Shown here: in pieces, positions 1 through 64,000 of the stretch
Position numbering within the stretch: the stretch's first letter is position 1
Layout of the letters: each line of letters starts with the position of its first letter
From: Bryoerythrophyllum caledonicum
Lineage: Eukaryota > Streptophyta > Bryopsida > Pottiales > Pottiaceae
DNA: 64,000 nucleotides
Direction of reading: 5' to 3'
Assembly (NCBI GenBank): GCA_963971425.1
Contig: OZ020518.1
Span: forward strand, 15,504,990 to 15,568,989
Notes under the pieces: generated by a model
The model's database searches: none
Seen by the model: the letters and a program-made list of their open reading frames with translations, nothing else
What the model was told of the DNA's origin: nothing
Position numbers and translations under genes: made by a program

Positions 1-902
1 GACCGATGAGACGAACCAACGGGCCCCACATTAATCCTAAACCCTAATTATCGGAGGCAGTATGGCCTTTTTGGGAGCCCAATATCGAATATGTAAGGTT
101 CTGAAACCAAATATGTGACGTATGTCATTAATGTACTGATTCTCGGGAGCTCTATAACAGGTCGGTAGCTCATTGACTAAACTGAACCACGACGATAAGA
201 GTCACTCGTGGTCTTAGAACAGGTACAAGAACGGGAACTGATTGATCGAAAATTTATCTAATTGTGACATACCTGATTTAGTGGGTCCCTTTGAAGTTCC
301 AACAATTTGTCCGCGAGGTCCTCAACGCTTCTTCGATGAGACGTTACTCCTTTGCCGGATGCCTTTGATGAGGAACCGTCTCCGACCAGTGTGGGTCGTG
401 ATTGATTTCTCAGCCTCCCGTTTTCTTCGCTTGAGTCACTATTTTGGCAGTCAGAATGGCCTTCACTGTCTTCAGAACCTTTATCCACTTGTTACGAGGT
501 CTCACTGGTACTAGATCTTTGATACATTTTCCTGGAGTTTCCTTCTATAGTGTTTGCCTCTTCAAAATGCTCATGAATACTTACGATTGTACAAGACTCC
601 TGATTATCAATACAGGATGCCAGAATCAGATGAACCATTGGACTCTCTTCTATTCAGCCACATAAAATGATCTAAATATATTGAATATTTAAACATACAT
701 GAATCTGTGATTGGACTGGCTGCGGTCCCTGGTGGATACTTGACAAAGCCCGAAAACGTTCGCCCGATTCCGATGTATCGACTTCCAGGTTCTGAGCAGC
801 CAACAATGACTGTTGACTGCGCCGATCCTTTCGAGCCCGCGTCTGCTTCGGATTGGAGAAATTGGTACTTCGCTTCTTCCGGCCACCTATCTTAGTCATC
901 AT
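1..902 (-). CDS. N-terminal part of a probable ParB-methyltransferase-type partner gene, element copy A (truncated by window)
   Basis: I see an ATG at 902 opening a very basic stretch (GGRKKRS, KQTRARKDRR) down to about 699, where ATTCAT is followed by a GTATGT donor. A second coding stretch runs from about 480 to 279 and ends at a perfect CAG|GTATGT donor; it contains SVEDLADKLLELQRD. The exon between them is not resolved. The gene faces away from the transposase gene at 1572 across about 670 bp, the same layout as the complete pair at 38440-49911. The partner gene there also starts basic (MKKRRKSQ) and has SPESLADLGKQMNDL before its ParB-like domain, so I infer a paralogue. The similarity is short, and the conserved domains would lie to the left of the window. 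Confidence 0.35.
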
Positions 903-1426
903 CTACAAGATAGCCAAACCACTCATCCGCACTCTCTTTTAACATCCGAGCCTCCCTATGCATCCAAACAACTCAGTGCAATACTCCTGCGTTGCGGTGA
1001 TAGAGCCCCTCTTCTACTCAATCTTGCTACCGTTTACACCAAAGATCTACTATTTAATATTAAGCTCTTCTCAGATCTAGTTTGTTACACGCTGTCGCAA
1101 AGCCCTACAATAGCTCTCCAATATAATCCGCTGATCCATCCGTCGATTACGGGGCACAATTATTGTTAAGCATCTTCATGTTTGGAAATATACGATCCGG
1201 AAAATCTAAAGTTGTATTCATTATGTAACTACAACAAGACAATTAACAAAATTGGTAATCGGTATTCCAGCTCACTCCTTTCTTAATCCAATTTAATCTG
1301 GAAGATAAACTAGTGTCATTGTACACTCAAGCCACCAACAGGCTAGAATGGAAGCACTCTCTATAGATTTAAGTATTTCCGCCGTAATTTCACTCATTCG
1401 TAATTTATAGATTTCCACGTATGTTG

Positions 1427-1436
1427 CTATATATAA
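1427..1436 (+). promoter_or_regulatory. TATA box of the element-A transposase gene
   Basis: TATATATAAG lies about 135 bp upstream of the ATG at 1572, in the gap between the two divergent genes. It is a good match to a plant TATA box and would leave a 5' UTR of about 100 bp. No experiment supports it. Confidence 0.45.
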
Positions 1437-1571
1437 GAAAATATATTCTCTCCGTAATCAATTCTTTACCAGTTCAGTATTTGAACAAGCACAGCAAGCT
1501 AGTTCTTACTCTCTTTCGCAATTCAGTTGTCATTGCACCCCACCCTCCTTTAACACCGCCTCTGATAGTCG

Positions 1572-4500
1572 TTGTGCATGGCGTCTCTTACTTTTCATCA
1601 AGGCGGTGCTCCACTTGTCGTGCCCATTGGCGACAATGGCACAGTCAGTATCTCCGAGTCAATGCTATGTGTTCGTTTTGGTTATCGGGCTGGCACAGTC
1701 CACATTGAACAAGAGGTCTATGATAGCAAAGGTATTCATGAGCAGTCCATTTATCAAGTGAAAGGCAGTGACATTGGAGGATTTTTTTGGAGCTTGTGTC
1801 GTGGTTCATTCAAAGTATTTGGTGTTACAGATGTTCAATTCGCCGCTCATGCGTCCGTAGCCGTCATGACTCCTCCGACCGATTCTGGTGATACCGTACT
1901 CGTGCCCGGTTTAGGCACTAGGTCTAACCCAAGCGTCCATGTCCTTAGCGATACAGAGGAAGATGAACTATCTGATGTGAACCTTGCAGAGTCAAAGATC
2001 CCATGGACCTCAGCTCATGAATTAGGTACTCGTACTAATACTAAACTGGTTCCATCATATGCTCAAGCGTCTCCGTCTTATTCCTCAGGTAAGCCCCCCG
2101 TTTATCCTGGCTCGCGCAACGTCAGGAGCATACTAATTCATGTACGGCATACCTGTAATAGGAAAGGGTCCAGGTCTGAGTTGTCTAGAATTGATATCGA
2201 TAGTTTCGATTTGAAACATGTTAAGTATTTGCCTCCAAAGTATGATGGGGACGTGGTATTTGAACTTCCACCGCTCCCAGAGGGTATTCCTACACAGTAC
2301 GGAGGGGGCCTAGATGGAATGAGTAAACAGCACGATGGTCACACGTGGTGCAAGACAATGACTACAAATATCAAGAACGATTTTGGTCTGACGTATCGAA
2401 AATCTGTATGTACGGGGCATCTACAGTGCCCTAACATCAGTTGTGATTATCAGTCACGAAACGGTGGGCGCTCAAATCAGACCGAGTGGAGCGGGTTTGC
2501 GTTCACTCCATTTTCAGTGAAGGGAGCACCATCCGAGAAATCTACGCTCTCATGTAAGGTTTGCCAAACCCCTCCAATTTGTCTTGCTCTTTGTGATGCA
2601 CGTATATACTACGTGACATCTATCGATCACGATCGGACGCGCGCTGCAATTCATTTAGGTCATCATCTTCATCCTATCTCGAAAGGTGTAGATCAAGATG
2701 CCATGGACGTCATGCACGATTGCGTAGCAAAAGAAGTCCAACGTACGCCCAAGGCTACTAATTCTGCAATTGTCATGGCCGCGAGCAAGAATTTCCTCTC
2801 CGACTACCTGATCCGTCCACAGTCTAACTTGCCCAACCTTGAAGAAGCATCTTTGGATGCTGTCCTCGATCAATTCGAGACCCTTTCGTCTCCGAATATA
2901 AGGAATCTAGTGTCCACGTGCAAGAGGTTCTATAGTGGTGGGAAGGGTGTAATGGACAACATCATGGAGCTGAAAGAGTCGTCGAAATTCGTGTTCATTC
3001 ACGAAAACAAGTTTCCCGGCCAGTCTCAAGGTAAAGTATTCCTTTTCAAAATGTCTGTCGACCAATGTGGAAGTGGGGTAGACCTCGTTAGGCGTATGCA
3101 ACCCGGAAATGACCTTGAAGATTGTTGGTTGATGTTTGATCATGTCAAACGGGTCAAGGATTGGACTACCATGGCATGTCATCTGTACGACAGCAAGTAC
3201 TGTAAGGTAATGACAATCGCCATGTGCGATATGCAATCCGAGGATGCTCAAGCACAGCAGTTGTTCTGGGAGAATCTAAATGATACAATGAGACAACATG
3301 GCCTAGAAGATGTGAACTTCAAAGGCTTCATGGCTGACAGTGCTGGTGCGAATTGGCATGCCGTTCGACGAGTTTATGGCAGCGGCGACAAGGACAAGCC
3401 CATGGATAATAGGGAACGAACATGCTTATTCCATTGGATAAAGTGTCTTCAGCGTGCTACCTCTAGAAGTATTCTTCCAGGCTTCCAAGAACAACACATT
3501 GCCCTATGCAAAATCTGGAAAAATGCAAAGACCCATGACGAGGCTGAAGCTCAGTACAACGTCATTCGAGCGTGGTGGTTGTCCTCTGGTGCCACTACCA
3601 ATATCGGACGTCGTTCTCTCGAGGATTGGATGGCATTTTGGCACTTCCGTTATCGACAATGGGGCGGCGCAATGCAGCTTGTAAGTGTATTTCAGGCTTT
3701 ATATTGTTGACATTCCAATAGATTCTTCAGTGTTATCAGCTCCTATTCATTGAAAAATGTTGTTTTTCCTCAGGATCTCACGCTTGACGAGAGGGCTGAC
3801 ATGCCTTCCTGTAACCTTGCTGAAACAGTCCACAATCGTTGGCTCCAACAATCCGGAAACACAATGACGTGTCTGTACGCAGCAACCGTAGACGACCTCA
3901 TCCGTGCTTTTATGCAGATTACTTTGTATCGAGCATGGTTGAAGGGCGGTGCGTCGGGAAAAGGTCCGGACAAAGGTACGCTTCGGTTGCGTTCCGCACA
4001 ACGTTTGGGTGATCCTAAACTCATAGCTGATGCTGTTAGGAACTTCCCCGGAGCTGAGGACTTACTAACTAGGACATGCGGCTTAGAAGGTGCGGAGGTT
4101 TTTGGATCCACGAAGCGCAAGCTTGACATGCCACCCGGGTCGTCCCACGATTCGCACAGGTCCGATACGGTGAACTATTCAATTCCCCGTGATGGTAAAA
4201 GGGTGACTCGGGCTCGCATCGAAGACGCCCTTGGAGGACAGGACTCTGGTGTCCAACATACAACCTCCGTTATCGAATCAGACTGTGATCCGTCTAAGTG
4301 GCACATTGCTCGGCTCCCCAAAAAGTCAGCTCGAAAATGCCAAGCATTGCAGGCTGACAGTGGTGAGCCTTGCAACACCAAAGTTTCACGTGGAAGTCAT
4401 GGAACCCCTGCCCCCACCTATTCGGGTATGAAGAAGGATTACAGATCACCCCGTAATGTTACTGCGGAGTTCTGGTTTTGTCCAGATGATGTAGGCCGCT

Positions 4501-5141
4501 GTGTAAAGGGGTCGAAGAAAGCGTTTGTGATGGATTGGCCATCAGTTCCAATACTGTGGCCTGTGAAACTTGGCACCAATTTGACTGTGCATGAGGTTTT
4601 AGCATTGGAAGAAGCAGGTTTCCAATTGCAACAGCGTGGGGCTCTTTCACCACGACGACAATTCCAAGTGTCTATGGACATGCCGCTTCCGCGATCTCAC
4701 TTCCCCATTCCAGCAAATCCGAATTCTCACCACAGCTTTCGGAATGGCTACGCAATTCGTAGGACAACAGATGCTCCCACAATTGACCAACGCAACAAGT
4801 GGTCAAGCGCAGCTCTTATGAATAACTGCTACGTCTCGAATCTGTTAGCCATACCGTATCCGGGATGGGGATGCGTTATCACTCTTGACACGGGGAAGGA
4901 CAAGTCTTATTGCGTCACGTTTACAGACCTCTCAGGATGTTCATGTCCAGATTTTTTGAAGATGCAATCCGAAGCGTTGGGAAAGAAGGGGCAATGGAAG
5001 TATTGCAAGCATGTGTATTACGTCTTACGTTATCTATGTAAGATGGATTACAAAGAGGACCTGTTCATGCATGCTCCAAGCTACAGCTTTAACGAAGTTA
5101 TGCGCATTCTCGAGCTTGCTAACATCACTAAACGAGCGTGA
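1572..5141 (+). CDS. MULE-like DDE transposase with SWIM zinc finger, element copy A
   Basis: Two exons, 1572-3680 and 3774-5141, joined across a GT-AG intron (CTT|GTAAGT and CCTCAG|GAT, phase 0), give 1158 aa with no stops. A Cys-rich segment lies at about residues 275-340 (CTGHLQCPNISC; CKVCQTPP). A MULE-type core follows: FDHVKRVK (D523), then MCDMQSEDAQAQQLFWENL, FMADSAGANW (D589) and CLFHW. A SWIM finger closes the protein (CSCP at 1092-1095, CKH at 1114-1116). MULE transposases use a DDE triad to cut and join DNA; the SWIM finger usually binds DNA. The third acidic residue is not certain; the acidic EAEAQY stretch is one candidate. The gene is paralogous to 46106-49911, with the same intron position. 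It is intact, so a recently active or a selected gene are both possible. Confidence 0.8.
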
Positions 5142-5914
5142 GGAAGGCGTCGCAACCAGAATTATTAATATTTCTTGAATGCTCAAGAGGTCGTCATCTA
5201 TACATCCTCGGTCCGTACCTGATTACATGACTGTAGCTGATGGTCATGAATTAGTTTAATATGTTATTATATTCCGTTATATTATTCTGAGCAGTAGAAT
5301 CCTGTACTTAGCGTGTTCTATGGTTTAAGGTGACGATTTTATACATAAGTCATTAGAAATCGCCTATGCCAATATTCTGGGAATTGTCCTGGCGATTTGT
5401 GCAAATGATATGCATGGAAGGCAAAGGTGACTTTCGTGCATTTCGTAGTAAACATTTTCCCTCTCATGTAATTCGAATTTGGTACCGATTTAATACCAGT
5501 GAAATATCCACTTAATACCTAGGTGATTCCCGTTGATTCTGAAGATCAATATTATTATAAATTAGCAAGTACGGTCAAAAATTGTCCGCTTCGTATGATA
5601 TTCTACCACAATGCGTAAACCCTATACCTAAGTAAATATGTGCTTTTCATTCCAATATGGCACTTTACAAATTGTAGGAGCTTCATGGGAAAAAATTATG
5701 ACACACCTTTCAACTAAAACAGGGGACTCTAAAAAACCGAAATAAAGAAAAAAACATGCAATTTCGCAGTACACCACGGCTATAGGGTAGTTTCTAAAAT
5801 TAGAAATTTATGGAAAATATGTCACCAAAATGGGATGATCTGCTGAAAAAATCACTAATTTCACTTTTTCCCCAAAAAAATGACCAAAAAAATCCAGATT
5901 TCAGGATTTTTTAT
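5142..5914. other. Non-coding right tail of element copy A
   Basis: The stretch between the transposase stop and the heptamer-bearing terminal repeat is AT-rich with no supported gene. Homopolymer A runs and a TTTCACTTTTT tract just inside the repeat resemble the inner side of the left end of element copy C. Confidence 0.5.
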
Positions 5915-5956
5915 GCTCACCGCTCACCGCTCGCTGCTCACCGCTCACAAGATAGC
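5915..5956 (+). repeat. Right terminal inverted repeat of element copy A (GCTCACC heptamers)
   Basis: Tandem GCTCACC-type heptamers run into ACAAGATAGC. Read on the minus strand this is GCTATCTTG followed by GGTGAGC-type heptamers, matching the ends of copies B and C. The sequence to the right (GTCGCTGGTTGGGATGATG) is hAT transposase coding sequence, so the element boundary can be placed at 5956. Confidence 0.75.
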
Positions 5957-8791
5957 GTCGCTGGTTGGGATGATGTCCATCGGAGGCCCCTCATGAATTT
6001 AATGATGTCGTGCCCCACTGGTGACGTATTCTTGGGGAGCATAGACACCAGTGGTGAGAAGAAGTCCATGCGGTACATAGCGGACCAAGTGAAAGTTTAC
6101 ATTGAGAAGGTGGGTTCCAAGAATGTGACACAGATTTGTACAGACAATGCTCCCAACATGCTTGGAGCGATGGATGATATTATTCTCACATACCCGCACA
6201 TTCACAAGCAGGGGTGCATGCATTGGATGGCACATGCATTGGATCTCATGTTGGAAGATTGGGCGAAGGTCCAAGAATTTAAAGATTTAATAGAGAGGGC
6301 AAAGAAATTGTGCAAATATATTAGAAACCACCATTCGACAATGGGGACACTTCGTGAGTTGAGTCCAAACCTGCATATTGTAGTGCCCACTAAAACCCGC
6401 TTTGCTTGTAATTTCCTTATGTTGGATCGATTGGTGAGACTCAAAGGAGTGTTGGAGCAGTTGAAAGACCACCCCCGTGTTGTAAACTACTTTGCAACCC
6501 AACGGAACAAACAAAATGGAGAGCAAGCAGCAACCGCAGCGCGTAATGTGGTGCTCATCATCGAAGATGTGGCCTTTTGGCAACGATGTCAGAATTACGT
6601 GCACATGACTGGGGATGTTTTGAAGGCATTGTGTGTGTTTGATGGCCGCGAACCAGCCATGGGTCGTGCGTGGCTCGTGATGCATAATTTGCGAGAACAC
6701 GTGTACTCTTTGAGAGAGTCACCCTTTACTCTACGAGCTGACATAGCATCCACTCTTGAGCAATCTTTTGATGCCCGGTGGCAAATGGTTTTTAACGATG
6801 TTCACTACGCCAGGGCTCTTTTGAATCCGTACCTTAAGGATAATGTGGCGCTTAAGGCTGACGGAATCGCACAAAGAGCATTGAATCGGATTGTTTGCAA
6901 AATGATGGAGGTATTGGAAGTCTCATATGAGGACGTCCAATATGAGTTAACACAGTACGAGGAGGGCACAGGACCATATGGCCCTACCAAGGCATCTGAC
7001 ATCCGCCAGACAAAGCTTCAACTCCACCAATGGTGGGCCAGGATCGCAGATAAGGCATTGTCTAAAATAGCTGTTCGTATTCTAGCCCTTACGTGTTCAG
7101 CTAGCTCTTGCGAACGAAATTGGAGTATATACTCGTTTGTCCACAACAAGAGCCGAAATCGATTAGCGGCAGAAAAGGCTGCGTCATTGGTATATTTTTA
7201 TACCAATAGCCGATGCCTTCAACAAAGACCGGGGGCCGATCCCGTTCGATGGTACGATGCAAATATTCACTCGGAGGATTCCGACCCAGATGCCCTAGGG
7301 CCGGTCCCGGTGGGTGAACCTAATCGTGAATTTGATGTGTTGATAGCCGAGGAAGAGGAGGAGCACAATATGGCAACTCCCCGCACTCCGCTAGAGTACC
7401 GTGGACACCCTAATCTTTGGGCGAAAGGCGCCGATCATCTTGAGGAAACGAGAAACTATTACGGAGATGATGACGATGTGGAAGAAGAATTGGCTCAAGG
7501 TCGTTGGGGACCTTGGAATCAAAGTCCTGGTCGTAGTCCTTTGCCTCATTTTCATCAAAATGAGGGCATTCATGAAGTGGAACCTTTGTCTACTTCCTCA
7601 GAGAGCGACATCCCAAATGTGACTAACCTTGAAGAGCCTGAAACGGGGGGGGGGGGCAATGTCGGGAATGTTCGCGACGAGGACAATTCCCCATCAGACT
7701 ATGGTGGTGGAAATGGAGATGGCGACAACAACGGAGCGGGAGAGAATGCAATAAATACTGCGACTCGAAACAACCAAGCATCGGTTGAAAACCGGTATGG
7801 CCAAGAGAGCCCTATTGGAATGGGTGCATCATTTCATAGCACTAGAGTCGTTCAAGGAGACTCTAACGCAAATGTTGTAAACACAACAATTGTAGGGACG
7901 ACTCGAAGAAATGAAAGGGTTGTTAATCAGCGAAAGCGTTTTGACCCGGAATATGTAGACCCCAATGATGCTTTTGCATTCACAGAGGACCTTGAGCCAC
8001 AACCATCTCCGGTTGTGGTGTTGCCTACGGTTATCAATGACCAGAATGTACCAACGCCGTCTTCCCGGAATTCCTCTTCTCCTAGAACGGCGAATGCCAT
8101 GTATGGACCTTTTCAACGAATTGTAGGCGTTGAGGGGATGGGTCTAAACACTTCCGCTACTACTACCAGAAATGGCAGACCCCCTTTGGCCGCTACAAGG
8201 ACACCTCTTCATCCAATGGGTCAATATATACAACCGAGTGCAAGGACTAATGCTCATGGAGGGTCTAGAGGCCATGGAAGGTCTAGAGGCCGTGGAGCGG
8301 CTAGAGGCCGTGAAGGAAGAAACAACGGCAAAGCATCCTCCTCAAGGCATCGTAGACGTCCCCTCCTTGGAATAGGGGCACGAGATCCGAACGTGGTTGT
8401 ACAACCGTTTTTGGACACGTATGTTCCTGGACGCTCTTCAACAACTCCGGCGTTTATTGTTCCGAATCGAGAAATTCGTCCTACCAGCGGCCCAACCATA
8501 AATTCCGACGGCGATGATCCTCACGCACATCGACAAAAGAGATTCAGACGCTCGAGTTGCAATGGTGAAACAGCCGTAGAGCTTCGCAAAGACAACTCTG
8601 AAATAGAGGGCTTTTGGACTACGGATGGTAGCAATGGAGAATTCTCAGATGAGAGCGGTGAAGGAGCTGATGATGACAACCGTCCAGATTGCGATGAGGC
8701 ATCAGATGATGATGATATCGTCCTTCGAGATGCGGTTATGGGTGGCCCGTCCACCGAAGGAGTACACAGATCGGGCCATTTGAATAATTAA
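5957..8791 (+). CDS. hAT transposase, 5'-truncated at the element-A boundary
   Basis: The reading frame is open to 8791, but the part upstream of 5957 is terminal repeat of another element, so the real hAT sequence begins at VAGWDDVHRRPL, the usual start of the DUF659 region. Visible hAT features are SIDTSGEKK, ICTDNAPNM, the CMHWMAHALDL zinc-type motif and a C-terminal dimerisation region (ALTCSASSCERNWS followed by NRLAAEKAASLVYF). The last 450 or so residues are low complexity: acidic stretches, a poly-Gly run and a GRSRGRGAARGR basic patch. A BED zinc finger would be expected upstream and is absent. It is probably a hAT gene cut by insertion of element A, so not functional as it stands. 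Confidence 0.8.
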   Translation, partial: VAGWDDVHRRPLMNLMMSCPTGDVFLGSIDTSGEKKSMRYIADQVKVYIEKVGSKNVTQICTDNAPNMLGAMDDIILTYPHIHKQGCMHWMAHALDLMLEDWAKVQEFKDLIERAKKLCKYIRNHHSTMGTLRELSPNLHIVVPTKTRFACNFLMLDRLVRLKGVLEQLKDHPRVVNYFATQRNKQNGEQAATAARNVVLIIEDVAFWQRCQNYVHMTGDVLKALCVFDGREPAMGRAWLVMHNLREHVYSLRESPFTLRADIASTLEQSFDARWQMVFNDVHYARALLNPYLKDNVALKADGIAQRALNRIVCKMMEVLEVSYEDVQYELTQYEEGTGPYGPTKASDIRQTKLQLHQWWARIADKALSKIAVRILALTCSASSCERNWSIYSFVHNKSRNRLAAEKAASLVYFYTNSRCLQQRPGADPVRWYDANIHSEDSDPDALGPVPVGEPNREFDVLIAEEEEEHNMATPRTPLEYRGHPNLWAKGADHLEETRNYYGDDDDVEEELAQGRWGPWNQSPGRSPLPHFHQNEGIHEVEPLSTSSESDIPNVTNLEEPETGGGGNVGNVRDEDNSPSDYGGGNGDGDNNGAGENAINTATRNNQASVENRYGQESPIGMGASFHSTRVVQGDSNANVVNTTIVGTTRRNERVVNQRKRFDPEYVDPNDAFAFTEDLEPQPSPVVVLPTVINDQNVPTPSSRNSSSPRTANAMYGPFQRIVGVEGMGLNTSATTTRNGRPPLAATRTPLHPMGQYIQPSARTNAHGGSRGHGRSRGRGAARGREGRNNGKASSSRHRRRPLLGIGARDPNVVVQPFLDTYVPGRSSTTPAFIVPNREIRPTSGPTINSDGDDPHAHRQKRFRRSSCNGETAVELRKDNSEIEGFWTTDGSNGEFSDESGEGADDDNRPDCDEASDDDDIVLRDAVMGGPSTEGVHRSGHLNN

Positions 8792-9004
8792 AGGACAAGA
8801 AAAGTAACTACATATATGTATGCGAAATGAAGAGAGTTGTGATAATTCATAGAAGAAGCTAGGAGAGAAAAAGGTTTCTTAGATAACTACAAGATATTAC
8901 TTGGTTTTGAAGTATGAGATTAGGGAATTGTTGTTTTATCGTGAAACTTTTTAATGTAATAAACAGATTTTGCTTCCAAACATCAAGGCCTATCCGCTCA
9001 ATGA

Positions 9005-9295
9005 TGCAGGGGCGTGGACGCCTACATGAGGGGCGGGGACGTCCCCGCCCCAGGGGCGTAGACGTCTCCGCCCCTCATGGTGACGTCCCCGCCCCTCATG
9101 GAGACGTCCCCGCCCTAGTGCCACGGTGGCGTGACACGTCCGTATGTGACGTGGCGATCACAGTAAAAATTTCTTACTTGCAAAAAATAACTGGGCGCAC
9201 TTCGGGCAATCCGTCCGAACCGTCCGTCCGTGCCGTCCGGACCGCCCGTCCGGTTGTCCCGTCCGATCACCTCAACCCGTCCGTTATGACAACCC
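9005..9295 (-). repeat. GC-rich minisatellite element with CCGTCCG-rich flank
   Basis: On the minus strand it starts at CAGGGTTGTC, directly joined to the cut 3' end of the decayed transposase at 9296. A run of CGGACGG motifs follows, then GACGTGTCAC, then about four imperfect copies of a 25-30 bp unit containing GGGGCGGGGACGTCCCC. Another copy of the family, with a different internal unit, starts with CAGGGTTGTT at 35813. The CAGGG start is hAT-like, but I could not define the other end or a target duplication. Confidence 0.55.
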
Positions 9296-11266
9296 TGGTT
9301 TGCAAGCTATAGAATTTGCATGACTTCGTTGAAGCTATAGCTTGGAACATGTATGAATAAGTCCTCTTTGTAATCCATTTTACAAAGGTAACGTAAGATG
9401 TAATAGACATGCTTGCAATACTTCCATTGTCCCTTCTTTCCCAACGCCTCCGATTGCATCTTCAAAAAATCAGGGCATGAACACCCCGTGAAGGTCCGTG
9501 AAGGTGATGCAATAGGACTTGTTCTTTCCTGTATGAAGAGTGATAACGCATTCCCATCCGGGATACGGTGTGGCATAGAGGTTGGAGACGTAACAATTAT
9601 TCATAAGAGCGGCGCTTGACTACTTATTGCGTTGCTTAGTCGTTGGAACATCTATTGTTCTACGAATTGCATAGCCATTTCGAAAGGTCACTGTGGTAAA
9701 AATTCGGGTTCACTGGAACAGGGAAGTGTGACCACGGAAGCGGCATGTCCATAGACACTTGGAATTGTCTTCGTGGTGAAAGAACTCCATGCTGTTGCAA
9801 TTGGAAACTTGCTTCTTTCAATACTAGTACCTCCTGCACTGTTAAATTAGTGCCAAACTTCACAGGTCACGTCATTGGAATTGTTGGCCAATCAACCACA
9901 AACGGCTTTTTTGACCCCTTCACACAATGACTAATGTCCTTGGGGCAAAACCAGAAATTAGCTGAGACATTCCGTGGTGATCTATAATCTTTCTTCATAC
10001 CGGCATATGTGGGGGTTGGAGTCCCATGACTGCCACGCCCAACCTTAGTATTGCACTGCTCACCAGTATGAGCTGGCAAGGCTTGGCATTTTCAAGCAGA
10101 CTTTTTTGAGAGGCGGGCAATGTACCACTTCGATGGATCACAATCTGATTCCAAAACGGATGTTGTATGCTGGACTCTAAAGTCTTGTCTCGTGAAGGCT
10201 TCTTCAATACGCGCTCGAGTCACCCTTCAGCCATCACGAGGGATAGAGTAATTTACCATATCAAATCTGTGAGAATCATAGGCAGACCCAAGTGGCATAT
10301 CAAGCTTGCGCTTGGTGGACCCAAAAAATTCTGCTCCTTCTAAGTCGTCCGTCCTGGTTAGTAGATCCTCAGCCCCAGGAAAGTTCCTAACAGCCTCAGC
10401 AATGAGTTTAGGGTCACCTGAACGTTACGCCGACCGCAAACGAAGCGTACCTTTGTCCAGACCTTTTCCAGACGTGCCACCCTTCAACCATATCCGATAC
10501 ATGGTGATCTGCATGAAAGCACTGATAAGGTCGTCCACGGTTGCCGCGTACAAACATGTCATTGTATTTCTAGATTGTTGCAGCCACCGGTTATGGACTA
10601 TTTCTGCAAGATTGGAGGAAGGCATGTCGGATCTCTCGTCAAGCGTGAGATCATGAGAAGGTACAATAAATGTCATAAAAATGATCAGAAGTCTCTCTTA
10701 TATTGAACATGGGAGTTTTTTTAAATAATGGGTGATGAGGGCTTACAAGTTGCATAGCACCGCCCCATTGTCGATATCGGAAGTGCCAGAACGCCATCCA
10801 ATCCTCTAGAGCACGACAACCAGTTTTGGTTGTGGCACCGGAAATCATCCACCATGCACCCATTATGTTGTAATGTGCTTCACCCTCCTCTTGAGTCTTT
10901 GCGTTCTTCCAGATTTTGCAAAGGGTGATGTGTTGCTCTCTGAAACTGGGTAGAATGCTTCTAGTGGTGGCTCGCTGAAGACATTTGGTCCAATGAAATA
11001 AGCAAGTCCGTTGGTTGATCCCCCCCGACTTGCATACGCTTTACAAGGTCGATACCACTACCTAGACAATCAACAGACATCTTAAAAACAAAAACTTTAC
11101 CTTTAGATTGACCCGGAAACTTGTTTTTGTAATAAACTCGAACTTGGACAATTCTTTCAGATCCATGATGTCCAATTTCCTTCATTGACTTTCTCCGTAT
11201 TTTAATTAATGCGCGCAGATTTAATGCTGATTGTGGGAATCCTGTAGGTCGTGGAGACGAGGTCAA
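9296..11266 (-). pseudogene. Decayed MULE/SWIM transposase, element copy B
   Basis: This is a minus-strand copy of the 1572-5141 gene. From 11266 it begins near residue 430 of that protein (VFVFKMSVD, GIDLVKRMQ); the region holding the two catalytic Asp residues is deleted. CLFHW-like and WMAFWHFRYRQWGGAMQL segments follow (about 10980-10740). After the shared intron come the NLAEIVHNRWLQQS segment and an almost unchanged SWIM finger (CSCPDF, KYCKHVYY, 9307-9490). There are several frameshifts and stops. The final codons (LAN) run straight into the GC-rich element at 9295, so the natural end and left terminal repeat are gone. It is closer to copy A than to copy C. Confidence 0.8.
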
Positions 11267-11547
11267 TTTGAGGAGACTCCAGAGCTGGGATGGCGACTAG
11301 CGCAGGGAGTGACGACAATCATGTATGTCATACTCCACTTTGTTGTGAACAGTTCTCTTGATTTTGATTCCGCGGACTTCAAAACTGGACTGCCGTGGAT
11401 TTTCATAATTTCAAAAATTTCCCTGGTAGCCCGTATATACGATTATACAGGTAACAAAGTTATTGACACTTTCATATCCGTTGGGGTTTTGTATATTATC
11501 CCAACATTTGTCCTGTGAAGTTCATACTTTTGTTATGTTAGCTTTAC

Positions 11548-12330
11548 ATGATGGTTAGGAGGCGTGCAGCTAGGCCTGAACCTAGTGGGCCATCCAACGA
11601 AGAGGTTGCTCTAGCTAAGGAGAAAGCAGGTGAAGGTCAAAGATGTTGTAGAGCAAGAAAGAGGGATTTGGCGGAGCAATCGCTGCAATTGGCTGTTGCC
11701 AGTGAGGACCCTAGTGAGAACAATTCTGGACGTAGGGATGTGAATAGAGTCTCTGACGAATTTCTGAATTCATTTTGTAGGAATTGGAAGCTGTTGGCGA
11801 GGGTTTAGGGTTCCGACAGGCTGTACTGGAGTTGGTTTTGTCTAACAAAATTATAGTTCCCCACTTGCACAACTGTTGCCGTGACCAGGATGATGCGAAA
11901 ACTAACCATGCCATCATTCAATCCTACAGGAACGAATTGAAGCTCCTCAGACACCCATGCTCTAGACAGAAATTAGTGAGGAAGAAGGCACTATTCGATG
12001 GTGCTATTAATACTGATGGCACATGAGTACGTGCAATATTGAGGGTCCTTCGTACAAAAACATGGAACATTGTTGCACCCATGCATCCATGACAAAGCCT
12101 ACAATCCATTGGATCGTCAATTTTCAAGCTTGTTGAGCGGAGAAAGAGGGTTGGATTGTCGAATCATAAAAGGGAGCTTGTGAAGGAGTGGTGGTCTAAG
12201 GAGACTCGTGTCAGTCCCAATAAGAAGGATGTCAGGAGAAAACGGGTAGAAAAGAGGGTGTACAAAAATCATCCAACGCACTTGCTGCTTGAAAGTCAAG
12301 TACTTCACCGCACTCTCTTTGGTTATATGT
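11548..12330 (+). pseudogene. Decayed coding remains of unknown family
   Basis: Exon-like fragments are visible: a basic N-terminus (MMVRRRAARPEPSG), an Ala/Leu/Glu-rich part, ELEAVGEGLGFRQAVLELVL after a TTTTGTAG acceptor, and in another frame KLVERRKRVGLSNHKREL with WWSKETRVSPNKKDVRRKR and HPTHLLLESQ up to about 12300. I do not recognise the family. The stretch lies between the decayed transposase and the decayed methyltransferase-like gene, but the complete paralogue has no matching segment. It could be the 5' part of the gene at 13353 or a separate insert. 11267-11547 shows nothing. Confidence 0.35.
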
Positions 12331-12659
12331 GAATATTCAAGGTGGTTCCATTTGTAATTCGACCACTATAATAGTATGCAGGCGTCCTTGTACGAGAGGT
12401 TCAAGGCTGCACATCTTAACACTAGTACCAAACTGGGAAAAAAAACCGCACTCAATTTGGACTTGCCGTTCTTTTGACCACGCTGTCGAAACAGTCAGCA
12501 TTGTTCCTGAATCGGGCTATCCCAGGGTTTTTGGCCATAACTCCCTCATTTTTGGGATTTTTTGGACGTGTAATATACCGTTGAAAGCGTCTTGAAAACA
12601 CTCATCCAACGGTATATTACACGATATATTACACGGTATATTACTTAGCATGGATAATT

Positions 12660-13110
12660 TGCGTGTTTTCAAAAAATTCAGCAACCCCTGAGAACCACCT
12701 TCTGATCCGAAGGTGGTTTTCAAGGGTCACCAAAAAATTTCGAAACATGGAAATCCGCGGAGCTTGAATGTAGGTTGCCATGGATTTCTGTGTTTTCAAA
12801 AAATTCAGTGACCCCTGAGAATGACCTTCGGATCCGAAGGTGGTTTTCAAGGATCACTGAATTTATTGAAAACGTGGAACTCTGCGGAGCTTGAATGTGG
12901 GCAACCGTGGATTTCCATGTTTTCAAAAAATTCAGTGACTCAAATAAACCACCTTTGGATTTGAAGGTGGTTTTCAAAGGTCACTGAATTTTTTTTAATC
13001 ACGGAAGTCTGTGGATTTCTTTGTTTTCAAAAATTCTGGTGACCCTTGAAAACCACCTTCGGATCCAAAGGTGGTTTTCAAAGGTCGCTAAAATTTTTCA
13101 AAACTCAGAA
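12660..13110. repeat. Tandem array of four long imperfect palindromes
   Basis: Four consecutive units of about 85-90 bp (near 12661, 12790, 12918 and 13020) can each fold on themselves. One arm is TTTTCAAAAAATTCAGTGAC, then ACCACCTTCGG; the centre is GGATCC; the other arm mirrors both. Spacers of 15-45 bp between units share GCGGAGCTTGAATGT. Upstream at 12560-12650 are related short inverted repeats (ACGGTATATTACACG). Confidence 0.75.
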
Positions 13111-13352
13111 ATACCCATTCCTAATATAAATTTGGTTGCAAGTGCATTTTTCTTTCTCGTACCTTAGGTCTTCTATGAAGCACCCAGTTCGTCCTGATTA
13201 ATTCTTGCCTTTCCATGCATAGTTCATATTCTTTGAAAGCGTGGTGATATGCATGATTTGAATCCTTGCGTTTTGATAGCTTCACTGATTATTGCTTGGG
13301 TGTTCATAGATTTAAGAGGAAGAGCTTCTAATAGTCTGTTAAATCGATGCAG

Positions 13353-16300
13353 ACTAGAGACGTGCACATGGGCTTCTCCTCAAGGGGTGATGGTAACAAT
13401 ATGGCTCTTCAAGTTTTGGAACTTGGGGAAGATCTAGGATTGAAGACGACCGAGCTGGCATTACGGAGGTCCCTGCGTGGGACTTCTTACGACGTCCTGC
13501 AGAAGTCTACTTACAAGGACACTCTTGTTACTGGCAATGGTGAGGACCGCAAAGGGAGTTCTGCTGAGTTGGTGAGTAAGTGCACGGACGCGGTGCAGAA
13601 AAAGAAGGTCTCGTGTCAAACCAGTTTCAATCGACTATTGGTAGTTGCCAATCCGGCTAATGGCGAAGACTTCTTCAAAGAGGTTTGATTTTTTAAGTTT
13701 TCTTACTGTCCACAATCCTATTCATTGTTTCTCATATTTTTTATTTCCAAATTAGTTTGAATGTATACCAAATTGATACAAACTTTGTGTGTCTTTCCTT
13801 TAGGTGTTGTGCCATTTTGACATTTACCAATTCAAGCCGGAGATGACATCGGAGAAGTTACAACTCTTTTGTACCACAAAGTTGCCATTAAAGTTCAAGG
13901 TGCGCTGGTGCAAGTGGTGGAACATGAACAAGTTGAGCAGGGAGGAGTATCACTTCCCATAATCTCCAACTTCGGACACAAGTCTTTCGAGGTGGATCGA
14001 TAGAGCTGCCTTCCGGGCTAGGGTAAGTTTCTCATATCATCGGATTTTAGTAAATGTAAATTTTCATTGCTAATATTTTCTTTGTCTAACTTGTTGTTTA
14101 GTTGGTTTCAAGTGGAAGACGAATGTGAGAAGAAATTTGCGGAGATTGTCCAGGAGGACAATCTTGTCATCCAGACGGAAGGACTTCCCAATCCCGTGAA
14201 AGGGATTGGAGCATGGATCAAATCGTGGTGCATCAGGTTGTAGGACAAAGCGTTTTCTGCCCAATGTATGGATAATGGAGAAGAAGATTGGGTTCACGAA
14301 GACCGAGGAGTTTCTAACGCAGTCCGAGTGTGAGAGATAGATGAAGAGGGCATTGCTTTGCTATTTCTGGAGAGAGCTTGTTGCCAAGGGAGCCATGCAG
14401 CCCGATTAACTTCCGATTCGCTTGAATATGTGGACGGATCCCACTGATGTCCGGTGCATCTTCACGGAGGCACAGTTGCGACGCTTCTCTTGTCACCACT
14501 TGGAGCAGTGCCATTGGTTCTTGGAGCTAAAGGATTATGATCCTACCCCATGCGAGGGGATGCAACAAAGGTCTCGCTGTGACTTTTTATCCGTCTCAGA
14601 TGGTGATGACGAGATGCTTCCTCCATCGGTCCCCTCAATGGCTGCGCAATTGGATGTAGAGTTGTCTCCAAAGGAGAGAGAGGCAGCAGCTGCAAAGGCG
14701 GCAAAGGCGGCGGCTAAGGCGGCAGAGAAGGATGCCCTTAGGGTGGAGAAGGAGACCGCCAAGACACTTAAGAAGGAAGTCAAGGAGAGGAACAAAGAGC
14801 TGGCACCGTTGGTGTTGAGGGAGGGACCCGAGAAGCTCATGGCTCAATTTGGGGTGGGTGCATCGCTTGCCATTCCTACTGCAGTCGCATCGTTGCAAGG
14901 AATTTTGCCCTCAGCCAGCAGCCGACCCTCAGCATTCATTACGAAGCCTTCGCAGATAGTGTACACAATCCCAGTGATCGAACAAGTTGATTCTTATGTT
15001 GGAGTGTGGGTGATGAGTGAGAGTGCCCTCTCTATCATGCCGCTCTTTGACGATACCTCCGAAGATGCTGATTACCCCGCGGTTTGGACCGAGTTGCGCC
15101 AGTTTGCGAAGGCGCATGTTGGCTCTAGGCTCCGAACCTTGCGTGGAGATCCTTGCAATCTTGGTTTGGTGGACATGGTGATCATAGACGTGCCGGAGGG
15201 GTTGCCGGTTCGAAGGATTTATTGTAGCACTAAAGTGCCTAGTTGGAACGAGCATCCAACTCAGCTGAACGAGAGAGGCAAGAAGGAATCCCCTTTCATT
15301 TACCGTTGTTTTAAGATGGCCGGGGAGCTGCTTCGTGACGGAGCGCCGCTCATTGTATTTTATCCGGACTCGAAGTTCATTTCCAATGAACTTCTTGGTT
15401 GGGCAGACTGGGCAGAGTTCGTTGAGGAGACAAAGTGGTTCGCCATTATTGGCTTGCCACTGTCGCGCGATGGGCAGCCCAGGCGCACTCACAAGTGCTT
15501 CATGGTGAAGTGTTTTGTGAGGAAGTCCGCGTCAACAACCCCTTTTTCTTTCTACGACAAGGTGGAGCTGATTCGTGAAGGGATTTAGCTGTCCTCGGAT
15601 GGTCACTTGACCAATCCTATCACATAGGACACGCTGACGATGAGAAGAACCACCATGGAGCCATGGCGGGGAGCACATGAGAAGTCTACAAACCTCATGG
15701 AGGCTTTGATTGACCTTTGCACCCTGGAGGACGACGTAGGTTTTGATTTGACAACATCTACTGGTAAGTATCCTTACTACGTCAAATTGTATTATCTTTC
15801 ACTATATTACAACTCTAGTGTTAATTATTTTGTTTATCTTGTAAAGGGGCATCAATCAAGGCTTGCAAGGCTCTAAAGCGCCACATCTTTGCATTGGAGT
15901 CTGACCCGAATTTGGTTGAGGGGGTCCTCCGACCCTTGATTTCGAGATCGGTGGAGGTGGAGTCAGCAATGGCACCAGCACTGCAGGAGGAGTCTCGTAA
16001 GCGCCCTTTGGAGCTCAATGACGATGAGCTAGAGGTGAAGACGGCTTGCAAGAGAACTTGTAAGTAAGTTCTCTACTTCTTTGGTGAATTTTGCATCAGT
16101 GTGATTTAGAGAGTTTGTAATTTTATTTCTAACTTTAACAACATAATTGCATTGGTTTTTTGCAGTTGGTCGAGGTCATTGATGGCTTCACCATCAACAA
16201 CGCGGGCGGGGATGCTGTTAAGGTTGTCAAAGCTCGTTAATAGCCCGCCGCGGACACATGATTTGGCTCCTTGGGATGGTGGTGTTGCAAATGCAATGAC

Positions 16301-16457
16301 AGCACAATCATCCCCTCCAAATGTTCCTCGCGCACCCCGTCATAGGTCCATCGCAAGGCTGTTCGTAGGTGATGAGGCTGATGGTAGTGGGTCGAACAGT
16401 AGTGCCCCTTGTTTGGACGAGGATGACTTTGTTGACTTTTTGGCGGAGGATTTGTAA
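13353..16457 (+). pseudogene. Decayed ParB-methyltransferase-like gene, element copy B
   Basis: Exons are about 13353-13682, 13804-14022, 14102-15763, 15847-16063 and 16166-16457, all with GT-AG borders. The protein matches the complete paralogue at 38440-45503 throughout: EDFFKEV, EMTSEKL, KVRWCKWW; then C, LEQCHWFLEL; then the methyltransferase core LVDMVIIDVPEGLPV, PWRGAHEKS, FDLTTSTGASIKACKAL with HIFALESD. Three introns sit at the same codons and phases as in the paralogue (after FRAR, inside TSTG, and before the last exon). The ParB-like part was not found. About six in-frame stops are all TAA or TAG, each one C-to-T step from CAA or CAG, plus one frameshift near 14240. The catalytic tetrapeptide position reads DVPE rather than a (D/N/S)PP(Y/F/W) motif. 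Confidence 0.75.
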
Positions 16458-18504
16458 TTCCTCTATTTGGATTGTTTTTTAAATTTTATATGGAGCCTAC
16501 TTTTGTTTGATATCATCTTTGTAATTGTTGGAGTCTTTTTGTGCGTATGTTGATGTCCCATCTTATATTAATTAAAAACATATGGAATGATTTAACACAT
16601 TACCGAACAACTCTATTCGATTATTCAATCCATCCATAAACCAAGGTATTGTTGTGTACTACATGTAGACAAAACTGAGTACTGTACGAAATTCATAAGA
16701 AATTGTAGTAATTTAGAGAATTCACCACGTCTTTTATAGTACGCTGTGCAACATGAATGTGTTTTTGTGCTTTGTACCATACGTAATCGTCGATATCAAA
16801 CACTTTTTATTGACGTATATCAAATTCTCAATTAAAGGTGGTTCCCACACCACGGATATCACCTAGGTATTATATGGATATCGCCCCGGTATTATATGGT
16901 TATCATCTATGTATTGTAAGGGTATGGCCTTCCATTAATCCTTTTAATTTTCCAATTATTGAGAGACTTCCATTCTCAATGAAATAAATACAAATACGAC
17001 CAATGACTAATTCAAACGTGTTTTGTTACCCTAACCTAAATACCAAATCCATAAGTGCCCCTTTCATTTTGAAGAAAAATTGTTGCTCTAAGACCATCAA
17101 GTTGTCAACAATTCAGAGTTCAATATGTCCTAATATTGTAGAGTTTTACATGATTTTTACATATGTCAAGATAGACTAAATATAACCTACGGCCAAAGGT
17201 GTTGCTTTCAAATTTTGTAAAAAAATTGCGGAAAAAAAACAATAAATTCAGTGCTCACCGCTCGCCGCTCACGGCTCACAAGATAGCAGTCCTGATGCAC
17301 GGTCATATGCTCTGTCCTTTAGGGGTTATGACATTTATCATCATCAACAAGCTAGTTGTCAAGTTCCTGTTAACACGCGCAAGGTTCTTCCCCTCATGCA
17401 ACGCCCCTCTTCCGATCATTCTGAGGAGTGTTCTTTTCCAATGCTCTTTCTTCATGAAACTCTTTGCATTCTCTCCTACAACTTGGGGTTTTGCTTCAAG
17501 TTTTCTTGATTATTTCCTTGCTCTTTGCTTGGTTATTGTTCTTTCCTCCCCTGCCACTTGTCATTGGTCTGGCCTTTGCCTATGGCTCTTGTTGTGTTTG
17601 GGCTTTCTACCGGATTGCTCGTAGCACTTAGTCTTCATTGGCTTTCTGATTTCTTATAATATATCCCAAATCCAATCTTTTTAGCAAAAAACAATGTTCA
17701 CTTCAATAGTAAAACTAAATAAGTATGCACAATGCGGATGTAGTTGGATAGGCATGTACAAAAATTACATTTGTCCATAGTTCTAGAAGTTGTGATTTCT
17801 TTGTTACAACCATCCTAATTTAAGGTTATTTTGTGTATATTCAAAGCCGGATTTCTCTCAAAAGGGTATAAATGGTTCAATCTCGATCAAGCCTTGTATG
17901 ATACCAAAACATGTTACTAGTAGCAATACCCAGTTGTTATCCTCTTTCTATACAGTTGCATATTCCCTAATCTCGTGCGTGCCTTTATATGGTTACATCA
18001 GACAAGATAAAGGTAACTTTTCTACATTCTCAACAGGTGAACCGTGACACATAATGAGTGAGAAATAGTTATTTAGTCAGAAACTACAAAGTTGTTTGTA
18101 GTGTGATATTCAGTGACACCATCACAACATCTTTATTAGTTCAAACAAAGCACAACCATGTGATCTAGGGTTCATCTAGAGAGACTCGGGAGTAGATAAG
18201 AAATCCCCTCTCGCACCATCGTTCGATTGGTACCAAATCCTAACTTCGGCGGTGGGATTGAAACTTTCAGATTTCAATTGTATACAATACATCAGTTCCA
18301 ATCCTAGTGCCACACCAAGCTCATCATGCCTGTTGAAATATATCAGGGTGTTCTCTATTCATATACAATTGAACACCTGATAGGTGGTAGATAGTACGCA
18401 ATCATGAGAGTGGCAAACAACAATGACATTCTCACGCAGTACTCGACGAACCAGAACGGGATTTGAGCAAGCTCAAGAAACAAATGAAGAGCATGGCTTT
18501 CTTG
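16458..18504. other. AT-rich non-coding sequence
   Basis: Apart from the terminal repeat at 17253-17287 I see no supported gene. The ORF at 17199-17624 begins inside that repeat and has no recognisable domain. Confidence 0.4.
17253..17287 (+). repeat. Right terminal inverted repeat of element copy B
   Basis: GCTCACCGCTCGCCGCTCAC followed by GGCTCACAAGATAGC, preceded by an A/T-rich tract, matches the ends at 5915-5956 and 50479-50562. It lies about 800 bp beyond the last exon of the decayed methyltransferase-like gene, on the side expected for that gene's end of the element. Confidence 0.7.
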
Positions 18505-19754
18505 CACTACTACAAATTGGGCTCTTTTCGACACTTTTTTTCGACACTTTTTGTGAATTGTCAAAAGAAGTGTCGAAAACTTGTGCATATTAGAAGAAAG
18601 TATCGGAAAAAGTGTTAGAAACTTGTGCATATTACAAGCAAATGTCAAAGAAAGTGTCAAAACCTTGTGCATATTACAACATATTTTTGTAAACTTGTGC
18701 ATATTACAAGCAAGTGTCCAAACCTTGTGCATATTACAACATATTTTTGTAAACTTGTGCATATTACAAGCAAGTGTCAAAACCTTGTGCATATTACAAC
18801 ATATTTTTGTAAACTTGTGCATATTACAAGCAAGTGTCAAAACCTTGTGCATATTACAACATATTTTTGTAAACTTGTGCATATTACAAGCAAGTGTCCA
18901 AACCTTGTGCATATTACAACATATTTTTGTAAACTTGTGCATGTTACAAGCAAGTGTCAAAAAAAGTGTCGAAAACTTGTGCATACTACAAGCAAGTGAT
19001 GAAAAAAGTATCGAAAACTTGTGCATGTTACAACATATTTTTTAAAGCTTGGGCATGTTACAAGCAAGTGTCAAAAACACTGTCAAAAACTTGTGCATAG
19101 TTCAACAACTTTTTAAAACTTGTGCGTATTACAAGCCAGTTCGAAAAAACTGTCGAATACTTTTGCATATTTCAACATATTGTCCAAAAATTGTGCATAT
19201 TGCAAACAAGTGTTGAAAAAATGTCGAAAACTTGTAAATAATACAAGATATTGTCAAAACGTTGTGCATTTACAAGCAAGTGTTGAAAAAAGTATAAAAA
19301 ATTTGTGTTTATTATACAATGTATTGACATATTGTCGTAAAGTTGTGCATATTACAATATATTGTTGAAAACTTAAGCATATCACGTTTATTATCAAATA
19401 AATTATATATATTCTTAAAATGTATTGAAAACTTGTGCACATACTTCATATTTGCACATCCCTGTTGAAAAATTGTGTAGATGCTTTATGAATATGTGCA
19501 TAATGTCAAAAAAAAGCTTGTGCACAAACATAGTATTTGTAAAAACGTCATATGGCACATGAAAATGTCACAAATGGCGTTTTTCCAAATACTAAAGAGA
19601 CCAGCTAATATTAGAACATTGACAAAAAATACATTAAGAATTTGTAAACTCTTTTTCTAAACGGTGACTTCTATGATAAAAATTCCATGGTCGCCAATAT
19701 CCAAATTACTACCTCAGAGTTGAATAGTCCACTTTTTTTTGGTAGGTAGTAGTG
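18505..19754. repeat. CACTA-like terminus with subterminal satellite
   Basis: CACTACTACAAATTGGGC starts at 18505, followed by TCGACACTTTTT motifs. An array based on CTTGTGCATATTACAAGCAA follows; at 18691-18990 it forms five nearly exact 60-bp units, decaying outward to about 19500. GTAGTAGTG lies at 19746-19754. CACTA/EnSpm elements end in CACTA and carry subterminal repeats that bind the transposase, so a non-coding CACTA derivative is likely. The flanking triplets (TTG and ATG) differ and the inverted match is only about 9 bp, so the right end is unsure. ORFs reading through the array are artefacts. Confidence 0.5.
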
Positions 19755-22521
19755 ATGAAAAGATACTCGCAACCCTCATTGTCTTACTAAAAAAATGTAT
19801 AGATATTAAGGACTCTACTTCTTTCATAAATTTATTGTTCTCCTAATAGAAAAATGCATGATGATTCTATCCACCTGTTGGATTTAATATCCAACAATCA
19901 TTTTCTGATTTGAAAAATGAAATAGCTTTCCTTGGCAAATGACTACTTTCTAAACCCCTAGTCATTGCAGAGTCCATTTCACTTACACTAAACACTTTGA
20001 CTTCTTGAGACAAAAATAGCCACTTACAAGCAAAACCCAACAATCCCTATCTCTTCAATGTATTCACAAAGCTTGACTTTACAACATTGACAAGCCAAAG
20101 AAGGTTGGACCATTATATATCCAACCCTAGATGGGAGAACATCCATTCTAAAAAAGTAAAGCAGCTCATGAACATCTACCACACAAAGTACATTACCTAC
20201 TCAACTACTACTTTGACAAAGTGATGTGCCCAATGCTATAAATTTATTCTTCTTCTTACAAAATTTGCTAACACTTTCTATTGAGATCAAGGTTTTTCAA
20301 AAAGAATATAACGAATATAATTGTCTTTGATAATGTCAAAAAAGAAAATCTTGTCTTTAGTGCAAGAAGCATTACCCAAGTCAAACATTTTACACATTGT
20401 CAAACAAGGCACCAAAAATTTCCTTTTATTCCATATAAAATTAGAGATTTTTATATTTTATATTTTATATTTTTTCCACGACAATATGTGGTGTGAACCT
20501 TATTGTTGCCAATTGGATTAACCTTCTAAAACATATTGAGTTTGCATAGAAAAGAAAACATGAAATGATAATTCTTGAACCTCCACTTCTTGCACAATTG
20601 TTTCAAATATGATACACCCCTTCTTTACCTCTAAAAATTGGTGTACAAGGAACTAAAGTCATGCTTGATTTACCCCTAAATTCATACTGTGCCAATGGTG
20701 GCCACAATATTCTACATGAATAATGTCATATTTGAACATGATAAGGTTCAAATGTTGAACATTTGATCCCCAATGTATGAAAGATGTTAGTTAAAGAATG
20801 TTCATCCCAAAGGTGTAAGTTTTGCTAAACTTCATTACATTTTTTGTATTCTATAGAATAAAATATAGTGTAATATTTGGTTTCCGATTTAACATTGAAG
20901 GGTTAACAATATGGTGATGAACTTAGACCTCGTGTAGTGCAAAACTTTGACACTAAGTGGAGTCAAAGTATGCTCGATCCACTTAATGAATGGAAGTCTA
21001 AAATGAACCCTTCTCTCTACTTCAAACTCTATAATATTTTCACTCCTTAAGATCAAATTTTATAAAAAAAATATTCAGTACACTAATTAATAAATCTTAA
21101 TTGAGATTCTTTGGTTAATAGTAGAAATAATAGTTTTTGTTTCCTTCCTTACTCATTGCACTAGAACGAGCAGTTTGACGTGTTTTTGGGGTTAAAATGT
21201 CTTGGGACTTTAGGAATTAATTTTAATTTTGTTTTTAATCTTGACGAGAGAGAGAGTGGAAATCTCAACCGCGATTCATCTCCGATCTTCTGAAGTGTTT
21301 CGTTCAGCTAATAGTTAGGTGAGTCACTTTATGATAAATCTAGTGCTGATTTATGAAGGTAAGTCGGAAACCTTTCAGTCTTTCTGCGAAGTCGAAGCTC
21401 GTTTGTGTCAATTCGTGGTGCTGAGTATTCACCCTGGTCACCGCCCAGTAATTGAGCTTCCATCCCATTTCGGGACATAACTGAGTCCTGAAATAACTGA
21501 GTCCATCGCTGCAGGGTTGTGACTGTTCTGGAGAAGATGGGGTGCGGCGGAGTCTATGATCAACAACGCGTTCCGTGGGAAAGATTCTAGAACAACGCTG
21601 TCTGTACGAAGTCGTCGCGGGTTCTTTTTAATCTTACCGACGCGGCCTCAGATTCCCGCGCAGATACCAATATCAGAGTCCAGAATAGGTGCACTTCAGA
21701 CCAGCTGCCACATAGAAATTATCTTCCAGTTACAGTATGTTCGTAAAATGCTGTGCCTTGACTTCGAACATCAAACCCCGTCTAGCTATAGTACCTGTAT
21801 CAAGTTGTAAATTGTTCAACTTAGTTTGTTAGTAACTGCAGTTGCACTCTGTGAAAGGACATTACCCTTTAGTGTTGATCAGTTTCGTACATATTTGATT
21901 CTCAATGGAGAATGTCCAATTTGTTTGGAAAATTCAAGACAAGTTCTCTAGGTGATACCCATGTAATACCGAGACAGATCCATTGTGTCCAAACCACTGT
22001 CATTTGGAAAAATAAATAATTTGGAAGGAAGGTGCTACAACTGATCGAGTACGATTATGTAAAATTGGATTAACCTTGGAACGTATGTGGATTAACCCTA
22101 GAACCAATTTCATTAATCCCAATTTCCATTCTACTTTGTGCTATAATGGTCATGTATTTATGATGTAGTATTTGACCATGATAAGATTAAGACATTCAAA
22201 AGACCTCCAAACAAAGATGTAAGTTGAAGATTTTGCTTCATTCTTTGTATTCTAAGAGTAAAATACACGACTGCATGCATGGTCCCTTTAAGGGTTAATT
22301 TGTAGACATCATACTACATGATTTTCTCTTTTGCCTCAATTTTGATTGATATTTTGTGAGTTACAAGTCACGTACTTAGCATGCTGGCATCTCATAATGC
22401 GATTGATCGTACTGGACGCAGATTCAACCTTATTTCAAGAATGTTGCACGCACATGCACAAATCTTTGTGATTGCTGATGAATGATTGTGAATAAATCAC
22501 CATCACCATTGCTGCTGAGCT
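19755..22521. other. Non-coding, with dispersed repeats
   Basis: No gene is supported. 20440-20700 is a direct relative of 60700-60900 (shared GCACAATTGTTT and CACCCCTTCTTTACC). 20710-20890 resembles 22150-22290. A stretch at 21240-21450 has good donor sites (TAG|GTGAGT, AAG|GTAAGT) and could be a lost 5' UTR exon, but no protein can be tied to it. Confidence 0.4.
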
Positions 22522-22526
22522 CCATG

Positions 22527-22695
22527 TGTTGAAGTGTAAGCTCACAAGCTTAATCACAATGAGGCAGTGTGCCTGGTTAAGTACAAGTGTTTAGATGACG
22601 AGGTGAAGGATGAATCTACAGAGACTACGTTGGTGGTGACAGTGTTACAAGGTATGCCTAAGCTTATGGTACAAGGAGGTTTGATTGCTCCAACA
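22527..22695 (-). repeat. Copia LTR (3' end of element)
   Basis: This 169-bp direct repeat is the partner of 27261-27429, with TG...CA ends, flanked outside by CCATG. Confidence 0.9.
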
Positions 22696-25600
22696 CCCCC
22701 TCTCAAACCTCATTGGAGTAGCCACGGTGTCAAAATCGAAGAGAGAGTTCAAGGGGTGATAACACAGCTGAGAAATCAGTTGAGGTTGCTAGAGACACAA
22801 GTGTACAAACTAATATTCACAGTAAGAGGACTAAGACTAGAATCACATGTTGAAGTGAGAAGAGAGGTGAAAAGATATATCTACACTAGGATCATATACT
22901 ACGTAGGGATATGGCATGATGGTATAGGTTTGAGACCTGTAAGATCTCTATTGGCAATAAATGGGTTGGTAGCCAAAGGTTTAGTGAGTAAGTCTGCATG
23001 CTGGAGATGAGAAGGAACATATGTAATAACAATTGAGCCATCATTTAAATATTTCTCTCGAATGTAGTGATATTCTAACTCGATATGTTTAGTTCTCTGA
23101 TGCATTACCGGGTTACAAACAAGTTTGATACTATTAATGTTGTCACAGAAGATAGGGGTGGGAGAAGGGCTACTGAGTTTTAGCTCATCTAGGAGACGTC
23201 GAAAGTAGGTGATGTTACAAGCTGCTTCTGAAAGAACACGATATTCAGCCTCAGTTGAAGATAAGGCAAGGGTGGGTTGTAGTTTACTAGTCCACGAAAT
23301 TGGAGAAGAGTCTAGTTTATATAAAATGCAAGAGGTTGATCTTCGTGAGTCTGATTCCCCTGCCCAGTCCGCATCTGTGAAGACGGATAATTCTCCAGTA
23401 TCATTGGCAGGATAAAAGATGCCATAGTTGAGTGTCCCTTTTAGATAGCGGAAAATGTTCTTTGCGGCAGTCAAGTGTGCTTGTTGAGGATTGCTCATAT
23501 AGCGAGAGACGCAAGTGACTGCATATTGTATATCCCAGCGGCTTATAGTAGCATAGAGTAATCCACCTACATGACTTTGGTAGACAAGTTTGTCTACGGG
23601 ATTTGTTTTAGTGTCTTTCAATAATTTGATTTTGGAGTTCATGGGTGCGGAGAGGGGGTTGCAGTCTTGCATTCCAAACCGCTCAAGTAGGCGTTCGATA
23701 TAGCTTCGTTGGTGAAAGTAAATTCCATCATCAGTGTAGAGTAGTTCAACACCAATATATAGTTGTGCGTCTCCAAGGTGTGTCATTTTGAACCGTCTTG
23801 TCAACTGTGCGTCAAGGTTGGCAATGTTTTCATGGTCATCGCCTGTTAGAATAATATCATCAACGTATAGGAGAAGTAAGGTGTATTTCCCATCACGAAT
23901 AGAGAAGTAAAGGTTAGGTTCTTCTTTACTCTTTGTGAGTCCTTGTTGTTGAAGATAGGCGTTAATTTCACCATACCAGGCTCGAGGGGCTTATCGGAGG
24001 CCATATAGAGCTCGTTGGAGTTTGCACACCTTGCCGCTATTTTCAAATCCGTGGGGGATGGTCATATAGACTTCCTCGTCAATTTTACCATTCAGAAAGG
24101 CAGTCTTAACATCAAGGTGATGTATTTTTCATTTTTGCCGTGCGGCAAGTGCAACTATGCTACGAATAGTGGACCAACGAACCACAGGAGCAAATGTTTC
24201 AAAGAAATCGATACCCTCTTCTTGTTCAAATCCTTGAGCCGCAAGCCTAGCTTTAAGTTTTTCAATTTTGCGGCCAGGTCTAGGTTTGGTTTTAAATATC
24301 CACTTTGCAGATATTGGACGTTTTCCAGGAGGTAGGTCTACCAATTTCCATGTGTCATTTTCTTTGATTGAATCAACCTCTTGTTGGATAGCATCTTTCC
24401 AGTCGGGGTGCTTGATGGCTTCGGTGTAGTTGCGAGGTTCAATAAATGTCCCCGTTTCTGCGGAGAAGAGGTAATTGTCTTTGAACCTCGTACTAGGACA
24501 TTGTTCGCGAAGTGGATATCTTTGTGGTTGATCAACTGGAACTGCCTGAGGAGGTGACGGTGGATCCTCTTTAACAACTGATGGATCTTGCGTAGGTGGA
24601 TGATCTGTGGAATCACCTGAGTTTGAGTCTGAGAGTTCGGGAAATAGTTCAATATCATCGGGAGGATTGACCTTAGATGGGATAGCATTAAGTCCAATTT
24701 GATTCTCATCAAATACCACATCCCTGCTACGATGGATGCATTTGGTTTGAGGATCAAAGAGTCTGTAACCTTTGCTTTGACTGTCATAGCCTAGGATGAC
24801 GCACGGAAAGGTTTTGCTATCAAGTTTGGATCTTCTAGTGTCTGGAATGTGAACATATGCCAAGGCTCCAAATACTCTAAGATGTTTAACAAACGGCTTG
24901 ATATGTTGTAGTATTTTTCATCAGGAGTCATGCCATGATTGGCTCGAGTAGGACTAATATTGATTAGGTAGTTGGCTGTGTTAACAGCCTCTGTCCATAG
25001 ATATCCAGGAAGTTTGCTAGCTGTAGACATGGTTCGTGCTTTTTCAATGATGGTTCTATTTCTACGTTCACTAACTCCATTTTGTTCGGGGGTGAGTGCC
25101 ATGGTAAGTTGGTGATGGATGCCATGGTGTACTAGGTAGGTTGCAAATTCATGCGAAAGATATTCCCCCCCTCTGTCGGTTCTAAGTGTCATAATATTTT
25201 TGCCAGTTTCTTTTTCAACTCTAGCTTTGAACTCTATGAATTTTCGAAAGGATTCACTCTTACTCCTCATGAAGTAAATGAAGCTCTTTCTTGAATAGTC
25301 ATCTGTAAATACTATAAAGTATTGTGAACCGCTAAGTGACGGGGTACGAATGGATCCTACAAGATCTGAGTGAATGAGTTGTAGTACCTGAGTTGTGCGG
25401 TTGATAGATTCCTTTGGAAAACGCTCCCTGTGTTGTTTTCCTGCCAAGCAGTCGCCACAAATTCTCCTTATAGTAGGAAAGATAGGAAGCCCATTTACTC
25501 GCTTGGCGTTGGCACAATGTTGGAGACTAGCATAATTCATATGACCAAACCGTTTATGCCATAGATGCATATTGGATTTTGAGACAACCGAGTTCGCCAT

Positions 25601-27260
25601 AGTTGTATCTTGTATGTTGGTGAATTGATAAAGACCGTTTGATAAATTGCGATGTCCTCTTGCTAAAATAGATTTGTTTTCATTAAGTACAAGACAATCT
25701 TTGCCTGTAAAAATGATAATATGACCTTGATCAGCCAAGGAGCCTACGGATAATAGATTCTTCTTAAAGGCCGGTACATACAAAACGTGATCAATATTTA
25801 TTCCATCGGAATTTCCAGTGTTGACATTGGGAGACCCAATTGCTACTACATGGTGGGCATTGCCATCAGCACTTGTCACATTGTGCCCATAAGAGCTAGC
25901 TCCTATGTTGTGTAAGTTTGCATAGGCTCCGGTTACATGATGACTTGCCCCAGAATCCATATACCACGTGGCATTTTGGTATTCCATGAGATTAGCTTCT
26001 GTGGAGTCCCACTCACTATCCATATAAGTATCTCCCTCAACATAGTTTGCGGTGACATAATAACCATAAGGGCAATTCCTTGCTATATGACCCTGCTCTC
26101 CACAATTGTAACATATTAACCCTCTTCCACGACCACTTGCTGGTCGTGCATACATCTGCTGCCCATATGGTCTCATGATCATATTAAGTTGGCCCCCCGG
26201 GTGACCTGATACCTAGGTCGTCACCCTCGGGTATTGGCCGGGTCGTGGTCTCCCTTGTGAAGACCCATATCTCTGCAGGGGCCCAAGGCCGCCCTGCAGC
26301 GGCCCGATGCCGCCCTGCAGAGGCCAGTGCCCGCCTTGGTGCGGGCCTGCGGCGCCCGCACTTCTGCCCAAGCCTCTTCCATAGAAATTGCCGCCGGGTC
26401 TCCATACCCACTGACCTCCACCACCGCCATATCCGTTGCTCCTTCCAGGTGCTCTTCCTCTTCCTCCACGATTTTTGTTGAAGTGGACAGTAAGTGCTTC
26501 CTCATGTCCTCTCTTCTGCTCTCTTAGGCTCTTGCGGTGTGATTCAGTAAGCAATTTCCCCATCACAATCTCAAATTTTGGGTTAGTAAGATACGTAATA
26601 CCTTGTATTATCATCTCATAGCTGTGAGGAAGTCCGTTGAGCACGAGGTTGATGAGGGTCTTGTCCTCCATCTCTTCTCCATAGCCTTTGAGTTGGTCGC
26701 GTAGGTCCATTGTTGTGGTCAAGTAGTTGTTGATGTCTTCTCCTTCTCTCATTGATATTGCGTGCAGTCTGTTGTTGAGCATCTGGATCTGCTGTTGATC
26801 TCCTGCAGAGAACATGGACTTGAGCATACTCCACGCATCAGCTAGGTCTTCATGTTGGCTGACTGTTCTGAGTAAGTTGTCTCCTACGGACATAGTTAGA
26901 CCTGTCAATGCACGTTGCTTTGCCTCCGTCAGCTTCGCTTTAGTGTAGACTACGTTTGAGACAGTCACTGGATATTCAGATGTGGCTACCTTAGTTCCTA
27001 CTAACGGCCATAACCCTTCTCTCTTCATTATTGCAGTCATCTTGATCTGCCATTTGCTATAGTTGAGAGGCCCAACTAGTTTATTGGACTCTCCTACTTC
27101 ACAATTTGAACTCTTGCTACTCTCTGCCATACCTCTAGATCTGTCTCTTCTAGATCTCTAACTTAGATCTAGATCTCTACCTCTCATATCAGATCTCAAC
27201 CTTCTAGACCTATCTCTCTCTACAAGGAGCAGGGCTCACTTGTCATACGCTCTGATACCA

Positions 27261-27429
27261 TGTTGAAGTGTAAGCTCACAAGTTTAATCAGAATGAGGCA
27301 GTGTGCCTGGTTAAGTACAAGTGTTTAGATGACAAGGTGAAGGATGAATCTACAGAGACTACGTTGGTGGTGATAGTGTCACAAGGTATGCCTAAGCTTA
27401 TGGTACAAGGAGGTTTGATTGCTCCAACA
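27261..27429 (-). repeat. Copia LTR (5' end of element)
   Basis: This 169-bp direct repeat is the partner of 22527-22695. The primer-binding site directly adjoins it at 27249-27260. Confidence 0.9.
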
Positions 27430-27434
27430 CCATG

Positions 27435-27700
27435 TTGCCCAGATTCCCAGTTCTTCTCTTCACAATGCCTTCACGCCAGTGTTTGCATCAGCAGAGACAG
27501 ACTTTCCTCTCCTCTCACGTCTCCCGCCGCTCCCGTCGGCAAAATGCAATCGTCTGCCTTTGCCATCCACCTCCGCCCTGCCGCTTCCCCGCCTTCCCTC
27601 TGCCGCTTTCCTGCCCGGATGCGTCCTGTGAGTTCCTCGCATTTCTCTATTTTCTTATTTCTTGTTTCTTCATTCCTCTTTGTTTATCACAGAGTCTAAG
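27435..27700 (+). other. GC-rich exon-like sequence, possible lost first exon
   Basis: Directly right of the copia target duplication lies a GC-richer stretch that reads like a transit-peptide-type coding region (many Ser, Arg, Pro) in more than one frame, with a donor-like CCTGTGAGT near 27627. It may be the first exon of the hydrolase pseudogene starting near 28108. The evidence is weak. 27760-28107 is AT-rich with nothing visible. Confidence 0.25.
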
Positions 27701-28107
27701 TGGCGTCTCCTATCCTGGTAAGTTGGAAAGGTTTTAACCTCTAAAGAGCACTCATGTCAATTTATATTGGAGATGTGGGTGCGTGACTAGTAGCTCATGG
27801 GGGGTTTTTATTTTTAGATCTTATTTTTTATTTTTAAAATTTAAAATTTTAATTTTAAAACTTGCTTTCGGAAAAATATAGAACAAAACTAAAGTTAGAG
27901 GGTTCTGAATTACAAGTAGGGAAAACAGACATGATACTACAAAGCTGAATAGTATTGATGTAGCAGTAAAGGGAAGTTCTTAGCAATCCTCAAATTTTTT
28001 TAACTTAGAAACCCGTAGATATGCAAGAAATTTACATTTTATTTCAATTTTAGTGTGATCCAACAGGTGAGATTATTTGGTGCATCTCTAGGTTGTTCTG
28101 AAATCGT

Positions 28108-28990
28108 ATGAGTTTCTTGGGAGATTCCCAAGAAATATTGTTTGGATTTATACTCGCAGGTACAGTTTCTGCTCTCGTGCGTAGAATAGTGCCCGACCCT
28201 GCGGATGATGACCTTAAGAATTTGGCCGAGGAGGGTTACGATAATCTTCCGCGGCCGTCTTTGATGTCAATGCTTGTTCACTGGACGTATTTCCGTAACT
28301 TGAACGTGTCGGAACTACTTGTGGCGTGGGCGTTGGACTACTGTATCCCGTGAGCTATAAAAAATACGGGGATGAACACTAGGAACCATATCATCGCAAG
28401 GAAGAGGAGTCTGAACTCAAAGAGTTGGGTCTGGCCTTCCTACGCCGTAAGCGCTCGTATAAGAACCGCAATGCTCCCGTCCTAGCGATTCTGCTGAGGG
28501 GAACCATACTCACCGACTATCCGGATGTAAAAGCGGATTTGAGGATTGGCGTGCAGAAGCTGAACAATTCCAATCGAGTTCTTCGCACTGTGAAGTTGAT
28601 TGTTCAGGTGGTGGAGAGATATCTAGGCGACAATCCAAGTGGACAAAAAGATATATGCATGGCCAGCCACTCGCTCGGAGCAGCCATTGCTCTCATTGTC
28701 GGCGGGGTTTTGTATTCCACTCACAACATCTACATTGACACACATCCTTCAACCCTCCTTTGGTGACGGTTGTGGATGTACTTTCAGGACGGGTACATTG
28801 TAGGCCGAAAGTTACATTTGATGATGGGGTTAAGCCTATTTCAAAACTGAAGGTGAACTTTGCAGAGTTGAGAAAGGTGTTTGTTGACGCCTTTGCAGAC
28901 GAAGCAGCGATCGACAATGAATGGGAGCAGTTCAAGAAGCTGCAGAACTGGGTTCCTCACTTTTACCTCAACCTCGGAGATATGGTCTGA
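28108..28990 (+). pseudogene. Class-3 lipase-like alpha/beta-hydrolase pseudogene
   Basis: Fragments in different frames follow the order of plant alpha/beta-hydrolases of the At4g10955 type: an N-terminal SFLGDSQEILFGF part, YKKYGDEH with EELKELGLAF-like sequence, APVLAILLRGT, SHSLGAAIALIVGG around the nucleophile Ser, then HLFNPPL in another frame and NWVPHFYLNLGDMV. The nucleophile elbow has S-H-S-L-G instead of the usual G-H-S-L-G. Frameshifts lie near 28350 and 28740 and a stop near 28381, so the gene is dead. The assignment is from memory of the family and was not searched. Confidence 0.6.
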
Positions 28991-29589
28991 GTTGGAAGTA
29001 CAGTGAACTTGGAGTGATACGTAGCAGACAAGTATTAAGACATAGAAAATCACCACATAACGTGGTAACCATGAACAGTTAAGCACTTGTGTGATCAGGT
29101 TGCAAAGTGGTTATTAAGCGATTAAAGCTTCACCTTAGGCAGGTTAAAGAGGAACGAGTGAGCCATAATTGAGCATTGGTGAGAGTAGTTACTGTAGCAT
29201 GCATGCTTTGTCGTGCATTGATTCTTACATCACCTGTATGGTTGCATACTAAGCTTAATATGTAAAGAAGTAATGTTATGTGGCAATCTGTGAGCATGCT
29301 TAAGAATCGAATCGTCACAACACTATTGTTAATTAGTCTTTATTTCCAATAGGTTATGGGTCCACTGGCGTTGCGGTAGACCGATTAGCAACATTGATAG
29401 CAAGTCCATAGCTCTCATTCACTATGTCATTGCCTGTGTGCAATGGACACAATACACTCCACAGCTGACCCTAGAGTTGGCCTGCCACACCACACTCGTG
29501 AATGAAGAAGTCGTAGATGACTTTCGAAGCCAGAGCCAGATTCCAGTGTTGACTCCAGCCAGGCAGGACGTTGTAAGTCTCACGACTAT

Positions 29590-30390
29590 TGAAAGTTAAC
29601 TGGGGAAAACTATGGGATTTGGAAGTTTCAGATGACAGTGATACTCTAAGCAAGAAAGCTCATGAACGTAGTTGACGGCACTTTGCCAAGAGAGGCTGAG
29701 ATAGATGAGAGCGATTGGGACGATAAAGATGCGACTTGTTAGTCAATTATCATCTCAGCTATAGAACCCAAGCTCTTGCAAAGATTGATGACTTGTAGGA
29801 CTACAAATCAGATGTGGCAAAGACTTAGCACTGTGCATGAACAAAATACCACAAAAAATATCCAATTGTTGCAGCAACGATTCTTTGATCTCAACTTTGA
29901 AATCAAATGGAAATAGAATTGATCACATCGTTGTTGTAGAACAATTGGCAAACCAATTGACTGACTAGGTGAGCCTATGAGTGAGAGAGCTGTGATGGGC
30001 AAAATAATTTGTTCTTCACCTCCACGCTTTAGATATTTCACAGCCGCTTGGGACAACGTCCCAAGCAATCAACACAATCTAGAGTCTTTGATGCTTCGGC
30101 TTCTCAGGAAAGAAGCCCGAAACCGCCTCCAGGGCGACGTGGATGAGGAAGGAGAGAGGGCATTTTTTTCGGGCCACGGACAAGCCTCTGGCCCTTTGGA
30201 AGTAGCCAGAAATCTTCTGCAGGTGCTGAAGAAAAGAAGAAGAGAGTTGCAAAGATTGTAGAATTGAAGAAAAAAACGCGTTGCAACACATGTGGGAAGA
30301 AGGGTCACAAGGAACGTGACGAAGAATGTCTTGAGAACATGAAAGGGGGCCAAGTGCGAGTAGAGATCTTGAGGCATTCAAAGATTTCTA
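29590..30390 (+). mobile_element. Copia gag fossil
   Basis: Decayed plus-strand sequence resembles the gag region of Ty1/copia elements: a UBN2-like part with NQMWQRLSTVHEQNT, then WDNVPSNQHNLESLMLRLL, and a CCHC-type knuckle (CNTCGKKGHKERD). No LTRs or pol region were seen, so it is a fragment. It is clearly older than the element at 22527-27429, with several breaks. Confidence 0.65.
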
Positions 30391-31079
30391 CATAACATAC
30401 AATAAAATTGGCATTTTTCATCTTGTATAATTAACACTCAATTCTTTGCCAATCCCACTCAAGCATACCAAATTTCAGTTCTATTTTTGGCGTATTTTTA
30501 GAGCCAATTTTCATGATTTTACATTATATTTATTGAAAATAATTGGTGATAAATATTTTTAATTCAATTGCAAAGACATGTGGGGAACATCCATATGCAC
30601 ATCTTTTGCATTAAAAAGCACTCTATTAAGTAACAAAATTTCGTCTATGATGAATTCAATGGAAAGGTGTCAAATGGCCAAACTTTGTAAAATAGATGTC
30701 TTTTTATTGTAATTAGATTTTTCTATTGGCTCCTCAAATGCTAACTGATATTGTACATTTGAGCATGATGGTACAATTACTTTGCCAAAATCACCAAAAA
30801 TGGGAATTTGGTTTTTAGAAGTTGAACTTTGGTGTGCATGACTAGGACTACATAGGAATGTAGTGACACAAGAATTGCAAAAAAATTGTGAGGAATTTTA
30901 TTTCTAAATGAGGAAGTTTGACTGGGAACAAGAGGGGGACGACAAAATTTTTGGTAGGGGTCTGTACATAACCACTTTCTTACAAAACATTCCAATTAAT
31001 ATTTTGATATCATACGACATTCTTTAATGATGTCATACAACATTCTTTAATCATGGCTGGCATACCTTCTTTGGTTGTA
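30391..31079. other. Non-coding; dispersed repeat
   Basis: There is no gene. About 30640-30780 is related to 61500-61640, partly in direct and partly in inverted order (TTGAGCATGATGGTACAATT is an inverted match near 61590), so a repeated non-coding family is present on both sides of the nested set. Confidence 0.45.
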
Positions 31080-31645
31080 CAGTAGGATACCAATCAAAAT
31101 GTCGTTTTTGAATTCGCAATGAGAAAAATTTCAGTACTGCCAACTTTGAAAGCCTCCTGAGAGCTCAAAAATTGGTATTTTACTACGAAATTTTTTCCGA
31201 AGAATTATCTTTAAGTTAATTACAAATATGCCAAATTCCAAGGCCAAAAGATTCACCGAAAAAAAGTTATTCAAAATCTACCAACATTGGTAGCTGTGGA
31301 AATGTTTTCACTGCTGCCAACTTTGACAGCCTCCCAAAGATTGATTTTTTTTTTTTTGCCATGAAATTCTTGGAACAAAAACCTCTTTATGTTAATAACA
31401 TATGATAAAAATTTCCAGGCCAAAATATTAATACAAAAAAAGAAATCCACAATCTACCAACATGTGTAGTTGTGGGAAACAATGGGGGAAACCATTTCAT
31501 TGCTACCAACTTTGACACCCTCCCAACCGTTGAGAAATTGTCTATTTACCATGAAATTTTTGGCACAACATGATCTTTATGATAACAACATTCATGCCAA
31601 ATTTCAAGGTCAAAAAATTTATACAATAAAAAACATTTACAATCT
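31080..31645 (+). repeat. Left long terminal inverted repeat of Tc1 element
   Basis: The inverted copy is at about 55225-55797. Inside are three subrepeats of 170-190 bp, each with CTGCCAACTTTGA-type sequence followed by ACCATGAAATTTTTGG-like sequence, and a small palindrome around CTACCAACATTGGTAG. Confidence 0.8.
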
Positions 31646-32311
31646 ACCAATGTGTGTAGTTGTGAGATACCTTTTATTAAAGACATTGAAATTGTTGAAG
31701 TATGTCAGACAATCATGCTTCTAGATTGAAATTCTCCAGATGATGCAATCTCTTATCATAAATGCTTCTCAAAAAAATCAAGGATAGCCAAATTTAGTTG
31801 TGTGCACTTGTCACATCTCAAAGACTGCACTTGTTTAAAAATTGGAGACCATATATGCATGAAGAAGCTTTATCCTCTCAATAAAAATGCTTGCATTAAC
31901 AATAGAGCATTATAGGAGGTGGGATGTGGGATGATGAGAGAAGCAAGTGATGGGTGATTATTTTCTAAGCACAGGATTGAAACTTTGTGAACATGAGTGA
32001 TTGAGTGCATGAAAGATGAGTTAACTGAGCAAGTCTAGGCTATGTGATAACTGAGTGGATGAGGCATGGGATGGCTGTCTGAGGATATATGGAGGTATGT
32101 GAGATTTTCTTTAAGAGTGAGTGAGGATATAACTTACATGTGGTGACTAGTGAGGTCTGGTGAATGAGTGAAGGCTGTGAGGCAGGATGATGGTGAGTGA
32201 TTAAGGGTATGTGAGATTTTTTTCTGATGATTGAGTGAGGTTATATATGTGCTCAGTGAGTGAGGTTGGATCATGGTGATTAAGTGAAGGCTAGATCATG
32301 GTCACTGAGGG
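31646..32311. other. Tc1 5' region with GAGTGA-rich stretch
   Basis: Between the terminal repeat and the transposase start, 31930-32310 is unusually rich in GAGTGA, GTGAGTGA and GATGAG words without a strict period. It could be a decayed minisatellite or a binding-site cluster. No gene is seen. Confidence 0.35.
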
Positions 32312-33251
32312 ATGGCTATTTCAGATGAAACTCGTGCTCGCATAGTAGGTTTGAGTGAGGCAAGGAAGACAGGAGTTGACATTGCAGCTATTTTTAGGGT
32401 CCATGTTAGAACAGTTCAGAGGGTAGTGAAGAAATTTCGAGAAGATGGAACCTATAAGTGCAAACCTTGTGGTGGAAGTCATGCTAAAAAGCTTAGTCAT
32501 AGAGATGTCCGTGCTATTATACGTGTCTCAAAAACTCATCGTCGCTCGACACTCTCTGAGATTACTAATATATGTTCTACTCAAGTGTCTAGATCGACTA
32601 TTCGAAGGGCCGTACATGAGAGTGGCATTTTCAATCGAATTGTTGTTAAAAAAACCTTTTTTGACACATCGTCACATGTCTAAATGATTGGCATTTGCTC
32701 AAAAGTATTGTGGATGGACTATAAAAGAATGGGAGAGAGTTGTTTGGACAGATGAGTCTACCTTTGAAGTTGGAAATAATTCTAAACAAGTTCATGTTTG
32801 GAGAAATGAATATGAGCGCTATTCATCAAGTTGTATAGTTCCAACTTTTAAGAGTGGGAGAACTTCTTTGATGATTTGGGGTGTATTTGCTCGAGGGCAA
32901 AAGTCACAACTTGTTTTTATGCCCAAATATAGACGTTCTGCTAAGGATTTTGTTGAAGTGGTCTATAATGTTGAGTTGCTTCATTTTATGAGTAGAGTGC
33001 CACAGGGATTGCTCATGGAAGATGGCGCGCCTGTCCATCATAGCAAAGTATGTGAAGAATGAAGACAAACACACCTTTTGGAGAAGCTTGATTGGCCTGC
33101 AAATTCTCTCGATCTCAATCCAATTGAGAACCTTTGGAAGATTTTGAAAGATGTGCAACATGGCCCAATATGTCCAAAAAATTTAGATGACTTGAAGGTA
33201 GTTATTGAAAGAGAGTGGAGGTTAATCAATGGTACAAAGCTCCTTCAACTA
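32312..33251 (+). pseudogene. Tc1-type transposase, main part, interrupted
   Basis: Starts MAISDETRARIVGLSEARKT with a paired helix-turn-helix region (VRTVQRVVKKF; STLSEITN). The DDE core shows WTDESTFEV, LMEDGAPVHHS and WPANSLDLNPIENLWKILK; the last two acidic residues are 34 apart, as in DD34E Tc1 families. A frameshift sits near 32650 in an A/T run, and TGA codons occur near 32686 and 33060 where HMSK(R)LAF and EE(R)RQTH would be expected. At NGTKLLQL the reading meets TA and the inserted pogo-like end at 33252. The last codons are at 55168. Confidence 0.85.
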
Positions 33252-33275
33252 CCGTAGGTGAAGGGCACCTCCGAC
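33252..33275 (+). repeat. Left terminal inverted repeat, pogo-like element
   Basis: It directly follows the Tc1 codon CTA and matches the inverted right end at 55142-55165 at about 21 of 24 bases. Confidence 0.8.
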
Positions 33276-33595
33276 ACTTAAATGCCGAATAATTAATTAA
33301 AGTAAAAAAAATTTGGTTCGGCAAATTTTACCACAATAATAGAAATTTCGACTTTTACATCCATAAAAAAGAGTTAATTTCGACTTTATTAGGGGATGAA
33401 TTATATTCGACGGCTAATGAAGGATAATTTTTTTTGCCATTGCAACCGACACCTATTCAAATTCATTGGTGGCTTCACAATTAATGCTATTTTACATATA
33501 CTTTCAAGGTTTCGTAGTTGCACAGACCATTTTGTGTTTGGTTGCAAGTTTTAGTATATTTTAAGTTTGAGTACGTTTTCCATTTTTTTTGAGAG

Positions 33596-35415
33596 ATGGC
33601 AAAATTAAAGACTTTGACAAGTATGTTTAAGCCAATAAGCAAAGAAGAGAGAGATGAGAGTGTCCAACGTGAATTTGCAATATTGCATGAGAAAGTGCAA
33701 GCAGAGAAGGCATTGGAGGTGGACGTGGAGGTGGAGATGGAGGTAGTGAAGCGGCCTGTAGGGAGGCCAAAGCGATCAAAGGAACCAATCTTGATGAGTT
33801 CAATTGAAGAGAGCACCACTTCATCAAATAAAAAGGTACGCGGGGCATATAACAATTGGTTTGTACCTTCTCTTTGGGGTCCTATTTATGCTGTAGTAAG
33901 AAGGTTTAGGTCTATCACCATGCCTGCAACTATCTAAAAAGTGCTTATAAGAAGCCTGGAGAACAATTTGGACCATATCATCAATTGACTAGATGTACAA
34001 TGTATGAATGGTTTAGTACTGCAACTTGGGATGTCAAGGAAGAATACAAAAAGTATATAGAACTAGGTACTTCCCGTTTTAGTGGAGGCGCCCAGCATTG
34101 TCCTATCCTTTCCCAACACCTTGCACTAAAAGAGAAAGTGGTTAGAGCTCTCAAGTCATATAGAGAAGCAGGCCAATCATTGTTTGCAAGAAACATAAGA
34201 AATTTAGTACTTTCCATCATCAAGGCAGAAAATCCATCTCTTTTAGGTCAGGAAGGGAGAAGTGAATGGAAAGTATTGCTCAGCTGGGTTAGATCATTTG
34301 TGAAGAATGAGTTAAATTGGACCATTAGAAAGGCTACAACTGCTGCCAGTAAACTCCCAAAGGATTGGGAGTTACATGGCCTTAGAATGGCTCAACGCAT
34401 TGCCTATTTATCCAAGTGTTATAGCATACCAAAGGAATTAGTGGTAAATACCGACTAAACCGGAATCCATCTTGTACCAACATGTGGTACAAGAACTTGG
34501 GATATGAAGGGGACTAAGCATGTCGCCGTACTTAGAGTTGAATACAAAAGACAAATCACTGTAACCGTATCCTCATCTGCAGCAGGATATCTACTCCCCT
34601 TTCAAGTGATTTTTAGTGGAAAATCAATTAGAAGCTTACCTCCTATCAACCAAGGACGACAATTATGTGAAGATGCAGGATGGCACATCACCCACACGGA
34701 GAACCATTGGAGCAACTTAACGACTTGTAAGGAGTTTGTAGAAAAGATACTCAACCTCTACAGAATCAAATAAGTAGACAGTCTTTAATTGAGTAAGGAT
34801 ACTGCTCTCATCTGGCTCATTGACTGCCGGTCCGTGCACACTTCTGAGCCATTCACTACATGGTTAAAAGAGAGTCATCCACATGTGAAACTTATCTACG
34901 TACCAGCCAATTGCACAAGTATCTTTCAACTTGCGGACGTCATTTTACAACGACCTTTCAAGTATGGATTTAGAGAGCACTATGATCAATGGAGTATGCA
35001 AGAGATTTCTAAACAACTATAAGTGTGTGAAGCTGGACAGATCAAGCTCGATATGACACTAAAGACCATGAAGCTTGAGTTTTGTAGTTGGCTTTACAAT
35101 GCTTGGCTACACATTGACAATGAGAGACTTATCCAAATAGGGTGGGAGAAATACGATTTATCTAGGTCTTTTGAGGACGTCTTTCAAGCTGATGCATTGA
35201 AAGAAAACATGGTATATCCACTATTCAAAGACATCAAACAAGGTGAACAAATTACAACAAATGAGGACCAAGCTGAAGACATAGAACCGAATACAAGCAT
35301 TGAAGAGGTTATGGAAGATACAATTTTCCAAAACAAGAGAAGCTGCAGTGTCTCTTCTTTAAGAAGATTGACAAGGTACGTCTCTCCTGCAAGACATCAA
35401 AATATTTTATGTTAG
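33596..35415 (+). pseudogene. Pogo-like (DDE_1, DDxD) transposase, decayed
   Basis: The order matches pogo/Tigger-type DDE_1 transposases: N-terminal part with KRPVGRPKRSKEP, then a helical DNA-binding region (33985-34460), then the catalytic core ELVVNTD-TGIHLVP (first Asp), LIWLIDCRSVHTS (second Asp), YVPANCTSIFQLADVILQRP (third Asp) and LCSWLYNAWLH-like sequence. One frameshift lies near 33940. Four in-frame TAA codons (near 34456, 34771, 34786 and 35020) are each one C-to-T change from CAA. It lies 344 bp inside the left end of the giant element and is the only candidate for its own transposase. It is dead now. Confidence 0.82.
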
Positions 35416-35812
35416 TTTCAATTTTGCAACAAAAGAAACTAACATACATAATCAAAATCAGCTGGAGACGAGTGCTAACCTTTTAGAAAATTTCCAATCT
35501 TGATTTGTTTTGAACTCCTTTGTAGAAAGTTTGCAATAAATAATTTTGAACTCCTTCTTTGTGAATTTATATGTGCTTCATTGATTGCAAGCTAGAGTCG
35601 CTTCAAAGAGACCACTCTAGATGCAAACTTTCTAAATCCATACAGAATTTTCAAACATCTGTATATCCAAGCATACAGACAGAAAAATTACTTTAGAAAA
35701 CCAAAACTTGATTGTTGCAAGCACATGCATTCCCTTTAAGAAAGTTTGCAAGTTTACAGAATATGCACAACCAAAGTTTCTTCGAAATTTCCAAACATCT
35801 CTATATCCAAGC
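35416..35812. other. Non-coding, no feature seen
   Basis: AT-rich sequence after the pogo-like transposase, with repeated AAAGTTTGCA and CCAAGCATACAGAC-type words, but no gene or clear repeat. Confidence 0.4.
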
Positions 35813-36600
35813 AGGGTTGTTCGGCCGTCCGTCCGTCCGGTAGTGTCCGTCCGATAGAGGCTGCTGTCCGTCCGATAAGGGTCAACCCTAGTTTGACCAT
35901 GACTCGAGGTAAATCAATTTATCCACTGCCACGAAGGCGACTACATGGCTGACACGTCGTCAACAGGGTTGCGCGCGTGCAGACAGGGGGTGGGCGCGTG
36001 AAGGGGTCGGGCGCGTACGGAGATGGGCCGGGCGCATACTGAAGGGGCCGGGCGCGTGCGGATATGGGCTGGGCGCGCACTGAAGGGGCCGGGCGCATAC
36101 AGGGGAGGACCGGGCGCGTACCGTGTTGGGCCGGGCNNNNNNNNNNNNNNNNNNNNNNNNNNNNNNNNNNNNNNNNNNNNNNNNNNNNNNNNNNNNNNNN
36201 NNNNNNNNNNNNNNNNNNNNNNNNNNNNNNNNNNNNNNNNNNNNNNNNNNNNNNNNNNNNNNNNNNNNNNNNNNNNNNNNNNNNNNNNNNNNNNNNNNNN
36301 NNNNNNNNNNNNNNNNNNNNNNNNNNNNNNNNNNNNAATTGGAATGCGCCCGACCCTACATGAACGCGCCTGGTCCAGATTGGTACGCGCCCGGCCCCAA
36401 ATGCTGCACACGCGGTCCGAAGGCACGCGCCCGCCCCTTGATGTGACGTGGAATGCCGTCTGACGTGTCGTGCACACGTGTTTTACCAGGGGGTAAGTTG
36501 AAAATTAGATTTAGGGTTTGTAATTTTTTTTACACGCAACTGTCCGCCAAAAAGTGTTGTCCGTCCTATCCATCCGTCCGCTGTCTTTGGGCCCCTGTCT
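35813..36600. repeat. GC-rich minisatellite element with CCGTCCG flanks (contains gap)
   Basis: It begins CAGGGTTGTT, then CCGTCCGTCCG words, then GCTGACACGTCG, then tandem copies of a 27-30 bp unit with GGGCCGGGCGCG, then the gap, then related units in inverted sense (CGCGCCTGG, CGCGCCCGG), TGACGTGTCG, and CCGTCC words to about 36590. It is of the same family as 9005-9295, but the internal unit is different. Confidence 0.55.
36137..36336. other. Assembly gap (200 N)
   Basis: Exactly 200 N lie inside the tandem-repeat part of the minisatellite element, a standard placeholder length where assembly failed. The true length is unknown. Confidence 0.98.
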
Positions 36601-36811
36601 GTCTATGTAGACAACCATGTATCCAAGTGCAGACAAAAAACCAAAACTCCCATGTAGAAAGCACATCCATGACAAAATTTGCACAGACATGGATACATCC
36701 AGAATACTGGCAGCCAAGCTAGAGTTTACAACAGATTAAATGAAACCAAAATATGATGACCAGAAGTAATCTTTGCAAGAAAAAATGAAGTCACGACTGT
36801 CACGTGCTTAC

Positions 36812-37206
36812 CTTATCTTCGTCAGGAGCTGCAGCATTTGCATGCTCTTCGTTGTAAGTCCCATAGCCCACGAACCTCAAAATTGTAAACTCAGCGATAG
36901 AACGAGCGCACCACCAGCTCCAGAATCTCCAAACCTGGAAGAAAATAAACATCAAACCCAAAACAAGTCCGACAACAAAATGCAGCTCACAAATTGAAAC
37001 GAAACACACATATTCTTTCATTCCCTAACAGATCGATAACAAAACCCTTTCAAAATCCCAAATCAACTCACTTCACCGGGCATCAGCTTGAAGAACTTAT
37101 TCCCCACCTTTGACTTCATCATCCACCGGAGAAGAACTCCGTCTTCACAACGCCCTCCAGAACATTCTTCGCCACTTGTTCCGTGGCGATGAACATATTC
37201 TACGCC
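36812..37206 (-). pseudogene. Senescence (ERD7-type) domain, C-terminal fragment
   Basis: Two exon-like pieces on the minus strand with GT-AG borders: 37206-37072 and 36934-36812. The first reads ATEQVAKNVLEGVVKTEFFS in one frame and SKVGNKFFKLMPGE in another, close to the senescence-domain pattern known from plant ERD7-like proteins (V-A-x-G-V-L-x-G-V-V-K, then K-x-G-K-K-F-F-x-L-x-P-G-E). The second exon can begin FGDSGAGGA, similar to the following R-F/Y-G-x-x-A part. It has at least one frameshift and stops. The N-terminal half of such a gene lies in the same orientation at 54071-54712. Confidence 0.6.
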
Positions 37207-37589
37207 CTGAAAGAATGAAGATAAGGTGAGTATCAGGTGAGTACAAAGGCAACAGATCAACAGAACTCCAAACTTCCAGCAACAAACTGAGCAAACTCAC
37301 ATACCAAACTCAACAATCCTGAAGCAAGGCAATGAAACCGTGATTGATGATGAGACAAAAAAATTCTCACCAGGTGTACTTCAATTGGTTTTAGGAATGA
37401 GCACTATGAGAAGATACCTTACTATATGTGCTGCACGGAATCCACAACATTTCACCTACTTCCACAACATATAAACAGAACTCCGATCTTTCAGTTTTGG
37501 ACAATATGATTCACACAAAGGAAAGGATCGGTACCGTAAGATCAAGATGAACCTGTACTGCTACCAATGAACAGTAGTAGTAAGAACTC

Positions 37590-37712
37590 CGGCCTAACAA
37601 GCTCGGCGTGAATAAAGTGTCTGTTCGTTCCTAACACTATATCAATGTCCAAAAGACAAAGAAAAGTGGGTGGGAACTACTTCCCCCTTTCGAGGGTAGA
37701 CACTATGGGGAG
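37590..37712 (-). repeat. Dispersed repeat, partner of 57095-57225
   Basis: CGGCGTGAATAAAGTGTCTG and CTTTCGAGGGTAGACACTAT occur here and, inverted, at 57095-57225. It may be a piece of an LTR or a small non-coding element. Nothing else is seen at 37260-37994. Confidence 0.5.
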
Positions 37713-37994
37713 TGACAGGTGAAAAGGAGAAGTATCTCCTTGGATAGGTGAATTAAAGAGTGGAACATAGATAAATGGTTTTTTTTTTTTTTTTTTTTTG
37801 GAGACATGTGGAGTTTTAAGAGTCAAGGATAAGCAAAGCATAATTCAAATGTTGGAGAAGGTGAAGTAAGACTACATAATATTAGTACATGACTAGCATG
37901 TAGCACTAGTAAGAATCGAAAGAGGATATTTGAAAAGTAGAGAAGAGTATATTCGAATGTTTTGCAGAGTTGGTCAAGATAGAGAAAGGGGATT

Positions 37995-38053
37995 GCTATC
38001 TTGCGTGCGGTGAGCGGTGAGCGGTGAGCGGTGAGCTGTGAGCTGTGAGCGGT
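37995..38053 (+). repeat. Left terminal inverted repeat of element copy C
   Basis: GCTATCTTGCGTGC then six to seven heptamers of the GGTGAGC / TGTGAGC type, followed by an A-rich tract. It is the inverse of 50479-50562. Confidence 0.8.
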
Positions 38054-38439
38054 AAAAAAAAAGTAAATACGGAATAAGAAATTCAAAAAGTAAAAAAAAA
38101 AGTGAATTTTTTTACGAAGTAGACCTATATCCGTGAGAAAATACAGTTTTTCTACTGAAAACTGAGGACCCATGGCCGAGGATAGTAGTGAAAGACTTTC
38201 AGGGTATCAACGGGTATCAACTGCAATCAGGGTATAAACGGGTATGTAAAAGACACTACTATATCTAATTGCCTAGCACATGAGCTTAATTGTAGTTCAG
38301 TAATTGTGATAATTGTAGTGAAAAATTAATTAAGATGGAGAATGGATGTAAAAGAAAAAACAACTGCCGCATTTAAAAAGGAAGGAGAAAGGTACAGTAG
38401 AGACGATACACCATGCATGAGTCTCAAAATTGCACGGTC

Positions 38440-41400
38440 CTATGCATAAGAACTGCATGAACTATCCGGAGAAGACAATAATACTACGCGTTCCTCGACT
38501 GCCTCTAAGTCTAGGAAACCTTCAGCACGGATATCGGAAGAGGAGGAACTAGAAGCGGTTGAGAGAGACAAAACAGTAGCAAGAAGTACAGCCGCATCCT
38601 CCGCATAAGATGGCAGTAGAAAACTTCTATTTGGAGAGGTGGCCACTGCAATCAAGCTGCAAACATAGAAGCAAAGGCACATCAGAGAATGAAGAAGATG
38701 TTCAAATCAATGAAGAATAACACCGAAATGACTTACTTACTTAGTCTATTCCTCTTTGCGACCTTTCGGATGGGAGCTTCGTCATCTAGAGAGTGCTGAA
38801 CATTGGCACTGGGACCAGCGGTCGGTCGTGGAGTCTTAGGTGTGAACAAGGGCCTCAACAACGCGTCAAAGATGGCTTTATCTGCTTCAAAGGCCACCAG
38901 ATGCCGTCCGATGGAACGACAAGCGCGAATAGAATTTCCTGGAATAAAACAGATGGTCAGAGCAAAAGAGGAAACTAAAATTGAACTTCAAAGTATTAAA
39001 AGCAACACCATACCAGTGGAAGCAAAGGCATCAACGATGACATCTTCCGGCTTGGTTAATCCTTGAAAAAGAATCAAGAAGAAGAGCACACTTCTTTCTC
39101 GCCCTCCACGCCAAGGAATAGACCCTCTCATGGATTGTGAATCCTTGTCAGTATGATTAACTATTACGTCCGTCTCTTCAAGGCTCCAATCCGTTGGAGG
39201 AAGCTCGAGATTCGAATTGAATTGAAACGTGTCCACTGGATTCGAGACCCGCACGAAGAGAAAAACTCTGAAACGCCGGGTCTGAGAAAACAAAAACAAA
39301 TACAACGTGGAAGATAAAATTAACATACTGGATGAAAGAATGAAGGGACTGCGCAAATGACACGAACTGGAAGATAAAGACAAACCTTCATGGAAGAACT
39401 GATAGGCGAGGCCAGCGGCATCTCATTCACACCCCACCACTCTCGAAGAAGTTTGAAGTCGTAGCATGCAGCATATGATCGAACATCAGAGCGTACACTG
39501 ATGTTCTCAGGAGAAACCACAAGCACGGATCCAGTGTCATGAAGAAAGGCGTCGCAGAATTCAAAGAAAGATTCAACCGACTTCTCACTATAGACATTCC
39601 AAGGAGGAATGTCATTTGTATCACGAGAGATTGAAGGCACGTAGAGCCCGTCTGGAAAGTCAGCAAACATTAAGTTAAAGCCACGATGAGCGCACGTGGT
39701 GCTTCGCGCCTCGTTTGCGGACCCACTCACAACCTATACACGCAGTGAAAGGAAGTTAGAACAATGTAAACAGATTTTGCGGAAACAGTTGGTAAAACAG
39801 CAAGGAAGTACTTATAGATTTTGACTCAAGATTTGAAAGACGCTCTCAATATACTGCTTGGTACAGCAATGCCGGTGACGGCAGTGGGCTCTAAGGAGTG
39901 CAGAAAAAATCGAGTGAAAACAAATATACTACCAAGACGAAGCAAAGTAAATACCTTTTGCATGAATTGGTTCAAGCGAGCAAAGGCGGGGTGATTCTTT
40001 CCGCCATTCATGACATCGTGGATTGAGAGATTCTCAATCCGGATTCCAACCGGAACTGTGGCAGATGTCGGTGAAATCGAATCTGGAATAGCCTTTCTCT
40101 TCAGCAAAGGGGCAGAGGGCTCGGAATGGAGAGAAGGCTGCATCGTGACATCCGGAGCTGGATCGTGAACTGGTGACGAGCTTGAAGGAGACTCCTCCTC
40201 AACGAGTACCATCGGTGCAGGCGCTTGGACCTCAATTACGTCAGCATCGTCGAAGGGAGATTCAACGGCCTGCTTCCCCTTGCTCGCCTTCCTCCTCACT
40301 CTCGTCATTACAGCAGGCGTTGGGGGTCGGCTACCTCCACTCTCAATACCCTTCAACTCAGGCTCAATTGAATTACGCAAATCAAGATCAAAAGAGGGAG
40401 GTCTCTTGATTGGGCAGTCCAGATACCACCCGCATCGCTCCCAGTGCGCTTGCCCCCACATAGCCTTGATCCCCTTCGACATCATGCAGTTTTGATTGTC
40501 CTTGTCCAAATAACCAGCAAGAATAGGAGGAGGACGAGCCATCGCCCTGCAAGGAATTAGAACATTCTTAATGTACCTATAGACCGTACGGCGAACAGCT
40601 TCAGCCAAACCGAATTGCCGTTTAGGTGCATAATTCTTGTGAACTCCCTTGGGCTCCTTGAACTCCCTGTAGAATGCAGTGTCCCAAAGTTGAATTCGAT
40701 TCTCTTCAATATAATCATCAATCCTAGGAATTGCTGGACCGTTCAAAGGCTCGTAGTTAACTTCCACCGACAAATCCGATATCGCATCGCCAAACAGTTG
40801 ACTTCCTTCAGAAGATAGCTGCAAAGATATAATCATTCACCGTATCAGTATCTCATGAAGAAATAAACAATCTTCTCGCAACAAGTAAATACTCCAGTTC
40901 CAATACCTGCGCCCACCATGTAGCACGGTGAAGCCAGTCTGGAAATTCACTGTCTGGAAAACGAATCTTCGGAAATCGCAGTGCCTCGCGGAGGGGGCCA
41001 TCCCGATTCCAGCGCTCGAGCCACTTAACCTTCATTTCAGCCTCCATAGCTGACGTTGCAATCATGTGGAGCTTCTCCTGGGTCATCTCCGAATCCTCGT
41101 CGTGAGACTCGTAATGTTTCTTCACCTCTTCCAGAAAGCGGGGAGTGTGCTTCGGATCCGCCGTGGGAAGCTGCTTCCGCAGCTCAGAACTGCAATGCAG
41201 TTTTGTTCTCTTAACAGCCTTGGAAACGAAATCAAGGGCATTCGATGAGGTCCAATCAGCAGGATTTGGAAAACGCTCCGAAACCTTTACTTGAGCCTGT
41301 GCTGCAGCATCTCCAATCTCTTGCTGCAACCACAGCGCAAGTGCATTGATAAGAATTATTCTAAACAAAACTCGGTGGTACTAGATCATTAAGGAGTATG

Positions 41401-44400
41401 CAGTGCACATAACCAAAATCTGGATCATGATCATATGAGAAAAGGCTGTACCTGGTAAAGAATGGAGCACAACGATGGCTCAGAGAGAGTATACCAGGTA
41501 CGTTTCGCAGACTTCTGTTTACTATCAGCTGCTTCAAGTTCCTTCTGGGATACAAGGTTCTCGAAAAACTTTAAAGGTTGAGAACCGATACCCTGAACAC
41601 GATAAATTTTATGGACAAGGTTTGTAGTCACATGCGATTTCTGATTCCTCCTGTGGACATAAAATATGATGTCAATACAAGAAACCCTACAAAAAATATA
41701 TGCTTGAAAAGCTGTTTATTTAAAATAGGCTTACCAATTGACCTGATGAAGTGCAGTCAGTAGGGTCGCTACATTTCCTTGAACGTCGAGTAGTACTGAC
41801 TCAACTGCTACATGCCATAGTGGGTCATCGGAATGATCTCGGTCGATAATTGGTCGCCATGCCTGCAACCGGTGGTTGCCATCCCAAACATGAAACATTC
41901 TTCCGGAAAGAAAGCGAAGGTCTTCATCAGCCTGAAGGACGTTCTCAAATGCAGCATTCGCCTCAGCCCAACCACTGTTCCAGGTAGAAGTAATCTCCTC
42001 AGTGACATCAACAGTATTTCCTACATCATTCTGAAGCGCAACGTAGAATACTCCAGCTCCCTCCATGTACCCATTCTTCACAAAGTGCGAGGCCAACGAC
42101 ATGACATCGTTTCTAAGAAATGGCCTGACAATCGGAAGGGCAATCATCCTACAGAGGGGGATTTGGAGCCGAGATTTCGACCGCGGCTGAAAGCGAAGCT
42201 TGTCAAGGAGAGCATTGGTATTGACCGATTCCCTGACAACGAGGTCATTCATCTGCTTGCCAAGGTCAGCCAGAGATTCTGGGGACGTCTTATCGGCTTC
42301 GTCCTCATCTTCTTGCTGATCAATATCTGCAGTGAAGGTCACACACTCAAAACAAGCAACTCACAAACCATGAAAATAGAATAATTATAATGATGAAACA
42401 TACCATCCGGTTGAGTCAACCGATCCTCTTCATCTGATGCGTCTTCATGATGACCACTGTTGCGTTCACAGTTCTCCATATCTGCGTCTGCAAACTCAAT
42501 TAACAACAATGAATTTCAACGAATATTGACATAACAAATAAAGGACAGACATCGACCTCATGTAGACAGCAGTGCCGTTGCCGGCAGTGGAACTGCGAGG
42601 CATTTCTCAACAGAGTGACCGGCTTCAGAGTGATGACGGCAACGACATAAATAATTAGAGAAAAACCAATCCTGGAGCAATGCCGTTGACGGCAATGCCC
42701 AAGATTGTGCTCGATTAGAATTGCAGCACCAAGAACTTCATTGGCACTGCCGTCAACGGCAGGGCTTCGGTGATGGAAAGAAAAAAAAATGAACTGACCA
42801 CTTCACGAGCACTGCCGTTGCCGGCAGTGCTCCAATGAAGTCTGATCTAAAAAATGTCAACCATATCACGAGCACTGCCGTTGCCGGCAGTGCTCCAATG
42901 AAGCCTGATCTAAAAAAATGTCAACCATATCACGAGCACAGCCGTTGCCGGCAGTGCTCGTGGAGTGGTCTGAATTACTATTTCAGTTTGCTGAATCAAA
43001 GCACTGCCGTTGCCGGCAGTGCTCATGAATTGCTTGGTGAGAATTGCGACACCTGGCACTTCATGAGCACTTTCGGCTACGGCAGTGCTTCGATTCAGCA
43101 AACTGAAATAGAAATTCAGACCACTCCACGAGCACTGCCGGCAACGGCAGTGCTTTGAACAAAGCAGGTAATCATAAATAGCAAATCAGATCACAAGCAT
43201 TGCCGCTGCCGGCAGTGCTATTGTAGTGCTAGGTGAGATTTCTGACACCAGTCACTTCATGCACAGAGCCGGCAAAGGCAGTGCTGCGAAAGAGGAAAGT
43301 AAAGAGAATATTGACCACTCCAAGAGCACTGCCGGCAACGCCATTGCTCTCATTAGAGCAAGTATAAAAAAAAACAAATTATTTCTTGAGCTCTGCCGTT
43401 GCCGGCGCTTCGAATGAGGAAAGATTAAAATATAATGACCCCTGTACAAGTACTGCCGGCAACGGCAATGCATGAAACAAAGCAAGTTTTAAAAATTATC
43501 AAATCATTTGGTTAGCACTGCCGTTGCCGGCAGTGCTCTTGATGTGCTCGGTGTGATTTGTGAAACCCGGCACTTCATGAGCACTGCCGGCAACGGCAGT
43601 GCTTCGAAGGAGGAAAGATTGAAATAAAATGACCCCCGTAATAGTACTGCCGGCAACGGCATGCTTGAAACAGAGCAGGTTTAAAAAGACAACAAATCAT
43701 TTCTTGAGCACTACCGTTGCCGGCATAGCTCATGAACTGCTCGGTGTAATTTGTGACACCGGGCACTTTATGAGCTCTGCAGGCAACGGCAGTGCTTCAA
43801 AGGAGGATAGATTAAAATAAAATGACCCCTGAACAAGTACTGCCGGCAACCGCATTCCATGAAACAAAGCAAGTTCTTTCTGTCAGCAAATCATCCCGTC
43901 AACACAGCCATTGCCGGCAAAGCTCATGAACTGCTCGGTGAAATTTGTGACACAGGGCACTTCATGAGCTTTGCCGGCAACGGCTGTGCATTCAACAGAC
44001 CAAGTTTTTAAAATAGAAAATCATTTCAAGAGCATTGCCGTTGCCGGCACTGCTCATAAAGTGCTCGGTAAAAATTGTGACACCGGGAACTTCATGGACA
44101 CGGCCGGCAACGGCAGTGCTTCGTAGAAAGAAAGATGAAAAAATATACCGACCACTCCTTGAGCACTGCCGGCAACGGCAGTGCTTTAAACAGTTCAAGT
44201 GATAAATTATCGCAGATCAGATCACGAGCACTGCCGCAGCCGGCAGTGCTCATGTAGTGGTCGATGAGATTTGTGACAACGGGCACTTCCATGGCACTGC
44301 CGGCAGCGGCAGTGCATCGAAAAAGCAAAGTTTAAAAAAAGACCAACAACTCCGACTGCATTGCCGTTGCCGGCAATGCATCGTACAGAGCAATTTCTAA

Positions 44401-45503
44401 AAAAAAGCAATCCACTTCACGAGCACTGCCGTTGCCGGCATTGCTTCGAAGAAGGCCAGTACTTAGATATGCGGTGATGAGGTCGGTGTCATCACAGACA
44501 CCGGCTATCTTGGGTAGCACTACCGCCAACGGCAGCGCGGCATGGACGCCCGTGACACCACCATCACGATCCTACAGCTTAGATTTTTCGAGATTGAAAA
44601 ACCCTAACCTAGACGTACTTTTCATATTCACCAATGTGTATTGGACTTACCTTCCGCGCTGCAATCTGTTGTAGCGTTGCTCATCGATATCGCCATGTCC
44701 TCAATGTCCCTTTCCTCGCACTTGTCTTGCCCTGCACACAGACACGCACAACTGTTTAGAATCGGATTTGTAGATTGTCTTCTCTGCATTGTAATATCAG
44801 TCTAACTCGCAATCTGACCCTGACCTCGGAGAAATCTACGCAGACAACAAGGATCATAATACCCTCGCACAGCTCGATGGACCTTCGACGCAAAGACCAG
44901 CGAGAAATACGATTGATGTGTGTTAACCTAGAAGTGGCCGCCTGTGGGTTTAGTGCGCATACCCTCGCGAAGCAATGTCGAAATTCCTCCGTGAGGGGGG
45001 AACTGATCACTACCTATACCATCCGCTGTACACTCAGCCTTTCATAGCCAACCTAAACCTAGGTGCTAATTGAGTGCAAGAAAGAGTGAAATTGACAATA
45101 CAACTTATCACTCCATCGACATTGCTTTTAGGCACGAATGATACTAATTCTCTATAGACCATGATAATTGAAGTAATGATTCACCCAACAAAGAACTAGA
45201 TAATGACTTCTAAGAAATACCTGAATCGGGGTCCTGCGCTGCAATTCCATCCAAATGAATTCCACTGGTTTCCAGATGTTTAATCTCTGCAGATAGACGG
45301 CTTTCAGGAATTGATATCAAACACTCCTTACTGGCGAAAGTCTCTTCTGCATCTAAAGCGCAATCCTCTTGAAACTGCAGTGTTTTTTGAGTCATTCCAC
45401 AATCCCCCTCAATCAGTTTTGATACCTTCCTCCTCATCTCTCTAGTTCTTCTCAAAGTTCTAATGGAACTGAAGTAGAGTTGTGACTTTCTTCTTTTTTT
45501 CAT
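38440..45503 (-). CDS. ParB-like plus adenine-methyltransferase-like protein, 11 exons, element copy C
   Basis: Exons 45503-45221, 44731-44651, 42487-42404, 42326-41735, 41650-41452, 41323-40907, 40818-39955, 39733-39386, 39281-39014, 38938-38737 and 38656-38440 have GT-AG borders and agree in phase, giving 1184 aa. The N-terminus is basic, then acidic (to about 170). Residues 203-306 resemble a ParB/sulfiredoxin fold (IPLCRMIALPIV; VWDGNHRLQAW with DGNHRL at 298-303). A middle part has EMTQEKL and HWERCGWYLD. The C-terminal part follows a permuted adenine/cytosine-N4 methyltransferase: FNLMFADFPDG (DFPD at 865-868, where DPPY-like is usual), PWRGGRERS (1012-1020), VDAFASTG (1040-1046) and RACRSIGRHLVAFEAD. 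Catalysis is doubtful; DNA or AdoMet binding is possible. It is expected to be nuclear and to partner the transposase. The exon model is mine, without transcript support. Confidence 0.75.
39864..39890 (+). repeat. Stray hairpin of the array family in intron 7
   Basis: GCAATGCCGGTGACGGCAGT is a variant of the intron-2 hairpin, alone inside intron 7 of the same gene. The readable frame across it ends shortly after, and splicing straight from exon 7 to exon 8 keeps phase. Confidence 0.5.
42568..44540. repeat. Array of about 30 GC-rich hairpins in intron 2
   Basis: It lies wholly within the intron 44650-42488 of the ParB-like gene. Each hairpin has arms GAGCACTGCCG and CGGCAGTGCTC around loop TTGC, in either orientation, on average about 65 bp apart. 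From about 43190 onward the orientations mostly repeat forward-reverse-reverse, and the three kinds of spacer recur in that order (one with GCTCGGTGTGATTTGTGACA, one with AAAATGACCCCTG, one with AACAAATCATTTC), so the basic unit is about 195 bp. Spacers are repeated, so this is not a CRISPR array. The intron RNA would fold into a row of strong hairpins. Confidence 0.9.
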
Positions 45504-46105
45504 TCTTCACCACATTCACTCGGTTTGATCCCGACCTCTATGTTTCCAGTATATATGCACGCTCCATTTAATTTCTCTTCCTTATTACCTGCCCTGGAGT
45601 GGCATTTAGTTCTGTGGCTGCTGCTATATTTAATGGCCAGCCCTGGTCCAAGCATGATCAATTTATCGACTCAGACAAACTGTTCTAGGCCGTCAATTTA
45701 CTAACAGATAACAGGTAAATTCCTTAAAGTAAGCCGCCATATATATATCTTTGTGCAGATTCGCTGCCAACAGAATATCTTTCTTGATCATGATTTTGAT
45801 TGAACGAAATCTAAACCACCCTAATTCTTAAGAATATTGGACATACTGTCTTAGTTGATACTTACTTTTCCGCCCATGCCTGCACATTAACGACAAGTAA
45901 TAAATAGTGCTGTCAACTTGCTTTTCTCTCTCATAAAGTGAAGAGATCTTTATTGCCCTCATTTTTACTTTCCCGGATAAATTAAATTTCATCTATATAT
46001 GTGCTAACTTTGTTCTTTACGTTAACCTCTCAAATCACGATAACTTAGCGCATGTTGTTGAGTTTTGCCTCCCCTCTCCCTTTATTGATTTCTTAATGCT
46101 CTGCA
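45504..46105. promoter_or_regulatory. Divergent promoter region of the gene pair, copy C
   Basis: The 602-bp gap lies between the two start codons. TATATA at about 45550-45557 sits roughly 50 bp upstream of the minus-strand ATG; CTATATATG at 45993-46001 sits about 105 bp upstream of the plus-strand ATG. A shared control region is inferred from layout only. No heptamer or hairpin motif was seen here. Confidence 0.45.
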
Positions 46106-49100
46106 ATGGTTTCTTTGGGTCAGTTCCCCGATACTGTAGTTGTTCATGGAGACTCCACAGGAGTCCCTATATGTTTTGCTGTTGCAGATGACGGATTGGC
46201 CATGATTAGTGGAGTTAGATTAAGTCAGCGATTTCGAATTCAGGAGGGGTCACTTCATATTGACAAGGAAGAGTTTGATCCAGATACTGGAGAGCTCACG
46301 CACACTGTCGCTCAGGCAACTATTTCCCTTGATCACGGAAGTGTATGGTCGCTTAAGTCTGGAAGGTATCGAGTGTACGGTGTGAAGGACAGTCTTGAGA
46401 GAGTCCCTTGTAGTTCCTTGACCCCAAAGCAATCGACGACCGCAACCCAAGTTACACCGTTGCTTCAGAATGTTAAACTAGAGCCTCCTAAGAGCGTAGT
46501 GCACTTGCTTAGTGATGACTCTGATTGTGATTCTCCAAAAGTTCCGGCTTCCAGGACGCCTGTGGACGGTTCATCATTCCTTTGTAATACTGCACCTGCC
46601 CTGTCCAATGCTGCTGCTCCTAGTAATTCTGGGCCTCCCCTTACCCCCTCAGCCCCTATTAGCATTGTGGACTGCTTGCGAAGTGTGACTACTAGGTCCC
46701 GATCCAAATCACTCTTAAGCAAAGTCGACTTTAATTCTATTAGAATTGAGAAGGTTGACTTTTTACCTGTCTCTTTCGATGGAGACGTTATATACGAACT
46801 TCCAGTTCTAGAAAGGGGATCTCAATCAACGCAGGCCGGATTGTTGCATGGTATGGATAAAAAACACGATGGACATGCGTGGACAAGGACAGTGACAACT
46901 CATGTTGCAAATGACTCAAACCTTACGTTTAGGATGTCTTCGTGTCTGGGACATCTTCGGTGCGATAATCCAAACTGTGACTTCCTAAAGAGAGAGCATA
47001 GGGCTTTCCTTTTAAATGAAACCGAGTGGGAGGGAACTTCGTCCTCAGTGTTTCGAGTGAGTGAGGACCCTCCAGCAAGTTCGACTGTTGTTTGCAGACT
47101 ATGTAGAGTTCCTCCGTCTTGTCATAGTACTTGCGCAGCCAAAATTTACTATGTTATCGGACCGGAGAGTATGACTAGGGGATGTGTGCATCTTGGTAAC
47201 CACTTGCACCCCGTTAAGTTAGGGAACTGTAGAGTTTCCTCCACAAAGCTTAAGCAACTTATCGGGGAACAAGTGGAGAGGACACCCTCAGCTACTAACT
47301 CAGCCATCATTCTTGAGGCCAGCAAGGAATTCCTTGGAGAACAGTTACTGGGCCCGGACGGGGTTCAGCAGAAGCCCCTTCATATGGAGGAACTAGTTCC
47401 GGTGTTAGAAAAGTTCAAACAGATGTCATCGGCGAGCATTCGAAATGACGTCTCTTCATTCAGGTACCTGCGTAGGTTTGGTGTCATGGACAGCATCACG
47501 AAACTCAGAGGTTTGAGCAAATGGGCCTTCGTTCAAGAAAATAGGTTTCCAGGTCAGGGGGCGGACTCTGACAAGGTGTTCGTATTCAAAATGTCCGAGA
47601 TTGGTCCTGCTAGCGGGGTTGATTTGGTGAAACGAATGCAGCGAGGAGGAGACTTAGAAGAATGTTGGATCATGTTTGATCATGTGAAGCGAGTGAAGGG
47701 TTGGACAACTATGGGTTGCCATGTTTACGATTCTACGTACTGTCGAGTGCTGACCATTGCGGTTTGCGATATGCAGTCTGAAGATGTGGCAGCGCAAACA
47801 GTTTTTTGGAAAAATTTGAATGCAGTTGCTTTTCGTCACGATATTACCACTGTAAACTTCAAGGGATTCATGGCAGACAGCGCGCAGGCAAACTGGAACG
47901 CGGTGCGGACTGTTTATGGCTCCGGCGATTCCGCTATCCCGATGGAAAATCGTGAAAGAACCTGCCTTTTCCATTGGACACAATCACTGGAGAAACATAC
48001 AAAGGCGGATATAAGAGCAGACCTCCAAGAACAACATCGTCAACTTTGCAAACAGTACAAGAACGCAAAGTCCATGGAGGAGGCCGAGGCAAAGTATTTG
48101 GCGATCAAAGCTTGGTGGCTATCATCTGGGGCATCCACAAATGAGGGTGTGGTGCGGCTGGACTTGTGGCTTGCGTTCTGGCACTTTCGGTACCGTCGGT
48201 GGGGAGGTTTTATGGTATCGGTACGTAACTTTTCTAGACCGTATTTTGTTTGGTTTTCTGGCTGGCGTACCTTAGAACACACCTCATTTTGTAGTTGTGA
48301 TCCATAATAAGTCTGCCGTTGCCGGCAGACCTAGATAGTGGGTCCTCCTTGTCGCTTTTATATTTGGTTATGATTCAGCCGTTCGTGGCACAGTCATCAA
48401 ACATCGTTTTATTTCTGTGAATCTTTTAAAATCATTATCCTATTTGAACCTTCCTCTTTTTTCAGGCGTTGTCCGATTCCGAATTAGCAGAAATGCCTTC
48501 TTGCAATTTAGCTGAAACTGTGCACAACAAGTGGTTGCAACAGTCTGGGAAACGTGGAAATGATTTGTATGTGGCCACTGTTGATGACATGGTTCGCGCT
48601 TTCTTGCAAGTCGTGTCATGTTATCAATACTTGAAAGGTGAGCGACCAGGAATGGGTCCTGGGAAAGAAGAACTTCGCCTTCGAGTCGCTCAACGCACAG
48701 CTCATCGCTCCGGAAACTCTAAGGCATTTCTTGAAGCGCTCTCCGATTTGCCAGGAGCTGCTGAGTTCTGCACGAGGCCCCCGCATTTGGAAGGCGAAGA
48801 GGAGTTCTTATCTCTGAAACGAAAGGCAGATATTCCTCCAGGTTCAGAGTTTGACTCCCATCGTCCGGACAGAATTAGTGTATCCCGCCCTAGGGTGAGG
48901 ACCCGTGCGTCAGAGAAGAATACTCTCCATGTTGCGGATGAGGATATTGACTTTCCAGGCGGTTCCCAGAAGGATGTAAGTGTTCCTCCGAAGATGGCAA
49001 GAGCATCTTTTCGAGTTCTTCATGTTAAAGCAGTCATGGAAACATCTTGTGACGAAAGGGAATGGCATATTTCAAGGCTTCCGAAAACATCAGCGAAGAA

Positions 49101-49911
49101 ATGTTTTGCTCTTCAGTCTCTTACTGGGAAGAAGTGTGTCGCTCGCATTGTCCAGGACAATAAAAGTACTGCAGCACCAACATACACAGGAATGATGAAA
49201 AATTATAAGAAGAAAACGTTGGTCAAGATGCAGTTTTTTTATTGTTCTGATGACATCCATCGTTGTGTATTGGGAAGTAGAAGGGAGTGGGTGGTTTCTA
49301 AGCCTGCAGTACCTGATGTGTGGCCCGTAAAAGCTGGTACCTCTCTAACAAAGGCAGAGATTCTATCCTTAGAGGAGGCCGGTTTCCGACTTCCAGAGCG
49401 AGTGATGCTTTCCCCTCGGAAACTGTTTACTGAGGATGGTTCAACACTTGATTTGTCTTCATTTTCCACCCCGGCAAACCCTGACGAACATCCAAAGCTC
49501 AGATTTGGCAAGAACATTCGTCGCAATCCGAAGGCCCCGACAACGAAACATCAGAATACGTGCCCATCCGCTCTTTCAATTGTTGGGAAAGTTTTGCAAG
49601 TTTGTATGATTCCTGCCCCAGCGTTTGGATGCGTTCTCTCCTTCCAATCAAAAAACATTTCACAAGTATCTGTCTACATGATATCAATCAGCCAGTTTCC
49701 AAGTTGTAGCTGTCCGTTCTTCAAGGAAATGTGCAACAAGTCCCTTGGCAAGCGCCCTCAGTATTCGAACTGTAAACATCTGTACTTTATATTTACCATA
49801 CTATGTGGGTTGGATCCGGAATTGGATGCATTTATGCACGCCCCTAGTTTTAGCTTCAATGAGATAAGACGTGTTTTGCAGCTATTGCTCATGAAGCAAG
49901 CTAGTGTTTAG
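46106..49911 (+). CDS. MULE-like DDE transposase with SWIM zinc finger, element copy C
   Basis: Exons 46106-48220 and 48466-49911 join across an intron at the same place as in copy A (TCG|GTACGT and TTTCAG|GCG, phase 0), giving 1186 aa with no stop. It shares with copy A a Cys-rich part (CLGHLRCDNPNC; CRLCRVPPSC), the core FDHVKRVKGW, VCDMQSED, FMADSAQANW, CLFHW, and the SWIM finger CSCPFF with NCKHLYFIF. The proteins are clearly related but well diverged, yet both are whole, which argues for selection or repeated activity. An earlier donor at 48216 would drop two residues. It is the likely mover of the 12.6-kb element, since it lies within its terminal repeats. Confidence 0.82.
48311..48330. 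repeat. Single hairpin in the transposase intron, copy C
   Basis: GTCTGCCG and CGGCAGAC around loop TTGC form a perfect 8-bp stem. Core and loop equal those of the intron-2 array of the neighbouring gene, but the outer arm differs (GTCTGC instead of GCACTGC) on both sides together, so pairing is kept. Confidence 0.65.
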
Positions 49912-50478
49912 TGAAGCATTGGACTAGGTGGACATTGTACGTATTTCTATCAGTACAAAAGGATGGTGAGACTACAGGGCCACCATCATGATATGAAAAG
50001 ACCACTTTAGTCAACATTTCGTACTCTGCATCGTTTTTAGTCAATTTGTCTTTATTTCATATTGTCTTCAACCTTACTATCATATATTGCATACTTTGTA
50101 CAGTTTTCGTTTTTGGTATTTTTTTTTTTTTTGAGCTTTGGCCCAAGACTTATCATACTAGCAACATCTCCACATGCTGGGACGTGGATGATTTTTTTTC
50201 ACCACTTCATCCAACTGTAACCCTCTTGAATATTGGTATGCACACCATGATCCAGGTAGTTTAGGTTCCTCTCACACCGTGCTTAGTACTAATTTTCACC
50301 AGCATTCTTAATTTACACGGTAATAGGTGTTTGATTACAAACCTTGTTTCCTTTGCTCTGCATTCGCATCCACGGTCATAGGTGCCTTTCTATGCACTAT
50401 TTTTACCCTATACCGCATTTTGCAACATAAAAAAAACCCTACTTTTTGAAAAAAAGTTAAACTTTACTCAAAAATTTT
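49912..50478. other. Non-coding right tail of element copy C
   Basis: AT-rich sequence with no gene. The last 70 bp have A-runs and CAAAAATTTT next to the heptamer array, as in copies A and B. Confidence 0.45.
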
Positions 50479-50562
50479 GCTCACTGCTCACCGATTGCTG
50501 CTCATTGCTCACTGCTCACGTGTCAACGCTCACCGCTCACATGCCACCGCACGCAAGATAGC
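50479..50562 (+). repeat. Right terminal inverted repeat of element copy C
   Basis: GCTCACT, GCTCACC and diverged heptamers, then CACCGCACGCAAGATAGC. The last 18 bp are the exact inverse of 37995-38012. Confidence 0.8.
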
Positions 50563-50629
50563 TTCGTCCGATAGAGAAAAGTTGAGCGCGAGAAAAAGAA
50601 TATTTGCTGTTGTTAAGAAGAGACACATC

Positions 50630-51304
50630 TTAAGGAAGGTGTAGGAACCGTTGAGTTCTCTGCATCATGTCTCCAATCTGAGCCGCCAATTGTTCTTCAG
50701 TTAACTCCTTTGGGTGCCCGAGTAACCATCGATTATGACCCCATTGCGTTGCACCCTCTTGTGGCGGTATTAGATTGGCAATCAAACCCCAAAGTTGATC
50801 ATGATTAGGCCCTTCATATGTTGCTTCAAAGTAGCGAATTGGCCCTTCAGCTTCGGTCTTCCCCACCCATAGAAATTGGCCTAGTACTCTGGCTTGATCG
50901 CGCATGAGATCTCCAATGAATCGTACTTGGTCTCTATTAGTTGCAGATGGCGAAGGCCTTTCTGGCACTCGAGTAGGTAGTGGAGGATAGATTGGAGGTC
51001 CAGGACTAAGAGGGGCTCTGCCACGACGTCCAAAGTTTGGAGATGCATCTAATCTTGGCCTTTGAGCAGTGGGTTGCAGAACCACATCTGTCATGGATAG
51101 AAACGGGCGACGTCTACTCTGAGGAGATGGTGGTTGGGTGAGGGGAAAATTGTGATCTGGAAGATCAGAAAATGAGAGCTCTTGTTCCGGTTGCAGAGCA
51201 TCTGATACTGACATCGGTTGGGGATTTGTCTCGACAGGTTGCGAAAGGCTTACATCGACTACACTATCAGAACCTGAAGATCGATACCAAATGGTATTTG
51301 ACAT
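50630..51304 (-). CDS. Hypothetical protein, 224 aa, Pro/Ser-rich N-terminus
   Basis: An open frame from ATG at 51304. The N-terminal half is rich in Pro, Ser and Gln (QPPSPQSRRRPF; GRRGRAPLSPGPP). The C-terminal half looks folded (VRFIGDLMRDQARVLGQFLW; WGHNRWLLGHPKELTEEQLA). I do not recognise it. It lies between the right end of element C and the LINE end, inside the pogo-like transposon, so it could be element cargo or part of a LINE-associated ORF. No intron or promoter was identified. Confidence 0.45.
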   Translation of the reverse strand: MSNTIWYRSSGSDSVVDVSLSQPVETNPQPMSVSDALQPEQELSFSDLPDHNFPLTQPPSPQSRRRPFLSMTDVVLQPTAQRPRLDASPNFGRRGRAPLSPGPPIYPPLPTRVPERPSPSATNRDQVRFIGDLMRDQARVLGQFLWVGKTEAEGPIRYFEATYEGPNHDQLWGLIANLIPPQEGATQWGHNRWLLGHPKELTEEQLAAQIGDMMQRTQRFLHLP

Positions 51305-51655
51305 AGTGTTGTAAGACGTACTAGAGGTTGGCTACTGGTGGGGTTATAACTATGGATGGTTAGAAGGTGTGGAAGTGGCTTTATATTGAGTTTGTTGGTG
51401 TTAGGAAGATATTTTATTGTGTAGACAAAGTCAACTTCCTGTGAAATTTAGACATATGTCTAGAGGTGTGAGGACCGTTTAACTTTTCGACATATTTTGT
51501 GGGACGGTGGTTTTGGCAGGGATTAATTAAGTATTTTGGTTATGAATTAGTTGTCAATTTGTTGGTTTGCTTGATATAGATATTAAATCTAGGGCTTCTG
51601 TTGTTGTGCATGGATCAATAAGATTGTAGTATTTATATTATTGAAAATAAAGTGA

Positions 51656-53971
51656 CTATGGGGGATCGTAGATTGTGGATATTGGTTGGTTGTTTTCTAT
51701 TTGTCGTTTGTGTAGGAGTATAGACATAGCATGGTGTGCGGCAATGGTGTTATTATTTTTAAATGTGTGTTGGATGGTGGTAATAGGAATATTAAATTTC
51801 TCTGTAAGGGTTGTTATTGGCAAGTTGTGTGAGGTAGCTCTAGCTCCAGCTGTGACAATGATAATAGGGTCCACTTTCCAGCCTTGGCTAGATATACTGT
51901 CGATTAGCAATTGATATTTAATAGTTTTGTTAAGAATAGTCTGAGTGGAGAATCTATCATTACAATATGCAAATTCAATAAATTGTATTGTTAAATTTTG
52001 ATTTATGGTGGTAGGAGGGGCGGTGTTTAGTGGGAGGCCTCACACACATAATATATCGGGCTTAAGTCGAGCATTACATTGACAGCGACGGAGAAGACAT
52101 GTACATGGAAGAAGCCATGGTGGGATGGTGTTTTCTGGTGGGTTGTTATTATATGTACCTGCATGCATAAGGGTGTAACATCTTGATTTTTTTGAAGAGA
52201 TTAACATTTTTCGTAATTCCCATACAGCTTTATCATGTCGTTTGGTTATTAGTGCATGTATGTGGGGGTGTTGGAATTTTAACAAGACATGATGCCATGT
52301 GTCTGGATCACTTGAATTGCATATCGAGCATGTTATATTAGGAAATCGAGTATGTCCAAAGAATAGTTGTTTTCGAGCGTTTCCCATGTATTGTCCAGTT
52401 CGGAATTTGATAAGGCAAGTAATTTGTGTGTCCGTAAGGTTGGAGTTATTCCAGAAGCATGTTGAGAGTTTTGTATTAATGTCAGTATTATGTAGCCATT
52501 TGTCTATGTTGGAGAATTGTGTTGCTATGATTTCTAGATTGTGAATTCTGTCATATTTGAGGAGGTGTTTTTCTAGAAATCTTATTGGTCCTTTGTCTGG
52601 TGAATTTGTCATGTCAGGCCATTGATCTTGGTGATAATAGTATGGGGTAGGATGAGGATATTCGTGTGGTTTGGAGGCATGTGTATAAGGTTTATTGGTG
52701 CCTTCTTTGGCTAATTTATCTACCTGTTCATTTCCTAGTATTTGGGAATGGGCTTTAACTTTTAGTAGTGTGGTGGGGTGTGTTCGTTTCAGTAAGAGAT
52801 GTATTGTTGAGGTTAGCAGAGTGCGGTCGGGGTGGTTATTATGCGATGTTGGGTGTGTAATATGATTAATAATTAGATAAAGGATATTTAGGCAATCTGT
52901 GAAGATATATGCTGGTTCATTTGGGAAATGTTTGAGAATGATTTTTAGAGTTTTATGAAGAGCCATCATTTCAGCTCGTAGAATATTTTGTAGGCCTAGT
53001 AATCGTTTGGATATATTTAGTTCTTTTAAGCTATTATAAATGCCATATCCGGCGGTTTCACTTGTCCCGTTTTCAGGATTTATTTCTATACTTTCTGTGA
53101 AGGAGTCGTCGGTATTATAGTAGTGTTTTGGGTTGAATTTTAGAGAAGGACGTGTGTTGTAATGTGGGAGAGGAGGAGAAAGGGTATTACTATAATGAAA
53201 GGTAGGGTATGGAACAGTGGTTCACTGTTTGCTACGATTAACTTTGAGGTGTGTTGGGGCTGGTGGTGCAGGGTTAGTGTAGATGTAGTCAATACCGATG
53301 GTTTGTGCTATGGCATGAATTGTATTTAGTTGTTCTACATTGCATATGGTATTGTTTTGGTGGTGTATACATAGTATTTGTAAATTAGATGGTTCATTGT
53401 GTTGTGTAGGAGATTGTCGATTAAAGGTGGGTTTGGTGTATGTAATGGTATCGGCATCAAATAATGTAATAATATGTGTATCAGGAAATGGTCCTGTAAA
53501 TGGTGCGGGGTTTGTGTACCAGTTTATGTTTGGGGTAATTATGAAGGTTATATTATTGGGGTGTTGTTGTGCAGCTAATCTGGCCCTGTGTATGGCTTGT
53601 TTAATATCTGTATTTGTGTGTGGGTGTGCAAGTCCGATACCGTGCCATTTGAAGTCAAATGCTTTCCCGAGTGAACCAAAAATCTTGTCTTTGTCAAACG
53701 GTGAGAAGAATTATTGTAGTGTTGTGGGACATGTGAGTGGTGATGAGAAGTAAGAGTGAGTTATGTCAAATAAAGATGTGAGAGAGTGAAGGATTTCGGT
53801 TGGTAGAGTGTATTGTATCGATTTAATGGAAGATTTATTGGAAATTTGGGATTTGTACCGTTGGTATAACCATATTATTTCGGTTTCAAAGGATTGGGTA
53901 CTTGGAGTGAGGTTAGAAATATTTTGATAAGATAGGTGATATTGTTTCCATAACCATACCAATGAACACAA
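51656..53971 (-). pseudogene. LINE fragment: RNase H, zinc knuckle and restriction-like endonuclease
   Basis: One frame runs through 2.3 kb with three stops (near 53710, 53223 and 52038), each a TAA or TGA that is one C-to-T step from CAA or CGA. In order: an unassigned part (FDKDKIFGSLGKAFDFKW; NNITFIITPNINWY); an RNase H domain with YYNTDDSF, AEMMALHKTL, IFTDCLNILYLI and GNEQVDKLAKEG supplying the acidic residues; a Cys/His knuckle (CSICNSSDPDTWHH); and KPDILCV...IEFAYCNDRF...K...KY, the pattern of a PD-(D/E)XK restriction-like endonuclease. RNase H together with a C-terminal endonuclease recalls Dualen/RandI-type LINEs of green algae. The reverse transcriptase is missing, so the copy is truncated at its 5' end. 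Confidence 0.7.
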
Positions 53972-54070
53972 TTAACATCGGTCATGATGGCTGAGCATAC
54001 TGGGCAGAATCAAAACCATTCACCTACTCTCAACAAAACTCCAAACCTTCAAGTTGCGTAGGATTTGCAG

Positions 54071-54712
54071 GCTGAAGTTGCTAGATTTCGAGTTTGGCTT
54101 CACTCTCCCCTTCATGTAGATGCTCCCGCTCTCGAGGAATCATGAACGAGAAAGATGCCCTTGATGACGCTCCCGGTGCCCTTCGCCATGCTCCGCGCCA
54201 GCTTGCTGTTGTAATCATCCACGTTCGGCGCCATGGTTTTCCAGAACTCCAATGGTTGCCTTCCGTCACCTGGTCTCGGAACCACGTTCTCAATGGATAA
54301 GGTGACAGCTCGTTTTCGGTGATTCACAAGTTAAGATGAGAAAAGACGGGTCCAGCTTCACGGCCGGCTCATCTCGCATCAGCGGCCACCGCAGTTGCTC
54401 GCCCACGCGCTCGAACGCCACAATCCCGTTCCCGCCCTGCTCCACGAGCACCACCGAATACGCGCCCTCCGCCAGCAGCCATCGAAATCCCAATTCAACA
54501 GTACAAATACGACTCCCTGCACACACCACACCCCACGTCAAACAAAAACTCAAGCCCCAAATGAAATATCCAGTATTAAAACTTGGGAAAAAAGCGGCGG
54601 CGGTAGGTACCTGTTTATTGCTGCGAGGAACGTTGCTGGGGAGCTCGAGGAGGCGAGGCGCGCATCTGTGAAGTTGGAATCCCAAATCCCCCACATAGGT
54701 CAACTTTGGCAC
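54071..54712 (-). pseudogene. Senescence (ERD7-type) domain gene, N-terminal fragment
   Basis: Minus strand. The first exon ends at AACAG|GTACCT near 54612; the second starts after TGTGTGCAG near 54517 and reads VELGFRWLLAEGAYSVVLVE, then LRWPLMRDEPAVKLD, as in plant ERD7-like proteins (V-Q-W-P-L-x-K-D-E-x-x-V-K-x-D). In another frame EFWKTMAPNVDDYNSKLARS and MAKGTGSVIKGIF match the start of the senescence domain. The segment between is shortened and the frame is lost, so it is a pseudogene or a captured fragment. The missing C-terminal half has a counterpart at 36812-37206 on the same strand. Such proteins are stress- and lipid-droplet-related in flowering plants. Confidence 0.7.
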
Positions 54713-55141
54713 TGCAAAACTTGAAAACTGGAAACGAAAGATGAAGATACAAGCTCAAGAGCTTGGTGATTTATACAAGTTTGCAAGGGATGCACTCAAG
54801 AGCCCCACATCCATTATTAGTGTCTACTTGCTTGGCGCCTAACATGATTTCAGGAAGGAGCTGTCGTGACAGGTATGTAGTGGCTTATTTGGTCATGGTC
54901 ATGAGAGGTCGTGGTGCATGTCTCATTTTTGGCATCTTTTTTTTTGTCTTGTCACCAACGTGTTGCATGGTGTTTGTGGAAGATTACTATTTGTCCCACT
55001 TTCTTTTCCATGATTCCGGCTCCAGATTTCAATGCTCTTGATATTTTGATGAATTTCGACAATATTTGCTTTTTTGTATTTCGACTTTTCAAATGAATAT
55101 TTTCCAGAAAAATCCGGCATGAGATTCTTGAATTATTTATA

Positions 55142-55165
55142 GCCGGAGGTGCCCTTCACATACAG
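55142..55165 (-). repeat. Right terminal inverted repeat, pogo-like element
   Basis: On the minus strand it starts CTGTAT and continues GTGAAGGGCACCTCCG. TA at 55166-55167 is the target duplicate, followed at once by Tc1 coding sequence. Confidence 0.8.
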
Positions 55166-55167
55166 TA

Positions 55168-55233
55168 TGTCATTCTATGCCCTCTAGGTTACAAGCAGTG
55201 ATTGAGGCAAATGGAGGACATTCACGTTTGTAG
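55168..55233 (+). pseudogene. Tc1-type transposase, C-terminal end
   Basis: Reads (C)HSMPSRLQAVIEANGGHSRL and a stop, the typical Tc1 C-terminus. It continues the frame that breaks off at 33249 (LLQL). Confidence 0.85.
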
Positions 55234-55797
55234 ATTGTAAATTTTTTTTTTTGTATAAATTTTTTGACCTTAAAATTTGGCATGAATGTTTTTATCATAA
55301 AGATCATGTTGTGCCAAAAATTTCATGAAAAATAGACAATTTCTCAACCGTTGGGAGGGTGTCAAAGTTGGCAACAATGAAATGGTTTCCCCCATTGTTT
55401 CCCACAACTACACATGTTGGTAGATTGTGGATTTTTTTTTTGTGTTAATCTTTTGGCCTTGAAATTTTTATCATATGTTATTAACATAAAGAGGTTTTTG
55501 TTCCAAGAATTTCATGGCAAAAAAAAAGTAATTCAATCTTTGGGAGGCTGTCAAAGTTGGCAGTAGTGAAAAAATTTCCACAGCTACCAATGTTGGTAGA
55601 TTTTGAATAACTTTTTTTTGGTGAATCTTTTGGCCTTGAAATTTGGCATACATGTAATTAACTTAAAGATAATCCTTTGGTAAAAATTTCGTGGTAAAAT
55701 ACCAATTTTTGAGCTCTCAAGAGGCTTTCAAAGTTGGCAGTACTGAAATTTTTCTCACTGCGAATTCAAAAACGACATTTTGATTGGTACCCCACTA
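55225..55797 (-). repeat. Right long terminal inverted repeat of Tc1 element
   Basis: Inverse of 31080-31645, with the same internal subrepeats (GGAGGGTGTCAAAGTTGGCA, GGAGGCTGTCAAAGTTGGCA and a third). The outer TA is at 55798-55799. Confidence 0.8.
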
Positions 55798-55799
55798 TA

Positions 55800-57290
55800 C
55801 TAGTTACAAGTATGGAAAATAACTCACAGGTATTGCTCACAGTTGGGTAGTTATCCTTTCATTTTTATTATTACCATTATATTTTTTGGTATCCTTCTCA
55901 TTTTTCTACCAACCAAAAAATCGATAGAAGGTTTGAAGCTAAAAGACTAACGTATGTGAAGTAGAAAATATTTCCAAATATTAAAAACCGTAAATGAGGA
56001 GTTAGAAAGATTATGCAATGAGTTCTTTTTTATCCAAATTTTTCATGCACTTAAATATCTTAAATCATTTTGGAGCTCTTTCCAAAATGGAAAAAATCAG
56101 ATTGTTAATGAAGTGGTTATCCTACGCCATCTTTTCAACCTGGTAATTTTGATAATAAGTGAGTAACACGGAATTAAGATATTCAACTCATTAGACCATA
56201 ATCATTCGTTTCTCATGACTTCAATAAAGATTTTCAATGTTAAAAGTTGGCACTTTCAAAAAAAAGAAAACTCTTCTTTTTTGGCACCTTGAATTATGTG
56301 ACCATTAAACATCATGGAGTTTGGTTTGGAGGATTATTTGATTGACGGTGTTGAGGGAGCCATTGGCAAAGGACTTGATTGACTGGAGTTCCAGATAGTA
56401 TCTTGATTATGATATTTGAAGTTTGTTGGGGAAAAGAATGGCCTAGACATATCTCAAGCACATGTTGTGGCATATTAATGCTTAAATGGATTTCCCAGCC
56501 TGCAGGGCTTGGTTTTTTCATTTTTCAACGCACTTTGATCATGATTTTCTAATAATTGATATATACTTATATGATTTTGCTTTTTCGAAATTCTTTGAAT
56601 GTATAATGAAAATCATGAGATGTAATTACATTGTAGATTATAGCTACATTTAGAGGTTATAATTCAAAGATTCTATAAAAAAAAATATATAGAAAGATTT
56701 GTTGTGTAAAGGTTAAAGCAGAAGTTTCTGATCTCATATCCATTGAGTAGGAAAGTTACTCCACCCTAGGGTGAGGTGTCAACTTCAAGATGCAAGCAAG
56801 CTTCAAGCCCTATTACCACCTCACTTTCACAACTTTCATGAATTGAAAATCATTCGTAGCACAAGCAAGTCTAGGCAGAGAGGGCCAGTGATTCTCCTAA
56901 TAGTGTAAAAGCGAGTATTTGACTCGCAATGATCAGAGTCGAGCGCAGCGGCGTAGCCATAAGCTAACCTAATTTAACCTAACTAATGACAATACTATAC
57001 ATGAAGGTTTCATACATTAGTACAACTCCACTCAATCCCGCATACAACTCCCCATAATCCCCAATTTCACAAGTATGGCTCTTCGAGCTTTATTCCATAG
57101 TGTCTACCCTCGAAAGAGGGAAGTAGTTCCATACCACCAAATCTTTGTCCGGTTGGGCATTGATTTAAGTGTGGAACAAACAGACACTTTATTCACGCCG
57201 GCCTCCACCAGAGACGGGAGTTCTTCTCTTCTTGCTCCTTGTTCCTAAGATATCAAATTGTACCTAGGTACTTGGCTTGATTTAGATGCT
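55800..57290. other. Non-coding; contains dispersed repeat at 57095-57225
   Basis: AT-rich sequence without a supported gene. 57095-57225 is the inverted partner of 37590-37712. Confidence 0.4.
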
Positions 57291-57379
57291 TGCTACTTTC
57301 TGAGGACCTCAATCGTGAGAAACCCTTGAGTCAGATCTGTCTCGGTCCTTGATGCAGCTACAGTACTGCCTGGAAGGAC

Positions 57380-57500
57380 ATCCACATCAAATGCACTTGA
57401 AGTAGCATGGAAGGCATCAAATGGTACAAATGCCTTCCATGCTACTTCGTAGCATTTGATGATGGACATCCACATCAAATGCCTGGAAGGACATCCACAT
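57380..57500. repeat. Local direct and inverted repeats
   Basis: GGACATCCACATCAAATGC occurs three times or nearly so, and CATGGAAGGCATCAAATGG is followed by its inverse, giving a strong hairpin centred near 57422. It lies directly after the stop of the gene at 57500-58941 and so probably in its 3' UTR. Confidence 0.6.
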
Positions 57501-58941
57501 CAGGTTGACGAAGAAGCCTCCTCTCTGGAATCGGCTACTACTGACCTGAGGGCTTGGATCTCCTGCTCGGTAGGCGTAAGCAACGGAATAGGACCTTCGT
57601 CTCCATCTTCGTCAACCTCAAAGATATCCTCTTCCATCGATGTCAAGTTTGTTTGATGCGGATCGTCGTCATCGCCAGCACGAAGGCCTGAGTCTCCCGG
57701 CGCCCTCAATGCTACAACAGTGCCATCTGGGTTGTATTCCACTCTCATAGTTCTGTAGCCAACTATGATCTGTTTTTTGGGTCTGGCTCTCAGCTCCACT
57801 GAAGACTCATCGATCTTGTGTATGCCAATCTCTGCACCCACATCAACGCTGACTCCTGGAACTGCCGTGATCGAATACTTCCCCATCACCTTGTGGGAGT
57901 ATCCGCTGCTTCCCCCCACAGTAAATTTCTTTGCGTACAGAACTTCGGTCACAATCCAGAGCTTTTTTATGCTACTTCTGCACGGGGGAAATCATGTGTG
58001 ATGGAGTTACTCTTTAAAAGGAAAAGGCAGCTCCACTGCAAGGATCTTAAACAAACTTACACCATAATGAAGCCATTAAAGATTGCGAAACCCTTCTAGA
58101 TTTAGCCTGATACAAATGACATACTTCAGGACTTTTGAAAAAAAATTCTTCAAATTCTATATCACACAATGACTCAATATACAGTAACCAATTAGAGCCA
58201 AACCCAGAACAACAGGCATTTCGCGCTTCACGATGCATACCACTCCGATGCCATAGCTGGATCATCTGACAATTCCATAAGATACATCAAGCGCAGAGCT
58301 CACAATCCTTAATCGTGGTTCTTGTGCTTGAGTAGCGAGTGATGAAAAAGAAATGAAAATAGGAGCATTTACCCGTCCTTGGACCAATCACCCGAGCACA
58401 GTTTGAGGGTTGTTGCGTTTGGACGCCAATCCCCGGCGCGGATCCAACTGCTAACCTTGTTGAAATCAACAGAAGCCGCGGTCAAGCCATCCATAGTGCA
58501 GGACAGACTTTCCTCTCCTCCCAGGTCCACTCCCGTGATGCCGCACAGCCAAGCCACGGCTCCCTTGGAACTCTTCCATGTCAGACTCGCTTTGGGCAAC
58601 CGCTCCTTCTGGAACTCGGGTAATGCCGGCCTCTGTATGGCGGCGTTCTTGAGCTCCACTCTGCCTTTACGGATGCGTTGAAGTTGAGCCTCTCCTTCAC
58701 GTGATCGTCGCCACTTGGAGTCTTCCGCCATCAAATCCTCGGTTTCCATGGATCCTTGTCTCACCAGAGGCGTCAATTTGGTGCTGGACATCTTGAGCGC
58801 AATCCTGTGGAGGAAATGCTTGTCCACTCTGGTAAGTACGTCAAGACATTCCACCTGATGCTCCAGAGGCCGGACGATCCTGTACAGCAACTGCTTGTAA
58901 AAGACCTCCTCGACCGAAGACCCCCCTGCTCCTGGAGACAT
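57500..58941 (-). CDS. Two-exon protein, 348 aa, with faint gasdermin-like signature
   Basis: Exons 58941-58373 and 57977-57500 join in phase (GACGG|GTAAAT and GTGCAG|AAG). The C-terminal part has KKLWIVTEVLYAKKFTV (about 194-210), then a Gly-rich strand region and KKQIIVGYRTMRVEY, ending in an acidic tail (EEDIFEVDEDGDEGP). In animal gasdermins the pore domain ends with a similar order: (L/V)-Y-V-V-T-E-V, a Gly-rich stretch, then T-I-A-F-x-V. VDFNKVSSWIR ahead of it and ECLDVLTRVDKHFLHRIALK near the start also fit. Gasdermin-type proteins make membrane pores. The resemblance is by eye only, and an unrelated beta-rich protein is possible. No signal peptide is seen. It lies outside all mobile elements seen here, so it is probably a host gene. 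Confidence 0.5.
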
Positions 58942-58965
58942 GATTGGCGCTGGCTAGCTAGCACG

Positions 58966-59217
58966 TTAACAAGTTGTAAACTCACCCCCTTTCAAACCAT
59001 CAGTGAACTTGAAGGCATAGGTTCTGTACGTTTGGTACCCCACAGGGGATGTGGCTCTGGTGGTAATTACTAATATATGGGTGCATTGCACACGTACTGC
59101 GGGGAGTGTGCCAGGTAATCTGGAACTGATTCCTGTACCGCACACATTGGAGATATTTGTAAACTCGCCCGCTTTCACACCCAATAGCATCCAGTAGCAC
59201 AGAGCCACCATGGGCAT
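58966..59217 (-). other. Short ORF upstream of the 58941 gene, doubtful
   Basis: The 83-codon frame holds two related stretches (GTGAAAGCGGGCGAGTTTAC and TTGAAAGGGGGTGAGTTTAC). It is possibly a 5' leader or promoter region of the downstream gene. No domain is visible. Confidence 0.2.
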
Positions 59218-62200
59218 GCAGAAATGTTACGTGCGTATGTCACCTACGAGATCATCTTATTCTACGCCATTATGACAAAAGCACATAAGTTACATCATTG
59301 CCATTATATTCAGTCTCTCTTCTATTTTGGAACACATGTTTTCATGCAAGCATCTTCAGCTGCTCACCTACTACACTAAAGATTCCAAAGATTCCATTTC
59401 GTGTGGTGCCCAGTAGATGATTTGTACATGTTATAAGTTTTTGCTCTTGATGAATATTTTACCGTACATGTTTACAACGATCCTCTTCTTTTAATAGTAT
59501 GGATAGATGTGAAGCAAAAGTAAGCAAGACCATGAGTATTATGGATGTAAGGTCCAACAAAGATACATAGTGAGATATCTAACCCAATTTACAAGTGGCT
59601 TTACATGAATGATTCTACTAGAATCACTTGTAAGCTCATCTTGTTCATTTTCCAAACAAGGTCCAAGATATTTTTATTGAAACATATATATCAACCAAGT
59701 AGGTGAAACATCCCTTGCACTTAAAAGTATGCTTCAAATATAAACTCAAATGAAATGAAGAAAGCGGTAAATTTTTTTTGTGAAGCTTTAGTTGAGAAGT
59801 TGGTTGAATTTATATTGTCTATTATCTTCTAATATGATGGTGTATTTTATTTCAAATTTATAATTGTCATTTTTTTTTCTAAGCTTTTAATTCTTATTTA
59901 AAATACCAAATCCTTTAAATTTCCAAAACTTGGAATTTATATTTTCTAGAGATAAGTAATTTGAAGCTACTAGAGTAAAGAATTAGAAATTAGAAGTGAA
60001 AGGAAGAAGTTATAACTTATGTTGTTGAATGAAATAAGGGATATTAAAAGTAGGAAGGAAAGTGCAAGTTCTTTTCTGAAAAGAATGATTTTTTTTTGTT
60101 ATGTTTGACCACATGATAAATTTTAGAAAAATCATGTTTTCTAATAACACCAAATCCAACCATTAGATTAGACAACAACGTGATAAACTATCTTTACAAA
60201 TTATGTCGACTTTCACTCAAGCAGTATTGAGAAAGAAAAAGCCTTTATCATCTAGAAATTGGGCATTGGAGCTATAGGGTTATTAACCCCTAAGAGCCCA
60301 ATAAACCTTGGGGGTACGTTTTTGATTTTAGGCAGGTACCTAAAATTTGAAAATAAATCTTTTTCCTTCTAAATTTTCATACTAGATTGTCCTTGATAAG
60401 AGCTTCGTGGAGGTGTTTTATAAAATATTTTGGATTCACGGTTTTAAATTTTAGTACCATTCAAAGTAAAAAAATGGGGACTTTGGGCAATTCGGGCAAT
60501 TCCAAAGATTTTGCTAAAAGTTTCTGTTGACATTGAGATTAATCACACATATAGAGATTATTACCTTCCTTGAAGATTTTGAAAAAAAATTCTTGTCACT
60601 AGTGTACAAAAATCATATAAACCCATGTCAAATATTTTCACACATTTTGGGCAAGGGGGGAAAAAACCTTATGTTTTCTACATAAAACCTAGAGATCTTC
60701 ATATTTTTCACTTTTTATTTTTTTGACAACAATATGTTGGTGAAAAACTTCTTGTTAGCCGTTTGGATTATCATTCTAAAGCACATTGAGTTCACAAGGA
60801 AAAAAAAAACGTGAACTGGCACTTTTTGGACCTCTACTCCTTGCACAATTGTTTTGAATATGCTACACCCCTTCTTTACCCCTAAAAATTGGTATACATG
60901 CATCCGTCATCATGCTAAACACGATTGTAAGAGATTTAGACCTTGTGTAAAGCAAAATCTTGATATTAAATGAAGTCAAAGTCTACTAATCTACTCAACA
61001 CATGGAAGCAAATGAACCATTTTTTTGACTTCAAATATTATAATCTTTTAATCCATGCGATGGATTGCAGTTCAAAAAACATGATAAGTTTATTTGGGGT
61101 TCAATTTTAACATCTTATTGTTTAAAGACCAAAATTAGACTTAAAATTAGATTTTTTTGCCACTTATTCATAGTGGTAGTGATGGAGTGTTTCATGGGGA
61201 ATGCTTTGGGCTTTTAGGGGTTAACACGTATGTTCTTGAAATTGGCTTTATTTGGAGCATACGAAGACATTTAATTGTTTCATTCTCTAGTTTTTTTGAA
61301 ATTAGATGTTCTATAAATAGTAGCTGGAAAAACTTCAAAAATTGACCAAAAATAGGTCAATCGGTCACTAAAAGGTTAAGGGTTAAAGAAGGAGGTCATT
61401 AATGTAAACTCTAAAGAGGCACATGAGACCTACATGGCCTCCAATGTATTGTAGGGATATGGACTCAAACATAGTTTCTAATTATCAAAAAAATGATCCA
61501 TGAAGAATTTCAATGAAAAGTGTCATATGACCCAACTTTGAAGAAATGGATATCTCTATATTTTAACTGTATATTGGCAAAGTAATTGTATCATCGTGCT
61601 CAAATGTACAAATTTAGTCACCATAAAGGACAAAAGAAAAATCTAAGTACTGTACAGTAAAGAAATATCTATTCCACAAAATTTGGACATTGTCACTCCA
61701 TGATGGAGATTTTTACAGAACTAATTGTGAAAGTCTTTTGGAGATGCTCAATGAAGAGAAGATGTACATATGGATAGTTCTTACATATCCCTGCAATCCA
61801 ATCAAAAAAATTCATCACCAAGAATTTTCAATCGATTATCATACAAAACCATGAATTTTAAATGAAATAATTCACGGAAAATGGAGTTTTTCTTTTTCGA
61901 ACCCCAAATTTAGTATGCTTGATTGGACTTGCGCACAAATTGAATGTTCATTAAGCAAGAGAAAAAAAATGCCAACTATAATTTATATTGTACACAACTA
62001 GGACAAATACCCGTTGTACCAATGGGGGCCACACGCTTATTAATGAAGTGCTTATGTGTAGACTTTTTATTCCAAAAGTAGACTTTCTATTCCAATATTA
62101 GACTTTCTATTCCAATTCTGACTAACCAAATCTTTAGTTCTAGCTTTATCTTTCTTAAGTTCAAGTGTGAGTGTTGCCTCACTCGAGAGCCTCACCCAGA

Positions 62201-62220
62201 GCCTCATCGAATTCTATAAT
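59218..62220. other. AT-rich intergenic sequence with dispersed repeats
   Basis: No gene is supported. 60690-60905 is a direct relative of 20440-20700; 61500-61640 is related to 30640-30780. Both families are non-coding here and their ends could not be fixed. Confidence 0.45.
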
Positions 62221-63758
62221 AGATTCTTTTGAATGGAAAAATAGGATGTCCGTATCTTTTTGCAATCCCAATGCCATTGTACAATGCAGTACAGTGCAGC
62301 AAATTGAGCAAAGATTCGGGCATAGCCACCATTCATGAGCAAAAAAAAAAGGATCTCTCTAAACCATGGAGACGGATCTCACGGAGGGTGGGCCAGGGTG
62401 GGCCTCAGTTTTGTGGTATTTTTCTAATTTGGGACCCACAGGCTTTTATTGAATTTTTTTTGCCGTATTTGGGGCTTGTTTACGGCTGTGTTTCCAGGGA
62501 ATGGGTGGCCATGCCCTTAGAGCTTCTCCACCGCAGACAAGATTCCCGATAGACCTGCCCGGTTTGGGGGGTCCGGGTGGCACGACCTCTCCACCGTGGG
62601 CCCGGGATACTGCTCACCCGCAAAACAATATGGCGGAATTTTGCAGACCAACGGAATAATCCTTCAATATGGCGGCATCCCTCAAATTCTAACCGGTCCG
62701 GTTAACGAATAAATAGTTGATACGTGGAGAGTTGACACGACCCACAGCATGCGTGCCATGCATGGCTTTTATAGTGTTTAAAAGAATTTTGCAGTTCTGC
62801 GGTGCATGCAATGCGCCGCCTGCGTCATCCGGGCCCGGCGTTTCAATTTGTTTAACGTTTCGGTTTCCAGGCCGCGCAGTGGAGATGCTCTAAGTGACAA
62901 GCAATCTATGCAACCGTACCTACAGTATAGTACTGTACGGTACAGTATAGTGGAGTACAACAACAGTTCAAGCTGTCCAAGGGGCTGTTCGCAAACAGTA
63001 GGGCGAGTAGTTGATTGTGGGTTGTTCTGGTTTCTTCTGTTGCCATGCCACTGGCTTGTGGCTGGCAGTCCTTGCACAGTTGTGTTTTTAACTCTGCAAT
63101 GAAATTTTCCGTCCGGTTCATTTGTGTCCAAACCAAAAAAAAGAAAAAGAACTGCCTCTTTGTCAACAAGCTATCACAACGTACAAGCATGCACTAGATA
63201 GCATCCAGTACTGCAAATTTAATAATAAGCACGTTGCAGGCAGTCAAGCAATTTGGGAGCATCTGAGGTCTGATTCATTGCTTCTGGCAGTGCCTTGCCG
63301 TCCACGACACGTACAATTGATGATTTAAAATCCATGTAGGCCCTGTTGGTTCCCCCATTCATTGCATGCATGTGACGGAGTTCTTCTCTAGCCTGCGTGT
63401 CATTGATGAGCTTGAAATCACTATTCCTTCGCTGCCTGATGTTCTCATGCTGCTGGTTAGACTTTCATTCGGAATATGATCGACTGTCCTCTTCTCGGGA
63501 CTTATTAATTAGAGAAGGTCGGTGCCTCAGGCCTTTTCCGATTTCAAATGCTGCGTGAAGCATTTTGTTTCTGTGTCCACGGCGATCCCTCGGTCCACGA
63601 CTTTTCATAGTTAGCGCGCGTGTGATTTTGAGCACTTGGGATAGATGGTGTGCCAATCTTGTTGGCCTAACCCTTGCATTTCGGAAATCCAGTCCTTCGA
63701 TTTCCAAAAATTAGGTCCAAATGCAAGGTTGTTCCGATTGCCTGTATGGGAACCTGTT
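62221..63758. other. No feature seen
   Basis: Mixed-composition sequence. 62900-62960 has short GTACAGTATAGT-type repeats. ORFs here overlap on both strands without domain signals. Confidence 0.3.
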
Positions 63759-64000
63759 ATGGGACACTTAACGCCAAGGAAGGATATACCTGATGCAATG
63801 TTTGCATCACCTTTGGAATCGGAACAAGATGTCCTCAAGTGGTGCAGTGAGAAAGTGCACTTCCTGGATCAGTCGTGCGAAGAGACGACGTTTGAAGGAT
63901 CCGGCTCCATGTACGATGAGTTGTGTCGAGAAGACAAGTTAGAGGAAGTTCTAATTTGCTGTCACAGGGAAGGATCATTCAACCTGAGTCCTGGAATAGT
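63759..64000 (+). CDS. 5' part of an unknown gene, running off the window
   Basis: From ATG at 63759 the frame stays open for 80 codons to the window end (MGHLTPRKDIPDAMFASPLE; LKWCSEKVHFLD; YDELCREDKLEEVLIC). The frame is also open upstream to an ATTAG acceptor-like site near 63713, so this may be an internal exon. The family is not recognised. Confidence 0.4.
   Translation, partial: MGHLTPRKDIPDAMFASPLESEQDVLKWCSEKVHFLDQSCEETTFEGSGSMYDELCREDKLEEVLICCHREGSFNLSPGI

What the first reader, a model, noticed from the sequence alone, without database searches (positions are those of the whole stretch)
37995..50562. A two-gene transposon pairing a MULE/SWIM transposase with a ParB-methyltransferase-like protein
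The element has inverted ends GCTATCTTGCGTGCGGTG plus heptamer arrays and holds two intact divergent genes: a DDE/SWIM transposase and a protein with a ParB-like motif and a methyltransferase-like fold. The same head-to-head pairing appears at 9296-17287 (both decayed, with conserved intron positions in the partner) and probably at 1-5956. Three of three transposase copies have such a neighbour. MULE elements with a second gene are known (MuDR), but I know of none with a ParB-methyltransferase partner.
Basis: partly seen in the sequence, partly recalled or inferred. Interest (0 to 1): 0.95.

Follow-up and report, generated by a model that had tools for sequence, protein, structure and literature searches.

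The report
Two-gene jumping element with palindrome array
This is an apparently complete plant-type jumping gene that carries, besides its transposase, a large protein descended from a bacterial-type DNA methylase, and a striking row of about 31 similar palindromes inside that gene that may be the protein's own docking sites.

Summary
The element is real and now better delimited: 37988-50569, flanked by a 10-bp direct repeat lying 7 bp outside the 18-bp inverted ends. Both genes lie inside and are intact: a two-exon transposase (1186 aa) and a divergent 11-exon partner (1179 aa). A related transposase at 1578-5141 (47% aa) is also open, and a decayed copy at about 9298-17294 keeps both genes head-to-head; so the pairing is seen in two of three copies. 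In the third the partner is not verifiable, and one end of the decayed copy was not found. The partner's C-terminus is homologous to class-beta adenine methyltransferases, but its catalytic motif reads DFPDG/DVPEG, so it may be inactive. No profile search supports ParB; only a DGNHR motif suggests it. New: the partner's second intron holds 31 palindromes (AGCACTGCCGTTGCCGGCAGTGCT), mostly 60-67 bp apart, with poorly conserved spacers; two more lie in other introns, none elsewhere in the window. The layout resembles the VANC anti-silencing targets of Arabidopsis VANDAL elements. I propose that the partner recognises this array to protect or license its own copies; that step is inferred. No host genome was available.

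The parts
37978..37987 (.). left target-site duplication GATAGAGAAA
   Evidence: chance test
50570..50579 (.). right target-site duplication GATAGAGAAA
   Evidence: chance test
37988..50569 (.). whole element C, 12,582 bp, between the direct repeats
37995..38012 (+). 18-bp terminal inverted repeat, left (partner side); 7 bp GGGGATT lie outside it
50545..50562 (-). 18-bp terminal inverted repeat, right (transposase side); 7 bp (read inward GGACGAA) lie outside it
38007..38053 (+). heptamer array GCGGTGA x6.7
50478..50540 (-). degenerate heptamer array
38440..45503 (-). partner gene, 11 exons, 1179 aa, reading frame intact. Exons 45503-45221, 44731-44651, 42487-42404, 42326-41735, 41650-41452, 41323-40907, 40818-39955, 39733-39386, 39281-39014, 38938-38741, 38645-38440
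   Evidence: model made by hand; 10 of 10 introns GT-AG, no internal stop
41735..42326 (-). exon 4 with the DGNHR (ParB-like) motif; no profile support for ParB
38741..39733 (-). exons 8-10: class-beta methyltransferase-like domain; motif IV position reads DFPDG, motif I position DAFASTG
42488..44650 (.). partner intron 2; 31 quasi-palindromes (consensus AGCACTGCCGTTGCCGGCAGTGCT), cores at 42573-44534, 28 of 30 spacings 60-67 bp
39870..39883 (.). single palindrome core in partner intron 7
48314..48327 (.). single palindrome core in the transposase intron; outer arms altered symmetrically (GTC/GAC)
46106..49911 (+). transposase gene, exons 46106-48220 and 48466-49911, 1186 aa, intact; MFDHV, FMADSA, CLFHW and CxC..CxH motifs conserved with A (roles assigned by recall)
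1578..5141 (+). element A transposase, open, 47% aa identical to C
5939..5956 (-). element A right end; its left end is outside the window
9298..11171 (-). element B transposase remnant (stops, internal deletion)
13350..16460 (+). element B partner remnant (stops); outer limits read by eye, homology in pieces at 13536-16055
12657..13117 (.). element B array of four roughly 100-bp inverted repeats centred on ACCACCTTCGGATCCGAAGGTGGT
17270..17287 (-). element B right (partner-side) end

Best explanation
C is a complete two-gene cut-and-paste (MULE-like) transposon. Shown: it is bounded by inverted ends and a 10-bp direct repeat, so both genes very probably moved as one unit; both reading frames are intact; the transposase protein is conserved with A although synonymous sites are saturated; the partner ends in a homologue of class-beta DNA methyltransferases with a changed catalytic motif; and the partner gene's intron carries a conserved palindrome array. 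Inferred: the transposase binds the terminal heptamers and inverted ends and moves the element. The partner is no longer mainly a methylating enzyme. It is a sequence-specific DNA-binding protein that recognises the palindromes in its own introns and in the transposase intron, marks the element's own copies, and keeps them open against host silencing (the role of VANC in VANDAL elements) or licenses them for transposition. The array gives many sites per copy and can change by tandem duplication, so protein and target can diverge together.
For: Inverted ends and direct repeat. Intact genes. A and C transposases 47% identical in protein (529 of 1136) with fourfold sites saturated, 53 of 230. Methyltransferase homology: hhalign of a C+B alignment probability 95, score 59.8, against a best of 26.0 in 30 column shuffles (C alone 90.9, B alone 68.9); below curated cut-offs or weak, but in the same place: NCBIfam CcrM E 6e-4, PHROG methyltransferase 9e-4, Pfam PF01555 0.0055, DpnA in the PDB 0.011. 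Palindromes: mean pairwise identity 0.80 against 0.37 and 0.43 in the flanking spacers (31 array sites); 20 exact TGCCGNNNNCGGCA in the window, all in element C, 0.01 expected; the 33 sites kept lie in introns of the two genes (coordinates; introns are 3,769 of 12,582 bp). Half-site changes are mostly unpaired (68 cells) rather than wobble (7) or compensated (7), as expected for a DNA site. The VANC precedent puts target motifs as tandem repeats in the VANC21 and VANB21 introns and upstream of VANA21 (passages of PMC5735166).
Against: No binding or expression data. No homology of the partner to VANC domains or to ParB. Element B's repeats are long inverted repeats whose centre is only slightly better conserved (0.85 against 0.77 and 0.74, 4 copies), so co-divergence of site and protein is not shown. 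The visible part of A shows no such array, although most of its partner gene would lie outside the window. The palindromes also fold as very stable RNA hairpins (4 tested), and doubly changed paired cells slightly exceed permutation (7 against a mean of 3.3, p 0.03). The recognising protein could be the transposase or a host factor.
Confidence: 0.4

Rival explanations
1. The partner is a working DNA methyltransferase (6mA or 4mC) that methylates the element to regulate transposition or silencing.
For: Class-beta homology with the order motif IV then motif I (motif order by eye). Part of the SAM-binding motif is kept (D-x-x-x-S-T-G in C and B).
Against: The DPPY position is DFPDG in C and DVPEG in B. 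The conserved palindrome core of C holds no GATC.
Confidence: 0.15
2. The partner is a transposition cofactor like the second gene of MuDR, acting at the ends; the palindromes are unrelated to it.
For: It lies inside the same ends in C, and a decayed relative lies beside the transposase in B.
Against: Gives no reason for a conserved palindrome array in its intron.
Confidence: 0.2
3. The palindromes act as RNA hairpins in the introns (splicing control or small-RNA source), not as DNA sites. This does not exclude the other readings of the partner protein.
For: Stable hairpins, -14.3 to -22.4 kcal/mol for the 4 tested; slight excess of compensated changes.
Against: 68 one-sided breaking changes against 7 wobble and 7 compensated; the five innermost pairs keep the consensus on both sides in 27-31 of 33 sites.
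Confidence: 0.15
4. The array is an intronic minisatellite or hairpin-repeat insertion without function in the element, and the partner is a captured passenger gene.
For: Tandem arrays are common in this window.
Against: Spacers have diverged while the 24-bp palindromes have not; an exact core sits alone in the transposase intron; the partner is intact over 1179 codons and a relative recurs in B.
Confidence: 0.1
5. A ParB/parS-like clamp system: a ParB-fold partner loads at the palindrome array and spreads, aiding copy segregation or clustering.
For: DGNHR motif; sopC of plasmid F is twelve 43-bp repeats serving as centromere (passages of PMC9178275; binding by the ParB protein SopB to inverted repeats recalled).
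Against: ParB profiles do not match: 0 hits up to E 10 with filters off; hhalign score 10.5 against up to 21.1 in 60 shuffles. I saw no ParA-like gene in the element.
Confidence: 0.08

Closest known systems
VANDAL21 (Hiun) MULE with VANC, Arabidopsis (PMC5735166, passages; PMC10398659, abstract and section list)
   Same: Transposase plus extra genes; tandemly repeated target motifs in introns of the element's own genes
   Different: VANC proteins have DUF1985/DUF287 domains, not found here. One review calls VANDALs non-TIR MULEs (PMC13317346, passages), though a table in PMC6446971 (passages) gives VANDALs TIRs of 46-174 bp. Here the ends are an 18-bp inverted repeat, the partner is methyltransferase-derived, and the repeated site is a 24-bp palindrome
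MuDR (mudrA/mudrB), maize (PMC6446971, passages; direct-repeat length and gene orientation recalled)
   Same: Two-gene MULE with terminal inverted repeats and a short direct repeat
   Different: mudrB is described as a protein of unknown function; no match to it was tested here. The MuDR genes are convergent (recalled); here they are divergent
Class-beta adenine methyltransferases (DpnA, CcrM, phage 7201 type)
   Same: Homologous C-terminal domain (weak single hits)
   Different: Catalytic motif changed; part of a 1179-aa multi-exon protein
Plasmid F sopC / SopB (passages of PMC9178275; site details recalled)
   Same: Tandem array of repeated sites beside the gene for a DNA-binding protein
   Different: No profile support for ParB here and no ParA-like gene seen
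N4CMT of bdelloid rotifers (PMC8885841, abstract and section list)
   Same: Bacterial-type amino-methyltransferase in a eukaryote, linked to transposons
   Different: N4CMT is a captured gene that deposits 4mC at active transposons; here the gene is carried by the transposon itself

Membership tests
MULE (Mutator-like) transposons | 8-11 bp target-site duplication | tested here: met
   10 bp, but 7 bp outside the exact inverted repeat
MULE (Mutator-like) transposons | terminal inverted repeats | tested here: met
   18 bp exact
MULE (Mutator-like) transposons | transposase matches the MULE / Transposase_mut profile | tested here: inconclusive
   No PF10551 hit for A or C; A hits PF00872 at E 0.36 only, C not at all
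MULE (Mutator-like) transposons | DDE residues with a CxxH motif, and a SWIM finger | tested here: inconclusive
   Motifs conserved between A and C, CxC..CxH also in B; their roles are from recall. Pfam SWIM E 0.19 (C) and 6.1 (A), below cut-off
Class-beta DNA methyltransferase | homology by profile | tested here: met
   (probability 95 over 62 columns around motif I); single-sequence hits are weak
Class-beta DNA methyltransferase | catalytic DPPY motif | tested here: not met
   DFPDG in C, DVPEG in B, ADIPYN in two phage relatives (alignment of this part by eye)
ParB/Srx domain | profile match | tested here: not met
ParB/Srx domain | fold | tested here: inconclusive
   Model of exon 4 had mean pLDDT 36.7
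VANDAL/VANC anti-silencing system | tandem target-like motifs in noncoding parts of the element | tested here: met
   Repeats present; that they are targets is not tested
VANDAL/VANC anti-silencing system | partner related to VANC (DUF1985/DUF287) | tested here: not met
   The only Pfam hit of the partner up to E 10 is PF01555
VANDAL/VANC anti-silencing system | loss of methylation on expressing the partner | not testable with these tools
   needs plants

The most novel reading that the evidence does not exclude
A eukaryotic DNA transposon lineage took up a bacterial or phage DNA methyltransferase gene and turned it into a self-recognition protein that reads an iterated palindromic array in its own introns. 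This would be a second, independent invention of sequence-specific anti-silencing, built from a methylase instead of a VANC protein.
Probability: 0.25. Interest if true: 0.9.

Novelty: new variant of a known kind. Interest (0 to 1): 0.62.

Why it matters
In the passages read here, transposons that defeat host silencing by reading their own repeats are described from one group of Arabidopsis MULEs. A second system with a methylase-derived protein and a clean 24-bp palindromic target would make the question of how such systems arise directly testable, and would offer a new sequence-specific tool for epigenome work.

Tried and rejected
Host genome: none held, so copy number, polymorphism and co-occurrence of ends and genes could not be counted. 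Relatives of the partner (first 1111 aa) and of transposase exon 1 in viral contigs: none. The one genome-contig scan was not used. Structure prediction of exon 4 and of B's methyltransferase region gave mean pLDDT 36.7 and 35.7; no fold search was made. ParB: no ParB match in Pfam, PDB, PHROGs or NCBIfam, none with a 40-sequence profile drawn from loci L086-L127 with filters off, and hhalign below its shuffles. The tblastn hits of the ParB region in phages (3 records, E 2-7) and plasmids (6 records, E 5-8) are chance-level; two of the nine were looked at and neither carries a ParB annotation. Attempts to get MULE (1 record) and Transposase_mut (5 records) sequences for comparison found none. 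'IPPW' in the partner was first taken for motif IV; alignment with B and the phage relatives moved motif IV to DFPDG/DVPEG. Rfam at gathering scores: 0 hits; tRNAs: 0. Papers: in the searches (0 papers; 1 paper; 6 papers) no listed title or abstract start is about a MULE with a ParB or methyltransferase partner; those listed papers were not opened. One search listed 13 papers, on FAR1/FHY3 and other subjects. The library is open-access only, so prior description cannot be excluded.

Rows dropped: one search listed 39 sites with up to 4 mismatches in the element; 33 were kept (31 in the array, 39870 and 48314). The 6 dropped have 4 mismatches each: 4 lie in partner exons, 1 between the genes, 1 in the transposase intron. 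By my own arithmetic about 9 such sites are expected by chance in the element. One search printed 21 of its 27 palindromes (those with G+C of 0.35 or more); 10 of the 21 lie in the array.
Full report
What is there. The window holds three related elements, here A (right end near 5963), B (about 9298-17294) and C (37988-50569). The exact 18-bp inverted ends of C are as reported. Seven bases outside each lies GATAGAGAAA, a 10-bp direct repeat. A scan of 200,000 random position pairs gave a repeat of 10 bp or more at any symmetric offset of 0-12 in 0.055%. This is what a target-site duplication looks like and makes C one insertion unit holding both genes. The outer 7 bp differ between the two ends (GGGGATT, GGACGAA), which is unusual for a MULE and leaves the exact tip open.

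Genes of C. The transposase has two exons and 1186 codons. The partner, on the other strand, has 11 exons with ten GT-AG introns and 1179 codons without an internal stop (the model was made by hand). The starts face each other across 602 bp. A's transposase is also open. A and C share 529 of 1136 aligned residues (47%), with first and second codon positions 58% and 64% identical, third 32%, and fourfold sites 23% (53 of 230). Synonymous sites are saturated while the protein is kept, so the copies are old and selected, not a segmental duplication. A and B share 79.6% over 1,719 bp of the transposase, a further 146-bp transposase piece, the end and one 54-bp piece.

B and A as tests of the pairing. 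B's transposase lies on the minus strand and its partner on the plus strand, again head-to-head; both carry stops, and no homology was found to about residues 520-619 of the transposase or to most of its N-terminus. The partner homology runs in pieces between residues 433 and 1108 of C (the first piece weak, E 0.09). The intron that splits motif I lies at the same codon and phase in both (C 39013-38939; B 15764-15846), and the intron after C exon 6 also matches; B probably has one further intron near 13690 that C lacks (my reading). No left end and no DGNHR exon were detected in B. In A only about 900 bp of the partner's place are in the window, with no detectable homology. So the pairing is shown in two of three copies.

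What the partner is. Its residues 1031-1071 match PF01555 at E 0.0055, below Pfam's cut-off, and the same region matches CcrM in NCBIfam at 6e-4, far below that model's cut-off, a PHROG DNA methyltransferase at 9e-4 and DpnA in the PDB at 0.011. A C+B alignment against 15 phage adenine methyltransferases (dereplicated from 76 recovered among 84 loci) gave hhalign probability 95, E 4e-8, score 59.8; the best of 30 column shuffles scored 26.0. C alone gave probability 90.9 and B alone 68.9. The match covers 62 columns around motif I; the rest of the domain aligns only by eye: ADIPYN in two phage proteins corresponds to ADFPDG (C) and IDVPEG (B). The motif order is that of class beta (recalled), but the catalytic aromatic residue is gone, so I read it as a probable ex-enzyme. 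The ParB claim rests on MFHVWDGNHRLQAW. No library supports it, nor does a purpose-built profile (40 sequences, filters off), nor hhalign (score 10.5, shuffles up to 21.1 in 60). A structure model was uninformative. I therefore drop ParB from the name and keep it as a possibility.

The palindrome array. Intron 2 of the partner holds 31 quasi-palindromes with cores between 42573 and 44534; 28 of 30 spacings are 60-67 bp, the other two 47 and 94. The 24-bp palindromes are 80% identical pairwise, the flanking spacers 37% and 43%. With up to 2 mismatches, 33 matches (one place counted on both strands) fall in the window, all inside C, with 0.15 expected; the exact arms TGCCGNNNNCGGCA occur 20 times, all inside C, 0.01 expected. 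Single copies lie in partner intron 7 (39870) and in the transposase intron (48314). The 33 sites kept are all intronic (coordinates); six lone sites with 4 mismatches were dropped, four of them in exons, a number no higher than chance by my arithmetic. Changes within the palindromes mostly break symmetry on one side (68 cells), with 7 wobble and 7 compensated pairs (permutation p 0.03 for the last). That fits a DNA site read by a dimeric protein better than an RNA hairpin, although the RNA hairpin is stable. B has four roughly 100-bp inverted repeats upstream of the recognisable part of its partner remnant, with a different palindrome, but the centre is only slightly better conserved than the flanks (0.85 against 0.77 and 0.74), so they are weak support.

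How it probably works. VANDAL21 of Arabidopsis encodes VANC, which removes silencing from copies that carry its motif; the motifs form tandem repeats in the VANC21 and VANB21 introns and upstream of VANA21, and vary between related elements (PMC5735166, passages; PMC10398659, abstract). C has the same arrangement with unrelated parts. I propose that the partner binds the palindromes and protects or licenses its own copies. The binding, the protein that binds and the effect are inferred.

Limits. The host is probably a land plant (Copia with Retrotran_gag_2 and DUF4219, hAT with DUF659; inference). No relative was found in viral contigs. Paper searches (listings only) showed no such MULE, but only open-access papers were searched and Repbase was not available.

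Noticed in passing
5810-8791 (+): hAT-type gene with DUF659 and a dimerisation domain lying immediately beyond element A's right end; A may have inserted into its 5' part.
   Followed up: no
22899-27130 (-): Copia retrotransposon in separate reading frames with gag, zinc knuckle, integrase and reverse transcriptase pieces.
   Followed up: no
18561-19291: Nested tandem arrays (30, 42, 60, 71, 120 bp periods) built on CTTGTGCATATTACAA.
   Followed up: no
35973-36336: GC-rich tandem repeat (GGGCCGGGCGCGTAC) that runs into the window's only run of N, 200 bases at 36137-36336.
   Followed up: no
11540-12440: Broken reading frame inside element B without match in Pfam (158 aa tried) or in element C's partner; perhaps another insertion.
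   Followed up: partly
52040-52969 (-): RNase H domain fragment, E 3e-6.
   Followed up: no
L041/L092 (L089), L062/L090, L040/L091, L018/L097: In 4 viral records a ParB_N-like gene lies within a few kb of a DpnA-type adenine methyltransferase gene (in L090 the ParB_N match is below cut-off): a possible neighbourhood source for such fusions.
   Followed up: partly
37988-37994 and 50563-50569: The 7 bp between the direct repeat and the exact inverted repeat differ at the two ends of C, yet partly resemble the same-side ends of A and B (by eye).
   Followed up: partly
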